From NCBI GenBank assembly GCA_026645735.1, contig JAPKMT010000002.1, positions 62,001 to 126,000 of the forward strand: a stretch of DNA of 64,000 nucleotides, in the 5' to 3' direction. This stretch comes from Flexilinea sp. (GTDB lineage: Bacteria; Chloroflexota; Anaerolineae; Anaerolineales; Anaerolineaceae). The position numbers and the translations under genes were made by a program. Numbering within the stretch: the first letter of the stretch is position 1; each line of letters starts with the position of its first letter. Positions 1 to 64,000 of the stretch are shown one piece after another. The notes beneath the pieces were generated by a model that worked only from the letters and a program-made list of their open reading frames with translations, was not told the origin of the DNA and ran no database searches.

Positions 1-1236
1 TTGATTACCGCCGCTCAGTTTTTTTACAGGATCATCAATATCCATCACTTTAATACTGAGCTGATTAATCATTTGATCGCAATTCTTTTCATCCCGCTTT
101 TGGTCGATTAATATTCTTTCACCTGCAGCCAAATCCACTAAACAGATATTTTTTAAAACGCTGATTTCCTGCAAGACACCATCATTTTTACGATCTTCTG
201 TAACAAAACCGATTTTCTTTTCAACACAAGCGCGAATATTATCAGGCCTAATTTCTTCACTGTTTAAGAAAACTTTTCCCTTTGCCCGTTTATTGGCACC
301 AAAAATACATCGAACCAGTTCAGTTCTCCCTGCTCCGACCAAACCTGAGAAACCGGCAATTTCTCCTTTGGATACTGAAAATGAGATATCTCGAACATAA
401 TGATTGATGTCCGTTAAATCTTGCACTTCAAGAACAACTTCGTTTTTATGAAATTGATGTTTGCCATTCTCGCCTTTTACACCGTATAAATCATTGATTT
501 CACGGCCGACCATCGCTTTAATCAGATCCTTTTGTAGCAAATCCTTCGTCGCCACTCCGTTCAGAATGAGTAATCCATCCCGAAGAACAGTAATACGATC
601 GGCAATCTCATAGATCTCACTGATCTTATGAGAAACAATGATGAAACCTACTCCTTCCGCCTTTAATTGACGGACTAAATCAAAAAGCATCTGAATTTCT
701 TTATTTGAAAGAGAAGCAGTTGGTTCATCAAGGATGATCGCTTTGGCTTCTGTTGAGACCGCTTTCAAGATTTCAACGACCTGCATTTGTGCGACAGATA
801 AGTTCATTACTTTTTCATATGGATCGATAAACGATTCCATGGCAAACAATTTCAAAAGGTTATATGTTTCTGCAGCCATTGCTTTATTATCGGAAATGAA
901 TCCTTTTTTATAAAATCGTTTATCTGTCAGAAAAATATTCTCAGAAACAGAGAAATCCGGTAAAAGGCTGAATTCCTGAGTCACTATGGAAACTCCACTC
1001 GCAATTGCTTCTCTCGTATTGTTAAATTGAACTGGTTTCCCCTCTACAAAAACTTGTCCTTCGTCAGTCTGATAAATACCGGTAATAATTTTTGAGAGTG
1101 TTGATTTTCCTGCACCATTTTCACCCATTAATGCATGCACTTCCCCATGCAATAATTCAAATGAAACGTTCCTTAACACAGGAGCTCCTGAAAAAGCTTT
1201 TGTTATACCGATTGCTTCAATTAATTTCGATTCCAA
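1..1236 (-). CDS. Sugar ABC transporter ATP-binding protein (RbsA/MglA/XylG type), 3' part outside window
   Basis: This is the ATPase subunit of a monosaccharide importer; the family has two fused ABC domains and powers uptake through a membrane permease. The reading frame is open for 412 codons from a TTG start (reverse strand, 1236) preceded by GGAGAG at 1244-1249. The first domain has Walker A GENGAGKST at residues 38-46 and Walker B ILDEPTASLS. The second domain begins near residue 245 with a degenerate Walker A (SGLVGAGRTEL), and the visible part ends exactly at the second signature LSGGNQ. About 80-90 C-terminal residues are outside the window. It lies 26 bases downstream of the SDR gene, so the two are probably co-transcribed. 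The sugar cannot be read from the sequence. Confidence 0.93.
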   Translation of the reverse strand, partial: MESKLIEAIGITKAFSGAPVLRNVSFELLHGEVHALMGENGAGKSTLSKIITGIYQTDEGQVFVEGKPVQFNNTREAIASGVSIVTQEFSLLPDFSVSENIFLTDKRFYKKGFISDNKAMAAETYNLLKLFAMESFIDPYEKVMNLSVAQMQVVEILKAVSTEAKAIILDEPTASLSNKEIQMLFDLVRQLKAEGVGFIIVSHKISEIYEIADRITVLRDGLLILNGVATKDLLQKDLIKAMVGREINDLYGVKGENGKHQFHKNEVVLEVQDLTDINHYVRDISFSVSKGEIAGFSGLVGAGRTELVRCIFGANKRAKGKVFLNSEEIRPDNIRACVEKKIGFVTEDRKNDGVLQEISVLKNICLVDLAAGERILIDQKRDEKNCDQMINQLSIKVMDIDDPVKKLSGGNQ

Positions 1237-1262
1237 GGATTCACTCTCCAGAATTAAACGCT

Positions 1263-2084
1263 TTACTTAGGTTCATCGATATTCCATGGCTGTCCGCCTG
1301 CCAGGCACCCGCCATCCACATGATATAACATTCCAGACATATAGGCAGATGCATCCGAAGCCAGTAATATGGTCATACCAATCAGATCCTGCGGAGTACC
1401 AGGCCGGGCCATTGCAATTCTGTCCAACATGTATTTTGATCGAACAGGATCATTCCACAATGGAGCAGTTAACGGGGTAGAGATATGTCCGGGGGAAATC
1501 GCATTGGATCGAATACCGTATTTTGCCCATTCGATTGCCTGAGCCCTGGTTATCGCCGCAACACCGCTTTTACTGGCTCCATAAATGCCGTTACCGCCAA
1601 GCATCATGACTGCGTTATAGGAACAGACATTAATAATGCTTCCTTTTTGTCGCTGAATCATATGTTTGGCTGTTTCCTGACTCATGAAGTACATTCCCTT
1701 GAGATTTACACCGATAATTCGATCGAACGTTTGCTCATCGGCATATAAACATCCCATTCTTTTATTGATTCCTGCGCAGTTGATCAAAACATCAATTTTG
1801 CCAAATCGTTCCATCGTTTTTTCAACACAGGAATGGATGGAATCAAGATTCAACAAATCTGTCTTGATGGAGATAACCTCACCGTCATCCTCAATAATTT
1901 CATCTGCAACTTTTTGCATTCCGTTCAGGTCCACATCCGACAAAGCTATCGCAGCTCCCGCCTGAGATAAGGATTTTGCCATTTCACCGCCAATAGCTCC
2001 GCCGCCGCCTGTGATTAACACAACTTTATTTTCCAAACTAAAAAGCTCAAGCAATTTTTTGCTAATATCCCGTGACATTTTCAT
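1263..2084 (-). CDS. SDR family NAD(P)-dependent oxidoreductase
   Basis: A classical short-chain dehydrogenase/reductase of 273 aa (the family is usually about 250-280). The cofactor-binding motif TGGGGAIG is at residues 25-32, the NAG motif appears as NCAG near residue 98, and the catalytic Tyr-Lys is in YGASKSG near residue 168. The C-terminal stretch DGG is typical. The family oxidises or reduces sugars, sugar acids or polyols. Its place just ahead of a sugar ABC transporter ATPase suggests a role in catabolism of the imported sugar (for example a gluconate or deoxygluconate type dehydrogenase). Substrate is inferred only from context. Two start codons are close together (2084 and 2078); GAGG lies nearer the ideal distance for the second. 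Confidence 0.9.
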   Translation of the reverse strand: MKMSRDISKKLLELFSLENKVVLITGGGGAIGGEMAKSLSQAGAAIALSDVDLNGMQKVADEIIEDDGEVISIKTDLLNLDSIHSCVEKTMERFGKIDVLINCAGINKRMGCLYADEQTFDRIIGVNLKGMYFMSQETAKHMIQRQKGSIINVCSYNAVMMLGGNGIYGASKSGVAAITRAQAIEWAKYGIRSNAISPGHISTPLTAPLWNDPVRSKYMLDRIAMARPGTPQDLIGMTILLASDASAYMSGMLYHVDGGCLAGGQPWNIDEPK

Positions 2085-2112
2085 GATCCTCGATCTAGTG
2101 GAAATTTTTTAC

Positions 2113-2148
2113 TTGATATCTGTATGCTGTCTACTTGTATGATATCTA
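2113..2148 (-). promoter_or_regulatory. Possible operator upstream of the SDR/sugar transporter operon
   Basis: Two GATATC palindromes at 2115-2120 and 2141-2146 flank related sequence (CTGTATG and CTTGTATGATATC), about 30-60 bases ahead of the SDR start. The TTGTATGATA-like piece resembles operators of FadR-type GntR regulators, which often control sugar-acid operons. No regulator gene lies in the window. This is a weak call from local symmetry only. Confidence 0.25.
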
Positions 2149-2409
2149 ACTATTTCCAATTATAGGATTATTTTTTTGCATTGCTGTCATAATTTTTGCA
2201 ACAGAACTTATGTGATAAATATCCTATTATCGGAATTTCAATAATCGCATAATCCGAGGTGGAATCAGAATTCTTGCGTTACGGACGATTTTAGGAACGT
2301 TAAATTCCTCATGAAAATCAAGAAACCTTACGGATTCATGGCGTGTTAAAAATCAATACGCCGCATCTCGAATCGCTTTTTCGAAAAACAAAATGTGGGA
2401 ATATCCAAC

Positions 2410-2484
2410 AGCAATTCGAAATATGGGGAGGATTCTTTATTGTTGTGATTGATTCGAAAAGCAAGTCAATATTTCGAATTACTG
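2410..2484. repeat. Dispersed AATTCGAAATATG repeat, short form
   Basis: Starts CAGCAATTCGAAATATG and ends CAATATTTCGAATTACTG, the inverse of the start. The 75-base copy lacks the long central hairpin of the full copies but keeps an internal TTATTGTTGTG fragment. It lies in the 495-base gap between the SDR gene and the secreted-protein gene. The rest of that gap shows nothing else apart from the promoter at 2514-2522 and the possible operator near 2130. Confidence 0.8.
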
Positions 2485-2513
2485 AATATTCAAAACAATA
2501 TGAGTAATAAATT

Positions 2514-2522
2514 TGCTATAAT
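2514..2522 (+). promoter_or_regulatory. Extended -10 promoter for the secreted protein gene
   Basis: TGCTATAAT is an extended -10 (TGN plus a consensus TATAAT at 2517-2522), 58 bases ahead of the ATG at 2580. No good -35 is seen at 16-18 bases, as is usual for extended -10 promoters. Confidence 0.45.
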
Positions 2523-2579
2523 AATATAAAGAAATAAACATTGATTTCAATTATTAATCAATTACGAATAGGAGGTACC

Positions 2580-3275
2580 ATGCAATTCAGAAGATGGACA
2601 ATTCTCGGAGTTTTACTACTCATTCTTTTTGCAGGATTTGTCAGTGTCCAGGGACAAGGCTTTGAAGAAACGTTTGACAAGGATTTCTGGGATCGTGGTT
2701 GGGAGAAACAGGTTATCGCCGGAAACCCCGATGGTTTTTTCTACAATTTAGGAAAGAAACGCCTCTCATTTAACCTCCCCGGTCTTGAGACTAACGCGCT
2801 CGCCATTAATCCCAAAGTCACAGCAGCAGACATTAAAGTTGAAGCGACCTTTGAGAATATTCATTCGACTGTCGCTTCCTATTCAGTTATTTGCAGAGCC
2901 TCTGAAGATGGCTGGTATGAGTTCAGAATCTATGTTGCCGGACCGGAAGCTGGATCGTACAAAGTATATAAATATGACAGTTATCTAAAGGAGCAGCTTA
3001 AAACTCCTTATGTAATTCTGCATCCCGGGATGGATCGATTTTTTACCAATGACATAAAACTGGGAATGAATAAAAAGAATAAAATCGGTTTAATTTGCGA
3101 GGGGGAATCCATCCGCATTTTTATTAACGATAAAGAACAATTTCCCGTGAAGTATGCTGGAATTACCGACAGCGATTTTTCCGAAGGGGGCATCGGTTTT
3201 GGTGTTCAATCCTACAGCGAAGGAATTGTAGATGTCGATATTGTAAAATTTACTGCTGAGAAACCTACGGAATAA
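2580..3275 (+). CDS. Secreted protein with LamG/DUF1080-like beta-sandwich domain
   Basis: A 231-aa exported protein. The start is the ATG at 2580, preceded by AGGAGG, rather than the in-frame codon at 2541. Residues 1-26 form a signal peptide (MQFRRW, then a hydrophobic run ending before QGQGFEETF). The mature part opens with FEETFDKDFWDRGWE and continues with alternating beta strands, including YSVICRASEDGWYEFRIY and NKIGLICEGESIRIFINDKE. These are typical of concanavalin-like or 3-keto-disaccharide-hydrolase-like carbohydrate-associated domains. No catalytic residues can be assigned. It has its own promoter and terminator, so it is probably monocistronic. Confidence 0.75.
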   Translation: MQFRRWTILGVLLLILFAGFVSVQGQGFEETFDKDFWDRGWEKQVIAGNPDGFFYNLGKKRLSFNLPGLETNALAINPKVTAADIKVEATFENIHSTVASYSVICRASEDGWYEFRIYVAGPEAGSYKVYKYDSYLKEQLKTPYVILHPGMDRFFTNDIKLGMNKKNKIGLICEGESIRIFINDKEQFPVKYAGITDSDFSEGGIGFGVQSYSEGIVDVDIVKFTAEKPTE

Positions 3276-3303
3276 TAGTTGATTGGCTTTTCTATTTGAC
3301 TTG

Positions 3304-3335
3304 AATCGGGGAAAATATTTCCCCGATTTTATTTT
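3304..3335 (+). terminator. Intrinsic terminator after the secreted protein gene
   Basis: AATCGGGGAAA (3304-3314) pairs perfectly with TTTCCCCGATT (3318-3328), with a 3-base loop, followed by TTATTTT. Confidence 0.85.
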
Positions 3336-3364
3336 CACAGAGTCTGAAAGACTGATATCCGATT

Positions 3365-4057
3365 TTGAAATTTTCCAACAAACAATCAATGATTATACAA
3401 TCCTTCCATGAAGAGAACTCGAATGCTTTATTGAAAATTGCAGCCGATACAGCTTTCTTTGGCAATCCGGTGGAAGCATTCTTAGAAGACAGACGCTTGT
3501 TTTGTGATATTTTTTATCTATATTACATAACTTATCAGCCACAGAATTGCTGGGTAGCCATGGATCATCAGGCTGTAATTGGATTTCTGGTTGGCTGCCT
3601 TGATTCCAGAGTTCAAGCTCATCAATGGAGAAATTCAATCCTTCCTCGAATCCTTAAAAATATAGTTCTGCGAAAATATAAAATTGGCTCGTTAACCAGG
3701 GATTTCCTCCTCCAATTGTTGCAATCACGGTTAACTGAAAAAAAGAACAAGATTGATTTATCGTTATATCCCGCCCATTTGCATATTAATGTGGACGCAA
3801 ATTGGAGAGGCAGAGGTGTCGGGAAAAAGCTTCTGGAAAAATATATTGAGCATCTGTCACAAAACCATATTCCCGGTGTTCATCTTAACACGACTGACCA
3901 AAACATTTCTGCGTGCAAATTATATGAAAGGATGGGTTTTCAACTTTTAAGCTCACATTCAACCAGATTATGGTCCCACTTGATATCCAATTCCGTTGAA
4001 TTACGCCTTTATGGGCTAAGACTAACCGATTCAATGAATATCGATCAAATGGAATGA
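3365..4057 (+). CDS. GNAT family N-acetyltransferase
   Basis: A probable acetyl-CoA-dependent acetyltransferase of up to 230 aa. The acetyl-CoA binding motif A is seen in the C-terminal half as VDANWRGRGVGKKLLEKYIEHL (Q/R-x-x-G-x-G/A pattern). It is followed by the motif B-like segment HLNTTDQNISACKLYERMGF. Substrate unknown. The start is uncertain: TTG at 3365 or ATG at 3389, neither with a clear ribosome binding site. The stop lies one base from the stop of the convergent PIG-L gene. Confidence 0.85.
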   Translation: MKFSNKQSMIIQSFHEENSNALLKIAADTAFFGNPVEAFLEDRRLFCDIFYLYYITYQPQNCWVAMDHQAVIGFLVGCLDSRVQAHQWRNSILPRILKNIVLRKYKIGSLTRDFLLQLLQSRLTEKKNKIDLSLYPAHLHINVDANWRGRGVGKKLLEKYIEHLSQNHIPGVHLNTTDQNISACKLYERMGFQLLSSHSTRLWSHLISNSVELRLYGLRLTDSMNIDQME

Positions 4058-4058
4058 A

Positions 4059-5543
4059 TCAATTAGAATGGGAAAGAACTGCATAATGCCAGGAGGTTGT
4101 GTCAATCATTGCTGAACCTCGCCACGTTTCTGCTGAAAATCCGATCACATCAGGATTTCCCATATCATCAAGACTAAAACAAGACATAAAATAACGATTC
4201 GGCAACAAGGATAAATTCAATTTTTCTTTTTCTTCAAATGTTCTTCCATCGGATAATTTGACTAAAATGCGGTAGGTGATCCATTTATGCAGATGCCCTC
4301 TTGTCTCTGCAATCAGGCACACCTTTTCTGCCAGGCGGCCAACTTGGATTGAAACAAGATCGGCTCCTGAAATTGTGAATTTTTGAAAACCTTCTTTAAC
4401 TGAATCGTAAATGGTTATGTTGTTTGTTTGTTCTAACTCAAAATCACTGATTTGCTCAAAAGCCAGTAAAGGCAATTGGATCTCAGGTAATTCAAAAAAT
4501 ATTTCGTTTGCTCGCGCAAAACTGTTCAGGTATTTGCTTCGTAATTTTTGTTGCGTTTTATACGTTTTTATTGCCGCCTTTTTTAATAAGAATTCATCTG
4601 CCTGGATAGCATAATTCATCCATTTTTGTCCATTATTGGATAACGCTGCCGGCGGATGAATTGCTGTATTTATACCGGTTTCTTCTGATAAAGGGTATCC
4701 GGGATAATGGACCAAATAACCAAATACTCGAATCGCAGTCTGGTTTTTAGATTCATAATCTGCAACAGCAAATTGAGCGAAGTTACTGACTGCCCGATGA
4801 TCGCTGTTGGTATCTTCCGGATGGGGAATGATTACCATGTCTGGCTGAAGGTCTGTTAATAGTTGAAGTAAATCATGATATAAATCCACACCTTGATAAA
4901 TCGACTTCTTGTTATAAGTCAGTTCATAAGGGCTTTTTGAGACATGCGTAAATCGTCCCATTAAATTGGAGTCAATCCATGGATTACTCCACATACTTTG
5001 CAGTGAAGAATCAGGATATCCCAGGAAAAAAATATTATCTTCGGAAATGCCAAGGATTGAAAGAGCTTTTATTGTCTCTTGCTGCCGTTCGCGACCATAT
5101 TGAATGTAATCGTTCGATATGGGTAAAAGTTTGTAATCTGAAAAAGTTGGTCCGGCTGATAATCCATCGCCATTCGTCACCACCACAACATAAACCTCTC
5201 CCCCGTTTTTCCGAACTGCCTGGATCAACCCTGCAGACCCCAGCGATTCATCATCAGGATGAGGCGCTATGATCATTATGCGATTCACATTTGTGAGATC
5301 AAACGCTGTCACGTTGTCTGAACAGACACTTGAGACAGCCATAACGTTATCGGCCGTCAATCCCAGGGAAGAAAATTGGATCAAAATAAGGAGAAATATT
5401 ATAAAAATTGTTCGAATATCAATGATCCATTTATGAGTACTCTGGCAATATGATTTATATAGCCTTCTAATTTTATATGATGCAAAAGAGGGTTTCGGTT
5501 GATTTTGTTCCTGTACTTGCCCAATCATATTATTCATATTCAT
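4059..5543 (-). CDS. PIG-L (LmbE-like) family deacetylase, membrane anchored
   Basis: A zinc-dependent deacetylase of the PIG-L/LmbE family, which removes N-acetyl groups from GlcNAc-containing lipids, antibiotics or thiols. The zinc motif PHPDDESLG is near residue 93 and the second metal ligand region is IIPHPEDTNSDHRAV near residue 238. A hydrophobic segment at about residues 43-62 (TIFIIFLLILIQFSSLGLTA) anchors or exports the protein. At 494 aa it is much longer than the roughly 230-aa catalytic core; the extra C-terminal 150 residues look like a beta-rich accessory domain. Substrate not predictable. Confidence 0.88.
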   Translation of the reverse strand: MNMNNMIGQVQEQNQPKPSFASYKIRRLYKSYCQSTHKWIIDIRTIFIIFLLILIQFSSLGLTADNVMAVSSVCSDNVTAFDLTNVNRIMIIAPHPDDESLGSAGLIQAVRKNGGEVYVVVVTNGDGLSAGPTFSDYKLLPISNDYIQYGRERQQETIKALSILGISEDNIFFLGYPDSSLQSMWSNPWIDSNLMGRFTHVSKSPYELTYNKKSIYQGVDLYHDLLQLLTDLQPDMVIIPHPEDTNSDHRAVSNFAQFAVADYESKNQTAIRVFGYLVHYPGYPLSEETGINTAIHPPAALSNNGQKWMNYAIQADEFLLKKAAIKTYKTQQKLRSKYLNSFARANEIFFELPEIQLPLLAFEQISDFELEQTNNITIYDSVKEGFQKFTISGADLVSIQVGRLAEKVCLIAETRGHLHKWITYRILVKLSDGRTFEEKEKLNLSLLPNRYFMSCFSLDDMGNPDVIGFSAETWRGSAMIDTTSWHYAVLSHSN

Positions 5544-5650
5544 CCATGACCATTATGATTGATTGTACGTTATCTGGTTTGGAAAAGAAATCCTATATAA
5601 ATATGGTTATGCAGTTTAATTTGATAAAACTGAGCCAGAATAATTCCTTA

Positions 5651-5744
5651 AATCGAAAGAGTCCGGCATCCCTGAGGGATGCCGGACTCTTTGTTTGCGC
5701 CCCGGGGGGGACTCGAACCCTCAACCTTTTGATTCAAAGTCATA
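5651..5744. repeat. Direct repeat: tRNA-Arg 3' fragment plus terminator (att-like, left)
   Basis: About 90 bases near-identical to 8512-8605. It holds the terminator hairpin and the last 46-48 bases of the tRNA-Arg gene on the reverse strand (acceptor 3' strand, T-arm, variable loop, anticodon loop with TTTG for TTCG). The match stops at the anticodon arm (plus-strand AAAGTCA), and the tRNA 5' half is absent. This is the classic footprint of integration into a tRNA gene. Confidence 0.8.
5654..5693 (-). terminator. Displaced tRNA-Arg terminator
   Basis: AAAGAGTCCGGCATCCC pairs with GGGATGCCGGACTCTTT around a two-base loop: a 17-bp perfect stem with A/T tails on both sides. It is the partner of the hairpin at 8514-8552 that follows the intact tRNA-Arg, and is probably the original terminator displaced by integration. 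Confidence 0.75.
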
Positions 5745-6040
5745 TTGCTAAATAATCCTAATAGCTGTAAAAAGTTATATCTCAATTTGAAATATTGAAT
5801 ATATCCTATAAAATACCTTTTATCGATAAAATATTTTTAAATCAAATGGTTTTTACAAGAATATTATCGATAAGTAATCAACTTTGTATTAATATATAAC
5901 GCTTATATATATTATATAACATACTTTTTATTACTTTTATGTTACTTTTTTTATTATTATAAATAATTAATTTGAGTTATTATTTAAAATATTAAATTAT
6001 TTTAACAATACATAGATTACTTATTTTGAAAGGATTTTTT
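5745..6040. other. AT-rich intergenic, nothing else recognised
   Basis: About 300 bases of very AT-rich DNA inside the island's left end. Several ATATA runs resemble -10 elements but none stands out. Confidence 0.5.
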
Positions 6041-6274
6041 ATGGGATTAACTAAGTGCACCGATTGTGGAAAAGAAATTTCAACTTCAGCAGATTCATGT
6101 CCATTTTGTGGAAAACCAATGTCTTCTATAATTAAATGTCCGAATTGTAAGTCATCTGATGTCGAGAAAATAAGTACCTCTAGTAAAGTTGGTTCAGCCG
6201 TACTATTTGGAGTTTTTGCGATGGGAAAAATAAATAAATCATATGAATGCAAAAAATGTGGATATAAATGGTAA
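6041..6274 (+). CDS. Small double zinc-ribbon protein
   Basis: A 77-aa protein starting at the ATG at 6041, with GAAAGGA seven bases upstream. It holds three Cys pairs: CTDCGK, CPFCGKP and CPNCKSSD, plus CKKCGYKW at the end. The arrangement is two zinc ribbons around a short hydrophobic Gly/Ala segment (VGSAVLFGVFAMGKI). Such proteins are common in island DNA and in bacterial membrane-associated zinc-ribbon families; the function is unknown. Lies inside the tRNA-Arg island. Confidence 0.7.
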   Translation: MGLTKCTDCGKEISTSADSCPFCGKPMSSIIKCPNCKSSDVEKISTSSKVGSAVLFGVFAMGKINKSYECKKCGYKW

Positions 6275-6473
6275 ATTGAATAATAATATCAAGATAAATA
6301 AGATGAAAATTGATTATGCAACCTTTTTTCTGTAAATGAAAGTCAGGAATACTCATCGTTTAATATGTTACACCAACTTTTAGTGCTTTAGACAATTTTT
6401 TATTCGCATTATTTCGTATATGACTATTTTTATTTATTCCATGCTTTTTTCCATAATTTGAAAGGAGATTTGA

Positions 6474-6701
6474 ATGCCTATCACCCCTAATAATCCACCG
6501 AAAACTGAATATGGCTTTTGTTCAGCAATAGATAAAGAAGTTTCAATTCATATTGAATCAAATCGATTACTTGAAAATTATATAGCTGCTACATGCAATG
6601 ATTGCGTTATGAGCCAATGTAAGCATCCAGAATGTGACTATTATGTTGGTGATGTTCCAACAGGCACCATTCGTACTACAAAATATTTTTGCAAAAAATG
6701 A
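6474..6701 (+). CDS. Cys-rich small protein, unknown function
   Basis: A 75-aa protein with a good ribosome binding site (AAAGGAG, spacing 6) before the ATG at 6474. Six cysteines, including CNDCVMSQCKHPEC, suggest a metal-binding knuckle. No signal peptide or membrane segment. I do not recognise the family. It is 200 bases downstream of the zinc-ribbon gene on the same strand. Confidence 0.6.
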   Translation: MPITPNNPPKTEYGFCSAIDKEVSIHIESNRLLENYIAATCNDCVMSQCKHPECDYYVGDVPTGTIRTTKYFCKK

Positions 6702-6821
6702 TTTTCCATTAATTTGATCATATAAAAAAAGCCCCGAAGAAATTTAGTAGGGGTATCAAAAATATTTATCAACTTACTTAATAGCTAAAATTTCATCTTG
6801 GCTTATATCGAATAAAAGAAT

Positions 6822-7511
6822 TTATTGGACTTGTTCGATACCAACCCAAGCAATACTGTTAATAAAACTTCCTTCAAGAAATCTAACCTTTGCTTGAGAA
6901 ATTGTCTTTTCCAATACAATTACTCTTGTTCCGGATGCTACCGTAAAAGCTTCACCGTTAATTATCATTGCTGAAAAACCATAATCATCATTTTTTAGTA
7001 AAGTATCTATTAATTTTGAATAATTTTCTTTTGAAGTTGCGCACAAAATTTCAAGATCGCGATCTCCTTTAACGTACATAGCAACTGCATTACTTGGAAT
7101 ATTTTCATTTATGACATTTTTTGTAGCCTCATATTGCCAATTATTAAATTTTTTCATAATTGCAGTATCCAACCATATGTTATTTACGTCGGCAAGAGTG
7201 AGATTAAATTTTTCTGCTGTTTCCTGAAATATTTCATCAGAATATTTATCGCCGACATACCTACCCTCAACTTGGTCATAATAGTCATATCTTTGTTTGA
7301 TAAATATATAAATTTGTAATTTTCTGTTGTCTTCAGTTGGTTTTGGTGGCAATGTGGCTTTTGGAGTATAAATTGCAGTAATTATTAGTTCTGCGACTTT
7401 TGTTTCAATAGCATCAGATTGATCGACATAATTTGACAGATTATGATTACATGATATTGAAGATAATACACATATAACCGATAATATAATAGTAATAATT
7501 ATATTCTTCAT
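6822..7511 (-). CDS. Putative lipoprotein, unknown function
   Basis: A 229-aa exported lipoprotein. The hydrophobic signal MKNIIITIILSVICVLSS ends in a lipobox-like SSISC, with the acceptor Cys at residue 21. The mature part has a Thr/Pro linker (TPKATLPPKPTEDN) and then a folded domain. The start of the next lipoprotein is 13 bases upstream of it on the same strand, so they form a two-gene operon inside the tRNA-Arg island. No enzymatic motif seen. Confidence 0.65.
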   Translation of the reverse strand: MKNIIITIILSVICVLSSISCNHNLSNYVDQSDAIETKVAELIITAIYTPKATLPPKPTEDNRKLQIYIFIKQRYDYYDQVEGRYVGDKYSDEIFQETAEKFNLTLADVNNIWLDTAIMKKFNNWQYEATKNVINENIPSNAVAMYVKGDRDLEILCATSKENYSKLIDTLLKNDDYGFSAMIINGEAFTVASGTRVIVLEKTISQAKVRFLEGSFINSIAWVGIEQVQ

Positions 7512-7524
7512 TTATCATCTTCCT

Positions 7525-8262
7525 TTATTGACAATACTGAACACCATTTAAACACTTACGTAATTCAGGAAAGGTAATCGCAAGTTTTTCAAACAATATT
7601 AGAAACTCATTATTTTTATCGGAAATCTCATCATTACTTAGCACGACTGTCGACTTTGCCGCATTACATAGCAAGATATAAACAGCATGTAAGTCTAATA
7701 AATTATTGTAAGGAGTCTCATATTCATCAACAGAATTCTTAAGTATTGACATTATCTCTCGTGTTTCTGTTATGCCATCCTCAATAATCGTTATTGCGCC
7801 AATATCTTTTATTTCCTTCATATAATCTATCTCTGCAGATATTTTTGCGACTCCCAATGTAGTCAATAAAAATAGTGTAGATTTATGATCATTTATATTT
7901 TTACAAAAATTATTATTCGAATATATGGTTCTTGCTGTATTTAGTAATTTTGTAACATATTGCGTTTTCAATACTGCTTGTTGAGTCGCTGTTAATTTTG
8001 TAACATATTGCGTTCTCAATATTGCTTGTTGAGCCGCTGTAAATTGAGTAGAAGCTTGTTCTGTATATTTTTGTTGAGGCGTATCTTGTTGAGATGTGGA
8101 TGTAATAATTGGAGTAGAAGAATTAAAATTTTGCGCAAAATAGGTTTTTGCAACAGATGTTCGAATTGCTTGTTCAGTTCGAACTATTGGTTCAACTGGA
8201 AGATTTGAACATCCCGAAATAAGAAAAGCGAATAACACTAGCAACCGCAAATAATATTTCAT
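7525..8262 (-). CDS. Putative lipoprotein with tandem 16-residue repeats
   Basis: A 245-aa lipoprotein with signal MKYYLRLLVLFAFLISGC (acceptor Cys at residue 18). A Gln/Thr-rich region follows the signal. It contains two near-identical tandem units, AAQQAILRTQYVTKLT and ATQQAVLKTQYVTKLL, encoded by a 48-base direct repeat. The C-terminal half has scattered Cys residues (C122, C202, C239, C244, approximate). First gene of the two-lipoprotein operon; function unknown. Confidence 0.65.
   Translation of the reverse strand: MKYYLRLLVLFAFLISGCSNLPVEPIVRTEQAIRTSVAKTYFAQNFNSSTPIITSTSQQDTPQQKYTEQASTQFTAAQQAILRTQYVTKLTATQQAVLKTQYVTKLLNTARTIYSNNNFCKNINDHKSTLFLLTTLGVAKISAEIDYMKEIKDIGAITIIEDGITETREIMSILKNSVDEYETPYNNLLDLHAVYILLCNAAKSTVVLSNDEISDKNNEFLILFEKLAITFPELRKCLNGVQYCQ
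7946..8041. repeat. 48-base tandem repeat (2 units) within lipoprotein gene
   Basis: Units 7946-7993 and 7994-8041 each begin AATTTTGTAACATATTGCG and differ at a few positions. The period is 16 codons, so copy-number change would keep the reading frame. Confidence 0.85.
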
Positions 8263-8511
8263 AATATATGCTTAATTGTATCAGTAATAATTTCAATATT
8301 TTATATTATTTTAACAAGATTATTTCAAAAAGATAGTTTAGATCATTACTGATATTATTGCCATACATAACTAAATTTAATACTGACACCAATTTATAGT
8401 AATAAGTAGAATTTTTTTGTAAAATGTATGTTGTCTGGTCTGTAAAAGAGATTTAAAACAAATGTTGATTACCCAGCCTTATTCGATTGATTTAATTCAG
8501 AAAAGCCCGTT

Positions 8512-8605
8512 TATCGAAAGAGTCCGGCATCCTGAGAGATGTCGGACTCTTTCTTTTGCGCCCCCGGGGGGACTCGAACCCTCAACCTTTTGATTCGAAG
8601 TCAAC
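8512..8605. repeat. Direct repeat: tRNA-Arg 3' half plus terminator (att-like, right)
   Basis: Partner of 5651-5744. It covers the terminator hairpin and the 3' half of the intact tRNA-Arg. Differences are one missing base in the hairpin loop region, a C/G shift in the acceptor run and one G/A in the anticodon loop. Confidence 0.8.
8514..8552 (-). terminator. Terminator of tRNA-Arg
   Basis: AAAGAGTCCGGCATC pairs with GATGTCGGACTCTTT (one G-T pair) directly downstream of the tRNA 3' end on the reverse strand. The T-rich tail of the reverse-strand transcript is short (TTTC). Confidence 0.7.
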
Positions 8606-8631
8606 TACTCTGTCCATTGAGCTACGAGGGC
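8559..8631 (-). tRNA. tRNA-Arg (anticodon TCG)
   Basis: On the reverse strand the acceptor GCCCTCG pairs with CGGGGGC (one T-G). The D-arm is GCTC/GAGT. The anticodon loop CTTCGAA has anticodon TCG at 8596-8598, and the T-loop is TTCGAGT. The discriminator is G and CCA is not encoded. Two imperfections: the first anticodon-stem pair is G-A and the second T-stem pair is A-C. It may decode CGA/CGN. It is the integration site of the adjacent island. Confidence 0.8.
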
Positions 8632-8718
8632 AAATTACTCTTTGAGGACTCCTCATAGAATAACTCCAATAGTATATCACTAAATTTTAAATATATCGGG
8701 AAAAGTTATCAAAGGCAA

Positions 8719-8787
8719 CAGTAATTCGAAATATTGACTTACAATTCGAATCAATCCGGAAGAATTTTTTCGAATTGTTGATTACTG
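8719..8787. repeat. Dispersed AATTCGAAATATG repeat, short form
   Basis: Begins CAGTAATTCGAAATATTG and ends TCGAATTGTTGATTACTG; also has an internal CAATTCGAATCAATCCGG. No long hairpin. It lies in the gap between tRNA-Arg and the large membrane-protein gene. The other bases of that gap (8632-8718, 8788-8883) show no other feature I can name. Confidence 0.7.
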
Positions 8788-8883
8788 AGAAATTACACGA
8801 CGAATTCCAATTCTTTTGTTATGATTAATAGTTGCATATTCATATTATAAATTTGAAAAAAATTTGATTAAGATCATCAGCGC

Positions 8884-10578
8884 ATGAAAACACAAACCAG
8901 TATCAAGAAACTCCTATTCCCGATTGATTATCACGAATTGACTTCAGCAATCATCATTGCCGTTTTGATGGTATATCCATATTTAAAGCCCTCGTTATTG
9001 TATTTGGATCCGCTTTTTATACTGATTTCCGGTCATTCATTTTCAGGAAGAGATGAGAGTATTCAGCGTTTCGTATCATGGATCTTCCTTATTTTGATCA
9101 TCATCATGATTTATGCGCTTCTATTATTCATATCCAGGCATGTAACGATCACGAAAAACCGGTTTTCTCAGTTGCTTGTTTTCATCGCAGCGCTTGTTTC
9201 TCCGCTTCCGCTCTACAGTCTCTCGTTTCACATGCGCCCAATTCTGGATGATTTTTCATTTATTAATAGAATTCGAAATCAATCACTTTTATCAGCAATT
9301 ATAAATTTTTATCGCGATTGGTCTGGACGTTACATGACGCCCCCGATCACATGGATAGCAAATCTTTTCCCCATCCGGATTTCCGTTATTGGATTTCCGA
9401 TATTGATCCATTTGATGACAATGACAGGCATAAGCGTTCTTTTTTTTACATTCATCCGATCATTCAGCTCCGGAATGAATTCTGATAAAAATCCTCCCCG
9501 ATTGCTATCGATTATCGCAGGCTGTTGTTTCGCATCTTCGATTTTCCTGATTACGCCATCCGCATTCTCTTCCTTATACTGGTTTTCCGGAGGAGTTGTA
9601 TACGGCTTCGGAATAGTGATGGCGATTTTTTCTTTCATGTTCCTTTTTTTGTCAATGACGCAAAATAGGCATTCCTGCCTTTTTTTGATTCTCTCATTAA
9701 CCGGATTGATCGCAGCCTGCGGTTCGAATGAATTAACAGCCATCTCCCTATGTGTACTTTCGCTTTCTACGCTGATCTATGTTTTATTTTTCCCCATGGA
9801 AAAGAAAAGCCGCAAAAAATATGTGATCATATTTTTCATCATTTCAATCATTGCGACATTGGTTTCATTGATCTCCCCCGGTAATCGAATTCGCGCTTCT
9901 TATTTTCCGGAAGGATCAACCCAATTTTCCTTAACATGGGTGTTTGTAAAAATCATACCAGGGATAACAAATTTGTTTATCCTGATGATAAAAAAAATAT
10001 TTGAAAAATCCGGAATTTTTCTGATTTTCACCTTTTTGTTTTTATTTATGGGGAACATACTGTGTTTCGATAAAAAACAGAAACGATTGGCGATTTGGGC
10101 AATTCTCACATTCATCATCGCCGCGTATTTCTGTTTTCTGCCGAACAGTATGATTCAATGGATTCCTGATCGGGCGATGGTTATACCCATATCCTGTTTT
10201 CAAACTGCGGTTTTTCTCCTGGCAATTCTGACCGGATCACTCGTCTTTTCGTCAAAGAATCAACACTTCAGTTTTACGAATCTGGTATTTATTCTTCTAG
10301 TCACATCTTTTGAATGTCTTACTTTTTATAAGGAAAATATTGAATCATGCAGGAAGTTTTCTCTACAATCAGATTTCCGGGAAAAGATGATTCTGCAGCA
10401 AAAAAATACAACCGCTGTAATTGAAACCTGCAGCGTGGATCTGCTTTTTGACGAGCTCATGGATCTAACAGATGATCCGAATTTTTATGTAAACATCGGT
10501 ATGGCTGAATTCTACGATCTGGATCGAATCACAGCCATACAGGATTGTTCGGTTTTAATAGATCCATCTGATGAGTAG
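8884..10578 (+). CDS. Polytopic membrane protein, GT-C-like (DUF6056-like)
   Basis: A 564-aa integral membrane protein with about 11-12 hydrophobic segments. Between the second and third lies a loop with RPILDDFSF followed by FYRDWSGRYMT. An acidic DD pair plus a WSGRY-type motif after it is the pattern seen in a group of GT-C-fold-like bacterial membrane proteins of surface polysaccharide synthesis. The C-terminal 90 residues are soluble and contain DDPNFYVNIGMAEFYDL. The exact activity is unknown. No operon partner; a weak Shine-Dalgarno precedes the ATG. Confidence 0.65.
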   Translation: MKTQTSIKKLLFPIDYHELTSAIIIAVLMVYPYLKPSLLYLDPLFILISGHSFSGRDESIQRFVSWIFLILIIIMIYALLLFISRHVTITKNRFSQLLVFIAALVSPLPLYSLSFHMRPILDDFSFINRIRNQSLLSAIINFYRDWSGRYMTPPITWIANLFPIRISVIGFPILIHLMTMTGISVLFFTFIRSFSSGMNSDKNPPRLLSIIAGCCFASSIFLITPSAFSSLYWFSGGVVYGFGIVMAIFSFMFLFLSMTQNRHSCLFLILSLTGLIAACGSNELTAISLCVLSLSTLIYVLFFPMEKKSRKKYVIIFFIISIIATLVSLISPGNRIRASYFPEGSTQFSLTWVFVKIIPGITNLFILMIKKIFEKSGIFLIFTFLFLFMGNILCFDKKQKRLAIWAILTFIIAAYFCFLPNSMIQWIPDRAMVIPISCFQTAVFLLAILTGSLVFSSKNQHFSFTNLVFILLVTSFECLTFYKENIESCRKFSLQSDFREKMILQQKNTTAVIETCSVDLLFDELMDLTDDPNFYVNIGMAEFYDLDRITAIQDCSVLIDPSDE

Positions 10579-10658
10579 CAATCCGCAATCACAGTCAGGA
10601 AAAGCAGTTGATTGATCGTTTCTTCTCTGAGAAGTTTCAGTTCTCTGAGCAGATTTTT

Positions 10659-11249
10659 TTAATCGGATTTCTTTTTTCCAAATATCTGGCTGTTATTTAA
10701 GAAAAGGTATGTTATGAATGGAATAAATGCCGTCAGAACCATCAGAATCATCGGAGCATGTTCAATTGCTTGATGAATGATCACAAAAATTGTGAAAACA
10801 ATTGAATAGTAGAAATATTTTCGCGCTGTCTTATTCTTTTTGGATAAGAAAAGAATCAAATAAATAATCGCTCCAACAAAATACACAGAAGCTATCAGTT
10901 TTGAATAATCCAAGTTTGAAAAATAATAATAGATGGCAGGTATGGCTGCTTCACTCATGCAAATCAGCAACCAGACCTTTGTGAATTTTCCATATTGAAA
11001 GTCAGGCTGTTTCTCTTTGACCAGACGTTGTTCGTCTTCTTTTTGATCGATTGCCGCTTGTGTGGCCAGAATCTCAGGACTTCCAAAATCAGATGGCAGC
11101 ACTTCCTCTTCAGGTAAAAGCGGTTCGCTTTCTGCCGAATTCTCTGCTTTCTCATTGATTTCTTCAGAGACCGTAATCGTTGGAGCATCACAGAAAGGAC
11201 AATTTTTAATTCCATCCGGAATTTCTTTTCCGCAATATTCACATTCCAT
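10659..11249 (-). CDS. Zinc-ribbon membrane protein, unknown function
   Basis: A 196-aa protein. The start chosen is the ATG at 11249, with GAGGT six to seven bases upstream, giving MECEYCGKEI; the codon at 11273 would add eight residues before the ribosome binding site. A zinc ribbon (CEYCGKEI and CPFCDAP) is at residues 3-25. An acidic linker to about residue 75 follows, then four hydrophobic segments (WLLICMSEAAIPAIYYYF, IASVYFVGAIIYLILFL, YFYYSIVFTIFVII, MILMVLTAFIPFITYLFL). The architecture matches the common bacterial zinc-ribbon membrane proteins whose roles are not known. Confidence 0.7.
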   Translation of the reverse strand: MECEYCGKEIPDGIKNCPFCDAPTITVSEEINEKAENSAESEPLLPEEEVLPSDFGSPEILATQAAIDQKEDEQRLVKEKQPDFQYGKFTKVWLLICMSEAAIPAIYYYFSNLDYSKLIASVYFVGAIIYLILFLSKKNKTARKYFYYSIVFTIFVIIHQAIEHAPMILMVLTAFIPFITYLFLNNSQIFGKKKSD

Positions 11250-11307
11250 ATCTACCTCTTTTTTTAATAACATTAATTCAAAATCTTGAGAGGATGATTT
11301 GTCAATC

Positions 11308-11372
11308 GTTCGTTATTCGAAATTCCGCTCAATATTTCGAGTTAATGGTTCGAAAGAACGTGCCGATTTTTT
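11308..11372. repeat. Degenerate dispersed repeat
   Basis: Contains ATTCGAAATTCCGC, ATATTTCGAG and GGTTCGAAAGAACG, recognisable parts of the dispersed family, in the gap between the zinc-ribbon gene and hisS. Diverged, no hairpin. Confidence 0.45.
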
Positions 11373-11385
11373 CAAAAATCGTTGA

Positions 11386-12657
11386 TCAGAATATATTCAT
11401 TGATTCCAGCGTCTCCACCAGAAGAGATCTGTCAATTGTCATCTGTGTCCGGTTTTCCAAATCTTTAATGGTGATTTTTCCTGCAGCTTGCTCATCCGGA
11501 CCAGAAATAATCACTGCCCTCGCATGGATGCGATTGGCATATTTCATCTGCCGATCCAGTTTTACATATTCGGGATAACAAAGGGTCTTAATTCCGGCTG
11601 CCCGCAGCACAGACGCTAAAGCGTAGGAATCACTGAGGCTTTCCTTATCAAAACAGGTTACGACAACTTTCGCCGGTTGAACTGTCAAGGCAGGGATCAA
11701 TCCATATTTTTCAAGAATCACCTGAATCATCACATCACCCATCGCAAAACCAACACCGGAGAGTGGGTCTCCTCCGACATCTCCGACAAGGTTCTCATAC
11801 CGTCCGCCGCCAAGCAGTGCCCGGCCATCTTTTGCAGCATCTCTTGCTTCAAAAACGGTCCCGGTGTAATACAGCAAACCGCGAATAACCTGAGGATCAA
11901 AGTCAAAATATTCTGCACATCCCATTATCTTGAGCAAGTTAAAAATTTCGGTTAATTCTGGAGATTCTCTCCATAATTCACGATTGTCCAGCAGCAGTCT
12001 TAATGCATTCAGACTTTCGGCAGTCAAATTTTGGGATAGCCCATAGGTGAACCATTCATCCTGGCGCATTTTGTCTCTGCGGTCGATCATGCGAAATACA
12101 ATCTGTTTTTGTTCCTGAGAAATGCCAATTTTCTGTAATTCGCTGTCCATTAATCGCCGATTATTAATATTAATGCGGACTTTATCCGGAGTCAGTCCGA
12201 CCTGGCGGAAAAAATCCGCACAAATCGCCAGCAGTTCAGCATCCGACTGATATCCTGAAGATCCGATCAGATCAATGTTCCATTGAAAAAATTCGCGCGT
12301 ACGTCCTTTTTGAGGTTGTTCATAGCGCCAAAAAGGGCCAAAAGACCACAAGCGAAGCGGATAGACCAATTCATTTTGCTTCTGTGCCACCATCCGAGCC
12401 AATGACGGAGTCAATTCAGGTCGCAAGGAAATTTCCGAACCACCACGATCCATAAAAACGAAAGCCTGTTCTTTTACGAGTTCCTCTCCGGATTTGGCAG
12501 CATAAAGATCTAATTTCTCCAGAAATGGGGCATCATACTCCTGATAACCAAAACGTTCAGAAACATTCCGAATCTGCTGATGGAGCCATGTTCGAAAAGC
12601 CATATCCTCCGGATAAAAATCTCTCGTTCCTTTTACGCGTTGAATAATTTCTTTCAT
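11386..12657 (-). CDS. hisS: Histidyl-tRNA synthetase
   Basis: Charges tRNA-His with histidine in the cytoplasm. The protein is 423 aa, the normal size for bacterial HisRS. Class II motif 2 is SLRPELTPSLARM and the histidine-binding HisA segment is GLLYYTGTVFEARD. The Gly-rich motif 3 region is LGGGRYENLVGDVGG with GVGFAMGD. The C-terminal anticodon-binding domain is present. The start is the ATG at 12657, six bases after GAGGAG; an upstream GTG is in frame but lies in the spacer. Monocistronic as far as seen. Confidence 0.96.
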   Translation of the reverse strand: MKEIIQRVKGTRDFYPEDMAFRTWLHQQIRNVSERFGYQEYDAPFLEKLDLYAAKSGEELVKEQAFVFMDRGGSEISLRPELTPSLARMVAQKQNELVYPLRLWSFGPFWRYEQPQKGRTREFFQWNIDLIGSSGYQSDAELLAICADFFRQVGLTPDKVRININNRRLMDSELQKIGISQEQKQIVFRMIDRRDKMRQDEWFTYGLSQNLTAESLNALRLLLDNRELWRESPELTEIFNLLKIMGCAEYFDFDPQVIRGLLYYTGTVFEARDAAKDGRALLGGGRYENLVGDVGGDPLSGVGFAMGDVMIQVILEKYGLIPALTVQPAKVVVTCFDKESLSDSYALASVLRAAGIKTLCYPEYVKLDRQMKYANRIHARAVIISGPDEQAAGKITIKDLENRTQMTIDRSLLVETLESMNIF

Positions 12658-12764
12658 CACAGTCTCCTCAGTATTTTTTTATTGCACAGTTATTCCATCA
12701 ACTCAGAAAAATAAATCCTGCTTTAATTGTGATTTACGACAAACGTACCAACTAAAAATATTTC

Positions 12765-12802
12765 AGCGGATTTATCCTTCATCCTTCCTGAAAAAATCCG
12801 CT
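12765..12802 (-). promoter_or_regulatory. Stem-loop in the hisS leader
   Basis: AGCGGATTT (12765-12773) pairs with AAATCCGCT (12794-12802) about 110 bases ahead of hisS. It lacks the T-box consensus GGTGGNACC and a clean U-run. It could be a leader structure or unrelated, so the role is open. Confidence 0.3.
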
Positions 12803-12902
12803 TAATTTTATAACATGTTAAAAATTGGATGGGATTTTTTTCATGATGAATTTCAGGTTTATTTTATTCGAAAATTCCGAATAATTGTACCTTTGATTGA
12901 AG

Positions 12903-12908
12903 TATAAT
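12903..12908 (+). promoter_or_regulatory. -10 element for the hyp operon, probably leaderless
   Basis: A perfect TATAAT ends only six bases before the hypA ATG at 12915 and there is no Shine-Dalgarno between them. Transcription would start at or beside the A of the start codon, giving a leaderless mRNA. Confidence 0.5.
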
Positions 12909-12914
12909 TCCAAC

Positions 12915-13268
12915 ATGCATGAATTATCTGTCACAGAAAACATCCTCTCCATCGCAATTTCCCATGCAGAACAAAACGGAGCTGACCAGGTCAGTGTAAT
13001 CTATTTGGTAATCGGTGAGTTTTCGAATCTTCTTCCCAAATGTATCCAATATTATTGGAATATTCTTGTTCAAGGTACGATCTGCCAAAATTCAGTGCTT
13101 CACTTTGAGCATCGGCCGGCGATTTTCCGCTGCGAAAATTGCAATCATGAATATGAAATCCATCAGGAGATGACAGGCTGCCCAAATTGTCAGAGCAACC
13201 TTGTTTCGCTGATTTCGGGGAATGAATTTTGGGTGGATAGTATAGAAATAATCAAAAATCAGGAGTAA
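12915..13268 (+). CDS. hypA: Hydrogenase nickel incorporation protein HypA
   Basis: Delivers nickel to the large subunit of [NiFe]-hydrogenase together with HypB. The 117-aa protein starts MHEL, the conserved nickel-binding N-terminus (His2, Glu3). The structural zinc site is CENC (73-76) and CPNC (89-92). The start is fixed by the MHE motif; an upstream in-frame codon at 12897 would bury it. First gene of hypABFCDE; hypB begins two bases after its stop. Confidence 0.95.
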   Translation: MHELSVTENILSIAISHAEQNGADQVSVIYLVIGEFSNLLPKCIQYYWNILVQGTICQNSVLHFEHRPAIFRCENCNHEYEIHQEMTGCPNCQSNLVSLISGNEFWVDSIEIIKNQE

Positions 13269-13270
13269 TA

Positions 13271-13939
13271 ATGACAACAGTTCGAATCCCTGTGATTGAG
13301 AATATTTTAAACGCAAATGATTTCGTTGCAAACGAAAACAGAAAGATTTTTTCTGATCATAAAATTTTTTGCATCAATATTATGGCAGCACCAGGAGCCG
13401 GGAAAACAGCTCTCATTGTAAAAACGATTGAGTTATTGAAGAACGAGATGCGCATCGGAGTTATTGAGGGAGACACCGCATCAGTGACGATCGATTCAGA
13501 CAAAGTCACATTGGCCGGTGCTCCTGCCGTTCAGGTTACAACCATGGGTGAATGTCATATGGATGCTATGATGGTCCGCAAAGGAATGGAAAAACTTCCA
13601 CTGGATTCCCTTGATTTGGTGATCATCGAAAATATCGGTAACTTGATTTGTCCCGCTGAATGGGACCTGGGACCGCACGCCAATGCATTAATTGCAAGTG
13701 TCGCGGAGGGAGATGACAAACCTTACAAGTATCCTAACATTTACCGTAATCTGGATGTTCTTCTTGTCACCAAAACCGATCTCATCCCCTATGTCGAATA
13801 TGATTTAGATCGCTTTCGCACCGGTGTAGAATTGTTGAATCCAGGATTAATTACTTTCCCGACTTCAGCAAAGACAGGTGAAGGATTTGCACCATGGTTG
13901 GCATGGTTGAAATCAAAAGTTAAGGATGCGAAATCCTGA
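13271..13939 (+). CDS. hypB: Hydrogenase nickel incorporation GTPase HypB
   Basis: A SIMIBI-class GTPase that drives nickel transfer during [NiFe]-hydrogenase maturation. At 222 aa it matches the short HypB form that lacks the His-rich N-terminal nickel store. Walker A APGAGKT is near residues 40-46. The metal site region TMGECHMDAMMVRKG is near residues 92-106, and the G4-like motif VTKTDL is near 161-166. Translation is probably coupled to hypA. Confidence 0.95.
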   Translation: MTTVRIPVIENILNANDFVANENRKIFSDHKIFCINIMAAPGAGKTALIVKTIELLKNEMRIGVIEGDTASVTIDSDKVTLAGAPAVQVTTMGECHMDAMMVRKGMEKLPLDSLDLVIIENIGNLICPAEWDLGPHANALIASVAEGDDKPYKYPNIYRNLDVLLVTKTDLIPYVEYDLDRFRTGVELLNPGLITFPTSAKTGEGFAPWLAWLKSKVKDAKS

Positions 13940-13970
13940 TCGCTGATTCTCAGAATTCGCGAAAAACAGA

Positions 13971-16298
13971 ATGAATTCTTCACCAGAACCATGTACAGCC
14001 AATTTAATGCTGGGACGCCATTATCACATCACCGGTATTGTTCAGGGAGTCGGATTTCGCCCATTTGTTTTTCAGACTGCAGTTAAATTAAATCTAAAAG
14101 GCAATGTCTGTAATAGTGCCGATGGCGTTTTAATTAATATTTTCGGGCCAAAAGACTCCCTCGATTTATTTCATGAGGTCCTTCAAACAACTCCACCTCC
14201 GCGTGCCCGGATTGACTTTCTGGAGTATGGGGAGATACCTTTTCTAAATGAGAAGGAGTTTCGAATCCTGCCAAGTCAGGATATTGAGTCTGAATTCCTG
14301 CCGGTTTCGCCGGATATTTCCATTTGTGAAGCTTGTCGAAAAGAAATTCTTGATACGCAGGATCGGCGTTACCATTATCCTTTTACGAATTGTACAAACT
14401 GCGGTCCCCGTTTTTCGATTATTGAGAAGATTCCGTATGATCGTCCCAACACCTCTATGAAGAGTTTCCCGATGTGCCAGTCCTGCGCTGATGAATATGA
14501 AAATCCGCTCGACCGCAGATTTCATGCTCAACCTGTGGCTTGTCGAAGTTGCGGTCCACAGCTTACTTTCCTCAAGTATAGTTCAGATCGAATTTTTGGG
14601 GATCGTGCACTGTTGGCTGCAGCAGCATCGATTAAATGCGGAAATATTACAGCCATAAAAGGTATTGGCGGATTTCATCTTGCCTGTGATGCGATGAATG
14701 AAACTGTACTAAGACGATTGAGAGAATTAAAACACCGCAGCAATAAACCTTTTGCCGTAATGGCAAAAGACATTTCAACCATACAGAATTATTGCTTCGT
14801 CAATCCGGATGAATCCGCTCTGCTTCAAAGTGCGGCAGCTCCGATTGTCCTGTTGAAAAAGAAAGCTGACTGTGCCATTCCGGAAGCTGTTGCTCCAGCA
14901 CAAAACAACCTGGGATTCATAATTCCATATACGCCGCTCCATATTCTTCTTTTTGAGATGCTGTCACCGGAAATTGAAGTTCTTGTGATGACCAGCGCCA
15001 ACTTTTCCGAAGAACCGATTGTTTTTGGTGATTCGAAAAAAGATCTCGAGTTACTCGAACAACTATCAGACAATATTCTCACGCATGACCGACCCATCAT
15101 TACCCGAATCGATGATTCTGTTGCCAGAATTGATCAGGAAAACCGCCTGATCATGATTCGCCGAGCACGGGGATATGCGCCAGATCCAATTTTGGTTCGG
15201 CAGCATATGCGTCAAATACTCGCAACAGGTCCGGAACTGAAAAACACATTTTGTCTGACAAGAGGAAATTACGCCTTTGTCAGTCATCATATCGGAGATA
15301 TGGAAAATGTGGAGACATTTCAAGCCTATCAACAGGAAATTGAACATTACAAAACAATATTCCGGGTTGTTCCGGAAGGCATAGCCTGCGATCTTCATCC
15401 CAATTATCTCTCAACGATTTATGCGGAAAAGTTGTCCAATGAGACCGGCTTGCCGCTCATCAGGATTCAGCATCATTATGCTCACATCGCTTCGGTTTTG
15501 GGAGAGAACCATCAATTTGGTTCGGAATCTGCGATCGGTTTGGCTTTTGATGGAACCGGCTATGGTACAGATGGATTCATTTGGGGGGGAGAAGCGCTCT
15601 TGTGTAACCATCAAGGATTCGATCGCGTTTTTCATCTGGACAATTTTTTACTTCCCGGCGGCGACACAGCTATTCGAAAACCGTATCGTCAAGCGCTTGC
15701 GGTGTTATCCGCGAATGATTTTTCCTGGGAGGATTCGTTCCAACCGTTATCTGCCATCTCTGACAGAGAAAAAGAACTGCTAAAAATTCAGCTTGAGCAT
15801 CGCATCAACTGCGTCGATACATCATCCATGGGGAGACTGTTTGATGCAGTATCCTCCTTACTTGGAATCTGTCAAGTGATATCCTATGAGGGACAGGCTG
15901 CAATTGAGTTAGAAAATGTTTGCGATCCGTTCTGTAAAGAATTCTATCCATTTCATATCCTCGAAGACAGAATTCTATTGAAACCGGTCATCGGAAATAT
16001 ACTCGATGATCTGCAACAGGGTATTCCGAAATCAATAATTTCAGCGAAATTTCATCAGGGAATAATAAAGTTATGTCTGGAAATTTGCGATAGAATCAGA
16101 GAAACTGCAAATATGGATGTATCGGTGGCTTTATCTGGCGGCGTATGGCAAAATCAAACACTGCTTTGCGGAGTCAGAGAATTATTACAAAAAAATCGCT
16201 TTACAGTGTTATTACCCAAACAACTTCCATATAATGATGGGTGCATTTCCTATGGACAAGCCATCATAGCTAACGAGGTGATGAATAGAATGGGATAA
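13971..16298 (+). CDS. hypF: Carbamoyltransferase HypF
   Basis: Makes the thiocarbamate on HypE that becomes the cyanide ligands of the [NiFe] active site, using carbamoyl phosphate and ATP. The 775-aa protein has the full set of domains. An N-terminal acylphosphatase-like domain contains GIVQGVGFRPFV. Two zinc-finger clusters follow (CEACRKE, CTNCGPRFSI, CQSCADEYENPLDRRFHAQP, CRSCGPQ). Next come a YrdC-like domain (KGIGGFHLACDA) and a C-terminal Kae1-like carbamoyltransferase domain (IQHHYAHIASV, LAFDGTGYGTDG, ALSGGVWQN). Confidence 0.96.
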   Translation: MNSSPEPCTANLMLGRHYHITGIVQGVGFRPFVFQTAVKLNLKGNVCNSADGVLINIFGPKDSLDLFHEVLQTTPPPRARIDFLEYGEIPFLNEKEFRILPSQDIESEFLPVSPDISICEACRKEILDTQDRRYHYPFTNCTNCGPRFSIIEKIPYDRPNTSMKSFPMCQSCADEYENPLDRRFHAQPVACRSCGPQLTFLKYSSDRIFGDRALLAAAASIKCGNITAIKGIGGFHLACDAMNETVLRRLRELKHRSNKPFAVMAKDISTIQNYCFVNPDESALLQSAAAPIVLLKKKADCAIPEAVAPAQNNLGFIIPYTPLHILLFEMLSPEIEVLVMTSANFSEEPIVFGDSKKDLELLEQLSDNILTHDRPIITRIDDSVARIDQENRLIMIRRARGYAPDPILVRQHMRQILATGPELKNTFCLTRGNYAFVSHHIGDMENVETFQAYQQEIEHYKTIFRVVPEGIACDLHPNYLSTIYAEKLSNETGLPLIRIQHHYAHIASVLGENHQFGSESAIGLAFDGTGYGTDGFIWGGEALLCNHQGFDRVFHLDNFLLPGGDTAIRKPYRQALAVLSANDFSWEDSFQPLSAISDREKELLKIQLEHRINCVDTSSMGRLFDAVSSLLGICQVISYEGQAAIELENVCDPFCKEFYPFHILEDRILLKPVIGNILDDLQQGIPKSIISAKFHQGIIKLCLEICDRIRETANMDVSVALSGGVWQNQTLLCGVRELLQKNRFTVLLPKQLPYNDGCISYGQAIIANEVMNRMG

Positions 16299-16406
16299 CA
16301 TTCAGTCATTGAAAATAATATTTTCAGAATATATGTTTCTTAGTGCCTGATGAATTATCAAAAACAGAATTGTAACGCACAGAGGAAGTCGAAAAAAGGA
16401 GGAAAC

Positions 16407-16643
16407 ATGTGTCTCGGAATTCCGGGAAAAATTTCAAGAATTTACAATACAGACGGTATCGTTATGGGGATTGTCGAATATGGCGGAGTTATGCGGGAAG
16501 CGTGTCTTTCCACAATCAGTGATGCCAAAATTGGCGATTATGTTATGGTTCATGCCGGATTTGCTCTATGCAAAATGGATGAAGAAGAAGCCAGGGAGAC
16601 ACTCCGCGCGCTCGATGAAATTAATGATGTTTCCCTGTATTAA
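16407..16643 (+). CDS. hypC: Hydrogenase maturation chaperone HypC
   Basis: A small chaperone that works with HypD to build Fe(CN)2CO and hands it to the hydrogenase large subunit. The 78-aa protein starts MCLGIPGKI with the essential Cys2. The start at 16407 is set by AGGAGG just upstream and by this motif; the longer frame from 16350 is not real. It lies between hypF and hypD. Confidence 0.95.
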   Translation: MCLGIPGKISRIYNTDGIVMGIVEYGGVMREACLSTISDAKIGDYVMVHAGFALCKMDEEEARETLRALDEINDVSLY

Positions 16644-16722
16644 ATGGCATCCGTTTTTTTCCACCGATGACCATAGTTGTGTATCATCTTTTTATGACTG
16701 AAAACAATTTGGATCAATTCCG

Positions 16723-17805
16723 ATGAATTATATCGAAGATTTCCGAAATTCTGATCGTGCAAAGAAATTGCTGCATTCCATCATTTCAATAATCAGCAAG
16801 AAGTGGGTCATCATGGAAATGTGTGGAGGTCAAACCCATTCGATGATGAAATTCGGACTGGATCAACTTCTTCCTCAACAGCTTGAAATTGTTCATGGAC
16901 CAGGATGTCCGGTATGTGTAACAGCATTGGAATTGATTGACAAAGCGATTCTGATTGCAAAAAAAAGAGATGTGATTTTTACTTCTTATGGAGATATGCT
17001 GCGTGTTCCGGGATCAAACAGCGACTTGTTTTCGGTTCGTGCTACCGGAGGAGATGTTCGTGTTGTCTATTCAGCGCTCGATGCACTCCAAATTGCCAGA
17101 GAAAATCCAGATAAGGAGGTAGTTTTTTTTGGCATAGGTTTTGAAACAACTGCTCCCGCCAATGGCATCAGCGTACTACAGGCAAAGCGTTTGGGGATCC
17201 AAAACTATTCTGTCCTTGTCTCTCAAGTCAGAGTCCCTCCGGCAATGGAACTCATTCTGTCTTCTTCTGAGAATCGTGTACAGGGTTTTCTGGCAGCAGG
17301 TCATGTCTGTTCTGTGATGGGCACAAAAGAATATGTACCAATCAGCAATCGTTATCATATTCCGATCAGCATCACTGGCTTTGAACCGGTCGATCTGCTG
17401 GCAGGAATTTTTGAGACGCTTTCCATGTTGGAGACAAATATCTGGGGGGTCAAAAACGCATACAGCCGCAGTGTCAGCAGCGAAGGAAATGTTGAAGCGC
17501 AAAAAATGCTGGATCAATTATTTGAACCTTGTGATCGAAACTGGCGGGGAATTGGATTAATACCGATGAGCGGTTGGAAATTACGCTCTGATTTTCAAGA
17601 GTTTGATGCAGAAATCCGTTTTAACGTTGCTGACGTCCAGTCACAAGAATCAGAAAAGTGTATTGCCGGATTGATCCTGCAGGGATTAAAAAAACCTGCA
17701 GACTGCGGAGCTTTTCAACGTGAATGCACACCACAAAATCCGCTCGGTGCAACGATGGTATCTTCAGAAGGAGCCTGTGCAGCTTATTATAAATATCGGA
17801 GATAA
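16723..17805 (+). CDS. hypD: Hydrogenase maturation scaffold HypD
   Basis: The iron-sulfur scaffold on which the Fe(CN)2CO group is assembled with HypC. The 360-aa protein shows MEMCGGQTH at residues 31-39 and GPGCPVC at 59-65. It also has [12 protein letters not shown] and the C-terminal Cys pattern ([17 protein letters not shown]) that binds the 4Fe-4S cluster. hypE starts three bases after its stop. Confidence 0.96.
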
Positions 17806-17808
17806 TTC

Positions 17809-18873
17809 ATGACCGAACAAAATCTGTCAGACGGTTTTTCATGTCCCCTTCCAGTCTCGCATCACGAAGCAATTATGCTTGGACATGGCAGTGGTGGATC
17901 AATGACCTCAGAACTGATCCAGCGCGTATTTCATAAATATTTTCAAAGTGATGGTTTGGAGCAAAAAAATGATGCGGCAAACTTGTTAATGCCTGATCAT
18001 ATCCACAGAATCGCCATGACGACTGACTCCCATATTGTCACACCACTCTTTTTTCCGGGGGGTGATATCGGGAAATTGGCCGTCTGCGGGACAGTGAATG
18101 ATCTTTTAACAGCCGGAGCCGTTCCCAAATGGCTTTCTGCAGCATTTATCCTGGAAGAGGGTCTGCCGATAGCAATTTTAGAAAAAATTCTTGAATCAAT
18201 GAAAAAATGTGCTGAAGAGGCTCAGGTTGAAATTGTCACAGGGGATACAAAAGTGGTTGAACGCGGAAAAGGGGATGGTATTTTTATCAACACCACCGGA
18301 ATAGGTTATATCGCAGAGAATTTTCAGCCGGGTGGAGAAAAAGCCAGACCGGGTGATGCTGTCATCCTTAGCGGAACGGTTGGAAATCACGGTATGTCTG
18401 TCTTATGTGCCCGAGGTGAATTAGGAATCAAGGCTGATATTTCTTCTGATGCAGCTCCATTGAACGAGATGGTCAGAAATTTACGGCCGTTTGCGCCTTC
18501 TGTCCACGTTTTGCGGGATCCTACACGCGGCGGATTGAGTACAACGCTCAATGAAATTGCGAATCAAAGTCAGGTGGGGATTGAACTGGATGAGAAATTG
18601 ATTCCGATTTCTAAGGAAGTAAATGCGGTTTGTGAAATGCTGGGCTTTGACCCTTATACCATTGCAAATGAAGGGAAAATGATCATCATCATCCCGGATG
18701 AAATCAAACAAGAGGCATTACTTGCTGTCCGCAGCTCCAAATACGGAGAGAATGCAGCCATCATCGGCCGGGTATTTGCGAACCAATCACCAATGGTACT
18801 GCTGCGAACTATTTTAGGAACACATCGGATTCTTGATTCCCTGTCGGGTGAATTGCTTCCAAGGATATGCTAA
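17809..18873 (+). CDS. hypE: Hydrogenase maturation protein HypE
   Basis: An ATP-dependent dehydratase of the AIR synthase superfamily that turns the HypF-made carbamoyl group into a thiocyanate for HypD. The 354-aa protein contains LGHGSGGSMTSELI near the N-terminus and DPTRGGLSTTLNEIA in the middle. It ends in PRIC, the obligatory C-terminal cysteine. Last gene of the hyp operon. No hydrogenase subunit gene follows. Confidence 0.96.
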   Translation: MTEQNLSDGFSCPLPVSHHEAIMLGHGSGGSMTSELIQRVFHKYFQSDGLEQKNDAANLLMPDHIHRIAMTTDSHIVTPLFFPGGDIGKLAVCGTVNDLLTAGAVPKWLSAAFILEEGLPIAILEKILESMKKCAEEAQVEIVTGDTKVVERGKGDGIFINTTGIGYIAENFQPGGEKARPGDAVILSGTVGNHGMSVLCARGELGIKADISSDAAPLNEMVRNLRPFAPSVHVLRDPTRGGLSTTLNEIANQSQVGIELDEKLIPISKEVNAVCEMLGFDPYTIANEGKMIIIIPDEIKQEALLAVRSSKYGENAAIIGRVFANQSPMVLLRTILGTHRILDSLSGELLPRIC

Positions 18874-18889
18874 GGATTTCATCCCAAGC

Positions 18890-18948
18890 CAACAATTCGA
18901 AATATGGATATGTATTTCTAATATTTCTTTCCATATTTGAAATCGCTG
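18890..18948. repeat. Dispersed AATTCGAAATATG repeat, short form
   Basis: CAACAATTCGAAATATGG to CCATATTTGAAATCGCTG in 59 bases, nearly a perfect long inverted repeat. It fills the gap between the convergent hypE and FGE-like genes, where it could fold as a stem-loop. Confidence 0.75.
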
Positions 18949-18970
18949 ATCCCAAGCACCTGTCATTGGA

Positions 18971-19816
18971 TCAATCCTCATAGGCACAACGAAAACCACG
19001 ATTGATACCGGGCGAATTTGCCTCGTGTGAATCGCGATAATTAAATCGGACGTGAGCAACGTCATCCAGATAACTACCGCCTTTCAGAATGCGTGAAATG
19101 TTCTCATTACGATTACGGATAAGTTTTGTCCAGTGACCGATTTGAACAGGTGATTGATCCGTGATGAATGCATCAATTACCCATTCACGCACATTGCCGG
19201 CAGTATCCAGGAGTCCATAAGGACCTGCTCCCTTTGGAAGCCAACCGGCAGGCGTTAAGAAGGAGTAAAAACTGTCCAAATTAGCCTTCCGGTAATCTTG
19301 GTTCTCCCCTTCCCACAATAACACAATCCCGTTGGGACCGCGAGCTGCTTTTTCCCATTGGGCTTCAGTCGGGAGATGACCACCAGCTTGTTCACAATAT
19401 TCTTCAGCTTCGAGCCAGCTAATGAAGGTCATCGGGAGCCATTGATAGATTTTTTTTTGAAAATATTTTGAATACGCATCGTGATAATGTGGCCATGCGC
19501 AGGAACCCCGGAAGAAACATTCCTTATATTCCTGGATTGTCACCGGTTTTTGATCAATCCAAAATGAATCTAAATATTCAGAAGACTGATATGCATCTTT
19601 GCCAAGAATCGCATCACCAGCAGGAATCAAAATCTGCAGCGATCCATTTTTTCCGGCTCGGTAAGCGGTAGTCACTAACGCAGCCCCTTTTCGAAAAGTG
19701 TATGGGCGAAGCAGCTGGTAATGATTCGGACGAATATAATTCGAGAATAAAAACCAAACAGATGCAAGAATGATGAAGAAAAATCCTATCAATGTCAGAC
19801 CAATCCTTTTCTTCAT
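18971..19816 (-). CDS. FGE/sulfatase-modifying-factor-like membrane-anchored protein
   Basis: A 281-aa protein with one N-terminal membrane segment (IGLTLIGFFFIILASVWFLFS) and an extracytoplasmic domain of the formylglycine-generating-enzyme fold. Visible family motifs are FWIDQKPVTIQEY, HLPTEAQWEKAAR, GLLDTAGNVREWVID and the ending GINRGFRCAYED. In true FGE the segment after GGS carries the two catalytic cysteines; here it reads GGSYLDDVAHVRFNYRD with neither. It is therefore probably a non-oxidase family member. Start taken at 19816; the ATG at 19828 directly abuts GAGG. Confidence 0.82.
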   Translation of the reverse strand: MKKRIGLTLIGFFFIILASVWFLFSNYIRPNHYQLLRPYTFRKGAALVTTAYRAGKNGSLQILIPAGDAILGKDAYQSSEYLDSFWIDQKPVTIQEYKECFFRGSCAWPHYHDAYSKYFQKKIYQWLPMTFISWLEAEEYCEQAGGHLPTEAQWEKAARGPNGIVLLWEGENQDYRKANLDSFYSFLTPAGWLPKGAGPYGLLDTAGNVREWVIDAFITDQSPVQIGHWTKLIRNRNENISRILKGGSYLDDVAHVRFNYRDSHEANSPGINRGFRCAYED

Positions 19817-19843
19817 ACAATGCACCATCCTCTATATAAAAAA

Positions 19844-19965
19844 AGTAATTTGAAATATGAAAGGAATTCTTTGATGTTCTTATTGTTTTGCGCTTTGCGC
19901 AAAACAATAAGAACATCAAGTTTTCATCCTCTATTCGAAAAATCAATCCAAATTTCGAATTGCTG
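19844..19965. repeat. Dispersed hairpin repeat, full copy
   Basis: A full copy with ends AGTAATTTGAAATATG and AAATTTCGAATTGCTG. The central hairpin has a perfect 21-bp stem (19873-19893 with 19897-19917) and a TTT loop. The outer stem begins GATGTTCTTATTG, unlike the GTTGTTGTGTTG of the copies at 46.6 and 57.6 kb, yet pairs fully. The flank ATCAAGTTTTCATCCTCTAT matches other copies. Confidence 0.9.
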
Positions 19966-19968
19966 ATA

Positions 19969-20012
19969 AAAAAAAGTCCCATCTCGCTCGGATAATGCAA
20001 ATGGGACTTTTA
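19969..20012. terminator. Bidirectional intrinsic terminator
   Basis: AAAAAGTCCCAT pairs with ATGGGACTTTTA around a loop of about 18 bases. It lies downstream of the proline-rich protein gene on the reverse strand, with A/T runs on both sides. Confidence 0.65.
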
Positions 20013-20111
20013 TGATTCAGAAATTCTATGTATTGAGAGGAATTTCTCTTCTCGTTCGAATTACCCGAATTAATTTTATATTCCTTTTAACAATTTTCTT
20101 CACAAGTTTTT

Positions 20112-21521
20112 TTATGCTTTTTTTGGTTTTCGCGGTTGTGTCTGCTCAATAGGAGGCGGGGTTTGACTGGATTGGTTCCCCTGTGATGGAGGGATACCTG
20201 CCGCAGGGTGTTCCGGTGGAATCGGGGGATTGTTTCCAAAGGGACCTCCTGACGGATTCTGTTGTCCCGCATATCCTTGTGGTTGAACCTGGTATCCTAT
20301 CGGGCCTATGGGGAAATTTTGCTGCCCGGGATAGGTATACCCAGGTGCAGGATACCCGGGTTGAGCAGGCTGTACTGGATAAAACATATCAGGTGTTGCC
20401 GATACCGGCGGAATCGGATTATTGTTTTGTATGTTCGTCGGCATCGGGGGTTTTGGTATATCGTTCAAATTTGGTGGAGGAACCTGAGCTCGTGGTTGAT
20501 TCATCGGAACGTTCTGCGGTTGAAAAGGAATGGAATTAAAACTGACAGGCTTCGGTCCTTCAGCATTCGAATTCAAAGGTCCATATGATTGAAAAACTTG
20601 TGATTTCGGAATAATCTTTTCGGGGCTTCGATAATCGATTGGAACGGATTTTGATGTCGGCTGGTTTGGTTCATTTTGCACTGTACCAGGTTGTGGCAGC
20701 TTTTGTTCCAGCTGTTCCTTTTCCATATCCGAGAAAGGCACATAACCGATAAATTTCTGTGATTCAGCTTTTTGTTTAATTGCATCGGGAATTTCGCGGC
20801 GCAAAGTTTCGAGGTGATTTTTTAAAGATTCCTCTGCATTTTGCTCTGTTGATTCAGGTGCCGGATGGATTTCCTCAATAATCTTTTCAATTGATTCTTC
20901 TGCAGAAATTACTTCCTGGGAAGGGAGTATGGGCTCCTCTGGTTTCGATTTGACGATCAATCCGGTTAATTGATCCAGTTCGTGATCCGGATTCGAAAAA
21001 ATCAAGGGGACAATATCTTCAACGATACGCCGTTCTGCTTCTTCCCGATATTCCGGTTTCAACCGGAATCTGGCAGCCACAAAGAGTTTCTTTAATAATG
21101 TCCGTTTCACCTCCAAAGGGGCATAAGAGGCCAGATTAAAAACATCACTGCTTGTTTCTGTATTGACCAACTTGGATATAGCGGTCTTGCTCAGAAAATT
21201 AATTTCTTTGTTGGAGAGCGTGTGCCAGTTGCGCGTGGAAGATACCTGATTAAAAATTGGTTGAATATCTTCCTCTTTAATTTTAGGACTCTTCACATTG
21301 AATATAATAATGATCATACCCAATAATCCCAGAGAAAGTGCTGTTTTATCATTTCCATCTTCATCAACCACATCATAGGAAAAACCATCTGGTTGAATCG
21401 GATATTTTGGCTCATCACCTTTCCAAGACCAGGTTTCATTTGAAAAATCAAGCGCTTCCGGATCTACACCATACGTTGCTCCCAATCCAGGTGCGTTGAG
21501 TTTGTCTTTTTTCTTTAACAT
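20112..21521 (-). CDS. Proline-rich protein of unknown function
   Basis: A 469-aa protein starting at the ATG at 21521 (GGAGG five bases upstream). The N-terminal 80 residues are polar with one hydrophobic stretch (TALSLGLLGMIIIIFNV, about residues 60-76). Residues 80-200 look helical. From about 290 to the end the sequence is dominated by Pro, Gln, Asn and Gly (PNLNDIPKPPMP, PAQPGYPAPGYTYPGQQ). The tail is low-complexity and probably disordered. I do not recognise a family. Confidence 0.7.
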   Translation of the reverse strand: MLKKKDKLNAPGLGATYGVDPEALDFSNETWSWKGDEPKYPIQPDGFSYDVVDEDGNDKTALSLGLLGMIIIIFNVKSPKIKEEDIQPIFNQVSSTRNWHTLSNKEINFLSKTAISKLVNTETSSDVFNLASYAPLEVKRTLLKKLFVAARFRLKPEYREEAERRIVEDIVPLIFSNPDHELDQLTGLIVKSKPEEPILPSQEVISAEESIEKIIEEIHPAPESTEQNAEESLKNHLETLRREIPDAIKQKAESQKFIGYVPFSDMEKEQLEQKLPQPGTVQNEPNQPTSKSVPIDYRSPEKIIPKSQVFQSYGPLNSNAEGPKPVSFNSIPFQPQNVPMNQPRAQVPPPNLNDIPKPPMPTNIQNNNPIPPVSATPDMFYPVQPAQPGYPAPGYTYPGQQNFPIGPIGYQVQPQGYAGQQNPSGGPFGNNPPIPPEHPAAGIPPSQGNQSSQTPPPIEQTQPRKPKKA

Positions 21522-21907
21522 CAAACCTCCGATTAGAATGTTCTGCTTTTCTGAACTTTCTAAAATTCTTATAAATTTTCGAGATCAATAATTCTTCCAA
21601 GCGGACGATGATATCGATCTATCTATCTCTATTTCTCAAAAAACGAGAAATAATGCTGATTTATTGCTAATTGTAACAAATATTTTTCTGCACTATTCTC
21701 TGATTCATCCAAACCAGTATCTCAAAACATACCGATAGTTTTATTTGTAACATTCAATGAGCTGTTTGAAATCTAATATTGAGATTAAAAAACCTTCCTC
21801 AGAGAATGTATTCGAAACAATCCCTATCAGCCCCGGCTGTGTTTAGGATATATCAATACTTAATAACGAGATTTCAATTTACTTTTCAAAAAAATTTTGA
21901 CTCGATT
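21522..21907. other. Intergenic, one small hairpin
   Basis: 386 bases between the proline-rich protein gene and the epimerase gene. The only structure I see is ATTTCTC/GAGAAAT (21631-21637 with 21645-21651) and a short ATCTATCTATCT run just before it. Confidence 0.5.
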
Positions 21908-22882
21908 CTAAGAAATTTTCTCAACAAAAAATTGCAGTGTACCGCTTATACTTTCTCCCGGATTCAGAATCAATAAATGGGATTCCTTCTCAAAACCACG
22001 AGCATAAAGATTGTGACAATCAGTTGAATTCGTCTGGTTTTCCATACAAAAAAAGGGTTCCAGCAATGGCGTATAGGTCACACTGTGAGTGAAAATATCT
22101 GAGGCTTTTAAAACCAGTTTCCGATTGATAGCTTGATAGCTGATGGATTGGGGTTTCTTTGGATCCATACCAAACCATACTTCGTCTAAAGTTAACCCTT
22201 TCAATGGTGTTGGATTGGAGAGATCTGCCGGTGCTTTTTCCATATCAATCAGGTTTCCAGTAGGCAGAAGACTGATTGCCTCCATCCATTTTTTAGCCGG
22301 AACATGCAGCAATGTTTCGGCTTTCGATCCGAAAACATTAAAATAAGGATGAATTCCAAAGCCGAAGGGGAATCTTTTTGTTTCATCCAAATTGGTTATC
22401 TTTAGATCGATCTCAATGCAATCATTTTTTAACGTGTAAATTAAATCAAGGCGATTTGCAATTGGAAAATGTTCATAAACCGGATGTCCGGGTTTGATCT
22501 GCAGATGGGTTGCGACTGAGATACTGTCATCTTTTACAACGGGAATCTCATAATCAAATCGTGTGTCAGCGACAAGACAATGCAGTGAACGGCCGCCATC
22601 ATTATCCGGAAGCTGATAGACAGTTCCATCAAATGTGAATCGGCAATTGCGGACTCTGTTCGGAAATGGATAAAGGATTGGCGTGCCAAAGAATTTTGTC
22701 CCGATTACCGGCATCGGAGCCTGATGCAGGTATTCCAAACCTTCCACCATAAAACTGCACAAATTCGAACCAAAACCGGGTAGCAGTTTCGCCTCAGACC
22801 TGCGGTAATGATCCTCTTCAGACCATAAGCAGATCATCTTCTGATCTAATACGGGATGTTTTGCTATATTGTATCCAAACAT
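21908..22882 (-). CDS. Aldose 1-epimerase family protein
   Basis: A galactose-mutarotase-fold enzyme of 324 aa that interconverts alpha and beta anomers of a sugar. The fold's features are visible: an early LPGFGSNLCSF, the conserved FGFGIHPYFNV carrying a catalytic His, and a late acidic region (LLEPFFCMENQTNS). A clean ribosome binding site (GAGGAG) precedes the ATG. The substrate could be galactose, glucose or glucose 6-phosphate; the sequence does not decide. Confidence 0.85.
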   Translation of the reverse strand: MFGYNIAKHPVLDQKMICLWSEEDHYRRSEAKLLPGFGSNLCSFMVEGLEYLHQAPMPVIGTKFFGTPILYPFPNRVRNCRFTFDGTVYQLPDNDGGRSLHCLVADTRFDYEIPVVKDDSISVATHLQIKPGHPVYEHFPIANRLDLIYTLKNDCIEIDLKITNLDETKRFPFGFGIHPYFNVFGSKAETLLHVPAKKWMEAISLLPTGNLIDMEKAPADLSNPTPLKGLTLDEVWFGMDPKKPQSISYQAINRKLVLKASDIFTHSVTYTPLLEPFFCMENQTNSTDCHNLYARGFEKESHLLILNPGESISGTLQFFVEKIS

Positions 22883-23045
22883 AAATTATTCTCCTCATGC
22901 ACTTCAATACCGGCAATTCAAGATTTGAACCAGGCTTGCGAATCAAAGAAGAAAATTGTTGGTTGTGCTGTGTTTGCATGAAGCACACAATCAACATAAT
23001 CTTCAAAAATCCTTTCAATGTTTTGAATCACTGGTTTCTTTTGTC

Positions 23046-23169
23046 TGACAATTCGAATTATGGACATACTTTTCGAATCGATCGAGAAAATATGTTGTTG
23101 CAGTGTTTTTGCGCTTTGCGTAAAAACACTACAACAACAATAATTTATTTCCATACTTCGAATAGCTGT
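23046..23169. repeat. Dispersed hairpin repeat, full copy
   Basis: Starts GACAATTCGAATTATGG and ends CCATACTTCGAATAGCTG. The central stem (23093-23114 with 23118-23139) has 22 positions: 20 Watson-Crick pairs, one G-T and one C-A mismatch, with a TTT loop. Between arm and end is TTTTCGAATCGATCGAGAAA, shared with the copies at 46.6, 52.0 and 57.6 kb. It fills most of the gap between the divergent epimerase and ruvB genes. Confidence 0.9.
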
Positions 23170-23198
23170 CTTTTTTCAGATCGACAAGGCTTCACTGT

Positions 23199-23204
23199 TA
23201 TAAT
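23199..23204 (+). promoter_or_regulatory. -10 element for ruvB, probably leaderless
   Basis: TATAAT at 23199-23204 lies seven bases before the ATG at 23212 with no Shine-Dalgarno, so transcription would begin at the start codon. Confidence 0.45.
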
Positions 23205-23211
23205 TATACTC

Positions 23212-24255
23212 ATGGATAATGAACGATTAATCAATCCCGGAATAATTTCTTCCGATGATCGGATTGATATAGCCCTCAGGCCGCGCTTATTGGAAGAAGT
23301 AACCGGGCAGGATCAGGTCCGAGAAAACCTTTCCATTCTGTTATCAGCAGCTCGACAACGAAAAGAACCTCTTGATCACGTCCTTTTTTACGGTCCACCA
23401 GGTTTAGGGAAAACCACACTGGCTCATGTCATGGCAAATGAGATGAACGTAAATATTAAGATCACAGCCGGTCCTGCGGTAGAGCGTGCCGGAGATTTGG
23501 CTGCCATTCTTTCCAATTTACACGAAGGTGACATCCTTTTTATCGATGAAATTCACCGTTTGAATCGCGCAATCGAAGAAATTTTATACCCGGCCATGGA
23601 AGATTCAGTTCTGGATATCATGGTTGGCAAAGGCCCTTCAGCCCGTTCCATCCGTTTAAAACTCCCGCGATTTACTATCATCGGAGCTACCACCAGACTA
23701 TCGCTGGTCAGTTCCCCGTTGAGAGCAAGGTTTGGTGCAGTTTACCGTCTCAATTATTATGATCTCCCTTCCATGGAAAAGATCATTAAAAACGCATCCA
23801 ATAAATTAAACATACACGCGGATGAAGAAGGTATCCGCGAAATTGCCATTCGATCCCGGGGAACACCCCGTATCGGCTTACGGTTATTGCGTCGCGTACG
23901 AGATTTTGCTCAGGTAAGAGCGGATGGTGAAATCAATCAGACAGTTTCCATAGACGCCTTGGAATTGCTCAGTATCGATCATGCCGGATTGGATGAGGTT
24001 GATCGTCGCGTTTTAGAGACAATCATCGAAAAATACCATGGAGGGCCCGTTGGTTTAGGTACCATTGCAGCCTCCATCAGTGAAGAATCCGATACCATCA
24101 TGGAAGTTGTTGAGCCATATCTGCTGCAGCTCGGTTTAATTGACCGAACTCCGCAGGGAAGATTGGCGACCCGTAAAGCGTATGACCATTTGAATGTTCC
24201 ATTTCCTGAAAATAATGGCAGCTACGATGAGCCGAAACAGCCTAACCTCTTCTGA
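23212..24255 (+). CDS. ruvB: Holliday junction branch migration helicase RuvB
   Basis: The hexameric AAA+ motor that drives Holliday junction branch migration with RuvA. The protein is 347 aa from [10 protein letters not shown], the usual RuvB length. Walker [10 protein letters not shown] is at residues 61-69, Walker B plus LFIDEIHRL near 105-113, sensor 1 region IIGATTRL, and the C-terminal winged helix carries [16 protein letters not shown] longer upstream frame runs through the hairpin repeat and is not coding. No ruvA or ruvC next to it; queA follows on the same strand. Confidence 0.96.
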
Positions 24256-24295
24256 TTCCGAATAAAATTAACTAATTCCAGATCTTCCACTGGTT

Positions 24296-24412
24296 GTCGA
24301 AATTTGAGGAGGATGCATCTTTTCATTGTCTTAAAGGCTGATCGCAATTTCGAACAGACTGAAAAAACATCACAACAACAAAGAATCCTCCACATTTTTC
24401 AAATCGCTGTGT
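24296..24412. repeat. Degenerate dispersed repeat
   Basis: Contains GTCGAAATTTGAGGAGGATG, GCAATTTCGAACAGACTG, ACATCACAACAACAAAGAAT and TTTTTCAAATCGCTG: scrambled or decayed parts of the family. It occupies the centre of the 336-base gap between ruvB and queA, where I see nothing else. Confidence 0.55.
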
Positions 24413-24591
24413 CAAAACATGAAATAAAAATCAATTCGCGTTTTTGGAATACAATTACCTATTGTTTTGAGATACAGTCCAATTTGATGGAATTAGAATA
24501 GCCTCAAAACTGCGAATATATTAAATTTACTCGGAACCATACAGCATTCTGTGAGTAGCTGTGCTGTTCTTAACATGAGAGAAAATAGAGC

Positions 24592-25623
24592 ATGAAAACT
24601 GCAGATTTTGATTATGAGCTTCCCATGGAAAGAATTGCTCAAACGCCATTGGAACCAAGGGATTCTTCCAGACTCTTTGTATTTGGGCGAAAAACTGGGA
24701 AAATTGACCACCAACATTTTTATGACTTGCCTGATTTTTTAATTCCAGGTGATTTGCTGGTATTGAATCAGACGCGAGTTTTGCCTGCCAGAATTTATGC
24801 CCAGAAAGATGGAACAGGCGGGCGAGTGGAAATTTTACTTCTCCGCCGTCTTGGAGATCAAAATTGGGAAGCTCTCGTCGGCGGGAAAAAAGTGATTCGC
24901 GGAAAAAAGCTGATCCTTTCAGAGGAAATTCAGGCAGAAGTCATCGAATGCTATGAGGGTTCACGCAGATTGATTCATTTCAGTGGAAGCATCGATGATT
25001 TTATGAAAAAAAACGGGCAGATGCCCCTTCCGCCCTATATTCATACAAGGTTAGAAAATCCGGAACGATACCAGACAATTTACGCGCATGAAACGGGTTC
25101 CGCAGCTGCACCCACAGCAGGACTTCATTTCACAGAATCTCTGATTGAAAAAATAAAAGAAAAAGGCATCCGATTCACAACTGTTACACTTCATGTCGGT
25201 TTGGACACATTTCAACCAGTTACTGAGGATGATCCGGAACAACATCAAATCCATCAGGAATGGTGTGAACTTTCACCGGAAACCGCTGAATTGATTATTC
25301 AGACTAAACAAGCCGGCCATCGTGTCATCGCCGTCGGGACGACCAGTGCAAGAACTTTGGAAAGCGCGGCTTTGGCAGCGAAAAAATCCGGATCCAATGC
25401 GTGTGTCATTCCAATTTCAGGAGATACGGGAATCTATATTCTTCCAGGATACCAATTTCAGGCTGTAGATGCAATGATTACAAATTTTCATCTTCCAAAG
25501 TCCACTTTGATTATGATGATCAGTGCTTTTGCCGGAAGAGAAACCATTTTATCCTTATATCAACAAGCGATTGAACTTCAATACCGTTTCTTTTCATTTG
25601 GAGATGCAATGTTCCTCCAATAA
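24592..25623 (+). CDS. queA: S-adenosylmethionine:tRNA ribosyltransferase-isomerase
   Basis: Transfers the ribosyl part of SAM to preQ1 in tRNA, making epoxyqueuosine. The 343-aa protein has the usual length and hallmarks: FDYELPMERIAQTPLEPRD at the start, VLNQTRVLPAR, GSAAAPTAGLHFTESL, HVGLDTFQPV and the C-terminal MITNFHLPKSTLIMMISAF. No other queuosine genes lie nearby in the window. Confidence 0.96.
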   Translation: MKTADFDYELPMERIAQTPLEPRDSSRLFVFGRKTGKIDHQHFYDLPDFLIPGDLLVLNQTRVLPARIYAQKDGTGGRVEILLLRRLGDQNWEALVGGKKVIRGKKLILSEEIQAEVIECYEGSRRLIHFSGSIDDFMKKNGQMPLPPYIHTRLENPERYQTIYAHETGSAAAPTAGLHFTESLIEKIKEKGIRFTTVTLHVGLDTFQPVTEDDPEQHQIHQEWCELSPETAELIIQTKQAGHRVIAVGTTSARTLESAALAAKKSGSNACVIPISGDTGIYILPGYQFQAVDAMITNFHLPKSTLIMMISAFAGRETILSLYQQAIELQYRFFSFGDAMFLQ

Positions 25624-25648
25624 AGCTACAATCTGCCTGATAAAAACA

Positions 25649-25741
25649 TTCGATGCGATAAGGATTCTTTGTTGATGTTATGGTTTTGCGCGAAGCGCAA
25701 AACCATAACATCAACAAGTTTTCTCTATTTTCGAAAATGAT
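25649..25741. repeat. Dispersed hairpin repeat, near-full copy
   Basis: The central hairpin is a perfect 21-bp stem (25671-25691 with 25695-25715) with loop GAA. The stem's outer part reads GTTGATGTTATG, different from other copies but fully complementary. Left end degraded (ACATTCGATGCG); the right flank AACAAGTTTTCTCTATTTTC matches other copies. It sits between the convergent queA and proA. Confidence 0.88.
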
Positions 25742-26990
25742 AATTCCCCTGGATAATCCATTTATAGGTTGTCAATTCCTGGAGCGCCATCGGGCCTCTC
25801 GCATGAAGCGGCTGGGTTGAAATTGCAATTTCAGCGCCCAATCCAAGTTCAGCGCCATCCGTAAAGCGTGTACTGGCATTCACATAAACACAGGCAGAGT
25901 TTACTTTTTCAACAAATTTCTCTGCATGCTCTTGGTTCTCCGTCAAAATTCCATCGGAATGTTTGGTGCTGTGAATCTGAATATGCCGAATCGCTTCATC
26001 CAAATTACCAACTACTTTTATTCCCAGAATCAGTGACAGCCATTCTGTATCAAAATCGTTCTTCTCAGCAAGGTCATAAGACAAATTGGGATTTTTCGAT
26101 TTATTTAATATTTCGAATGCCGTCTGATCCACTTTAAATCGCACGCCGCTTAAAGCTAACTCAGCACAAACCTTGGGAATAAATTCGGAAGCAATCGATT
26201 GATCCACCAGGATCGTCTCTATCGCATTGCATACGGTCGGACGCTGTACTTTTGCATTTTGTATAACGCGGATTGATTTTTCCAGATCAGCAGTTTTGTC
26301 AACAAATAAATGACAAATGCCAATTCCTCCCGTTATGACAGGAATGCGGCTGTTTTTTCGACAAAAATCATGTAATCCGGCACCTCCGCGTGGAATCAAC
26401 ATATCGATGTATTCATCCATCTGAAGCAGTTCCATCATGATGGTTCTGTCCGGGGTATCAATAAATTGGATCGCATCTGACGGGAGTCCGGTTTGATCTA
26501 AAGCTTCTCTCACACAATCAATGAGGATGGAATTCGTTCGGATCGTTTCTTTTCCTCCGCGAAGGATCGAAGCATTGCCGGATTTAATCATCAGACAGGC
26601 AGAATCGATAGTCACATTTGGTCGAGATTCATAGATCACAGCTATTACACCAATTGGAACGCGTTTTTTAAAGATTCGCAGACCTTCCTTATGCTCCATG
26701 GGACTGAAATTCTCTCCGACCGGATCGGATAATCTGGAGACATTAAGCACATCCCGGATAATGCTACGAATTCGATCTTCGGTTAATGTGAGACGATCGA
26801 CCATGGCCGGTGTCAGTACATTCTTTGAAGTTGAAACATCCTCCGCATTCTCAGATAGAATTTCCGGCATTCTAATTTCCAATGTTTCAGCCAGTTTGTT
26901 TAAGAAAATATTTTTCTTCTCCGTCTGAATCCCGGAGAGTAAATAAGAAGCCTCTCGGGCTTTTTGGCCCATCAACTTTAAATCAATCAA
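25725..26990 (-). CDS. proA: Gamma-glutamyl phosphate reductase
   Basis: Second step of proline synthesis: NADPH reduction of glutamyl 5-phosphate to glutamate semialdehyde. The 421-aa protein is of normal length. Visible motifs: KRVPIGVIAVIYESRPNVT, the NASILRGGKE segment and LIPRGGAG. The catalytic Cys is in QRPTVCNAIETILVD, and the end is GPMALQELTTYKWI. Starts with TTG, seven bases after GGAG. proB lies 136 bases upstream with repeat fragments between them. Confidence 0.96.
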   Translation of the reverse strand: MIDLKLMGQKAREASYLLSGIQTEKKNIFLNKLAETLEIRMPEILSENAEDVSTSKNVLTPAMVDRLTLTEDRIRSIIRDVLNVSRLSDPVGENFSPMEHKEGLRIFKKRVPIGVIAVIYESRPNVTIDSACLMIKSGNASILRGGKETIRTNSILIDCVREALDQTGLPSDAIQFIDTPDRTIMMELLQMDEYIDMLIPRGGAGLHDFCRKNSRIPVITGGIGICHLFVDKTADLEKSIRVIQNAKVQRPTVCNAIETILVDQSIASEFIPKVCAELALSGVRFKVDQTAFEILNKSKNPNLSYDLAEKNDFDTEWLSLILGIKVVGNLDEAIRHIQIHSTKHSDGILTENQEHAEKFVEKVNSACVYVNASTRFTDGAELGLGAEIAISTQPLHARGPMALQELTTYKWIIQGNYHFRK

Positions 26991-27077
26991 TTCATTGCTC
27001 CATTCTGCCTGAAAAGCTGTACACAGATATCAGTATTTTTTTTATTTTCACACGAAACATCCCTGTCAAAGAAACAA

Positions 27078-27137
27078 ACCAGCGATTCGAAATAAGGGGG
27101 GAATTATATGTTATTGTGTTGTTTTATCAATCAACAA
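27078..27137. repeat. Partial dispersed repeat between proB and proA
   Basis: CAGCGATTCGAAATAAGG, then GAATTATATGTTATTGTGTTG and the start of a stem. One half of the family only; the second end is missing, as the sequence runs into the proB 3' end. Confidence 0.5.
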
Positions 27138-28236
27138 TCATAAAATCATGATGAATCACTTCATCCGCATAGGTATACCCGAGTACAGCTTCAATTTCAT
27201 TCGCCTTCAGCCCCATGATTTTCTGAAGATCATTCGAAGCATAATTCACCATACCCACTGCAAACTCGTGTCCATCCGGACCAACCATACGTACAGTATC
27301 ACCACGGTCAAACTCTCCGGTCACTTCTTTTATGCCCGCCGGCAGCAGACTTTTTCCGGATAGAATTGCTTTTGCCGCTCCGCTGTCTACGCGAATAGAC
27401 GCGTAATTGGACCGGAATCCAGTCAGCAGAAATCTCTTCTTGCTTTCCAATGCGGTATTGGTAGGACGAAAAACTGTCCCAAATCGTTCACCGGCAGCTA
27501 TACGAATCAGGATATCTGGAACCTTTCCATTGGCAATCATAATCGTAGTTCCCATTCTTCTGGCTATGTCCGCTGCTCGTACTTTTGTGATCATTCCGCC
27601 AGTTCCCAGTCCACTGGAAGAGCCCCCGGCTGCTTCCCAGACAGAAGGCGGAATTTCGATAGAGTCAATTGTTTTAATCATTTTGGCATTGGCTTCTGTC
27701 TCGGGATTTGAATCAAACAAGCCATCCTGATCCGTCAATAAAACCAGCAAATCGGCTCCAATCAATCCGGAAACAAATGCCGACATGGTGTCATTATCTC
27801 CGAGACGAATTTCGTCCGTAGCAATAGTGTCATTTTCATTGATGACCGGCAGAACATTTTGACTTAACAAACCATCCAACGTGTTCCGGGCGTTTAAATA
27901 ACTCTTTCGATTGGTAAAATCATTGCGTGTCAGCAGAATCTGAGATACAACAATTCCGAACATACGGAATAAATCCATGTAGATCGACATTAATCGAGGC
28001 TGACCGATCGCAGAAAGCATCTGTTTTCCAGGAATATGCTTCGAGAGGCGAGGAAAATTTAAGATTTCCCGTCCTGCTGCAACTGCACCGGAAGATACTA
28101 ATGTAACCTGGATACCATGATGCATCATCCAGCTTATCTGGCGTGTCAGATCAATTAACTTCGGCATATCGACGTTAGAGGATCCGCCTGTAATGGTTGA
28201 TGTTCCAATTTTGATGACGATTCGATCATAAGACAT
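27127..28236 (-). CDS. proB: Glutamate 5-kinase
   Basis: First step of proline synthesis, normally feedback-inhibited by proline. The chosen start (28236) gives MSYDRIVIKIGTSTITGG and 369 aa, matching family length; the in-frame codon at 28281 would add 15 atypical residues. Motifs: IKIGTSTI, VSSGAVAAGR, NENDTIATDEIRLGDNDTMSAFV, GTGGMITKVRAA. A C-terminal PUA domain follows (SLLPAGIKEVTGEFDRGDTV). Upstream of proA and probably co-transcribed with it. Confidence 0.95.
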   Translation of the reverse strand: MSYDRIVIKIGTSTITGGSSNVDMPKLIDLTRQISWMMHHGIQVTLVSSGAVAAGREILNFPRLSKHIPGKQMLSAIGQPRLMSIYMDLFRMFGIVVSQILLTRNDFTNRKSYLNARNTLDGLLSQNVLPVINENDTIATDEIRLGDNDTMSAFVSGLIGADLLVLLTDQDGLFDSNPETEANAKMIKTIDSIEIPPSVWEAAGGSSSGLGTGGMITKVRAADIARRMGTTIMIANGKVPDILIRIAAGERFGTVFRPTNTALESKKRFLLTGFRSNYASIRVDSGAAKAILSGKSLLPAGIKEVTGEFDRGDTVRMVGPDGHEFAVGMVNYASNDLQKIMGLKANEIEAVLGYTYADEVIHHDFMIVD

Positions 28237-28275
28237 AAACTTTATCCGGTGACAGGTAATTTTCAGCAAATTATA

Positions 28276-28300
28276 AATCATTTTCGTTAGGAAAATGATT
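28276..28300. promoter_or_regulatory. Perfect stem-loop in the proB leader
   Basis: AATCATTTTC (28276-28285) and GAAAATGATT (28291-28300) form a 10-bp perfect inverted repeat with a 5-base loop, 40 bases ahead of the proB start. It could be an operator or an mRNA hairpin. Role not established. Confidence 0.35.
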
Positions 28301-28308
28301 TCTTTGAT

Positions 28309-28439
28309 CAGTAATTCGAAATTTGAAAAAATCTCATTGCTGTTCTTTGATGTTTTCCTGGCGTTTAACGACTTGAAACCAGGTATTTCGAAAGATCAGC
28401 CAATCTTTCGAATCAATCGAGAATATTTCAAAATACTGT
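28309..28439. repeat. Dispersed repeat, full length with a diverged centre
   Basis: CAGTAATTCGAAATTTG at one end; TCTTTCGAATCAATCGAGAA and TTTCAAAATACTG at the other. The centre (CTGTTCTTTGATGTTTTCCTGGC and on) has a poor hairpin, CCTGGC...AAACCAGG. Ends conserved, stem decayed. Confidence 0.7.
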
Positions 28440-28502
28440 ATGAGAGTAAAAAATTCTTTTCACATCGATTTTTCAGATGCAATCAGAATCCACATTTTGA
28501 AA

Positions 28503-28532
28503 CAAAAAACACCGGGATGAACCGGTGTTTTA
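28503..28532 (-). terminator. Terminator of the S1-domain protein gene
   Basis: AAAACACCGG and CCGGTGTTTT pair around a six-base loop; in the reverse-strand transcript the stem ends in a TTTTTTG run. Confidence 0.85.
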
Positions 28533-28569
28533 TTTGGAGATGGTTTTCTGTTAGAGCATTGAATGAATC

Positions 28570-29535
28570 TTATGCTTTACTGTTTAAAGTCCTTGCAAGG
28601 ATGTCTTGTTGTTCCTGGGAAACACTGCTCTTTTTCTTATTTTCAGATTTATTTCTGGCTTTTGCTTTTTCCATCGCCTCACGAATTGCAATTTCCATAG
28701 CAGTTGGTTCTGCTTCGGTAGCAGAATCATCACTAAAGCTGAAAGAAATTCCATCGCTGTTAATTTCTTCGCGTTTCTTATTGGTTTTCTTCTGGCGTCG
28801 AGGGGCTTTATCTGACTGTTCTGCAACTCTGCCCTCTTTCAGTTGCTGTGCTCGTGCACTGGTCGGTCTGGCTGGAGCTGTTTGAGCCGGTTCTTCTTTT
28901 TCTTTTACTTCCGGTTCCGGCTGCAATGCTTTCATACTTAGTTTAATCTGCTTTTTCCGCCGATTTACTTCAAGTACTTGAGCTTCAATCTCATCACCTT
29001 CTTTGAGAAGATCAGATGGCTGACGAACATAGCTGTGTGCCATTTCACTGATATGGACTAAACCAGGTCGTTCTGCTCCAATTTCAACAAAAACACCAAA
29101 TTTTTCCATCCGGACAACAGTTCCCTTAACAACCATATCTTTCTTGATTTCACGCCATTCCAGCTCAAGGGGCTTCATCATAGTCAATTCAATACGGCCA
29201 TCTTTGACTTTTTTCACCCAAACGTTGATTTCCTGGCCAACTTCAAGGAATTCATGAATGTTATTTGAATTCTCTTTTCCCTCAGGTCGAGGAATTTGAG
29301 AAATATGAATAACAGCGGGAATTTCTTTTCCGATATCAATTAACGCACCGGCGAGACTCAGCTTAAGAACTTTTCCAGCAAACTGTTCTTTAATCTTTAT
29401 TCCGCCATTTTTGCCGTCTTCAACAGCCTCATCAGAAGTTTCTGATTCTTCATCTAAAGAATTAATAACTTCATTCACCTCTTCAATTTTTTCTTCAAAA
29501 TCTTTTTTTTCTTCAGGTGATACTGATTGTTCCAT
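28570..29535 (-). CDS. Protein with two S1 RNA-binding domains
   Basis: A 321-aa protein. Residues 1-50 are acidic. The first S1 domain is about 51-128 (GKVLKLSLAGALIDIGKEIPAVIHISQI) and the second about 135-207 (GTVVRMEKFGVFVEIGAERPGLVHISEMA). A charged Lys/Arg/Glu-rich tail follows, with QPEPEVKEKEEPAQ and RRQKKTNKKREE. It resembles a short ribosomal-protein-S1-like translation factor, as found in Chloroflexota and Cyanobacteria. It is shorter than canonical bS1 (four to six domains). Role in mRNA binding is inferred. Confidence 0.82.
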   Translation of the reverse strand: MEQSVSPEEKKDFEEKIEEVNEVINSLDEESETSDEAVEDGKNGGIKIKEQFAGKVLKLSLAGALIDIGKEIPAVIHISQIPRPEGKENSNNIHEFLEVGQEINVWVKKVKDGRIELTMMKPLELEWREIKKDMVVKGTVVRMEKFGVFVEIGAERPGLVHISEMAHSYVRQPSDLLKEGDEIEAQVLEVNRRKKQIKLSMKALQPEPEVKEKEEPAQTAPARPTSARAQQLKEGRVAEQSDKAPRRQKKTNKKREEINSDGISFSFSDDSATEAEPTAMEIAIREAMEKAKARNKSENKKKSSVSQEQQDILARTLNSKA

Positions 29536-29869
29536 ATTTTATTTACCGATCTCCAATTAATAATATTCGCAATTTTTGATTATACTCTCAATAAATTGCT
29601 ATTGTCAAATGATTAAATAGATTTAATACATTTTTTTGCTTCACCAGGATAATAAACTCGATTTTCTGCTGATTTCGATCAAATTTTCCGACTTATTATA
29701 CCGTTTTGCGAACATTATCGATGAAAAATCAAATCTATATATGACATTCTGTTGCCAGAACGGAAAAAATGCCACATCAAAAAGGTACTACCGAATTGAG
29801 AAATCGATAAAAATAATCAGCGATGCACACACTGGTTTTCCTTAAGAAATGTACAGGCTTTCATCCTGA
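29536..29869. other. Intergenic, nothing recognised
   Basis: 334 AT-rich bases between the S1-domain and S41 protease genes (both reverse strand). I see no repeat copy, terminator or convincing promoter. Confidence 0.4.
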
Positions 29870-31144
29870 TTATAGACTTTCTGTACGAGTATTCTCCTGA
29901 AGATATTCAATCGCTTTGTCTAACTGTGGATCGATCCCTTTTTCCTGCTCTTCATCCGTAACCTCTACCAGGATATCAGGTTCAATTCCGAGCCCATCGA
30001 TTAATTCACCTCCAGGCGTATACCATTTCGCGATGGTCACAGAAACAGCGCCGCCGTTGGATAATTTCGGTTGAATCTGCATGGAACCCTTACCGTATGT
30101 TTTCACGCCGATAAAAACAGCACGCTCATAAAATTGCAGCGCCCCGATCAATATTTCTGAAGCAGAAGCAGTTCCTTCATTTCCTAATACAACCATCGGA
30201 ATTTCCAATGCGCGTCCGCCATACCGTTGCGTCATATAATCTGTTTCCGTTCCATCGCCATCCTTCTCAGTTAAAACTTTTTTCTTTTCCGGAAGAAATT
30301 CTGATGCAACATCGACACAAGTATTGACAAAACCGCCTCCGTTATTTCGTAAATCCAAAATCAGCCCTTTTGGATTCTCAGGAATTAATTCATCCAATGC
30401 CTGACGAAGTTCCTCGATTGTAAGATCGCCAAATTGTGTCAGCTGTACATAAGCAATATCCTCATCCAGCATTTTGGAAATCACCATGGGAGTAACAATG
30501 GCTTCTCTGGCAATCGTTACATCAAAAGGATCGACACCTTTTCGTTGGATTGTCAGCGTAACCGAAGTTCCTTTAGGGCCTAATATCTTTTGAAGGGCAT
30601 CGTTGGGATCCACTCCAGTCATGTCTTCACCGTTGATAGCGATCACAAGATCATGAGTTTTCAAACCAGCTGCCTCAGCCGGAGAGCCAATCATCGGAGA
30701 TGAGATTTCAACAAAATCGCCAGTGACATCAACCCAGGCACCAATCCCCTCATATTCTTCCCCGGACATATAATCCACTTCCTTTTGATAACTTTCCGGA
30801 TCTGAATAGCGAGTATGAGGATCTCCCAACGAGTCCAACATCCCGCGAATCGCGCCTTCCATTAAACCGTTTTCATCCAGCGGTTGATTCACATAATAGG
30901 TATGGATCAGATCCCATGCTTCCCAAAAGGGTTTAAATAACTCATCTTGATCAACATCCGTTTCTGCATACGGTGTGGCAACTTTCGTCATAAAGTCGGC
31001 GGTTCCTGCATAATCCTGAAAACTTTGAATTTTTGTGACAAGATCAGGAAATCTCTCTACAATAAAACCGGTACTAAAACCCATCATGAAACAACTGATA
31101 AAAATTACAACGATAGCAATTATTCGCATAACACGTTGCATCAT
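29870..31144 (-). CDS. S41 family C-terminal processing peptidase
   Basis: A CtpA-like periplasmic or extracytoplasmic serine protease. The 424-aa protein has an N-terminal membrane segment (IIAIVVIFISCFMMGFSTGF). A PDZ domain carries GSPAEAAGLKTHDLVIAINGEDM, then the peptidase core. The catalytic Ser lies in NEGTASASEILIGAL and the Lys in VKTYGKGSMQ. ATG is preceded by GGAGG. It overlaps the upstream small TM gene by four bases (ATGA). Confidence 0.93.
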   Translation of the reverse strand: MMQRVMRIIAIVVIFISCFMMGFSTGFIVERFPDLVTKIQSFQDYAGTADFMTKVATPYAETDVDQDELFKPFWEAWDLIHTYYVNQPLDENGLMEGAIRGMLDSLGDPHTRYSDPESYQKEVDYMSGEEYEGIGAWVDVTGDFVEISSPMIGSPAEAAGLKTHDLVIAINGEDMTGVDPNDALQKILGPKGTSVTLTIQRKGVDPFDVTIAREAIVTPMVISKMLDEDIAYVQLTQFGDLTIEELRQALDELIPENPKGLILDLRNNGGGFVNTCVDVASEFLPEKKKVLTEKDGDGTETDYMTQRYGGRALEIPMVVLGNEGTASASEILIGALQFYERAVFIGVKTYGKGSMQIQPKLSNGGAVSVTIAKWYTPGGELIDGLGIEPDILVEVTDEEQEKGIDPQLDKAIEYLQENTRTESL

Positions 31145-31380
31145 TTTTTTTCCTCCTGCTCGTCTTTCTTTTGAATTCCGTGGATTTTATCGGAGAGTTG
31201 CTGGAATTTTTCAGAATCAGTCATCCAAAATTCATAAGAATTTATCTTTTTTATCTTTCCTAAAAAATTTAAATGATTCTTATGGTTTCTCATTTTTTTC
31301 GAAATTGAAATCAATCCCAAATTATAAGACACCACCAGAATTATTGATATGATTAAACCGAGAATAATTTTTAAATTCAC
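31141..31380 (-). CDS. Small membrane protein between HAD and S41 genes
   Basis: A 79-aa protein with one N-terminal hydrophobic helix (IILGLIISIILVVSYNLGLI) and a highly charged tail (GIQKKDEQEEKK). It overlaps both neighbours by four bases, so all three genes are translated as one operon. No family recognised. The tight coupling is the best evidence that it is real. Confidence 0.7.
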   Translation of the reverse strand: MNLKIILGLIISIILVVSYNLGLISISKKMRNHKNHLNFLGKIKKINSYEFWMTDSEKFQQLSDKIHGIQKKDEQEEKK

Positions 31381-32024
31381 AGAACAAATTCTTTAAACAG
31401 TTCCAAATGAATCATATCCTCAATGCGATCAATATGTGAATCAGCGAAATTGGCTGATGTTCTGCCACCAACTTGAATTGCATAAAATCCCATCTCGTGT
31501 GCAGCATCAACATTCTGAGGGTAATCATCAAAGAAAATACATTCCGAAGCAGATTGTGTTCCGGTCATCCAAAGCGCTTTTTCAAAAGCTTTCGTACTGG
31601 GTTTGCAATCCGGAAAAACATCCAAAACATCAATAATTCCGTCAAAACAATCGAAAATCGACAGGTTTTTCAGCACTCGTGTTGCATGAAAACGATCTGC
31701 ATTTGTAAAGATATACTTTCTCAACGGGATCTGATCGAGGATTTTCCGTAATTCAGGCATTGGAGAAATATAACCGGATGTATCAATGTCGTGGCTATAC
31801 TTCAAAAAATCGATTAAATCAACGCCATATTCGACTACCAGCCCTTTTGCTGTTGTTCCATATGTTCGATACAAGTGATCTCGAAATCCTCTCACTTCAT
31901 TTTGGGAAATATTTAATTTTTCGGAAATGAAATGATTCATTCTCTCGCCCAAAACATAAACAACTTGATTTCCAAAAGGGTATAAAGTCTCATCTAAATC
32001 AAAGAACAAAGATTTAATTTTCAT
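31377..32024 (-). CDS. HAD-superfamily hydrolase, pyrimidine 5'-nucleotidase-like
   Basis: A 215-aa phosphatase of the HAD superfamily. Motif I is FFDLDETLYP (nucleophile and acid Asp). Motif II is IFTNAD, motif III CKPSTKAFEKA, and motif IV FFDDYPQNVDAA. The cap sequence and FTNADRFHA resemble the SDT1/PHM8 pyrimidine 5'-nucleotidase group. First gene of the three-gene operon with the small TM protein and the S41 protease. A TATACT seven bases before its ATG hints at a leaderless transcript. Confidence 0.88.
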   Translation of the reverse strand: MKIKSLFFDLDETLYPFGNQVVYVLGERMNHFISEKLNISQNEVRGFRDHLYRTYGTTAKGLVVEYGVDLIDFLKYSHDIDTSGYISPMPELRKILDQIPLRKYIFTNADRFHATRVLKNLSIFDCFDGIIDVLDVFPDCKPSTKAFEKALWMTGTQSASECIFFDDYPQNVDAAHEMGFYAIQVGGRTSANFADSHIDRIEDMIHLELFKEFVL

Positions 32025-32335
32025 AGAAAAAAGTATATCTCATTTGAAAAGGATTTTTCTGATTCAGAGACAGCAATTCAAAAAATGGAAATACTTTCCG
32101 AATAGAGAAAGATATCAAATTTCCTCCCTGATTGCGAAATGCAGGCCTGCATTTTAATTAACACCTTTGATCATAAAATTTTTTGATGAAGTATCATGGA
32201 AAAGTTTTTTCTGTGAACAAAAAACATCCTTATGAAATTTGAAATGTTATTTTTCATAAAATAATAAGTTCGAAATGAATAAAAAAAGAAGATGGTAAAT
32301 AAGAGTGAAATGATTGAAAAGGATGAGGGATTTAG
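32025..32335. other. Intergenic with repeat remnants
   Basis: 311 bases between the HAD operon and btuD. CAGCAATTCAAAAAATGG at 32081 and CTTTCCGAATAGAGAAAGA after it are remnants of the dispersed family (about 32081-32125). The remainder is AT-rich with no other signal. Confidence 0.45.
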
Positions 32336-33103
32336 TTATTTCGGCACAATGACCGGGCGGGAATCATCATTCGACCAAAGTATCCGCATTGGCAGATGAT
32401 AGACTGCCGATAAATTCTCCTCGGTCAGGACTTCATTCGGAAGGCCGTTGATCGTGATCCTCCCATGATCTAAAATCGCGATTTCATCCGCAAACCGGGC
32501 TGCAAGATTTAAATCATGCAGCACAACGAGCATGGCAATTTTTTCCTGTCTGCAAATACATTGAATGGTAGTAAGCAGACCGACCTGATAGGTCAGATCC
32601 AGATGTGCTGTTGGTTCGTCCAGGATCATCACCGGAGTGTTTTGAGCTAAAGCTCTTGCCAGGATGACTCTTTGTTGTTCACCTCCGGAAAGGTTCTGCA
32701 CATCACTTTCACGAAGCCCACCGACGGAAGTATTCTGGAGTGCAGCTTCAATGAGATGATGATCTTTTTCCGTCAATCTTCCCAGCCAATCAATATGCGG
32801 TGTTCTTCCAAACGCAACGGTATCAAAAACTGAAAAACCCGAGGGTAACCTTAGAATTTGCGGAACCACCGAGATGATTTTTGCTCTGTTGGATTCATCC
32901 AGCGGGGTCAAATCTTTTCCTGAAAATTCAATTCTTCCGCCGGCCAACGGAATGACACCGGTCACACCGCGGATCAAAGTGGTTTTACCGGAACCATTGG
33001 GGCCAATTAAAGCCATTATTTTACCCGGTTGTACATTCAGAGAAACATCCTCCACAATCAGTCGTGACTGATACCGTATGGATACATTCTTAATTCCAAG
33101 CAT
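32336..33103 (-). CDS. btuD: Cobalamin-type ABC transporter ATP-binding protein
   Basis: ATPase of a FecCDE/BtuCD-type importer. The start at 33103 (MLGIKNVS) overlaps the permease stop by one base; the longer in-frame start at 33142 would overlap it by 40. The 255-aa protein has Walker A ALIGPNGSGKTTLIRG, signature QNLSGGEQQRVILARAL, Walker B VMILDEPTAHLDL and H-loop VVLHDLNLAARFA. The btu name rests on the cobalamin riboswitch ahead of the operon; iron-siderophore transporters look the same. Confidence 0.88.
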   Translation of the reverse strand: MLGIKNVSIRYQSRLIVEDVSLNVQPGKIMALIGPNGSGKTTLIRGVTGVIPLAGGRIEFSGKDLTPLDESNRAKIISVVPQILRLPSGFSVFDTVAFGRTPHIDWLGRLTEKDHHLIEAALQNTSVGGLRESDVQNLSGGEQQRVILARALAQNTPVMILDEPTAHLDLTYQVGLLTTIQCICRQEKIAMLVVLHDLNLAARFADEIAILDHGRITINGLPNEVLTEENLSAVYHLPMRILWSNDDSRPVIVPK

Positions 33104-34161
33104 TATAAAACATCCTTGTGCTTCGATCGCTGTAAAAGCCAAAGAAAAAATGGCGCTCCGGTTATCGCTGTGATGATTCCAACCGGCAATTCCTGCGGAG
33201 CAATAATTAACCGGGAGATCACATCAGCAGTCAATAAAAAGAAAGCACCACCAAGAATCGAGAGCGGTATTAATTTTCGATAATCTGATCCGGACACCAG
33301 CCGAATCATATGCGGGACAATTAACCCGACAAATCCAATAATTCCGGAAAAAGAAATCGCTGCTGCAGTGGTTAATGTCGAAAAGAAGATTATTCTTCTC
33401 CGAATTTGATGAACGTTAATTCCCAGTTGAGATGCCTGCTCATCCCCAAACTGAAGAATATTTAAGGGATATGCCAAAAACCACTGTCCGGCCATTCCGA
33501 TCAACATGATCGGTACTACGATGATGAATGGATCCCAGCCGCTCTGATAAATTCCACCTAACATCCAGGATAAAGAATGCCGAACTTCGTTGCTTGAAAT
33601 CAGTATCCAGGAATAGGTGATGGCAGAAGCAAAAGCATTTACCGCTACACCGGATAAAATCAGTCCGTTTGTATTTAAAGCCCCACCAATTCTGCCCAGA
33701 TAAAACACGAGAATTACAGTTATTAATGCAAAAAGAAAAGACAGAATTGGTGTCATCCATAAACCAATTTGAGAATATGGCCAATGAACAGACATGGAAA
33801 TTACTGCTCCCAGACTGGCTCCTGACGAAACGCCAATTAGGAAAGGATCAGCCAGTGGATTGCGGAATAAACCTTGATAAGAGGCTCCACTGCATGCCAG
33901 CGCAGCACCAATGAAGGTCATAAGCAGAGTCCGGGGAATCCGCAATGAAAACAGGATTTTTTCCAATGATGTTAGATCTCGGGGAATTTCTCCTCCCGAA
34001 ATTTTCAAATGAATAACCTGAAGAATATCTTCTGCGCGAAAAGGTACACTTCCTACAAAAACACTAATGCCGATGACAACCAGCAAAAATACAGTCAGGA
34101 TAATTCCTAAATATCTGACTCGGTTGCCTTTTTCGTTTCTGTTCAAGAAAATCGATTTCAT
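33103..34161 (-). CDS. btuC: Cobalamin-type ABC transporter permease
   Basis: A FecCD-family permease of 352 aa with about ten membrane helices. Family motifs are RIPRTLLMTFIGAALACSGASYQGLFRNPLADPFLIG and IGFVGLIVPHMIRLVSGSDYRKLIPLS. It overlaps the substrate-binding protein gene by four bases and the ATPase gene by one. The subunits therefore form one translationally coupled operon, btuF-btuC-btuD. Confidence 0.88.
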   Translation of the reverse strand: MKSIFLNRNEKGNRVRYLGIILTVFLLVVIGISVFVGSVPFRAEDILQVIHLKISGGEIPRDLTSLEKILFSLRIPRTLLMTFIGAALACSGASYQGLFRNPLADPFLIGVSSGASLGAVISMSVHWPYSQIGLWMTPILSFLFALITVILVFYLGRIGGALNTNGLILSGVAVNAFASAITYSWILISSNEVRHSLSWMLGGIYQSGWDPFIIVVPIMLIGMAGQWFLAYPLNILQFGDEQASQLGINVHQIRRRIIFFSTLTTAAAISFSGIIGFVGLIVPHMIRLVSGSDYRKLIPLSILGGAFFLLTADVISRLIIAPQELPVGIITAITGAPFFLWLLQRSKHKDVL

Positions 34162-35087
34162 TTAAGAAAACATTCAGGATGCAGAATTCGTGCAAGCTGT
34201 TCCAAACCATCCACCAACCTGGGACCGGGCCGGGATCCCAGATCATCATTAAATTCAAATACCACACCTTGCTGAACCGCTTTCAATCCATCCCATCCCG
34301 GCCTCTGCGTCACGGAATCAGCTGTAATACCTGCTTTGCTGTCTCCAAGAATTACAAAATCAGGATCGCTGACCATTAAATACTCCAGACTGATTTGTAC
34401 ATATAAACCAACCAAATCTGCCGCAACATTGACACCCCCTGCACTTGTAATCATGTTATCAATAAAAGTTCCGCTGCTTGCTGTCCATGGTTTTGTCTGA
34501 TCTGTCGAATCGATTTCATAAAAAACGGTTGGTTTACGGTCGACGCAATCTGCCAGCCGGTCTTCAACTGCTTTTGTCCTTTTTGTCAATTCTTTTGCCA
34601 GCTTTTGAGCTTTATCCGATTGCCCGGTAATTTTTCCTACTTTTTCAATATGGGAAGGCAATTCATCAAAAGTTTGTGGATTTTGTAGATAAAAGACAGG
34701 TATACCAAGTTCTTCAATGGCCCGTATCTGATCCATGGAAGTCAATTCCGCTGCCAGAACCAAATCTGGATTTAAGGAGAGGATCTTTTCCATATTGATA
34801 GACATATCAAAATTGGTGATTTTTGCAACCTCTTTAATATCTTCCGGATAGTCTGAAGAATAATCAACTCCGACTATGCGGTCACACAGATCGATCGCAC
34901 ATAATATTTCGGTATTGGAAGCAGCTAAAGAGACAATAGACTGAACGGGAGTCTTCACAACCACTTCTCTTCCCAAATCATCCACAACAATCAGATTTTC
35001 AGCTATGGTTTGAGCTGAAACTTCAGCAAATTGAAAAATGATGATAAATACAGACAGAATAATTCCAAACAGTATACTTTTTTTCAT
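34158..35087 (-). CDS. btuF: Cobalamin-type ABC transporter substrate-binding protein
   Basis: A 309-aa helical-backbone (cluster A) binding protein. The start at 35087 has GAGGAG just upstream and gives a proper signal peptide (MKKSILFGIILSVFIIIFQFAEVSAQ). The upstream in-frame codon at 35144 does not. Mature part: VVDDLGREVVVKTPVQSIVSLAASNTE, typical of BtuF/FepB-type proteins. No lipobox, unlike most Gram-positive homologues. It is preceded by a cobalamin riboswitch, which supports corrinoid as ligand. Confidence 0.88.
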   Translation of the reverse strand: MKKSILFGIILSVFIIIFQFAEVSAQTIAENLIVVDDLGREVVVKTPVQSIVSLAASNTEILCAIDLCDRIVGVDYSSDYPEDIKEVAKITNFDMSINMEKILSLNPDLVLAAELTSMDQIRAIEELGIPVFYLQNPQTFDELPSHIEKVGKITGQSDKAQKLAKELTKRTKAVEDRLADCVDRKPTVFYEIDSTDQTKPWTASSGTFIDNMITSAGGVNVAADLVGLYVQISLEYLMVSDPDFVILGDSKAGITADSVTQRPGWDGLKAVQQGVVFEFNDDLGSRPGPRLVDGLEQLARILHPECFLK

Positions 35088-35164
35088 TTCACTCCTCGAA
35101 AATTGAAATTCAATTTGCCAGCTATGCCTGTTATCTTGTAACAAATTTGAGATTTCCCAAAAAC

Positions 35165-35330
35165 AAAAAATCCCCTCCCGGGGTTTTCAGTTCTGCGATC
35201 CCAAATCCCGGGGAATTAGCTGGCATTGTAAATCAGAGGTCTGGCTTGGATAAATCCATTACAGTTGCGGGTCAGCATCGGTATCGCACCGATTTCTCTT
35301 CTTTACGAATATTGGTATTTATTATATTGC
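35165..35330 (-). ncRNA. Cobalamin riboswitch with terminator
   Basis: On the reverse strand, 35296 to 35238 shows the conserved cobalamin-riboswitch core: GAAATCGGTGCGATACCGAT, GCTGACCCGCAACTGTAATG, then AAGCCAGACC. The family equivalents are the GGTG..CCG hairpin, GC(C/A)ACTG and the AGNCAGGA/CC box. Downstream, AAAACCCC-GGGA-GGGG followed by TTTTTT (about 35165-35185) forms a terminator. A CCCCGGG copy near 35208 could form the alternative pairing. It lies about 80 bases ahead of btuF, so high B12 would stop transcription. Confidence 0.85.
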
Positions 35331-35365
35331 ATTTCTGTGATAATCACCAATTCAGGACAGCAATC

Positions 35366-35433
35366 CAGCAATTCGAAATATGGGAAGAATTACTTGTTTT
35401 TTCTAAAAGACTTATCAAAATTTCGAATGGCTA
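35366..35433. repeat. Dispersed AATTCGAAATATG repeat, short form
   Basis: CAGCAATTCGAAATATGGG at one end and AAAATTTCGAATGGCTAA at the other, with TTACTTGTTTTTTCT between. No hairpin. Sits between the riboswitch and the PHP gene end. Confidence 0.75.
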
Positions 35434-35446
35434 AATTCAGGCCTTT

Positions 35447-36355
35447 TTATTGATATAAAACCTTCTCTCTTCCTAAAAACTTTTCTTTCAGTGCTGCATA
35501 GATCCTCTCCTGCTCGTCGCAACAGATGGAACCTAAACGAATGGATGGTTTGTTTCTTCCATGAAAATCACTGCCCAAAGTTTGCAGAAGATGATATTTT
35601 TCTGTAATTTGCCTGTAAAAAGAAACAGTCTCCGGACGATGATAACTGGAGTAGACCTCAATCCCTTCCAGACCTAAACGAATCAGTTCCTGTAATGGCG
35701 CTTCATCCATTCCGATATTCGCGCCCGGATGTGCCAGAACCGGAATTCCTCCGGTAGATTTTATGATTCGTATTAATTCTTCAGCGTTAATATAATCGAT
35801 CGGGACAAAGGCTGGTTTTCCCTGGGAACAAAAATCCCAGTAAAAATTGAGATATGAATTGTCAGATCGCTTTCCACCTGGCCGATAATCCGTCAGAAGG
35901 GCGACTTGAGCATTTTCAGGATCCTGCAAAATGATTTCAGCCAGCATCTCGCCGGTGATAACTTCCTCAACTGCGAGTCTCCAAAGTGCTTCTTCGTCCA
36001 AATGGAAACCAAGAACTTTAATTTTTTCAATTAATTCCAAAGAAGCGTTTTTCTCTTTTTGAAGGACATCATATTCTATAGCCTTTAGGGCGTCAGCCCG
36101 TTCATCAATCCGATATCCCAATAAATGCAGATTGATCCCGTGAAGCTGGCAATCAAATTCGATACCAGAAATACATTCGATACCAAACTTTTCTGCAGCT
36201 TCCTTCGCTGCTTCTACACCTCGCACCGAGTTATGATCAGTTACCGCAACAACCCGCAATCCAGCAAAGACGCACATCTGCATCAGCGCATCCGGCGAAT
36301 AACTGCCATCCGAGCTGACATTACTGTGTATATGTAAATCAATCCAGTTGCTCAT
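35447..36355 (-). CDS. PHP domain phosphoesterase (RNase AM/TrpH-like)
   Basis: A 302-aa metal-dependent phosphoesterase of the polymerase-and-histidinol-phosphatase family. Metal ligands are visible in DLHIHSNVSSDGSYSP, VAVTDHNSVRG, SGIEFDC, PVLAHPGANIG and LGSDFHG. The size and order match the YciV/TrpH group, which includes an exonuclease acting on 3',5'-nucleotide and 5' RNA ends. No operon partner. Confidence 0.88.
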   Translation of the reverse strand: MSNWIDLHIHSNVSSDGSYSPDALMQMCVFAGLRVVAVTDHNSVRGVEAAKEAAEKFGIECISGIEFDCQLHGINLHLLGYRIDERADALKAIEYDVLQKEKNASLELIEKIKVLGFHLDEEALWRLAVEEVITGEMLAEIILQDPENAQVALLTDYRPGGKRSDNSYLNFYWDFCSQGKPAFVPIDYINAEELIRIIKSTGGIPVLAHPGANIGMDEAPLQELIRLGLEGIEVYSSYHRPETVSFYRQITEKYHLLQTLGSDFHGRNKPSIRLGSICCDEQERIYAALKEKFLGREKVLYQ

Positions 36356-36985
36356 AATTTTGTTTTTTAAATTTTTGGCAGGTTATCTGTTCCGAAAAGG
36401 TAACCGAAATACTCATATGCATCGAATGAAACGTCCTTATAATCATTCCCATTCGATAATAAATTGAACAAATAAGTATCTATATAAATGAAATAGAAAT
36501 TGTAATGCTTCAAAAAATAATCCCGTTGTTTTACTCACTTTTGCCTGTATAAAATTATTTTCGGATCAAAATAGTATAAGTTTTGATACTATGAATTGAG
36601 ATTTTCTAATCAACGAGTTCATATGGCTTGGTACATATACCTTGATTAGCAAAATTATATCTAAGAATGGGAAAGTTTACAGTTTTTCTTCCACACTCCA
36701 AAAGGTATCTTTTTCTACCTAATGGAGGTGAATTTAAAAACATAACTGGATTGTAAAAGTAAATGCAAGTAGAAAGTAAAAACTTGATCTCTGAGTAAAA
36801 GCTGCGGAAATACGACAAAAAAAAATTGAATTTACTCATTGAGAAATCGATTTAATGCCAAAATTTTCTGGAAACAGGCGCGTTGAAAAGAGGAATTGCA
36901 TTGTAAGAACTGTTTGGAAACAGTAAAAGCAACCCTGCTTTACGAGTATTCTGTTGGTTAGAAGCGACGCAAGTAATAATACGAA
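36356..36985. other. AT-rich gap, no intact gene
   Basis: About 630 bases after the PHP gene start. Reverse-strand open frames here (36606-36839, 36836-37030) have no ribosome binding site and no protein-like composition. On the forward strand, short protein-like stretches are interrupted by stops, suggesting old decayed sequence. No repeat copy seen. Confidence 0.4.
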
Positions 36986-37745
36986 ATACATACTATTTTC
37001 TGACAAGATCCGATCGCAGAGAAATATCACTCGAAGCGATATGTCTTACGTTCAATAGATCAAGGATGACCGTGCCGTAAAAAGTGCTAAACACATCCAA
37101 TGCAGATAGATCGTTTATCACTTTTCTTTTGTACGAATTAATATGACTCACCATGCGTTGATCGACGTCCGCATCAGAAAATACGAAATGGAATCCCGAT
37201 CGCCAAAAGAAGATAAGCTTCAAGAGTTCACTCAATCGCTATGGGTAAAAGCTGATTATCTGCGCGAACCCAGTTATCCCTATAGCTTTGAAGAAGTGAT
37301 CTGACTGTTATTTAAGCTTGAAGATTTCATTCCGATTGGTATGCGAACGGTTAATGTCGCTGGCACAAAGGTTCACAACGTTGTCTTTCTCGGTGACAAT
37401 ATAATGAGAATTAATCAGGCATTAGCCGCCTTGGCTCAAATGCAATTCCGATTCATGGATGGGTAAATTTTTTTTTAAAGCTATATGAAGACAGGAAAGC
37501 AAACTGGCCGGATAGCATGTCTGTGGATTACGAGTTCGTGAAGCAAAACCGTAAAGCGACCTATTATGATGAATCTATCAAAAAAGTACAGCGTCAGAAT
37601 GAAGGCCAAGCACTTAATGAGATAAAAGCTGAAGACAGTAAATGCCAAGGTCTATCCAAGGGTACCTAGAGCAAAGCAAACTCCAAGAAAAGATCATTGC
37701 AACACGCTTTCGTTTTTATAGCATCCTTAGTATCAATAACCAATA
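36986..37745 (+). pseudogene. Decayed coding region, identity unknown
   Basis: Forward-strand translation gives protein-like stretches broken by stops and frame changes. One is a 53-residue frame from the ATG at 37142 (MTHHALIDVRIRKYEMES ... YSFEEVI). Another covers 37310-37465 (EDFIPIGMRTVNVAGTKVHN ... MQFRFMDG), and one runs from about 37481 to 37668 (DRKANWPDSMSVDYEFVKQN ... CQGLSKGT). Base composition (balanced codons) is unlike the flanking AT-rich gaps. I cannot name the ancestor; a lost mobile-element or defence-island gene is plausible because an AbiE pair follows. Confidence 0.4.
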
Positions 37746-37787
37746 CTTAAAAGCCCAATGTAATTAAGAAAACTGAAATTATGCTTG

Positions 37788-37832
37788 ATTATCACCAGTA
37801 AATCGAGTAAAATGCGATTAACTGGTGATAAT
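37788..37832. promoter_or_regulatory. Large palindromic operator directly before abiEi
   Basis: ATTATCACCAGTAAATCG (37788-37805) and CGATTAACTGGTGATAAT (37815-37832) are inverted repeats matching at 17 of 18 positions. The 9-base centre AGTAAAATG contains a possible -10 (TAAAAT). The right arm ends on the base before the ATG. AbiEi antitoxins are known to bind paired inverted repeats at their own promoter, so this is a strong autoregulation candidate. Confidence 0.75.
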
Positions 37833-38411
37833 ATGATAAAAACAAGCGCTATGATCATTGAAGGACTCAATCAATATAAAAGCCCAGCAGATCGGCTTTC
37901 GAGATTGGTGAAAACGAATCAGTACTATCCAATTGTTAGGGGCTTATATGAAACTGACCCTACAACCCCGCCATACCTCCTGGCTGGTAGTATCTACGGT
38001 CCCTCTTATATCTCATTTGAATATGCTTTGAGTTACTATGGCTTAATCCCAGAAAAGGTCATAGCAGTAACCTCAGCCACATTTGAAAAAAAAAAGAAGA
38101 AAAGATATGAAACACCTTTTGGTGTGTTCCTTTACCAGGATGTTCCGACAGAAGCTTTTCCTTTAGCAATCAGAATGATTCACGAAGGAGAGTATTATTA
38201 TCGGATTGCCAGTCCAGAAAAAGCACTTTGCGATAAGTTGTACACATTAGCGCCGTTGCCAAACCAAAAGAGTCTGTGGCAACTGCTCATTGAGGATTTA
38301 CGCATAGACGAAGAACAGCTTGCGAATATGGATGTCAATCTCGTCGAATACTTGAGTAAAAGTTATTACAGCACGAATATAAAAAAGTTTGCCGCTGTAT
38401 TGAGGAGGTAA
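37833..38411 (+). CDS. abiEi: Type IV antitoxin, AbiEi family
   Basis: A 192-aa antitoxin-like protein from the ATG at 37833; the codon at 37785 lies upstream of the operator and is rejected. The N-terminal part is a winged-helix domain (LVKTNQYYPIVRGLYET, then LAGSIYGPSYISFEYALSYYGLIPE). The C-terminal part carries the usual IASPEKALCDKLYTL motif. It would neutralise the toxin without binding it and repress the operon. The toxin gene starts two bases after the stop. Confidence 0.9.
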   Translation: MIKTSAMIIEGLNQYKSPADRLSRLVKTNQYYPIVRGLYETDPTTPPYLLAGSIYGPSYISFEYALSYYGLIPEKVIAVTSATFEKKKKKRYETPFGVFLYQDVPTEAFPLAIRMIHEGEYYYRIASPEKALCDKLYTLAPLPNQKSLWQLLIEDLRIDEEQLANMDVNLVEYLSKSYYSTNIKKFAAVLRR

Positions 38412-38413
38412 AA

Positions 38414-39277
38414 ATGTATAGACCCATCGAAGAGATGTTGAAAAACTATGAGGTTGAAACAAGGATTGACAGAAAAAATGCGATCAAAGAAATTATTCAG
38501 GAGATTGTTCTTTGTGGATTGAGTAGAGCAGGGATTTTTAGGCATGCGGCTTTTTATGGTGGAACTGCACTTAGGATATTTCACGGATTGGATCGTTTTT
38601 CTGAAGACATGGATTTTTCTCTTATAACCAAAAACCCTGAATTTTCATTAGGAGATTATGTACCAATATTAGAGAAGGAAGTCCGTTCTTTTGGTATCAA
38701 TTTTGGAATTACAGAGAAGCAAAAACGGATGGATAATCATATCCAATCTGCATTTCTAAAGGGGAACACGAGAGAACATATTCTATTGTTTTTTTCGGAT
38801 TCTACAGATTCAAAAACAACTCCTATGGGAGAAGTGATCAAAATTAAGTTGGAGCTTGATGATAATCCTCCTGCCTATGCTACTTTTGAGCGAAAGTATC
38901 GACTGCTGCCAGCTCCGTATGAAGTGAATCTTTATGATCTGCCCTCATTATTCTCTGGAAAAATTCACGCCGTATTGTGTCGGTCCTGGCAAAAGCGAGT
39001 GAAGGGAAGAGATCTCTATGATTATGTATTCTATCTTTCGAAAAAAGTGAGTTTTAATCACAAGCATTTTGTTGAGAGGGTAAAAGAAACGAATTCTTGT
39101 AAGGATGAGGTTCTTGATTTGTCTGGAATAAAAAATCTGCTCTGTGAAAGATTCGATCAGATTGACTATGTTTCAGCCCGTAAGGACGTTGAACCATTTA
39201 TAAAGGACTCATCCATGTTGGATCTGTGGAGTGCGGACTTCTTCAAGTCGATAACAGAGGCACTTACGAGCATGTAA
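38414..39277 (+). CDS. abiEii: Type IV toxin, AbiEii family nucleotidyltransferase
   Basis: A 287-aa nucleotidyltransferase-fold toxin of the AbiEii/MenT type, which modifies tRNA or other nucleotide targets and aborts phage infection. The catalytic motif is AFYGGTALRIFHGLDRFSED then MDFSL (GGTxLR and the SxDxD acidic pair) at about residues 47-72. Also typical are LPSLFSGKIHAVLCR and KGRDLYDYVFYL near residue 190-210. All motif residues look intact, so the toxin is probably active. Confidence 0.92.
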   Translation: MYRPIEEMLKNYEVETRIDRKNAIKEIIQEIVLCGLSRAGIFRHAAFYGGTALRIFHGLDRFSEDMDFSLITKNPEFSLGDYVPILEKEVRSFGINFGITEKQKRMDNHIQSAFLKGNTREHILLFFSDSTDSKTTPMGEVIKIKLELDDNPPAYATFERKYRLLPAPYEVNLYDLPSLFSGKIHAVLCRSWQKRVKGRDLYDYVFYLSKKVSFNHKHFVERVKETNSCKDEVLDLSGIKNLLCERFDQIDYVSARKDVEPFIKDSSMLDLWSADFFKSITEALTSM

Positions 39278-39617
39278 CATAATTCCGCTCACAACACGTG
39301 TCGTATGCAGGGAATACAAAACGAACTGAAAATGTAACCCAAAAAACCGAAATTATTCCGAAAGCCTTATTTTTGAATTTCGCAGAATGGAAAAATTCTT
39401 GATTATTTCATTATGTAGGAATTGTTGAAAGCGGTATTGTTTCAATGGACAAGATTAAACTGTGTAAACCAGGAACAACAATTCAACAACTCCCTTTGTA
39501 TTGCATTTATTGGAAAAATGGTATCAAAATAGTATCTTGCCAAGAAACACAAGACTTAAAAACACGATTTCTCCTCGTTGGTTTCGTTTAAAAATAACAG
39601 GAATAAATAAGCTTCTA
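39278..39617. other. Intergenic between abiEii and guaA
   Basis: 340 bases with no gene, hairpin or repeat copy that I recognise. Probably the right margin of the AbiE island. Confidence 0.4.
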
Positions 39618-41144
39618 CTACTCCCATTCGATTGTAGCAGGTGGTTTATCGGTAATATCATAGACAATCCGATTGACTCCCTTTACCTCATTCGTAATAC
39701 GTTTGGATATTTTTGCGAGGATCTCATGCGGAATCGGGGCATATTCGCATGTCATAAAATCTCTGGTAAGGACAGCCCTTAAAGCAATTGTGTAGTCGTA
39801 TGTCCGTCCATCTCCCATAACACCCACAGATCGTAAATCGGTCAAAACTGCAAAATACTGAGAGGCCTGATTACCGGCTGCTTCCAACTCATTTCTAAAA
39901 ATCGCATCTGCCTCACGCAGAATATCCAGCTTCTCTCTAGTAATTTCACCAATGACGCGAACAGCCAAACCCGGTCCGGGAAATGGTTGGCGATTGACGA
40001 TTTCGGCAGGCAACCCAAGTTGCATACCCAATTGTCTGACCTCGTCTTTGAATAGTCCGCGCAAAGGTTCTACGATTCCAGAAAAACCAATTTCTTCCGG
40101 TAGCCCACCTACATTGTGATGTGATTTGATCGTAGCAGCATTGTCGGTTCCACTTTCAATCACATCCGGATAGATCGTTCCCTGTGCCAGGAATTTGGCA
40201 TCGCCGAATTTTTTTGCCTGCTCATAAAAGACTTCTACAAACTCAGCACCAATGATTTTCCTTTTTTTTTCGGGGTCAGTGACACTTTCCAATTTTTTCA
40301 AAAAACGATCCGATGCATCAACACGCACGAACTTTAAAGCCATGTGAGAAAATGCTTTTTCGACAGAATCACCTTCACCCTTCCGCATCAATCCATGATC
40401 TACAAAAATACAAATCAGACGATCGGGGAGTGCCTGAGCCAGTAATGCAGCACAGACTGCGGAATCCACGCCCCCTGAAAGTCCCAACAGAACTTTTTCC
40501 GAACCGACTTGTTCACGTATGACTGAAATTTGTTTATTTAAGTAGTTCTCTACCGAATAATCTCCTGTAGCACCGCAAATCGCGTAAAGGAAATTTTGAA
40601 TTATCTGAATGCCGTTGATGGTAAGTTCTACTTCAGGATGAAATTGTACGCCATAGAGTTTTTTCTCAGTTTTTGAAATCGCCGCATATTTGCAGGAATC
40701 GGACATCGCAATCCCCATAAAACCTTCCGGAAGTTTCTCGATTTGATCGGTGTGGCTCATCAAAACCGTTTGATTTTTTTCCAGACCTTTAAAAAGAGGA
40801 TTCTCCGGATTAATTACAATTTCTCGCTGACCATATTCACTTGTCTTGCAGGGTTGTACCAATCCACCACACAAATAGCTCATCAATTGAGCGCCATAAC
40901 AAATACCTAAAACCGGAATACCCAGATTAAAAAGTTTGGGATCACATTTCGGCGAGTTTTCTTCATAAACACTTTTTGGACCACCGGTAAAAATGATTCC
41001 GATCGGGTTTTTCCGTTGTATTGTTTCAATGGAGATATTCGCCGGACAAATTTCGGAATAGACATTGCATTCACGCACTCTGCGTGCAATTAGATCTTTA
41101 TATTGTCCGCCAAAATCTAATATCAGGATTGTTTGATTTGCCAT
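39618..41144 (-). CDS. guaA: GMP synthase (glutamine-hydrolysing)
   Basis: Converts XMP to GMP with glutamine as ammonia donor. The 508-aa protein is full length. The N-terminal class I glutamine amidotransferase has the nucleophile in GICYGAQLM and the His/Glu in FHPEVE. The ATP-pyrophosphatase P-loop is GLSGGVDSAV. The C-terminal dimerisation domain ends DKPPATIEWE. xpt lies 330 bases upstream on the same strand, so guanine-nucleotide synthesis and salvage are clustered. Confidence 0.97.
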   Translation of the reverse strand: MANQTILILDFGGQYKDLIARRVRECNVYSEICPANISIETIQRKNPIGIIFTGGPKSVYEENSPKCDPKLFNLGIPVLGICYGAQLMSYLCGGLVQPCKTSEYGQREIVINPENPLFKGLEKNQTVLMSHTDQIEKLPEGFMGIAMSDSCKYAAISKTEKKLYGVQFHPEVELTINGIQIIQNFLYAICGATGDYSVENYLNKQISVIREQVGSEKVLLGLSGGVDSAVCAALLAQALPDRLICIFVDHGLMRKGEGDSVEKAFSHMALKFVRVDASDRFLKKLESVTDPEKKRKIIGAEFVEVFYEQAKKFGDAKFLAQGTIYPDVIESGTDNAATIKSHHNVGGLPEEIGFSGIVEPLRGLFKDEVRQLGMQLGLPAEIVNRQPFPGPGLAVRVIGEITREKLDILREADAIFRNELEAAGNQASQYFAVLTDLRSVGVMGDGRTYDYTIALRAVLTRDFMTCEYAPIPHEILAKISKRITNEVKGVNRIVYDITDKPPATIEWE

Positions 41145-41477
41145 TCAGTTAACCTTTTTATCAGCGATTCGTATTTCAGAGAGGATGATAGTTTTTCTCT
41201 CTTTTTTGAATGACCGATTGATTTTTCAAACTACAGTTTTTATTATTGATCAATGCCAAAACCAGATATTTCAATAATTATTTAATGAATTATTTATTTA
41301 TAGGCAGGATCAGAAATAATCTGGCCGTATTTGTTCCGCATCGGGAAGATTCCTTGTATCATAAGTGATACACATCAAATGATGATAAGTAAGCAGAAAC
41401 TGATATCACATAATACCTGTGCCTGGAAAGATCAACGATGATAAATTCCCGATCAATTTTTTTATGGATGGAAACCT
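41145..41477. other. Intergenic between xpt and guaA
   Basis: 333 bases with a short CAGCGATTCGTATTTCAG (41162-41179) that may be a worn repeat end. No purine riboswitch, no terminator and no other feature seen. Confidence 0.4.
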
Positions 41478-42056
41478 TTATGACTGGTTTTTAAAGACAA
41501 TCTTCTCATCACTCATGGATTCGATGATGGCAAGAGACTCCACTCGAATGCCTCTTCCACGTAAAATCGCTCCGCCTTCTTCAAAACCCTTCTCAATGGC
41601 GATTGCACAGCCAACTAATGCGGCACCGGATTGTTCAACAATTTCCACCAATCCGAGCAATGAATTTCCCCGTGCCAGAAAATCGTCAATGATTAAAACC
41701 CGATCTTCCGGATTCAAGAATCTTTTAGAGACAATGATGGTATAGGTAATGCCATGTGTATACGATTCAACAGCAGAGGCATATACTTCCCCATCAATAT
41801 TTTTTGTCCGGTTTTTCTTGGCAAACAGCGCTGGAACTTGAAATTCCTTCGCCACTACACAAGCTAATCCAATCCCGGATGCTTCAATCGTCAGGATTTT
41901 TGTGATTCCGCTATCTTTGTACAGTCGATAAACTTCCTTGCCAATTTCTTCATATAAATTGACATCGATCTGATGGTTCAGAAAACTGTCTACCTTAAGA
42001 ATATTGCCACCCTTAACACGGCCATCCTTTAAAATTCGTTCTTCCAGAAGTTTCAA
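41478..42056 (-). CDS. xpt: Xanthine phosphoribosyltransferase
   Basis: Salvages xanthine (and guanine) to XMP using PRPP. The 192-aa protein is the normal size. The PRPP-binding loop is VLIIDDFLARGNSL and the start MKLLEERILKDGRVKGGNILKVDSFLNHQID is close to Xpt of Bacillus. TTG start, with GGAG seven bases upstream. Unlike Bacillus xpt, no purine riboswitch consensus is visible in its leader. Its product XMP is the substrate of the downstream guaA. Confidence 0.94.
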   Translation of the reverse strand: MKLLEERILKDGRVKGGNILKVDSFLNHQIDVNLYEEIGKEVYRLYKDSGITKILTIEASGIGLACVVAKEFQVPALFAKKNRTKNIDGEVYASAVESYTHGITYTIIVSKRFLNPEDRVLIIDDFLARGNSLLGLVEIVEQSGAALVGCAIAIEKGFEEGGAILRGRGIRVESLAIIESMSDEKIVFKNQS

Positions 42057-42183
42057 GAGCTTTCTCCGTAAAAAAATTTTTATTCGATTTTCCCAACCGA
42101 TGGAAATTGATTATACAAATCATTGAAATGAATTTTACCTGTTTTCAATTGTTTATTTTAAAAATAATGTCATAGACTTTTTA

Positions 42184-42221
42184 ATAAAAAAAGACTTCTT
42201 CCAGGGATGAAAAGAAATCTT
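42184..42221 (-). terminator. Terminator of the replication operon
   Basis: Reverse-strand AAGATTTCTT pairs with AAGAAGTCTT (one mismatch) around an 11-base loop and is followed by TTTTTTATT. It lies 75 bases after the dnaI-like stop. Confidence 0.7.
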
Positions 42222-42295
42222 ATATTTCAAGTTTTGAATAACAATTTTTCGCAAATCTGCACTTAATAAATTATCACATCCATTTTTCCTGCTGC

Positions 42296-43738
42296 TCAGG
42301 GTTTTATTCTTCGAAAACCTGTCCCTTCAGATCGTTTGGTACGTTTGGGTAAAATGTCAATTGCAGGATTTTTGCTATACATCGGAACCTGAAACATTTG
42401 AACAATCTGACATATTTGGAAGTCAATCAAACGGCTCCGAATATTCGGATCAATTTCCTGAATTGTCAAAACAGTAGTAAAAACTGTCGGTAATTCAGCC
42501 TGATATCGATAATTCACAATTTGGTACAGTTTTTCTTTCGCCCAGGGTGTTGCGCAGGCAGTATCCAGATGATCCAGAATCAACAATTGGGCGTTTTTTA
42601 CTTTTTCAAACTCTTTATCGAACGTAGTGGAACTAATCGGGCTGAACGTAGCTCTTAAGTGATCCAGCAAATCCGGTACAACAACAAATAATGGCTCCTC
42701 CATAAGCTGTCTTCGATAGTTGCCGATGGCAGCCGCCAGATGCGTTTTTCCTACACCATTCGTGCCGGCAAAAACAAGCCATCCGGAAGGATGCTGAGCG
42801 AATGAAAACGCTGCATGATATGCCTGTGAAAGCTGTTCCGAAGCTTCCTCAGTCAAGTTCTCCCGAATTCGGGAATCAAACGTATCGAATGTGCGGCTAG
42901 TGTACAAGTGTAGTGTTGATAACGTATTCGAGTCCAAGGAATTGGATGCAGGATTTCGATAATCAGGAGCTGAAATGACCACTTTCATCACTAAAGAAGG
43001 ATCTTCAAGACGTGAAGCAATTCGGCCATCCAATTCATTCAAGGTGCTGTTCGTTGTGATGACCGTTGGCAGACGATTCACATAGCGATAATTAAAAATC
43101 TGATATAGCTTTTCCTGAACCCAATCCGTGGAACTTTGTGAACCCAGGTCATCCAAAATTAATAAAGGAACCGTACAAATTTTTTGGAACCTGTCTTCAT
43201 AGGACTCAGACTGACTGTTAAATGAAGCTCTGAGCCAGTCCATCAGATCAGGAACCGGCATAAAAATATTCGCCACATGATCTGCAAGAGCAACCTTCGC
43301 AATGGCGGCAGCCAGATGCGTCTTTCCTGTGCCAAAATTTCCTGTCAGCAGCAGCCAACCTTTTCGCTCTTTGGCAAACTTCTGAGCATGATCCCGAGCC
43401 ATCTTGAGACATAATTCGTATTCCTGACGGATCTGGCCTCGGCCCCTGACATTGAAATTTTCAAAAGTCATGTCGCTATAGCTGTCCAAATTACTGTCTC
43501 GTGACAGCCTTTCGTTTTCGTCTTTTTCAATTTTCGATTGACGACAAGAGCAAACATCCATCTTTCCAAAACCCGGTTCACCATACGGGACATCTCTGGC
43601 AATAAAACCAATTCCATGACAAATTGGGCAATTCGGATCGCCTATATCAGCACCGAGAACATGACGTTCTCCGGAATTTTGTTCCTGCACTTTGATCTTT
43701 TTTCGGGCACGTTCTAAAATGTCATCGATTGATTCCAT
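42296..43738 (-). CDS. DnaI/DnaC-like helicase loader with two tandem AAA+ modules
   Basis: A 480-aa protein, about 1.5 times the usual DnaI length. The N-terminal segment has CPIC (37-40) and CSC (63-65), the DnaI-type zinc site. The first AAA+ module has Walker A GNFGTGKT (133-140), Walker B LLILDD (192-197) and an arginine in ASRLEDP. The second has Walker A GTNGVGKT (325-332) but a degenerate Walker B, LLILDH (385-390), with an arginine in IRSRLID. The modules align with each other (PVPDLMDWLRASF / VVPDLLDHLRATF; EKLYQIFNYRY / EKLYQIVNYRY). Last gene of the BFN-dnaB-dnaD-dnaI operon; it likely loads DnaB. Confidence 0.88.
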   Translation of the reverse strand: MESIDDILERARKKIKVQEQNSGERHVLGADIGDPNCPICHGIGFIARDVPYGEPGFGKMDVCSCRQSKIEKDENERLSRDSNLDSYSDMTFENFNVRGRGQIRQEYELCLKMARDHAQKFAKERKGWLLLTGNFGTGKTHLAAAIAKVALADHVANIFMPVPDLMDWLRASFNSQSESYEDRFQKICTVPLLILDDLGSQSSTDWVQEKLYQIFNYRYVNRLPTVITTNSTLNELDGRIASRLEDPSLVMKVVISAPDYRNPASNSLDSNTLSTLHLYTSRTFDTFDSRIRENLTEEASEQLSQAYHAAFSFAQHPSGWLVFAGTNGVGKTHLAAAIGNYRRQLMEEPLFVVVPDLLDHLRATFSPISSTTFDKEFEKVKNAQLLILDHLDTACATPWAKEKLYQIVNYRYQAELPTVFTTVLTIQEIDPNIRSRLIDFQICQIVQMFQVPMYSKNPAIDILPKRTKRSEGTGFRRIKP

Positions 43739-44342
43739 TTCGGCCGTTCTCCTTCCATGATTTCAATACTGTTTCAATATATCGCCAACTGCGTGCATTG
43801 TTCACAACTGCCGTTTCGATGGCTTCCGCTACCCAATCGTGCCCGTAAATCTTTTCGCTGTCTTTTAATATTTCTGAGATCATTGAAGTCAGCGGTCCGA
43901 TATTTTCTTCATATAGCTGATAAATATTGGGACGGAATAAATTCACCTTTTCAGACAGGTGCAGAAAAGAATCCGGAACCCATTGTCCCTGTTCCAATCT
44001 TTCGACAGCCAATCTGCCTTTTGGACTATTGAGAAAATACATCTGGGTATTACCATAATCGATTTTTAAGAGAGTTCCACGTAGAACGCATTTTTCCAGT
44101 CCATCATCCAGCAGAATTTCAGGAGAATCGCCCAACTGTTTCAATCCCTGCATAAAAGGTTCACATTCAGAAAAATCAGAGCGCAGGATATATCGCTGAT
44201 CACCTTGATATTGATTCAACAGATAAATAGCGAACAAAATTGTCTTCACTTCATGCAGTGAATCAATATCGGGCAGGATCTCAGTAAAAAACTGTGATGG
44301 GACCATTTCAATCCCGCTGCTGAAGCCGGAAAAGGAGGTCAT
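43722..44342 (-). CDS. DnaD-domain replication protein
   Basis: A 206-aa protein. The C-terminal 65 residues (IYQLYEENIGPLTSMISEIL, then WVAEAIETAVVNNARSWRYIE) are a clear DnaD/DnaB-like primosome domain ending near YIETVLKSWKENG. The N-terminal part is a probable winged helix. The gene overlaps dnaB by four bases (ATGA) and dnaI by 17. Its place between helicase and loader argues for a primosome role. Confidence 0.85.
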   Translation of the reverse strand: MTSFSGFSSGIEMVPSQFFTEILPDIDSLHEVKTILFAIYLLNQYQGDQRYILRSDFSECEPFMQGLKQLGDSPEILLDDGLEKCVLRGTLLKIDYGNTQMYFLNSPKGRLAVERLEQGQWVPDSFLHLSEKVNLFRPNIYQLYEENIGPLTSMISEILKDSEKIYGHDWVAEAIETAVVNNARSWRYIETVLKSWKENGRNGINR

Positions 44343-45742
44343 GCATATCCTCCCATGTCAGTTTTACGCACAGCATCTTCAAATCGAGCCAGCTTCTTGA
44401 GAAATACAAGATCAATTTCCCCAATCGGTCCGTTGCGGTGCTTTGCGACGATCAACTTCATGGCGCCATCCAAACCGGCTGCTTTATCCGGATCCGTATT
44501 TGGATTGTGCAAGAACATGACGATATCCGCATCCTGTTCCAATGATCCGGATTCACGAAGATCGGAGAGCATCGGAATTTTATCGGAACGCTGTTCCACG
44601 CCACGAGAAAGCTGGGCTGCGGTTAATACAGGAACATTTAATTCTCTTGCCAAAACCTTCAAATTGCGCGATATATTGGAGACTTCCTGAACACGGTTGT
44701 CTTTCCCGGCATCACCACTCATCAATTGCAGGTAATCGACTATGATCATATCCAGATGGTGTTCAAGATGCAGTCTGCGGCATTTTGTACGCAGCTGCAA
44801 CGGGGTGATAGCCGGTGTGTCATCCAGGAAAATTTTTGTTCCACCCAACACATCGACAGCTTCCACAAAGATGGGAAGTTCATCATCAGAAAGCTTTCCA
44901 TTGCGCAATTTTTGACTGTTAATTCCTGTCTGCTGAGAGATAAGACGCTGTACCAGCTGTTCGTTGGACATTTCCAAAGAAAACATCGCCACATGTTTTC
45001 GGTAAGTCAAAGCGGCATTTTTTAAGACGGACAATAAAAAGCCTGTTTTACCCATTCCTGGACGGCCTGCTACAATGATTAAATCAGATTTTTGCAGTCC
45101 GCCTGTCAGCTTGTCCAGATCCTTAAAACCGGTTGGTATTCCGATTATTTCCTGGTCTTGTTGGAAAAGAACCTTAATCTGATCAAAAATATTGCTCAAT
45201 ACACGTGAAATTGGTTGAACCTCTTTACGGTCCTGTTGTTCACTGACACTGAAAATTGCTTTTTCCGAAAGGTCTAATACATCTTCAAGTTTCTTTTTTT
45301 CATTTAATGCCAGATTCGTCATCTGATTTGCCGCTGTCAGCAATCTCCGGCGCATGCTCTTTTCGAGAATGATTTGCGCATAAGATTCAGCATGCATGGA
45401 AGACGGTGTCTTACTTACCAGAGAATATAAATACATCCATCCACCAGAATCCGCTGATTTGCCCTGCTTTTCAAGTTCATCGGATACTGTCTGAACATCG
45501 ATGTCCCGCCCTTTTTCAACCAGGGTAGAAAAAGCTTTCCATATCCACTGATGGCGGTGAATATAAAAATCTTCCACAGAAATAATCTGTCCGACATCGA
45601 AATATTTTTCCGGATTAATGAGCACAGCACCCAATACCGCTTCTTCTGCTTCTCGACTATGTGGTTCGATTCGTATATCAGAATCGGAAACTTCCGGTGT
45701 GTAGGTTGATGCGGGTAATAATTCGTCGTTTTCCATAATCAT
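44339..45742 (-). CDS. dnaB: Replicative DNA helicase DnaB
   Basis: The replication-fork helicase. The protein is 467 aa from the ATG that overlaps the BFN stop (TGATG). The N-terminal primase-interacting domain begins REAEEAVLGAVLINPEKY. The RecA core has Walker A GRPGMGKTGF near residues 226-235, Walker B MIIVDYLQLM, and AQLSRGVEQRSDKIPMLSDLRESGSLEQDAD. Upstream of DnaD- and DnaI-like genes. Confidence 0.97.
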   Translation of the reverse strand: MIMENDELLPASTYTPEVSDSDIRIEPHSREAEEAVLGAVLINPEKYFDVGQIISVEDFYIHRHQWIWKAFSTLVEKGRDIDVQTVSDELEKQGKSADSGGWMYLYSLVSKTPSSMHAESYAQIILEKSMRRRLLTAANQMTNLALNEKKKLEDVLDLSEKAIFSVSEQQDRKEVQPISRVLSNIFDQIKVLFQQDQEIIGIPTGFKDLDKLTGGLQKSDLIIVAGRPGMGKTGFLLSVLKNAALTYRKHVAMFSLEMSNEQLVQRLISQQTGINSQKLRNGKLSDDELPIFVEAVDVLGGTKIFLDDTPAITPLQLRTKCRRLHLEHHLDMIIVDYLQLMSGDAGKDNRVQEVSNISRNLKVLARELNVPVLTAAQLSRGVEQRSDKIPMLSDLRESGSLEQDADIVMFLHNPNTDPDKAAGLDGAMKLIVAKHRNGPIGEIDLVFLKKLARFEDAVRKTDMGGYA

Positions 45743-46374
45743 CAAAGTGGTAACAACAGATCAGTGTCGGGTTTGTCCGGTTCATCATTTCCGCTTTTCC
45801 TGTCTTCATCAGAGTCAGGACCATCTGGAGCAGAACCCAAATCGATGTTTTTCAGAAAATCATCAAAAACAGAAAGATTTTTTTCCAGCGAGGCATCAAT
45901 TTCCTCTTCAAGATTCACATGCGGAATCCGATCTTCGGCAGTCGTTTTTTTCAGACGCATATCTTTTTCCGGTCTGACTCCGGCTGAGAAAATCACCTCT
46001 GTATCGACAAAAATTGGAACATGGCAGCGAATCGCCAAAGCTATTGCATCGGAAGGACGTGAGTCGACCCGGTATTCGGTTTCTCCGTATTCCAGAACGA
46101 GGAAGGAGTAGAAGGTATCCGCCTGTATTTTTGAAAGCTCGACATGTTTCAACCGTGCTCCCAATGCTTGTATTACATTTTTCAACAGGTCATGTGTCTG
46201 CGGGCGGCTTACTTCAATTTCCTGAAGCGCTACAACAATAGATTCCGACTCAAAAGTCCCAATCCAAATCGGGATGTAAAGATCATTCTGTATATCTTTC
46301 AAGACAATCACACGCTGTTGACTTGTAAGGCTAACCCTCAGACTATCGACAACCACTTCATGCATATCTGTCAT
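45742..46374 (-). CDS. Bifunctional nuclease family (BFN, DUF151) protein
   Basis: A 210-aa protein of the bifunctional nuclease family. Residues 1-135 form the family domain: MTDMHEVVVDSLRVS, VLKDIQNDLYIPIWIG and YRVDSRPSDAIALAIRCHVPIFV. The DSRPSDA motif is the family hallmark. The C-terminal 70 residues are acidic (DLGSAPDGPDSDEDRKSG). First gene of the replication operon, with its stop overlapping dnaB. Some members show DNase/RNase activity; the biological role here is unknown. Confidence 0.88.
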   Translation of the reverse strand: MTDMHEVVVDSLRVSLTSQQRVIVLKDIQNDLYIPIWIGTFESESIVVALQEIEVSRPQTHDLLKNVIQALGARLKHVELSKIQADTFYSFLVLEYGETEYRVDSRPSDAIALAIRCHVPIFVDTEVIFSAGVRPEKDMRLKKTTAEDRIPHVNLEEEIDASLEKNLSVFDDFLKNIDLGSAPDGPDSDEDRKSGNDEPDKPDTDLLLPL

Positions 46375-46546
46375 GGAAAAAATCCCCTATCATAAAACCG
46401 ATTGATTAATACTTACAACCGCAGTAAAATTACGATCCTTTTATCCCTTGGTTTCTTCAGCAGCTACTCATCAATCGAATTCGTTGAAGAATAATGGTAT
46501 TGCTTATTTGATTATAATAGCGATTTTCTGTCAGAAACCGATAATC

Positions 46547-46669
46547 AGCAATTCGAAATATGCGAAGAAATATATGTTGTTGTGTTGTTTTTGCGCGAAA
46601 CGCAAAAACAACACAACAACAAGTTTTCTCAATCGATTCGAAAGGTTGGTTCATATTTCGAATTTCTGT
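46547..46669. repeat. Dispersed hairpin repeat, best full copy
   Basis: Starts CAGCAATTCGAAATATG and ends CATATTTCGAATTTCTG. The central hairpin is a perfect 20-bp stem (46576-46595 with 46601-46620), loop CGAAA. The right arm is followed by AAGTTTTCTCAATCGATTCG. The copy at 57581-57702 is its reverse complement with about 90% identity. Located between the BFN and response-regulator genes. Confidence 0.95.
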
Positions 46670-46707
46670 TGAGCGTCACAAAAAAGTTCTTTTTTAATGT
46701 TTATCGA

Positions 46708-46795
46708 TATAATTGGTGTATGTGTTTACACAAAAGTAATACAAATTGAATGACAAAATGGTGAATCTCCTTGAATATGAGATTCACCATTTTTT
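46708..46795 (+). ncRNA. Possible small RNA or attenuated leader ahead of the response regulator
   Basis: A TATAAT-containing stretch (GATATAATTGG, about 46706-46716) is followed about 40 bases later by a very strong terminator. AAAATGGTGAATCTC (46755-46769) pairs with GAGATTCACCATTTT (46779-46793), followed by TT. A promoter and terminator about 80 bases apart, with no ORF between, suggest a short transcript. It could instead attenuate the gene at 46875 or serve as a bidirectional terminator. Confidence 0.4.
46755..46795. terminator. Strong intrinsic terminator
   Basis: A 15-bp perfect stem (AAAATGGTGAATCTC / GAGATTCACCATTTT) with a 9-base loop and T-run on the plus side (TTTTTT). Confidence 0.85.
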
Positions 46796-46874
46796 ACCGT
46801 TTTTCAGTAAAATTGAAAGTAACCTTTCACAGGTTTTGGTTTGACAAAATTTCCAAAAAGTTCTGGAGCAATCA

Positions 46875-47609
46875 TTGGAGCAGTGTACCAAAAAAATAAT
46901 CCTCATCGAAGGTAAACAAACGAACCATCCATCCTTTTTCCTCAGTTTGAAGAAAAAAGGATATAACGTCGCAATTACTTCGACGGGGAATACTGCATTG
47001 GAAAAAATTAAGGAAGAGATTCCTCTCTTAGTGTTAATCGATGCAGCATCACTGCGTACTGCGGGCAACAGAATCGTATACAGTATTAAAAAAAGATATC
47101 CGACCCTGCCAGTAATTGTTGTGGTGGATGAATTTAAAAGCATAAAAAAATCAGATGCCGATCAGGTCATGGTACTGCCATTTACAATTCAAAAACTATT
47201 AAACCGTATCAATTTATATATACCGGCCGATCAGGTATCTTTGGTCTCTGAAGGGAATGTCGCTCTGGATGTAAAAAATAACCGCATTTTTGTAAACGAT
47301 CGTCCCTCCTCTGTGACACCTCGTGTGGCTAAGCTCCTCTACCTATTAATGGATCATCCAGGGAAAACACTCGAAAGAAAAGATCTGTTTATGGAGTTAT
47401 GGGATACAGATTACACCGAAGATATGCGCTCATTAGACGTACATATCCGATGGTTGCGCCAGGTTGTTGAAGAGAATCCCAAGAAACCCAAGATCATTCA
47501 AACAGTACGAGGTGTCGGTTATCGTTTTGCAGTCAATGGGAATCATGTCACGCTTTCCGATTCCTGTCTTGACAATGAGATTGTCGAATCTATAATTATG
47601 GAAAAATAA
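46875..47609 (+). CDS. Atypical OmpR-type response regulator
   Basis: A 244-aa protein with a receiver-like domain (1-115) and a C-terminal OmpR/PhoB winged helix (about 125-225: VAKLLYLLMDHPGKTLERKDLF, SLDVHIRWLRQVVEENPKKP, VRGVGYRF). The receiver keeps an Asp at residue 56 (LLVLIDAAS). The usual N-terminal acidic pair is reduced to IEGK, and the conserved Lys before Pro is Leu (LPFTIQKLL at 101). Phosphorylation-dependent switching is therefore doubtful. No sensor kinase is adjacent. TTG start. Confidence 0.85.
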   Translation: MEQCTKKIILIEGKQTNHPSFFLSLKKKGYNVAITSTGNTALEKIKEEIPLLVLIDAASLRTAGNRIVYSIKKRYPTLPVIVVVDEFKSIKKSDADQVMVLPFTIQKLLNRINLYIPADQVSLVSEGNVALDVKNNRIFVNDRPSSVTPRVAKLLYLLMDHPGKTLERKDLFMELWDTDYTEDMRSLDVHIRWLRQVVEENPKKPKIIQTVRGVGYRFAVNGNHVTLSDSCLDNEIVESIIMEK

Positions 47610-47610
47610 A

Positions 47611-47680
47611 CAACAATTCGAAATATGGATTGATGTTTCGAATAAGAACATCAAAGAATTCCTTTCATATTTCGAATTAG
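47611..47680. repeat. Dispersed AATTCGAAATATG repeat, short form
   Basis: CAACAATTCGAAATATGG at one end and CATATTTCGAATTAG at the other. Inside, GATGTT...AACATC pairs, and AACATCAAAGAATTCCTTTC is the inverse of the left flank of the copy at 19844-19965. A short derivative of that subtype. Confidence 0.85.
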
Positions 47681-47700
47681 AGAAAAATAAATTATAGTTA

Positions 47701-47937
47701 GACGAGACTTGATTTCTGCTTTCTAAACAGAGAGCCGGTGGTCGCTGAAAACCGGCAGAATGGCAGATTTCTTTCCACCTCGTGCGATTTTTTCGCAGAC
47801 TTCTTTCGAAAAGCAGACATGCGGTAAGGAAGACGAGCAAGGATCGTTACATCCTTCTTAAGGCTCAGAAACTGAGTGAATGCAGGTGGTACCACGAAAG
47901 CCCCTTCGTCCTGCACGAGCGGGGCTTTTTTATTACG
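47701..47937 (+). ncRNA. T-box leader for serS
   Basis: A tRNA-sensing transcription attenuator. T-box motif TGGTACCACG is at 47887-47896. The terminator stem AAAGCCCC (47897-47904) / GGGGCTTT (47921-47928) is followed by TTTT. The alternative antiterminator pairs TGCAGG (47881-47886) with CCTGCA (47910-47915). Stem I is closed by ACGAG (near 47703) and CTCGT (near 47780) and includes GCCGGT...ACCGGC. A -10 (TATAGT, 47693-47698) precedes it. The specifier codon cannot be fixed with certainty; TCT and TCC occur on the 3' side of stem I. Confidence 0.88.
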
Positions 47938-47955
47938 GTAAAGGAGATTATCAAA

Positions 47956-49233
47956 ATGCTGGACATCAATATTATTAGAGAAACGCCGGAAATAGTGAAA
48001 AAATCTTTGGAAATTCGCCAAATGGACACAACGCCGGTCGATCGCATATTGCAGCTTGACATTGAAAGAAGAACTGTCCTCAATGAAACCGAAGCGTTGA
48101 AAGCACATCGCAATTCTGTTTCCAAAGAGATCAGTCTGATCAAGGATGCAGAAGAGCGAAAGCAAAAAATTGAAGCGATGCGTTCTGTTGGCGATCAGAT
48201 TTCGGAATTAGACCAAAATGTAAAGAAAATTGAAGAAGAATTAAAATCACTGCTGGGATATATTCCCAATATTCCAGAACCGGAAGTACCTTATGGTATC
48301 AGCGATGCAGAAAATGTTGTGTTACGGCAGATAGGCGAAGAAAAATCTTTCAGTTTTGAGCCAATCCCTCATTGGGACCTTGGCACAAACCTGGGAATCA
48401 TTGATTTCGAGCGCGGTGTCAAATTGACCGGAACGCGTTTTTATGTCTTGAATGGGCAAGGGGCAAGACTCCAGCGGGCGCTGATCGCATTTATGCTGGA
48501 TCTTCACATTCAACAAGGCTATGCCGAACGATATACCCCCTTTATGGTAAAGAATGAGATATTATACGGATCAGGACAGCTTCCGAAATTCCGCGATAAT
48601 TTGTATCATGATGCAGAAGAGGATTTCTGGTGGGTACCAACAGCTGAAGTTCCGCTCACAGGGCTATACATGAATGAAATTGTTGATGAGGACAGCCTTC
48701 CGATGCGATTTACTGCGTATACACCCTGTTTCCGCAGAGAAAAGATGAGCGCAGGGCGTGATGTACGCGGAATTAAACGCGGGCATCAATTTGATAAAGT
48801 TGAAATGTATTGCTACAGTCTCCCCGAGAAATCTAAAGAAGAATTGGATCGGATGTTGAATGCTGCAGAAGAAACCTGCAAAGCTCTCGGATTGACATAC
48901 CATATCGTCGCACAATGTACCGGTGATCTTGGTTTTAACGCACAGGTTTGTTATGACATCGAAGTATGGGCCCCGGGATGCAAAGAATGGCTGGAAGTCT
49001 CTTCCGTATCCAACGATGGCGATTTTCAAGCCAGGAGAGCATCCATCCGCTACCGCGAAAAAAACAGCGGGAAACCGCGATTTTTGCACACCTTAAACGG
49101 ATCCGGATTAGGGCTTCCGCGAACATTAATTGCTGTTCTGGAGAATTATCAACAGCCAGATGGTTCCATCATCGTTCCGGAGGTTCTGAGACCCTGGATG
49201 GGTGGTATCGAACGAATTACTAAAGAAGCATAA
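47956..49233 (+). CDS. serS: Seryl-tRNA synthetase
   Basis: Charges tRNA-Ser. The 425-aa protein from the ATG at 47956 (AAGGAGA upstream) starts MLDINIIRETPEIVKKSLEIR. It has the long coiled-coil tRNA-binding arm (residues about 30-105), then the class II core. Motif 2 is FTAYTPCFRREKMSAGRDVRGIKRGHQF and motif 3 is LNGSGLGLPRTLIAVLENYQ. The frame extends upstream through the T-box but that part is the leader, not protein. Confidence 0.97.
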   Translation: MLDINIIRETPEIVKKSLEIRQMDTTPVDRILQLDIERRTVLNETEALKAHRNSVSKEISLIKDAEERKQKIEAMRSVGDQISELDQNVKKIEEELKSLLGYIPNIPEPEVPYGISDAENVVLRQIGEEKSFSFEPIPHWDLGTNLGIIDFERGVKLTGTRFYVLNGQGARLQRALIAFMLDLHIQQGYAERYTPFMVKNEILYGSGQLPKFRDNLYHDAEEDFWWVPTAEVPLTGLYMNEIVDEDSLPMRFTAYTPCFRREKMSAGRDVRGIKRGHQFDKVEMYCYSLPEKSKEELDRMLNAAEETCKALGLTYHIVAQCTGDLGFNAQVCYDIEVWAPGCKEWLEVSSVSNDGDFQARRASIRYREKNSGKPRFLHTLNGSGLGLPRTLIAVLENYQQPDGSIIVPEVLRPWMGGIERITKEA

Positions 49234-49284
49234 AAAAAAAGATCCCTGCTTGAGAATCTGGAAAAAGCAGGGATCTTTTTTTTT
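49233..49284. terminator. Bidirectional terminator between serS and argS
   Basis: AAAAAGATCCCTGCTT pairs with AAGCAGGGATCTTTTT; A-run on the left and T-run on the right serve both convergent genes. Confidence 0.92.
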
Positions 49285-51043
49285 ACATTACTTCAGGAGT
49301 TTCGATTCCCAGGAGGGAAAGACAGTTTACAATCGCCTGCCTGCTTGCGGCAGAAATCCTTAATCGGAAATCACGAACCTGAGGATCTGCCTGCAAAACG
49401 GGGCATTGACGGTAAAAATCATTAAATGCTTTGGCAAGATCATAAGCAAGATTCGAAATATATAATGGTTTGCACTCTGTTGCGGCTCGTTGAATCTCTT
49501 TTGGGACTCGCGAAATCATCTCGACCAACTCAATCTCTACCGGAGTTAAATCATAATTGACAGCTAAAGCCGTAGGAATCCCGTTTTCAGCTTTTCTGAG
49601 TATGCTGTTTGCGCGGACACCGGCATATTGGATGTATGGAGCAGCTTGTCCATTGAAATCCAGTGCAGCTTCCCAATCAAAAGTGACGATTTTTGTATTA
49701 TCCCGGGAGAGCATTGAATATTTTAATGCACCCAAAGCAACTTTATGCGCAATGGATTGTTTGGTTCCTGAATCAAGATCCGGATTCTTCTCCTCAACAA
49801 TCGCCAAAGCGCGGGCAGTCGCCTCATTTAATAAATCCTGCAGAAAAACCACTGTGCCATCTCTGGAAGACATCGTGACATTCCCAGGAAGATTGACAAT
49901 CTCATACGCCAGATGGTAACAATTTTTTGTCCATGGATATCCCATTAATTCCAATGTTTTAAAAATCTGCTGCATATATAAAGACTGCCGGACATCAATC
50001 ACATAAATGGAACGATCCAGATGAAACTGTTCAAATTTTTTTATTGCCAGAGACAGGTCTTTTGTCGCATATAAAGATGTCCCATCGGAGCGCAAGACTA
50101 CCAAAACACGATATTTTTCATTGGTTCCACAAAGATCATCCAATTTTACTGCCACTGCATTGACCGGCCGTTCATCCACAGCGATGCCTTTGGAAACTAA
50201 TTCATCGACTATTTCCTTACCGGAATCCTCGACTTCACTTTCGAAGTACAAGTGATCAAATTTCACACCAAGTGTGCTGTAAATATCTGCAAATCCGTCT
50301 AAACTCCATTGACGGGTACGTTCCCATAACGCAGTAATTTCAGGATCGCGGTGATCCCATCGCCCAAAAAGATCCCGAATTTCAGCTTCTGCTTCCGTTT
50401 CATCTTCGTGTCGTCGGGTAGCTTCCGCATATAAATCGCCCATCCAGCGTGTAATGTCACCGGACGGTTCTTCACCACGATGATATTTGAGATAACACCA
50501 CATCCATTTAATCACATGAAGGCCAATATCGCCCAAATAATTGGCACGGATGACCTCGTTACCGGCTTTTTCCAATATATTACAGACAGAGTTTCCTAAT
50601 ATGACATTTCGCAGATGCCCAACATGAAAGGCTTTGTGAGTATTTGGTTGAGAGAATTCCACCATCACTTTTTGATGTTTGGATTCTCCCTGTCCAAAAC
50701 GATCCCGTTCAGTAAGGACAGCATCGATGACTCGTTTAGAAAATGCACGGGTTGAAAAATATATATTCAAATAACCCCGAACCGCCTCAATTCGATCAAA
50801 TCCATCCGGTAGAATCATCGCCTCCGCAATGGATTGTGCAATTTCCTGAGCCCGTGCTGCAACATTGATCTTCAATCCCTTTGCTCTGGCATCATCGGCT
50901 GTCAGTTGGAAGAAAGAGACAGAAATACCCCAATTGCCGCTGAATGGGATCCATGACCAGGAGATATCTTTCAGAGGCAAATCGCGGGCCACGCAATATG
51001 CCTTTATTTGAGTTTCAAGTTGTTGTTGTTCCAATTCAAACAT
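49283..51043 (-). CDS. argS: Arginyl-tRNA synthetase
   Basis: Charges tRNA-Arg. The start at 51043 (MFELEQQQ, AAGGAA upstream) gives 586 aa; the codon at 51127 would add 28 unrelated residues. Class I signature HVGHLRN lies in FSQPNTHKAFHVGHLRNVIL. The KMSKS loop is replaced by TMSSRDGTVV, as is normal in many ArgRS. The C-terminal DALR anticodon domain ends in RLRISAASRQAIVNCLSLLGIETPE. Confidence 0.97.
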   Translation of the reverse strand: MFELEQQQLETQIKAYCVARDLPLKDISWSWIPFSGNWGISVSFFQLTADDARAKGLKINVAARAQEIAQSIAEAMILPDGFDRIEAVRGYLNIYFSTRAFSKRVIDAVLTERDRFGQGESKHQKVMVEFSQPNTHKAFHVGHLRNVILGNSVCNILEKAGNEVIRANYLGDIGLHVIKWMWCYLKYHRGEEPSGDITRWMGDLYAEATRRHEDETEAEAEIRDLFGRWDHRDPEITALWERTRQWSLDGFADIYSTLGVKFDHLYFESEVEDSGKEIVDELVSKGIAVDERPVNAVAVKLDDLCGTNEKYRVLVVLRSDGTSLYATKDLSLAIKKFEQFHLDRSIYVIDVRQSLYMQQIFKTLELMGYPWTKNCYHLAYEIVNLPGNVTMSSRDGTVVFLQDLLNEATARALAIVEEKNPDLDSGTKQSIAHKVALGALKYSMLSRDNTKIVTFDWEAALDFNGQAAPYIQYAGVRANSILRKAENGIPTALAVNYDLTPVEIELVEMISRVPKEIQRAATECKPLYISNLAYDLAKAFNDFYRQCPVLQADPQVRDFRLRISAASRQAIVNCLSLLGIETPEVM

Positions 51044-51370
51044 GCAATATTCCTTTTTGTTCTGAAGGACTTTATCGAAATCTATATCAGATTTCTTAAA
51101 TTGATCGATGGGACCGTTCCCATGCATTTAATCGAAATGCAGATCAGATATTCGAATAAAAGAAAAAAAAACAAATTACTTCACCTATTAAGAATTGCTG
51201 GCTTCCATGAAAGATTTTACCCGTTATTTACATTCTATGTTTTTAGAATACAACAACAAATAATTCTCCCCACATCTCGAATCGCTGACAATCTCATCAT
51301 AAACTTAATTTTTTTCTCGAAAAACATTATGAATTTCGAATTAAAGAAACAGTCCGAAAAATGAATTCTT
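51044..51370. other. Gap upstream of argS with degenerate repeat
   Basis: AGAATTGCTGGCTTCCATG (51191), TACAACAACAAATAATTCTCCCC and ATCTCGAATCGCTG (51291) are worn pieces of the dispersed family across about 51189-51291. TTTTTCTCGAAAAACATTATG follows. The argS promoter was not identified. Confidence 0.5.
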
Positions 51371-51373
51371 ACA

Positions 51374-51418
51374 AATAAAAAAGGGTTGATCGGTGTACTG
51401 TCAACCCTTCCTTTTTGG
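51374..51418 (-). terminator. Terminator of rpsT
   Basis: AAGGGTTGA (51381-51389) and TCAACCCTT (51401-51409) pair; the reverse-strand transcript ends in TTTTTTATTT. Confidence 0.85.
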
Positions 51419-51477
51419 CATATCACTGTCAACTTCATGATCGGAAAATTCAGATGAATTTCCAATCATTGCCGCTT

Positions 51478-51744
51478 TTATCCTTGTTTGCTTGCTGCCA
51501 ATTTCTTCATCAGGTGGCTTTTTTTACGAGCAGCATTATTCTTGTGAATAATGCCCTTTTGAGCAGCTTTATCCAGTGCGATGATTGCTTTTAATACCAA
51601 TTCTTCACTGTTTTCCTGTTTTTCAACAACAGCAGTCCGGGCTTTGGCGAGAGCAGATCGAGTTGATCCACGTACGACGCGGTTGCGAAGTCGTTTCGCC
51701 TCGTTCTGCTTGTTGCGCTTTTTTTGTGACTTAATATTTGCCAT
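51478..51744 (-). CDS. rpsT: 30S ribosomal protein S20
   Basis: A primary 16S rRNA-binding protein of the small subunit. The 88-aa protein starts MANIKSQKKRNKQNEAKRLRN, a close match to bS20. The chosen ATG at 51744 lies seven bases after GGAGG; the TTG two codons earlier is in the spacer. Its long leader (about 110 bases from the promoter) could be the site of S20 autoregulation. Confidence 0.97.
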   Translation of the reverse strand: MANIKSQKKRNKQNEAKRLRNRVVRGSTRSALAKARTAVVEKQENSEELVLKAIIALDKAAQKGIIHKNNAARKKSHLMKKLAASKQG

Positions 51745-51861
51745 TTTCAATCCTCCAAAGATTCAATACATAACGGGCATCTGTCAGGCTGGTATTTCTA
51801 TTACCATTGATTGCCATCCATGCTCCCTTGAGGGTATGTTTGGAACTTTAGAACGGGTCAA

Positions 51862-51890
51862 ATTATCCCTTAAGACACCAGTTTTGTCAA
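51862..51890 (-). promoter_or_regulatory. Consensus promoter of rpsT
   Basis: On the reverse strand, TTGACA (51890-51885), a 17-base spacer and GATAAT (51867-51862). Predicted transcription start near 51855, about 110 bases before the rpsT start codon. Confidence 0.8.
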
Positions 51891-51911
51891 ATAAATAAAA
51901 ATGACTGCAGC

Positions 51912-52030
51912 GGTCCGAATTATGGAGATATTTTTTTGTTGGCGTGTTGTTTTTGCGCTTTGCGCAAAACCACACACCAACAAGTTTTCTCGATCGATTC
52001 GAAAGGATGGTTTCATATTTCGAATTACTG
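51912..52030. repeat. Dispersed hairpin repeat, full copy
   Basis: Starts GGTCCGAATTATGG and ends CATATTTCGAATTACTG. The central hairpin has core TTTTGCGC/GCGCAAAA with a TT/TTT loop. Outer arms TTGTTGGCGTG and CACACACCAACAA pair with one bulge and one mismatch; GG/CC pairs replace the TT/AA of the 46.6-kb copy. The right flank CAAGTTTTCTCGATCGATTC is shared with other copies. Confidence 0.9.
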
Positions 52031-52314
52031 AAATGACTGCCTTGAATTCCAATAACAGATCAACGCTCGAAATTTCAATCTTCATTTCAAATAAAGGGAG
52101 AATAGTACCCACCATCATTTTTTTAAAGAGATTCAGAAATTCCTGAAACAATTACAGGATTAAATCTGTATACTTATTATTACAGAATGAATCCTGCACT
52201 TGTTTGCAGCTACACAGAATTACAGTAATTCGAATTTTGGAAAAGCGATTTCAGAAAAAAGAGAAAAGTAATTCAACCTGTATTTCATGATACCGGAATA
52301 ACAGAGAAAAACCG
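52031..52314. other. Intergenic with a repeat fragment
   Basis: CAGTAATTCGAATTTTGG at 52223-52240 is an isolated repeat end. Otherwise AT-rich with no clear promoter for the gene at 52315. Confidence 0.45.
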
Positions 52315-53691
52315 ATGAGAAAAAGAAAAATTATTTTAAGTTTCGTTTTATTATGCTGCCTGTTCTTTTCGGCATTTTTACCTTTCCGGCATCCGGAAAA
52401 TGGTGAAATCCGTCATACCAGAACAAATAGTCCGGTAGATCATGGGACGGAAAATCAGAGAGCTGAAAATTTCCAGAATACAATTCAAGCATCAACCATT
52501 AATCAGCAAAAAAAACAATCGAAAAACGACGAAGAAAGTCTTGTCAATTCACCAATCATTTCAGGATTCGATAAAAAAAACACACTGTATGATTGGCTGC
52601 TTCTACTGATCGAAAATACAGATTTCGATCTGGTTTATCAAGACCTTAAAAGTTTTGTTGAAGACATTGAAAACGTGACATCCTTTTGGGAATCTTTTGA
52701 TTTTTCTCTGATTCAGGAAAGTTTTTCTCTACAGAATCAGAATTTTATTATGGCTTTAGCGGATGAAACGTTTCCTGAAAAATTTCTCCATTCCATCATT
52801 TCATGGGGACAATCTGCAGGTTTTTCTGATTTCAAGGAAACTGATTTAACAACACGGTTCTTTCTGCCAATTCGATCCAAAGAATTCATCTTTTCACGGG
52901 ATTTTTCAATTAGAACGATCGGGAACATCACGAATTTTTATGATGGATCGAGAAATAAAATCGGTTCGATTACAAGACATTTCGATCACCAAATTCCGGA
53001 CCAGATTCGATTTACATTCCAGGATTATCAGCAAAAAAGGGAAACTGATTTCATCTTTATTAACACGGATACTGAATTTTTGGTTTTAATGAATTCCATC
53101 GACATACTTAGAATAAAGCTCGACTCGAGAAAAAAGATCATTTCTATCGATGAAAATGATGTTCCAGCCAAAATTTCAATTATTTTTTCCCCTGAAAATA
53201 ACAAAATTAAACTCCAAATCGAGGATCAGGACATCGTTCAAACTGCGGAACTTCAATTGGATCAACAGCTTCGAAGCATCAGATTCTCATTATCGGATGA
53301 GGAACTATTCTCGCTTCAATTTCTGGAAAATTCGCAAATCTATGCTGATTTGCAAGAAGACTACTACCTCATAAAATTTGACGATCGAAATCATCAAGTC
53401 AGGATTTTGCCGGATGATATAGATCGACAAAAATATTTACTGCGCTTTGATCGACAACAAAATAAAATTTTACTGAGTTCTTACCAATCCCTGTGGAAAA
53501 TCGAAAAATTATTTTCATTGCAATTCAACAAAAGCGACAAATCAATCCTTTTTCAGGCACAAGACAATCCACAAATTAAAATACGACTCGATTCCAGAAA
53601 GCAGCAAATAATTCTTGACAACGGGTATTTTGAGACAGTATTTGGTCCGGATATTTTGGAAGAATTGATAACCGGATACATGTTTTTATGA
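52315..53691 (+). CDS. Exported protein with repeated beta-strand units, unknown function
   Basis: A 458-aa protein with signal peptide (RKRKIILSFVLLCCLFFSAFLPF). Residues 30-90 are polar and Gln/Asn/Lys-rich, and the middle is helical. From about residue 240 to 450 short amphipathic units recur, such as LRIKLDSRKKIISIDEND, IKFDDRNHQVRILPDD, LRFDRQQNKILLSS and IKIRLDSRKQQIILDN. Each has the pattern (I/L)K-x-D-x(3-4)-I-x-(I/L). This resembles a solenoid or beta-propeller-like fold. I recognise no family. Weak ribosome binding site; no operon partner. Confidence 0.65.
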   Translation: MRKRKIILSFVLLCCLFFSAFLPFRHPENGEIRHTRTNSPVDHGTENQRAENFQNTIQASTINQQKKQSKNDEESLVNSPIISGFDKKNTLYDWLLLLIENTDFDLVYQDLKSFVEDIENVTSFWESFDFSLIQESFSLQNQNFIMALADETFPEKFLHSIISWGQSAGFSDFKETDLTTRFFLPIRSKEFIFSRDFSIRTIGNITNFYDGSRNKIGSITRHFDHQIPDQIRFTFQDYQQKRETDFIFINTDTEFLVLMNSIDILRIKLDSRKKIISIDENDVPAKISIIFSPENNKIKLQIEDQDIVQTAELQLDQQLRSIRFSLSDEELFSLQFLENSQIYADLQEDYYLIKFDDRNHQVRILPDDIDRQKYLLRFDRQQNKILLSSYQSLWKIEKLFSLQFNKSDKSILFQAQDNPQIKIRLDSRKQQIILDNGYFETVFGPDILEELITGYMFL

Positions 53692-53719
53692 AATAAAACA
53701 AGACATTTTTTAAAAATAT

Positions 53720-53802
53720 CCCTGCTTTTAAAAATATGGAGAAAAATTAGGTGGTTCTTTCTTCAAACAAAAGACCGGTTAATTATTTGAATTGCTGACA
53801 GC
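53720..53802. repeat. Degenerate dispersed repeat
   Basis: AAATATGGAGAAAAATTAGG (53733) and TTATTTGAATTGCTGACAG (53782) are diverged ends; between them GGTGGTTCTTTC...CAAAAGACCGG. Lies between the convergent exported-protein gene and lgt. Confidence 0.4.
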
Positions 53803-53831
53803 ATTCGCCCGATTTGAGACGATGTCGAAGT

Positions 53832-54653
53832 TTATTGTTCGATTTTGGACTTAGAAAATGAAAAACCTTTTCTATGCCGAACGATCAATGCAGCTAACGC
53901 AAACAACGCTGTGAATGCCATAAACATTTGATTGACATTCAATCCGCCCATTTTTGCTGTATCCAGCCGAAGAAATTCGAGAACAAAACGGCCAAAAGGA
54001 TAAATAACCAGATAACTCAGTAAAATATCACCTTTTTTAAGGCTTTTTTTGAATTTTCGATCAATACAAAGCAGCAGCACCATATTCAACAGGTTGTAAA
54101 TCATTTCATATAAAAACAAGGGATGATATGTCGCCTGATTCAGGTACGGCTCCATCCGATATTCCGGATCAATGTGTATCGCCCAGGGCAAATTGGATGG
54201 TGCGCCATATAATTCCTGATTGATGAAGTTGCCCCATCGACCGATTGCATGACCGAATGCAAGAGCCGGTGCCATACTATCCACAAAGCTGCTAAAAGAA
54301 AATTGATACTTTCGACAGAACAACCAGATGCCAACCAGCGCTCCGAGTATCCCTCCCGGAATGCCCAAACCGCCATCCCAAGTTTTCAATATTTTAATCG
54401 GATGGATCAAATAATAACTGAAGGTAAGCCCTGAGGATACAGAAGGGAAGAATACATGCCAGAGTCTTGCTCCAATAATACCGGATATCAGGAACCAGGG
54501 CAGCGATTCCCATGCAGTTTCCGGAGCGATTCCGCGTTTTTTCCCATTCAAACTGAAAAACCAGGTACCGGCAATAACTCCAGCCAGAAATATTACACCG
54601 TAATAATGGACTGTTAAAGGTCCGATCGAAAATCCTGTACCAAAAAATTCCAC
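53832..54653 (-). CDS. lgt: Prolipoprotein diacylglyceryl transferase
   Basis: Transfers diacylglycerol from phosphatidylglycerol to the lipobox Cys of prolipoproteins in the membrane. The 273-aa protein has about seven helices. The signature HAIGRWGNFINQELYGAP is near residue 136, and IIGARLWHVFF carries the conserved Arg region. GTG start. It would process the lipoproteins of the 7-8 kb island. Downstream of the CDP-alcohol phosphatidyltransferase and ftsK genes, same strand. Confidence 0.95.
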   Translation of the reverse strand: MEFFGTGFSIGPLTVHYYGVIFLAGVIAGTWFFSLNGKKRGIAPETAWESLPWFLISGIIGARLWHVFFPSVSSGLTFSYYLIHPIKILKTWDGGLGIPGGILGALVGIWLFCRKYQFSFSSFVDSMAPALAFGHAIGRWGNFINQELYGAPSNLPWAIHIDPEYRMEPYLNQATYHPLFLYEMIYNLLNMVLLLCIDRKFKKSLKKGDILLSYLVIYPFGRFVLEFLRLDTAKMGGLNVNQMFMAFTALFALAALIVRHRKGFSFSKSKIEQ

Positions 54654-54733
54654 GTTGAATTTCTCTTTCGTCTTAATTTTTTTTCAAGAAAAAAATTTTT
54701 AAATAACTAAATAACTTTTTTTTTCACGTTTTT

Positions 54734-55354
54734 TCAATTGTTTTTTCCGGAATCAATCCGTTTAAACTCAAGATAAATATGAACCATTCTTTGAATTGCT
54801 GTAAATTGAGATCCGAGTGCGATAGCCCACATCGCTATAGAAGGAATATTGAACAATAAACAGGGGACTAAGAATAAATAACGCTCGAGTCGTGACATAA
54901 GTCCAAGCTTCATATTGAGTCCCGCAATTTCACCTTTTGCCCTTGTATACGATACAAGTATGGAACCCATAATCGCAGCATACGAGATAACCATTGTCAG
55001 AAAGTCACCTTGAGCTGCATAGTAATAAATCAAACCGCCAAAAATCATGAATTCAGCGTATCGATCGGTTGTCGAATCTAAGACTGCGCCAAACTTTGTT
55101 CCTTTTCCGCCGGTTGTCATTCGAGACATTGTTCCATCAAAAAAATCCGTTACCGCAAAGAATAGCAATAACACACCTGCCCATGTAAACAGTCCGACAG
55201 CAGCCAGATATGCTGCAAAAAGATGCCCAAAACAACCAATGATTGTCACTGCGTTTGCTGACAGACCAATTTTCAATAAAAAACGTGAGCAAGTGTCTCC
55301 AAACTGTTTAAACCAGACTCTGCATTGATCAGAAAAAGTCTTCTTCTCTTCCAT
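54734..55354 (-). CDS. CDP-alcohol phosphatidyltransferase
   Basis: A membrane enzyme that moves a phosphatidyl group from CDP-diacylglycerol (or a related CDP-lipid) to an alcohol such as glycerol 3-phosphate or inositol phosphate. The 206-aa protein has the family signature at residues 70-97: D70, D73-G74, S77-R78 (usually AR), G89, D93 and D97. About five membrane helices. Starts two bases after the ftsK stop, with GGAGG inside the ftsK end. The acceptor alcohol is not predictable. Confidence 0.9.
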   Translation of the reverse strand: MEEKKTFSDQCRVWFKQFGDTCSRFLLKIGLSANAVTIIGCFGHLFAAYLAAVGLFTWAGVLLLFFAVTDFFDGTMSRMTTGGKGTKFGAVLDSTTDRYAEFMIFGGLIYYYAAQGDFLTMVISYAAIMGSILVSYTRAKGEIAGLNMKLGLMSRLERYLFLVPCLLFNIPSIAMWAIALGSQFTAIQRMVHIYLEFKRIDSGKNN

Positions 55355-55356
55355 TT

Positions 55357-57537
55357 TTACTCATCCTCCTTGAAACCTGCATCCTCACCATACGAATCTG
55401 CTTCTTCCTCATCCCAAAGGACCTCACGCGCTTTACCGCCCACTTGAATTGGTCCCACAACGCCAATCTTTTCCATCTGTTCTAATAACCGACTCGCCTT
55501 CGGAAAACTGATATTCAATTTTACCTGAAGATAAGAGGCGCTGGCTTTTCTGGTCCTGCACACAAGCCGTATTGCATCTTTTAATACTTTTTCATCTTTC
55601 GATGACTCTTCATTGGCAGCTTCAATGATCAGGTCTTCCCATGGAGCCAATTCAGGTTCACTCGACGGTTTAGGCGACATCTTTTTCCATAAGGAGACCA
55701 CAGCCTCAATCTCTTCGTCAATCAGCAACGGTCCCTGAATACGGATTGGAACGTTCAAACTTGGATCTACAAAATACATATCACCGCGTCCAAGCAGTTT
55801 TTCTGCTCCTTGTTTTCCCATAATCACCCGAGAATCGATTGCGGAGGCTACATTTAACGCGATCCGTGCCGGAATGTTCGTTTTAATTTTGCCAGTTATG
55901 ATGGTTGTATCCGGACGCTGCGTTGCGACAACCAGATGCATGCCCGTTGCTCTTGCAAGCGAAGCAAGCGTATCAATATATTCCTGCCCCTGTTTGTCAA
56001 CTCCTTTGACAATTTCTGCCAATTCATCAATAAAAATCACAATATATGGAAGCGGTTTCTCATGATTTTTTTCCGCATACTGATTATAGGAAGACAGTTT
56101 TCGGACACCAACAGTCTCAAACAATTTATAGCGGCTTTTCATCTCCTGAACTGCCCAACCCAGTACGGCAATACTGCGTTCATATTCAGTTTCAACTTTT
56201 CCCAATAAGTGAGGCAAACCATTAAATCGAAAAAGTTCTACACGTTTGGGATCAATCATCACAATTCGAAGTTGTTCCGGAGTATTATTCATAATCAGAC
56301 AAATTGCCATAGATCGCAGACAAATAGATTTACCGGAGTTCGTTGTACCTGCAATCAAAAGATGCGGCATTTGTTCAAGATCGACGACAACCGGTTTCCC
56401 TGAAATATCACGTCCCAAAGCGACGCTTAAAGGAGAACTTTTTGCCTGGAATTCCTGACTTTCTATCAGCGGCCGAAGTCTGACTTTTAAGGCATTCGGA
56501 TTCGGCATGTCAATTCCAATAAACGATTCTCCGGGGACAGGAGCCTGAATGGATAAATTTGCCACTCCCAATCGGACAGCAAGATCTCTTTCTCTTTGGG
56601 CAACCTGAGCGACCCGAATTTTCTTTGGGATGACAGATCCCTTGCCACCGGATTTCTCCAGAATACCCGGAGTTACCTGATATTGAATGATGCCTGGTCC
56701 GATACTGTACCCTGTTACATCAACCGGTGTTCCAAATTCCTCCATGGCAGTCTCGATACTTTGAATGGTAGATTCAACATTCGTCGTTTTTTCAATAAAG
56801 CCCATCTCCGGTTCCAATAGATTCAGCGGGGGGAGCTGATTATTTCTGATCATTCCTTTTTCGGGTTCATCCCTGTTCTTTTTTCTATTCTTTCTTGAAG
56901 TGTTGTCCTCGTTAATATTTTTATCCTTGAATAACTCAATTTTTTCTATAAGCGAATTTTTCCGCACGACAGGTTCGTATGTCATTTTTTGCGGATGATC
57001 GGCCTTAATTTTTTCGATCTGTTTGCGAATTTGACGGATCAATCCAGGGATTCTACGTTCCCAATGAAAAAGTGCACCGATACAAAACAGCAGAATCAGC
57101 CATAGAATCACGCCGGTAAAAAATGGTCCGAGCAGCGAAGAAAGAAGATTTTCAATTTTAAAACCAAAATATCCGCCGGAAAATTTTTCAAATCGGCTAA
57201 GCAAACCAAAAGCTGCCAGGAAGAAAAGAATCCCTAAAAATATTTTCAGTTTAGGAATGGACAGGGTTTGTGAGGAATGGTTTCGAAAGAAAATAAAAAT
57301 GCCAAACCCAAAGAGCAGAAGAATGACCGCGTATTTTCCTGAACCAAAGAAGAAGTTAAGATATCCTGAAATTTTATCCAGAAAAAAGCCCTCGGATTGA
57401 TCCTGGAATCCCAGCCATAATAATCCAGCTATCAGGAACAGTATTAAACCCAAAATATCCCACCAAAGCGAAACCTGTCTTTGTTGTCTGAGAGATTTAT
57501 TCTTTTTATTTTCAGTCAATATTGTTTTCTTTTCCAT
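55357..57537 (-). CDS. ftsK: FtsK/SpoIIIE family DNA translocase
   Basis: A septum-located DNA pump that clears and aligns chromosome ends at division. The 726-aa protein has four N-terminal membrane helices (residues 25-175) and a linker. The RecA motor has Walker A AGTTNSGKSI, MIDPKRVELF and FIDELAEIV, and ATQRPDTTIITGKIKTNIPARIA. The C-terminal gamma winged helix (ASYLQVKLNISFPKASRLLEQMEKIGVVGP) reads oriented DNA sequences. First gene of a run with the phosphatidyltransferase and lgt. Confidence 0.95.
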   Translation of the reverse strand: MEKKTILTENKKNKSLRQQRQVSLWWDILGLILFLIAGLLWLGFQDQSEGFFLDKISGYLNFFFGSGKYAVILLLFGFGIFIFFRNHSSQTLSIPKLKIFLGILFFLAAFGLLSRFEKFSGGYFGFKIENLLSSLLGPFFTGVILWLILLFCIGALFHWERRIPGLIRQIRKQIEKIKADHPQKMTYEPVVRKNSLIEKIELFKDKNINEDNTSRKNRKKNRDEPEKGMIRNNQLPPLNLLEPEMGFIEKTTNVESTIQSIETAMEEFGTPVDVTGYSIGPGIIQYQVTPGILEKSGGKGSVIPKKIRVAQVAQRERDLAVRLGVANLSIQAPVPGESFIGIDMPNPNALKVRLRPLIESQEFQAKSSPLSVALGRDISGKPVVVDLEQMPHLLIAGTTNSGKSICLRSMAICLIMNNTPEQLRIVMIDPKRVELFRFNGLPHLLGKVETEYERSIAVLGWAVQEMKSRYKLFETVGVRKLSSYNQYAEKNHEKPLPYIVIFIDELAEIVKGVDKQGQEYIDTLASLARATGMHLVVATQRPDTTIITGKIKTNIPARIALNVASAIDSRVIMGKQGAEKLLGRGDMYFVDPSLNVPIRIQGPLLIDEEIEAVVSLWKKMSPKPSSEPELAPWEDLIIEAANEESSKDEKVLKDAIRLVCRTRKASASYLQVKLNISFPKASRLLEQMEKIGVVGPIQVGGKAREVLWDEEEADSYGEDAGFKEDE

Positions 57538-57580
57538 ATTTGTCTAAATCATAACACGTTACTATTGGCATACGTTTTAT

Positions 57581-57702
57581 CAGTAATTCGAAATATGAAC
57601 CAACCTTTCGAATCGATCGAGAAACTTGTTGTTGTGTTGTTTTTGCGCAAAACGCAGAAACAACACAACAACATATAATTCTTCGCAGATTTCAAATTGC
57701 TT
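57581..57702. repeat. Dispersed hairpin repeat, full copy, inverted relative to 46.6 kb
   Basis: CAGTAATTCGAAATATGAAC to TTTCAAATTGCTTA. The hairpin (57628-57647 with 57653-57672) has 19 Watson-Crick pairs plus one G-T, loop CAAAA. It is the reverse complement of the 46547-46669 copy over its whole length, with about 90% identity. Confidence 0.93.
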
Positions 57703-57712
57703 AAGTTTTATT

Positions 57713-57746
57713 CAGCAATTTGAAATAAGGATTGGTTTTTCAAATA
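57713..57746. repeat. Half repeat next to a full copy
   Basis: CAGCAATTTGAAATAAGG then TTGGTTTTTCAAATAACATG: one more partial unit directly after the full copy, giving a tandem arrangement. Confidence 0.5.
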
Positions 57747-57784
57747 ACATGAGAAAATCTTTTCCAGAGTTTGTTTGCCATATG

Positions 57785-59713
57785 TTACTCATCATCCCTG
57801 CCGGAATTTTTCTGTGTCTGTTCAGAAGCGGATTCATCCTCCATCCGGATGATTGTTTTTGCTATTTCTTCAATGGCTACTTTTTGTTTACGATATAAAT
57901 CCGCTTCGGAAATTGCCAGTTTCTGCGCGACTTCTTTTACTTTCTTGCCCTCTATAAATTTGAGCTCCAGAATATTGTACAAAATCCACTCTCCACTGAT
58001 ATTTCTTTCACCAGCAGGACGGATTCTTTCGATCGCTGTCTTTAATACCGACCGGAGAGCATTCGTTGGGTTGTCTGCTTCATGGTTGATTCCATTGCGA
58101 ACAATTTCCAAATCCATCAGAGGATTTTCAGATAATCGTGGTCCTCCCCAATAATGAGTCAGAGCATCTCGAACCCAGCCACTGACGTAGGTCAAATCCA
58201 ATTTGGAGTTCGATTTTAACATCTCCGTCTGATTCAATGGGCTGACATTCCGAAACAAACCAATTTGATCACTTTCATTCACTTTACGCAAAACACTTAA
58301 CGCACTGGTGAGATACCAGCGTTGCCAGAGAATGACTCTCGCTTTTTCAACTGCAAGCTGTAATGCATTGCGATTATCATCATCCAATACTTCTGCTGCT
58401 GTTCCGCTGATTCCCAGAATGGCCAGCAGAACCGATTTATCGTCAGAGTTTTCTTTTGAAATAATTGGACAAATTACTCCTGAATCATCCAGAATCAAGT
58501 TTTCTCCTGTCTGATTTTCTTCAAAAATTCGGGAAGGAATATCCGCAATGTTTTCCCAGGCAGCCTCTCCAACTTGAATATAATCATCGATTTTTCCCAT
58601 CTGATCAATGACAGCAATAAATGCCCCTTTTGCCTGAAATTTATCAGTGACAGCACTGATCAAAGACTCCAGATAGGTATTCAGCTCCGGTTTAAAAACG
58701 ACCATATGTTCCAATCCGCTGACCAGAGAATAATCTTCACTACCATAACCAGAAATACTGTTACGTTCCATCAGTGGCAGAATCAGGGTGATTAAAAATT
58801 CGAACAAAACTATGGATATTACAGTCAATAAAGAAATCAAACCTCCAAGATTGATTCCCAGGACACCGGAGCTGCGTTTAATCAATGTCAGAATTCCAAG
58901 TGTTACGCTTGCAGTTGCCGGTCCACGCAGCATCCATTCAAAGAGGCGCAAACGGACCACGCGATAAGACCACGTTACACAAAACGTAGTTACCGAATAA
59001 CCCAGAAGAAGGACCATGATTAAAATTACAAAATTTGCAAAATTACTGACAATCCAAAAGAATAAAGGATGTTGTGATACAAATCCGGTTCCAAAGATTA
59101 ACAAGGGAAATGTGCCTATCAATACTCCGATTGAACTGAAAATAAGATAGGCCATTCTCCGGCGACTGGTCCGCGTACGTGTCCGGGAATATGTGCTTAA
59201 ATAATTCAAGAGGGAGGAGACCAGCAGGATGCCAAAGAATATCCAGAACCAGCCGGTAGTTTCTGAAGGAATCATGGTGGCACCGATCGTGTCAATTTTC
59301 CTCATGCCGCTGAAAAGTCTATCGGTCCAAAGCTGGATCAGGAAAAAGAACGAGCTACAATAGATAAAAACAATGATAATTTTTCTCAATTTCTGTTGCG
59401 AAAAACCAGTCATCGTAAGAAGAACTTCGGAAAAATGAAAAAAAATGGCTGGAAGAAAAACGAAACCTGTCCAGTGAATTTTCTGCCAATACAGCTGGTA
59501 ACTAGCTAAGATTGTGGTATTTTCCAAAGCATCAGCTGAATAAATTGCTGTCAGAAAAAACAGCAGCGAGGCAAAAACTCTCGCCAATTTTTCTTTTCGA
59601 ATAAAAAACAGATTAAATAAGAATAATGAAAATGTCGTTATGGCAACAGTGGCCGTAAGAATTTCATTTAATGTCTGAAAAAAAGGAATGATCCACACGC
59701 TTGTGATTGCCAT
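57785..59713 (-). CDS. 7TM sensor-like membrane protein with GAF-like region and C-terminal HTH
   Basis: A 642-aa protein. Residues 10-240 contain seven hydrophobic helices in the order seen in histidine-kinase N-terminal 7TM regions, and two more helices follow near 270-320. Residues about 345-480 look like a GAF domain (YLESLISAVTDKFQAKGAFIAVIDQ, then VICPIISKENSDDKSVLLAILGI). No kinase H-box or ATP-binding motif follows. The C-terminus has a sigma-70-region-4/LuxR-like helix-turn-helix (LELKFIEGKKVKEVAQKLAI, SEADLYRKQKVAIEEIAKTI, about 580-622). Possibly a one-component membrane-bound regulator. Twelve bases downstream of the GNAT gene. Confidence 0.75.
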   Translation of the reverse strand: MAITSVWIIPFFQTLNEILTATVAITTFSLFLFNLFFIRKEKLARVFASLLFFLTAIYSADALENTTILASYQLYWQKIHWTGFVFLPAIFFHFSEVLLTMTGFSQQKLRKIIIVFIYCSSFFFLIQLWTDRLFSGMRKIDTIGATMIPSETTGWFWIFFGILLVSSLLNYLSTYSRTRTRTSRRRMAYLIFSSIGVLIGTFPLLIFGTGFVSQHPLFFWIVSNFANFVILIMVLLLGYSVTTFCVTWSYRVVRLRLFEWMLRGPATASVTLGILTLIKRSSGVLGINLGGLISLLTVISIVLFEFLITLILPLMERNSISGYGSEDYSLVSGLEHMVVFKPELNTYLESLISAVTDKFQAKGAFIAVIDQMGKIDDYIQVGEAAWENIADIPSRIFEENQTGENLILDDSGVICPIISKENSDDKSVLLAILGISGTAAEVLDDDNRNALQLAVEKARVILWQRWYLTSALSVLRKVNESDQIGLFRNVSPLNQTEMLKSNSKLDLTYVSGWVRDALTHYWGGPRLSENPLMDLEIVRNGINHEADNPTNALRSVLKTAIERIRPAGERNISGEWILYNILELKFIEGKKVKEVAQKLAISEADLYRKQKVAIEEIAKTIIRMEDESASEQTQKNSGRDDE

Positions 59714-59721
59714 TTGGTTAC

Positions 59722-60261
59722 TTAACGAATATTCTTTGAAAAGAAAAGCGCAATTTCATAATTCGGAAAATAAAATTCCTGGTAACCGCAAAATTGAAAA
59801 CCCCTTTCCATAAGAAAACGGATTGCAGGATCGTTTTTTGCCTGAAGAGTAAAAACAAGTCTTGATATCGTGTTTTGCACAGCCATCTCCTGAATTCCGG
59901 ACAAAATCGCTGATCCGATTCCTTTTTTCCGATATTCTGGTTTTACTCCGCCCGTTTTGATGGTAAATTGATTTCCGGTTTCATCCGTTTCAATCCTGGT
60001 GAAACCAACAATCTGATTTTCGTAGCGGGCAATTAGCACTTCTTTTCGTTTCACCATGTTTTCAAGTGCCGAAATGTTGTTCGCCTGAAATGGAACATGA
60101 ATTGTCTTCGGCAGTTTGATTTTTTGCAGATTAATTGAATAAGTGTCAAGTTCTTCTATGATCTGTGAAGTCCACACAAAATCACTGTCAAAATCCAGGT
60201 TAATTTTCGCTAATAAAGGACAATCCGACATATTCGCGATGCACAACTCAATTTCTGCCAT
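59722..60261 (-). CDS. GNAT family N-acetyltransferase
   Basis: A 179-aa acetyltransferase. The acetyl-CoA motif is VKPEYRKKGIGSAILSGIQEMA at about residues 112-133. Then comes the C-terminal ARFLMERGF-like segment (DPAIRFLMERGFQFCGYQEFYFPNYEIALFF). The N-terminal half is unusually variable and may define the substrate. AAGGA seven bases before the ATG. Co-transcribed with the 7TM gene downstream. Confidence 0.85.
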   Translation of the reverse strand: MAEIELCIANMSDCPLLAKINLDFDSDFVWTSQIIEELDTYSINLQKIKLPKTIHVPFQANNISALENMVKRKEVLIARYENQIVGFTRIETDETGNQFTIKTGGVKPEYRKKGIGSAILSGIQEMAVQNTISRLVFTLQAKNDPAIRFLMERGFQFCGYQEFYFPNYEIALFFSKNIR

Positions 60262-60343
60262 AGGTTTTTTCCTTGATTTTTATTGTATCAAAAAACACCC
60301 CTTTGCTCCTTTGCGATTCTATCATTCTTTCTTGAAAAAAATT

Positions 60344-61090
60344 CTATTCTTTGTTCATAATCCGAACAGCTACATCGCAGGGAGGGCTTTCCACATTGTT
60401 TTTATCAACCATCAATAAACGAAGGACATAATCGCCATTCGCAATTTCTGTCGTTGCCAGTACACCCAATTGTCCTTCTAAAACAGGTAGATTTCCTGCT
60501 GAAATTGCTGTCCAGTTTCTTTGGTCATTCAGCAGAGAATACTGGTACTTAAAAAAACCCATATCCTGATCATTAACAGTGGCTTTCAATTCATACAATC
60601 CTGAAATTTCTTCACCGGATTTTGGCGCAATCCACTCAATCCGTCCAGCTATACATCCGGAAGATGTCTGGTTTCCAAAAAATGGAGTTGAAACCGCTGA
60701 TGGCGGATTTTCCGGGGACAATCCATTTCCGCTTTGTCCGCTTATCTCTACTTTTGAATCGATTCTTCCATCCTCAGTACCTGCAGAGAGGATACCCATG
60801 TCCGGGCCAGTGGTCGGAATAGGACCTGAAGAAAGCCCAACCTGAGGCCATTCGGACACGATAAAAGTCAAAATGATAAATTCCGCAGCCAAAAGTAAAA
60901 GAATCAAGAAAACCATGACCAAAGAAGAATTCAACTTAGCTTGTGCAGCATCGCGTTCCAATCCAAATATCGTTGCACGCCACTCTTTCCAGGCATAAAT
61001 CAGTCTCCTGAAATACAGAATCCCGGTAATAATCAGAATGGAATAAATCCATTTCTGATAGATAGTCAAAAAATTTAAAAGGGATTCCAT
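60344..61090 (-). CDS. Two-TM membrane protein with extracellular Ig-like domain
   Basis: A 248-aa protein with two membrane helices (about 12-30 and 56-82: LVMVFLILLLLAAEFIILTFIV). A Pro/Ser/Gly-rich linker (GPIPTTGPDMGILSAGTEDG) follows. The C-terminal beta-sandwich-like domain (about 155-245) contains IEWIAPKSGEEISGLYELKATV and NGDYVLRLLMVDKNNVESPP. The latter segment resembles Ig-like/fibronectin-like domains that sit on cell-surface proteins. Unknown role. Same strand as the GNAT and 7TM genes, 82 bases upstream. Confidence 0.7.
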   Translation of the reverse strand: MESLLNFLTIYQKWIYSILIITGILYFRRLIYAWKEWRATIFGLERDAAQAKLNSSLVMVFLILLLLAAEFIILTFIVSEWPQVGLSSGPIPTTGPDMGILSAGTEDGRIDSKVEISGQSGNGLSPENPPSAVSTPFFGNQTSSGCIAGRIEWIAPKSGEEISGLYELKATVNDQDMGFFKYQYSLLNDQRNWTAISAGNLPVLEGQLGVLATTEIANGDYVLRLLMVDKNNVESPPCDVAVRIMNKE

Positions 61091-61458
61091 ATCGTCTTTT
61101 CTTGTTCCGATGACATCATTATTTGGAATTTGAAATAAAAAACAGTCTTCAAATTGTTTGGTCCTTTGATATATTTTTTACGAAAGTGAATAAAGTTATT
61201 CACGCTGTGTTACCCGGAAATCGAAAAAATCATGATTTTTTTCTATCTACGGTATTATCATTTTTACGCATAATTATACAAGAAATCGTTTCAATCCTTT
61301 TCTATCAGCAATGGGAAATATGAAAAGAATCCTTGTTGTTGCTATGCTGTGACGACATGAGGCACAATCATAGCACAATAACAAATAATCCTTCCCCTAT
61401 ATCAAAGCCCTTTTTTTGATTTCCGATTGGAGCTTTTGAGATGGTTGATTTCTCTGAT
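61091..61458. other. Gap with a decayed full-length repeat
   Basis: TCAGCAATGGGAAATATG (61305) then TTGTTGTTGCTATGCTGTG, and CACAATCATAGCACAATAAC, is a degraded full copy with an imperfect hairpin at about 61333-61387. The GCGC core is lost. The rest of the gap shows nothing else I can name. Confidence 0.5.
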
Positions 61459-61497
61459 AAAAAGAGGATGAGCAGGATGCCCATCCTCTAAAAAAAC
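61459..61497 (-). terminator. Terminator of the P-type ATPase gene
   Basis: AGAGGATG (61463-61470) pairs with CATCCTCT (61482-61489); the reverse-strand transcript continues TTTTTATC. Confidence 0.8.
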
Positions 61498-61524
61498 GAT
61501 ATCAGCACACAGGGAGTAATCCAG

Positions 61525-64000
61525 TTATGATTTTCGAGTTTTCCTCTGAATGAACTTAACGATCTCAACCGCAGGAATCATTGAGAAAGCGAGCGCCATA
61601 GCAACAACATATTCCATTAAAGATATTGGTTCAAATTCAAAAGCTTTTGCAAATGCCGGAATAAAAATTACTGTTGATGTTAAGACTAATGACAGGAGCA
61701 TCGCTGCAAAGAGGTATTTGTTGTGATATTTCATCGCAAAAATGGAGTTGTGGCGGGAACGCATGTTAAAGGCGTGGAAGATTTCCGCCATCGACATCGC
61801 TAAAAACGCCATGGTCATTCCATCTGCACTTTGAGTTATTTCCCATCTACCGCTTTCAAGAAAATGTCCGATAAAATAAGCAGCCAATGTGATGATAGTC
61901 ACAAAAACACCCTGATAGGCTACCTCAAATCCAACGCCATCCGAAAAGACACCGGCATTCGCTTCTCGCGGCTTTCGTTTCATCAAATCCCCTTCGGCCC
62001 GTTCCACACCGAGCGCCAGTGCCGGGAAACTGTCCGTAATCAAGTTGATCCATAACATATAAACCGGTTTCAGAATTTGGAAACCCATCAGAGAAGCAAA
62101 GAAGACTGAAAGCACTTCAGAAGTGTTAGAGGACAATAGGAATTGTATGACTTTGATGATATTGTCATAAATCCTTCGTCCTTCCTCAACTGCCGAAACG
62201 ATAGTCGCAAAATTATCATCCGCCAATACCATATCAGCAACATTTTTCGTTACATCAGTACCGGTGATACCCATACCGATTCCAATATCAGCGCTTTTGA
62301 TTGATGGTGCATCATTCACACCATCCCCGGTCATTGCAGTGACCATATTCTTCTTTTTCCAGGTCTTAACAATGCGGACTTTATGCTCCGGTTGAACACG
62401 GGCATAAACACTGATTTTCTCAATATCTTTAAGGAATTGTTCATCACTGATGTCATTGAGCTGACTGCCGGTAACTGCTTCTGAGGCATCTTTGATAATG
62501 CCCAGTTGTTTTGCAATGGCAACAGCCGTATCTTTGTGGTCACCAGTAATCATGACGGGTGTAATCCCTGCGCTTCGACATTCAAGAATCGCAGGGATTA
62601 CCTCTGGACGGATCGGATCAATCATACCGGTCAGTCCGAGGAAAATCAGATCATTTTCCAGATCTGCAGCTTCAAAGGTTTCAGGAAGACTCTCATGCGG
62701 TTTCATCGCAGCAGCAAGAACCCGCAATGCCTGATCTGCCATTTCCTTATTTGCGAAGAAAATTTCCTGTCGAATGCTTTCAGTCAGTGGTACAACCTCT
62801 CCATTGCGGAGTACTTTTGTACATTTTTTTATGACTTCATCCGGAGCACCTTTGGTATATTGGATAATCTTGCGTTCCACGCTGTCATGAACTGTCGACA
62901 TCATTTTTCGCATGGAATCAAACGGTGCTTCTCCGACTCTCGGAAATTTCTCTTTTAATTCGTTTTTATTCAATGAGAGAGATCTCGCATAGTTCACAAG
63001 AGCACATTCGGTCGGCTCTCCAATTGCATCTCCTTGCACTTCTCCTTTTTCATCGATCGGCAATTCTGCATCACTGCATAAAGCCATCGCCTGAGCCAAT
63101 AAGAGGTTATTATCACCGTAAGATTCCACGACAGTCATCTTGTTTTGGGTTAGCGTACCTGTCTTATCAGAGCAGATGACCTGAGCAGAACCCAGCGTCT
63201 CCACTGCAGAAAGCTTTCGAATAACGGCTTTGCGGTGAGACATATTCGTCACACCGATAGACAGAACAATGGTGACAACGGCAACCAGTCCTTCCGGAAT
63301 AGCGGCAACAGCCAGGCTGACTGCGATCATGAACGTATCAAGAATGGCTTCGCCCGAAAAATTACCGGATCGAATCAATGTAAAACCGAAAATGAAAACA
63401 CAAATACCGATCACTAACTTCGTCAGGATATTGCTTAATTCACTTAATTTCTTTTGGAGAGGAGTAATTTCTGCTTCTGCTTCACTGATTGCAGTAGCGA
63501 TTTTTCCCATTTCTGTGTTCATGCCGGTATCTGTAATTACAGCCACACCATGACCATATACGACCGTACTTCCCATGTAACACATATTCTTTCGGTCCCC
63601 CAACGGGACATCATCGCCATTTTCCAGATTTAAAATATCGATGAATTTGTTAACCGGAACCGATTCTCCGGTCAGCGATGATTCTTCAATCTTCATGCTT
63701 GCGCTGAACAAGATACGACCGTCAGCAGGAACTGCATCACCGGCTTCAAGATTGACAATATCACCAACCACAAGGTCTTCACTGTTGACTATGATTTGTT
63801 TCCCATCCCGCATCACTTTCGATGTGGCTGCAGTCATTTTCTGGAGGGCTTCAATAGCCTGTTCAGCCTTGTTTTCCTGGTAAACTCCAAGCACAGAATT
63901 GATGATTACAACAATCATGATAATAAAGACATCGGCAAAGGATTCATCTTCCAAAGCTGCCATGACGCCTGAAATTATTGCTGCTACGATCAGCATGATA
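61525..64000 (-). CDS. Cation-translocating P-type ATPase, Ca2+ type (N-terminus outside window)
   Basis: A P2-type ATPase that pumps Ca2+ (or a similar divalent cation) out of the cytoplasm. The reading frame is open to the window end, so the N-terminal 40-60 residues are missing. Phosphatase loop TGESVPVN, phosphorylation site SDKTGTLTQNKMT and hinge TAMTGDGVNDAPSIKSADIGIGMG are intact. In M4, PEGLVAVVT replaces the more common PEGLPAVVT. M5 carries SSNTSEVL and M6 NLITDSFPALALGVE, the SERCA/PacL-like ion-site residues (Asn, Glu, Asn, Asp). The C-terminal cation-ATPase helices are complete. Single gene with its own terminator. Confidence 0.93.
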   Translation of the reverse strand, partial: IMLIVAAIISGVMAALEDESFADVFIIMIVVIINSVLGVYQENKAEQAIEALQKMTAATSKVMRDGKQIIVNSEDLVVGDIVNLEAGDAVPADGRILFSASMKIEESSLTGESVPVNKFIDILNLENGDDVPLGDRKNMCYMGSTVVYGHGVAVITDTGMNTEMGKIATAISEAEAEITPLQKKLSELSNILTKLVIGICVFIFGFTLIRSGNFSGEAILDTFMIAVSLAVAAIPEGLVAVVTIVLSIGVTNMSHRKAVIRKLSAVETLGSAQVICSDKTGTLTQNKMTVVESYGDNNLLLAQAMALCSDAELPIDEKGEVQGDAIGEPTECALVNYARSLSLNKNELKEKFPRVGEAPFDSMRKMMSTVHDSVERKIIQYTKGAPDEVIKKCTKVLRNGEVVPLTESIRQEIFFANKEMADQALRVLAAAMKPHESLPETFEAADLENDLIFLGLTGMIDPIRPEVIPAILECRSAGITPVMITGDHKDTAVAIAKQLGIIKDASEAVTGSQLNDISDEQFLKDIEKISVYARVQPEHKVRIVKTWKKKNMVTAMTGDGVNDAPSIKSADIGIGMGITGTDVTKNVADMVLADDNFATIVSAVEEGRRIYDNIIKVIQFLLSSNTSEVLSVFFASLMGFQILKPVYMLWINLITDSFPALALGVERAEGDLMKRKPREANAGVFSDGVGFEVAYQGVFVTIITLAAYFIGHFLESGRWEITQSADGMTMAFLAMSMAEIFHAFNMRSRHNSIFAMKYHNKYLFAAMLLSLVLTSTVIFIPAFAKAFEFEPISLMEYVVAMALAFSMIPAVEIVKFIQRKTRKS

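What the first reader, a model, noticed from the sequence alone, without database searches (positions are those of the whole stretch)
46547..46669. A dispersed intergenic hairpin repeat family with inverted ends
About 20 full or partial copies occur in 64 kb: 2410, 8719, 11308, 18890, 19844, 23046, 24296, 25649, 27078, 28309, 32081, 35366, 46547, 47611, 51189, 51912, 53720, 57581, 57713 and 61305. Full copies are 120-125 bp with ends CAGNAATTCGAAATATG / CATATTTCGAATTNCTG and a central 20-22 bp hairpin. All lie between genes, in both orientations. This looks like a non-autonomous element (MITE- or REP-like) or a structured noncoding RNA family. No transposase for it is in the window.
Basis: seen in the sequence. 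Interest (0 to 1): 0.85.

Follow-up and report, generated by a model that had tools for sequence, protein, structure and literature searches.

The report
Non-autonomous hairpin transposon family (MITE)
The repeats are small gene-less transposons, hundreds per genome, in a Flexilinea-like bacterium; a sister species carries a likely parent transposon with the same ends, and the repeats' central hairpin keeps its pairing while its letters change.

Summary
The 123-bp copy is at 46546-46668. Its end motif (up to 1 mismatch) occurs 428 times in the 3.35-Mb genome, against 0 for the reversed control. In a 738-kb sample, 120 end pairs were found, 50 of them exactly 123 bp. Their flanks repeat each other over exactly 9 bp: mean identity 0.61 against 0.29 shuffled, 56 of 120 at 7/9 or better, 25 perfect, no comparable signal at 5-8 or 10-12 bp. 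This is the mark of DDE transposition. Of 9 related ISs examined for ends, 6 have CAGCAAT ends, 3 of them with perfect 9-bp duplications. Eight of 47 tested copies have a plausible empty site in the other species, two gap-free. It is a type-II MITE; Rfam and REP/RAYT readings failed. Unusual: hairpin arms covary (pairing 0.957 within, 0.813 between copies) while the terminal repeats do not (0.801, 0.809), with no G.T excess. What keeps the hairpin symmetric is unresolved.

The parts
46546..46668 (+). Full 123-bp MITE copy (reference orientation); no flanking repeat at this copy (0/9)
46546..46562 (+). Left terminal inverted repeat CAGCAATTCGAAATATG
46652..46668 (-). Right terminal inverted repeat CAGAAATTCGAAATATG (read on the - strand)
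46575..46596 (+). 5' arm of the central hairpin (22 pairs as aligned, 3-base loop at 46597-46599)
46600..46621 (+). 3' arm of the central hairpin
19843..19965 (+). Full copy, flanking repeat ATATAAAAA/ATAAAAAAA (8/9); plausible empty site in the sister genome, with small gaps
23046..23168 (-). Full copy, flanking repeat TCTTTTGTC/TCTTTTTTC (8/9); a copy in the same gap in the sister genome
51908..52030 (+). Full copy, perfect 9-bp flanking repeat AAATGACTG
57581..57702 (-). Full copy (122 bp), flanking repeat ACGTTTTAT/AAGTTTTAT (8/9)
2409..2484 (.). Hairpin-deleted copy (76 bp), flanking repeat AATATCCAA/AATATTCAA (8/9)
18890..18948 (.). Hairpin-deleted copy (59 bp), perfect 9-bp flanking repeat ATCCCAAGC; the sister genome keeps a remnant of an end here
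47611..47682 (.). Hairpin-deleted copy (72 bp), perfect flanking repeat AAAAATAAA; absent at the colinear site in the sister genome (2-base gap in the joined match)
8719..8780 (.). Short copy, present at the same site in the sister genome with near-identical sequence
35366..35433 (.). Short copy near a cobalamin riboswitch
28309..28438 (.). Degenerate copy with two ends
24290..24409 (.). Degenerate copy with two ends (8 mismatches in total)
11271..11347 (.). Degenerate copy with two ends (7 mismatches in total)
32071..32144 (.). Degenerate copy, left end clear, right end weak (7 mismatches in total)

Best explanation
A type-II MITE family. Each full copy is a 123-bp, gene-less transposon with about 17-bp terminal inverted repeats (CAGNAATTCGAAATATG). 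A DDE transposase encoded by an IS with the same ends, present in the sister species and not found in this genome, recognises the two ends in trans, moves the element and makes a staggered cut that duplicates 9 bp of target. Shown: the ends, the 9-bp duplication, plausible empty sites, the IS with matching ends and its own 9-bp duplication, and IS relatives with CAGCAAT ends. Inferred: that this transposase or a close relative mobilised the MITE, and that its DDE residues are catalytic. Copies sit in intergenic DNA roughly in proportion to its length, as expected if insertions into genes are purged. The central 22-bp hairpin is kept as symmetry rather than as sequence in the copies that spread. 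The most likely cause, not shown, is a DNA-level process (template-switch repair of the palindrome, or a requirement of the source copies for a DNA hairpin) rather than an encoded RNA.
For: 9-bp flanking repeat: 56 of 120 at 7/9 or better, 25 perfect, mean 0.613 against 0.290 shuffled (maximum 0.327 of 200), no comparable signal at lengths 5-8 or 10-12. Autonomous IS L096:821-2452 with CAGCAATTCGAAATATG / CAGTAATTCGAAAAATG, TSD GCATTCTGT on both sides and a 446-aa ORF; weak DDE Pfam matches; D128, D216 and E344 invariant in 9 aligned sequences. Of the 15 loci, ten were examined for ends: four, the partner included, have CAG-first ends with a perfect 9-bp TSD (L101, L105, L112, L115), three have CAGCAATTC ends without a resolvable TSD (L102, L104, L114), three have no clear ends (L103, L107, L111). 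10 of 47 copies with TSD 7/9 or better have a junction-spanning match in the other species; on checking, 8 are plausible empty sites and two are gap-free, of which one has 96 and 97 aligned bases on the two sides and one has 16 and 99. Hairpin helix: 97.0% of cells paired (G.U included), 17 of 22 pairs with a change on both sides; within-copy 0.957 against between-copy 0.813 (maximum of 2,000 permutations 0.856), terminal repeats 0.801 against 0.809.
Against: No autonomous copy in the window's own genome (92% complete draft in 86 contigs, so it could sit in a gap). The IS and MITE share only about 17-20 bp at each end. Mobilisation was not observed. The named copy itself has no flanking repeat (0/9). 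Two of the ten junction-spanning matches are not empty sites: one is another MITE copy, one keeps a MITE remnant. For upkeep of the hairpin after insertion the evidence is mixed: in the sister species 39 copies average 16.8 of 21 pairs, and those with TSD 7/9 or better have lost pairs about as fast as TSD bases; in 7 diverged shared copies, 10 compensated changes stand against 25 that pair in one species only.
Confidence: 0.93

Rival explanations
1. A structured noncoding RNA or mRNA 3'-end element that spread because its RNA hairpin has a host function (terminator, stabiliser).
For: Strong fold (RNA z -10.8, DNA z -10.1) and strong covariation.
Against: 9-bp TSD and plausible empty sites show transposition. 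Stem mismatches show no G.U excess: G.T 22, A.C 24 and 20, 27 in the sister species. Context follows intergenic length: 13 of 82 classed rows convergent, against 12,958 of 91,727 intergenic bases. No Rfam family at gathering score.
Confidence: 0.05
2. REP/BIME-type palindromes moved by a RAYT (Y1) transposase.
For: Intergenic, palindromic, high copy number.
Against: No Y1_Tnp match in the genome; 9-bp TSD and an IS with the same ends and a DDE-type transposase.
Confidence: 0.01
3. For the hairpin only: arms are kept identical by replication template switching (quasipalindrome correction), so the covariation is a mutational product without function.
For: 26 Watson-Crick pair types with both sides changed on 50 copies, 11 of them seen once. 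One private arm occurs exactly, in both arms, at a single locus of the genome; the other 8 matches differ by 1-2 bases. Possible in-place compensations and a symmetric 3-bp indel in copies shared between species. The process is described in print (PMC8794818: outline, abstract and opening seen; PMC8604942 and PMC7202029: listing with start of abstract).
Against: The sister species' copies show decayed stems, so correction is not strong there. Selection on source copies explains between-copy covariation as well. Exchange between dispersed copies was not excluded.
Confidence: 0.4
4. For the hairpin only: a DNA hairpin is needed for efficient transposition or propagation, so only copies with intact stems become sources.
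For: Stem pairing exceeds terminal-repeat agreement even in copies with perfect TSD (0.948 against 0.790, 22 copies). The 22 short copies (54-79 bp) look by eye like separate deletions, with no amplified short subfamily.
Against: Three short copies have perfect TSDs, though the deletion may have followed insertion. The partner IS shows no such hairpin near its ends by eye.
Confidence: 0.4

Closest known systems
Prokaryotic type-II MITEs (e.g. Chunjie of Geobacter, QMITE1/2 of Coxiella)
   Same: Under 500 bp, terminal repeats, target duplication, intergenic, similarity to an IS confined to the ends (definition and examples read in PMC10969869, section 4)
   Different: Different ends, 9-bp TSD, hundreds of copies, central palindrome whose arms covary between copies
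IS4 / ISAs1 / IS1380-like DDE insertion sequences
   Same: Weak Pfam DDE_Tnp_1 and DDE_Tnp_1-associated matches; some of the 9 aligned relatives match IS4, IS1380 or IS701 NCBIfam models. The link of DDE_Tnp_1_assoc to ISAs1 is recalled
   Different: The F. flocculi partner matches no NCBIfam model up to E 1 and falls below both Pfam cut-offs, so its IS family is unassigned
REP/REPIN with RAYT
   Same: Intergenic palindromes
   Different: No Y1 transposase found, TSD present
ERIC / Correia elements
   Same: Intergenic MITE-like repeats of high copy number (passages of PMC10969869; their palindromic form is recalled)
   Different: Not compared by sequence here; different hosts

Membership tests
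MITE (type II) | Total length under 500 bp, no coding capacity | tested here: met
   50 of 120 paired rows exactly 123 bp, all 120 at most 258 bp
MITE (type II) | Terminal inverted repeats of about 4-30 bp | tested here: met
   17-bp ends; 428 matches against 0 control
MITE (type II) | Target-site duplication of fixed length | tested here: met
   9 bp; 56 of 120 at 7/9 or better
MITE (type II) | Intergenic location | tested here: met
   91 of 110 rows outside mechanically called ORFs (9 of the 91 at stretch edges, unclassed); of the 19 inside, 11 in ORFs of at most 125 codons and 8 at the apparent 5' end of a longer ORF
MITE (type II) | Autonomous IS with the same ends, similarity confined to the ends | tested here: met
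   Sister genome L096:821-2452; none found in the own genome
MITE (type II) | Presence/absence polymorphism (empty sites) | tested here: met
   10 of 47 junction-spanning matches; 8 plausible, two gap-free, 2 not empty on checking
MITE (type II) | Mobilisation in trans by the IS transposase | not testable with these tools
   Needs a transposition assay
REP/REPIN with RAYT | Y1 (RAYT) transposase in the genome | tested here: not met
   PF01797: 0 matches in G000; 5 of 14 control genomes positive
Known Rfam RNA family | Match above the gathering score | tested here: not met
   Only a tRNA and a cobalamin riboswitch in the window; 36 matches up to E 1 at the named copy, each below its gathering score, mostly microRNA-type hairpins
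ISAs1/IS4 family (for the partner transposase) | Curated family model over its cut-off | tested here: not met
   Pfam 20.6 and 19.2 bits, below cut-offs 32.3 and 23; no NCBIfam match
ISAs1/IS4 family (for the partner transposase) | DDE triad | tested here: inconclusive
   D128, D216 and E344 invariant in 9 sequences; assigned as catalytic by position only

The most novel reading that the evidence does not exclude
The central hairpin of this MITE is maintained as DNA symmetry, not as sequence and not as RNA: an element family in which palindrome self-correction, or a DNA-hairpin requirement in transposition, continually renews arm identity while the protein-bound ends drift independently. With hundreds of copies per genome in at least two species it would be a natural experiment on template-switch mutation in bacteria.
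Probability: 0.4. Interest if true: 0.6.

Novelty: new member of a known kind. Interest (0 to 1): 0.42.

Why it matters
It gives a MITE family and its likely parent IS in the Anaerolineaceae. My searches of an open-licence paper library found no paper on such elements there: (Anaerolineae + miniature inverted-repeat) listed none, and the one paper listed (PMC10907252, passages seen) describes MITE-like repeats of Thiohalocapsa. The many copies of differing age, with hairpin arms that covary and terminal repeats that do not, give a comparative set for a known problem: whether compensatory changes in palindromes arise by selection on structure or by template switching during replication.

Tried and rejected
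Known Rfam family: rejected. REP/RAYT: rejected. Terminator-like placement: copies follow intergenic length, with no convergent-gene enrichment. The only DDE_Tnp_1 hit in the own genome (C83, below cut-off) was rejected as partner: it runs off the contig start, and the two ends near it face each other as a separate MITE copy. 17 of the 24 loci of the genome contigs pattern scan (Staskawiczbacteria, Saprospiraceae and others) were rejected by eye as A/T-rich palindromes without CAG ends. A weak hit of the copy in another genus (G097, 26 bases, E 1.2e-4) was left aside as too short. Plasmid and phage collections: no match. A solved-structure search for the transposase gave only matches with E 0.4 or worse. 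Literature: no paper holds MITE + ISAs1 + hairpin, ISAs1 + target site duplication + MITE or Anaerolineae + miniature inverted-repeat. I did not run structure prediction: the tool's list of allowed sources does not name loci from the genome search.

Rows dropped: one search keeps end pairs with at most 4 mismatches per end, 6 in total, 50-260 bp apart. 10 of these 120 rows are longer than 135 bp (8 of them overlap a shorter pairing) and were left out (110 rows, one more overlapping pairing still among them). Searches use 76 of 120 (117-127 bp). Searches use the 50 of 76 that are exactly 123 bp. Mismatch-type counts use copies with at least 15 of 21 pairs. One search uses 8 shared copies with hairpins, picked by eye from the 57 own-genome elements; one of the 8 is identical in both species and is left out of the 7. 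One search leaves out 5 of the 15 transposase loci (short or broken matches). The covariance-model search scored at most 150 candidates per genome.

Full report
WHAT IS THERE. The reference copy is 123 bp, 46546-46668. Its ends are CAGCAATTCGAAATATG and, on the other strand, CAGAAATTCGAAATATG. The end motif with up to 3 mismatches occurs 30 times in the window, mean 1.94 and largest 7 in 100 shuffles. In the whole genome (G000, 3.35 Mb, 86 contigs, 92% complete) it occurs 428 times with at most 1 mismatch, against 0 for the reversed pattern. A covariance model, with at most 150 candidates scored per genome, gave 150 matches in G000, 150 in G010, 136 in G003, 52 in G008, 1 in G002 and 0 in the other 9 of 14 genus genomes. 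In 737,952 bases of the own genome I found 120 end pairs; 50 are exactly 123 bp. About 110 copies in 738 kb extrapolate to roughly 500 per genome (my estimate).

WHICH ORGANISM. The sister genome G010 has contigs of 2,313,929 and 674,873 bases, the lengths of NZ_DF968181 and NZ_DF968180 of Flexilinea flocculi TC1. The window's genome is in the same genus by the tool's classification. A two-ended pattern scan of named genomes found 24 stretches. By inspection, 6 in F. flocculi and 1 in an uncultured Anaerolineaceae MAG are true copies; the other 17 are unrelated A/T-rich palindromes.

IT TRANSPOSES. At exactly 9 bp, the bases left and right of the pairs agree at 0.613, against 0.290 after shuffling partners (maximum 0.327 of 200). 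Lengths 5-8 and 10-12 show no comparable signal: the highest mean is 0.335 at 5 bp, and 8 and 10 bp exceed their shuffle maxima by only 0.001. 25 of 120 are perfect and 56 of 120 agree at 7/9 or better. The named copy itself has none (0/9). Of 47 copies with 7/9 or better in two colinear regions shared with G010, 10 have a junction-spanning match in the other species. Checked one by one, one of the ten is another MITE copy and one (window 18890) keeps a MITE remnant. The other eight are plausible empty sites. Two are gap-free: a G010 copy with TSD GATTTTTAT/GATTCTTAT, where G000 has GATTTTTAT once (96 and 97 aligned bases), and a G010 copy with TSD GGAATAATT (16 and 99 aligned bases). The rest, including window 19843 and 47611, have small gaps near or beyond the junction. 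Other copies are shared by both species, so the family predates their split and has also moved since.

THE PARTNER. A search of 14 genus genomes for DDE_Tnp_1 gave 16 matches. One, below the cut-off, in G010 (C1:422189-422773), lies between two ends of the family. The element is 1632 bp (L096:821-2452), with ends CAGCAATTCGAAATATG and CAGTAATTCGAAAAATG, the 9-bp repeat GCATTCTGT on both sides, and one 446-aa ORF. The protein matches DDE_Tnp_1_assoc and DDE_Tnp_1 below their cut-offs and no NCBIfam model. Of 301 genomes searched with it, 10 have a match at E 1e-5; G000 has none. Of 10 loci examined for ends (of 15), the partner (L101), L105 (CAGCAATTCCAAATTTG), L112 (CAGCAATTCCCGG) and L115 (CAGCAATGAAGAA) have perfect 9-bp repeats. 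L102 (CAGCAATTCTAAATATG, at a contig end), L104 and L114 have CAGCAATTC ends without a resolvable repeat. L103, L107 and L111 gave no clear ends. Nine aligned transposases share invariant D128, D216 and E344. The MITE shares only the ends with the IS, which is the type-II definition in PMC10969869 (section 4 read).

WHERE IT INSERTS. Of 110 sampled rows, 44 lie between co-directional, 25 between divergent and 13 between convergent genes, 9 at stretch edges and 19 in mechanically called ORFs (11 in ORFs of at most 125 codons, 8 at the apparent 5' end of a longer one). Intergenic bases split 55,466 / 23,303 / 12,958 in the same order. There is no preference for gene 3' ends.

THE HAIRPIN. On 50 copies of 123 bp the central helix pairs in 97.0% of cells and 17 of 22 pairs have changes on both sides; the terminal repeats pair in 85.4% with 2 of 16 such pairs (G.U counted as paired). 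Counted as strict Watson-Crick, the hairpin pairs at 0.957 within a copy and 0.813 between copies (2,000 permutations, maximum 0.856), while the terminal repeats pair at 0.801 within and 0.809 between. So the ends are conserved as sequence, each on its own, and the hairpin is conserved as symmetry. 26 Watson-Crick pair types have both sides changed, 11 seen once; 24 non-Watson-Crick types are seen once. One such arm is found exactly, in both arms, at only one locus of the genome. Mismatches in own copies are G.T 22, A.C 24, other 45, and in F. flocculi copies G.T 20, A.C 27; selection on an RNA of one strand should favour G.T.

DOES UPKEEP CONTINUE AFTER INSERTION? Results conflict. In G000, copies with TSD 7-8/9 pair as well as those with 9/9 (0.945 and 0.948), with 0.841 at TSD 4-6 and 0.899 at 0-3 (76 copies). 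In the sister species 39 copies average 16.8 of 21 pairs, and the 16 with TSD 7/9 or better have, counted by hand from that list, pairing 0.81 beside TSD identity 0.85, as expected of neutral decay. In 7 diverged copies shared by both species, 92 of 133 pairs are unchanged, 10 changed with pairing kept in both, 25 pair in only one species, 2 other, 4 unaligned. By a rough hand estimate, independent change at 25% per site would give about 3 and 50. The 22 short copies (54-79 bp) look by eye like separate deletions. Template switching (PMC8794818; outline, abstract and opening seen) and a DNA-hairpin requirement in source copies both remain open, and exchange between dispersed copies was not tested.

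VERDICT. A MITE family with its probable parent IS and target duplication identified; new as a family as far as my searches go, ordinary in kind. The covarying hairpin beside non-covarying ends is the part worth a specialist's time.

Noticed in passing
window 5694-8603: A 49-bp piece overlapping the tRNA-Arg gene (8558-8631) is repeated at 5694-5742 (96%). The 2.8 kb between them (two ORFs over 200 codons on the - strand) is absent from the colinear sister genome: it looks like a small element integrated in a tRNA gene.
   Followed up: partly
window 36356-39621: About 3.3 kb here against about 0.26 kb at the colinear place in the sister genome.
   Followed up: no
window 35215-35344: Cobalamin riboswitch (- strand) lying about 20 bp from a short MITE copy at 35366.
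   Followed up: no
window 7945-8040: Two tandem copies of a 48-bp unit, 94% alike.
   Followed up: no
window 1-11273; G000:C11:12837-24248: Blocks 90-92% identical to the sister genome while most other blocks are 74-89%; one MITE copy with flanks (C11:16225-16347) is 183/183 identical. Suggests recent exchange between the species.
   Followed up: partly
L096:40-875: Several similar overlapping reading frames, as of another repeat, upstream of the IS in the sister genome.
   Followed up: no
window 47611-47682 and its colinear site: The sister genome has two AAAAATA units one base apart where the MITE sits here, which might be an excision footprint.
   Followed up: no
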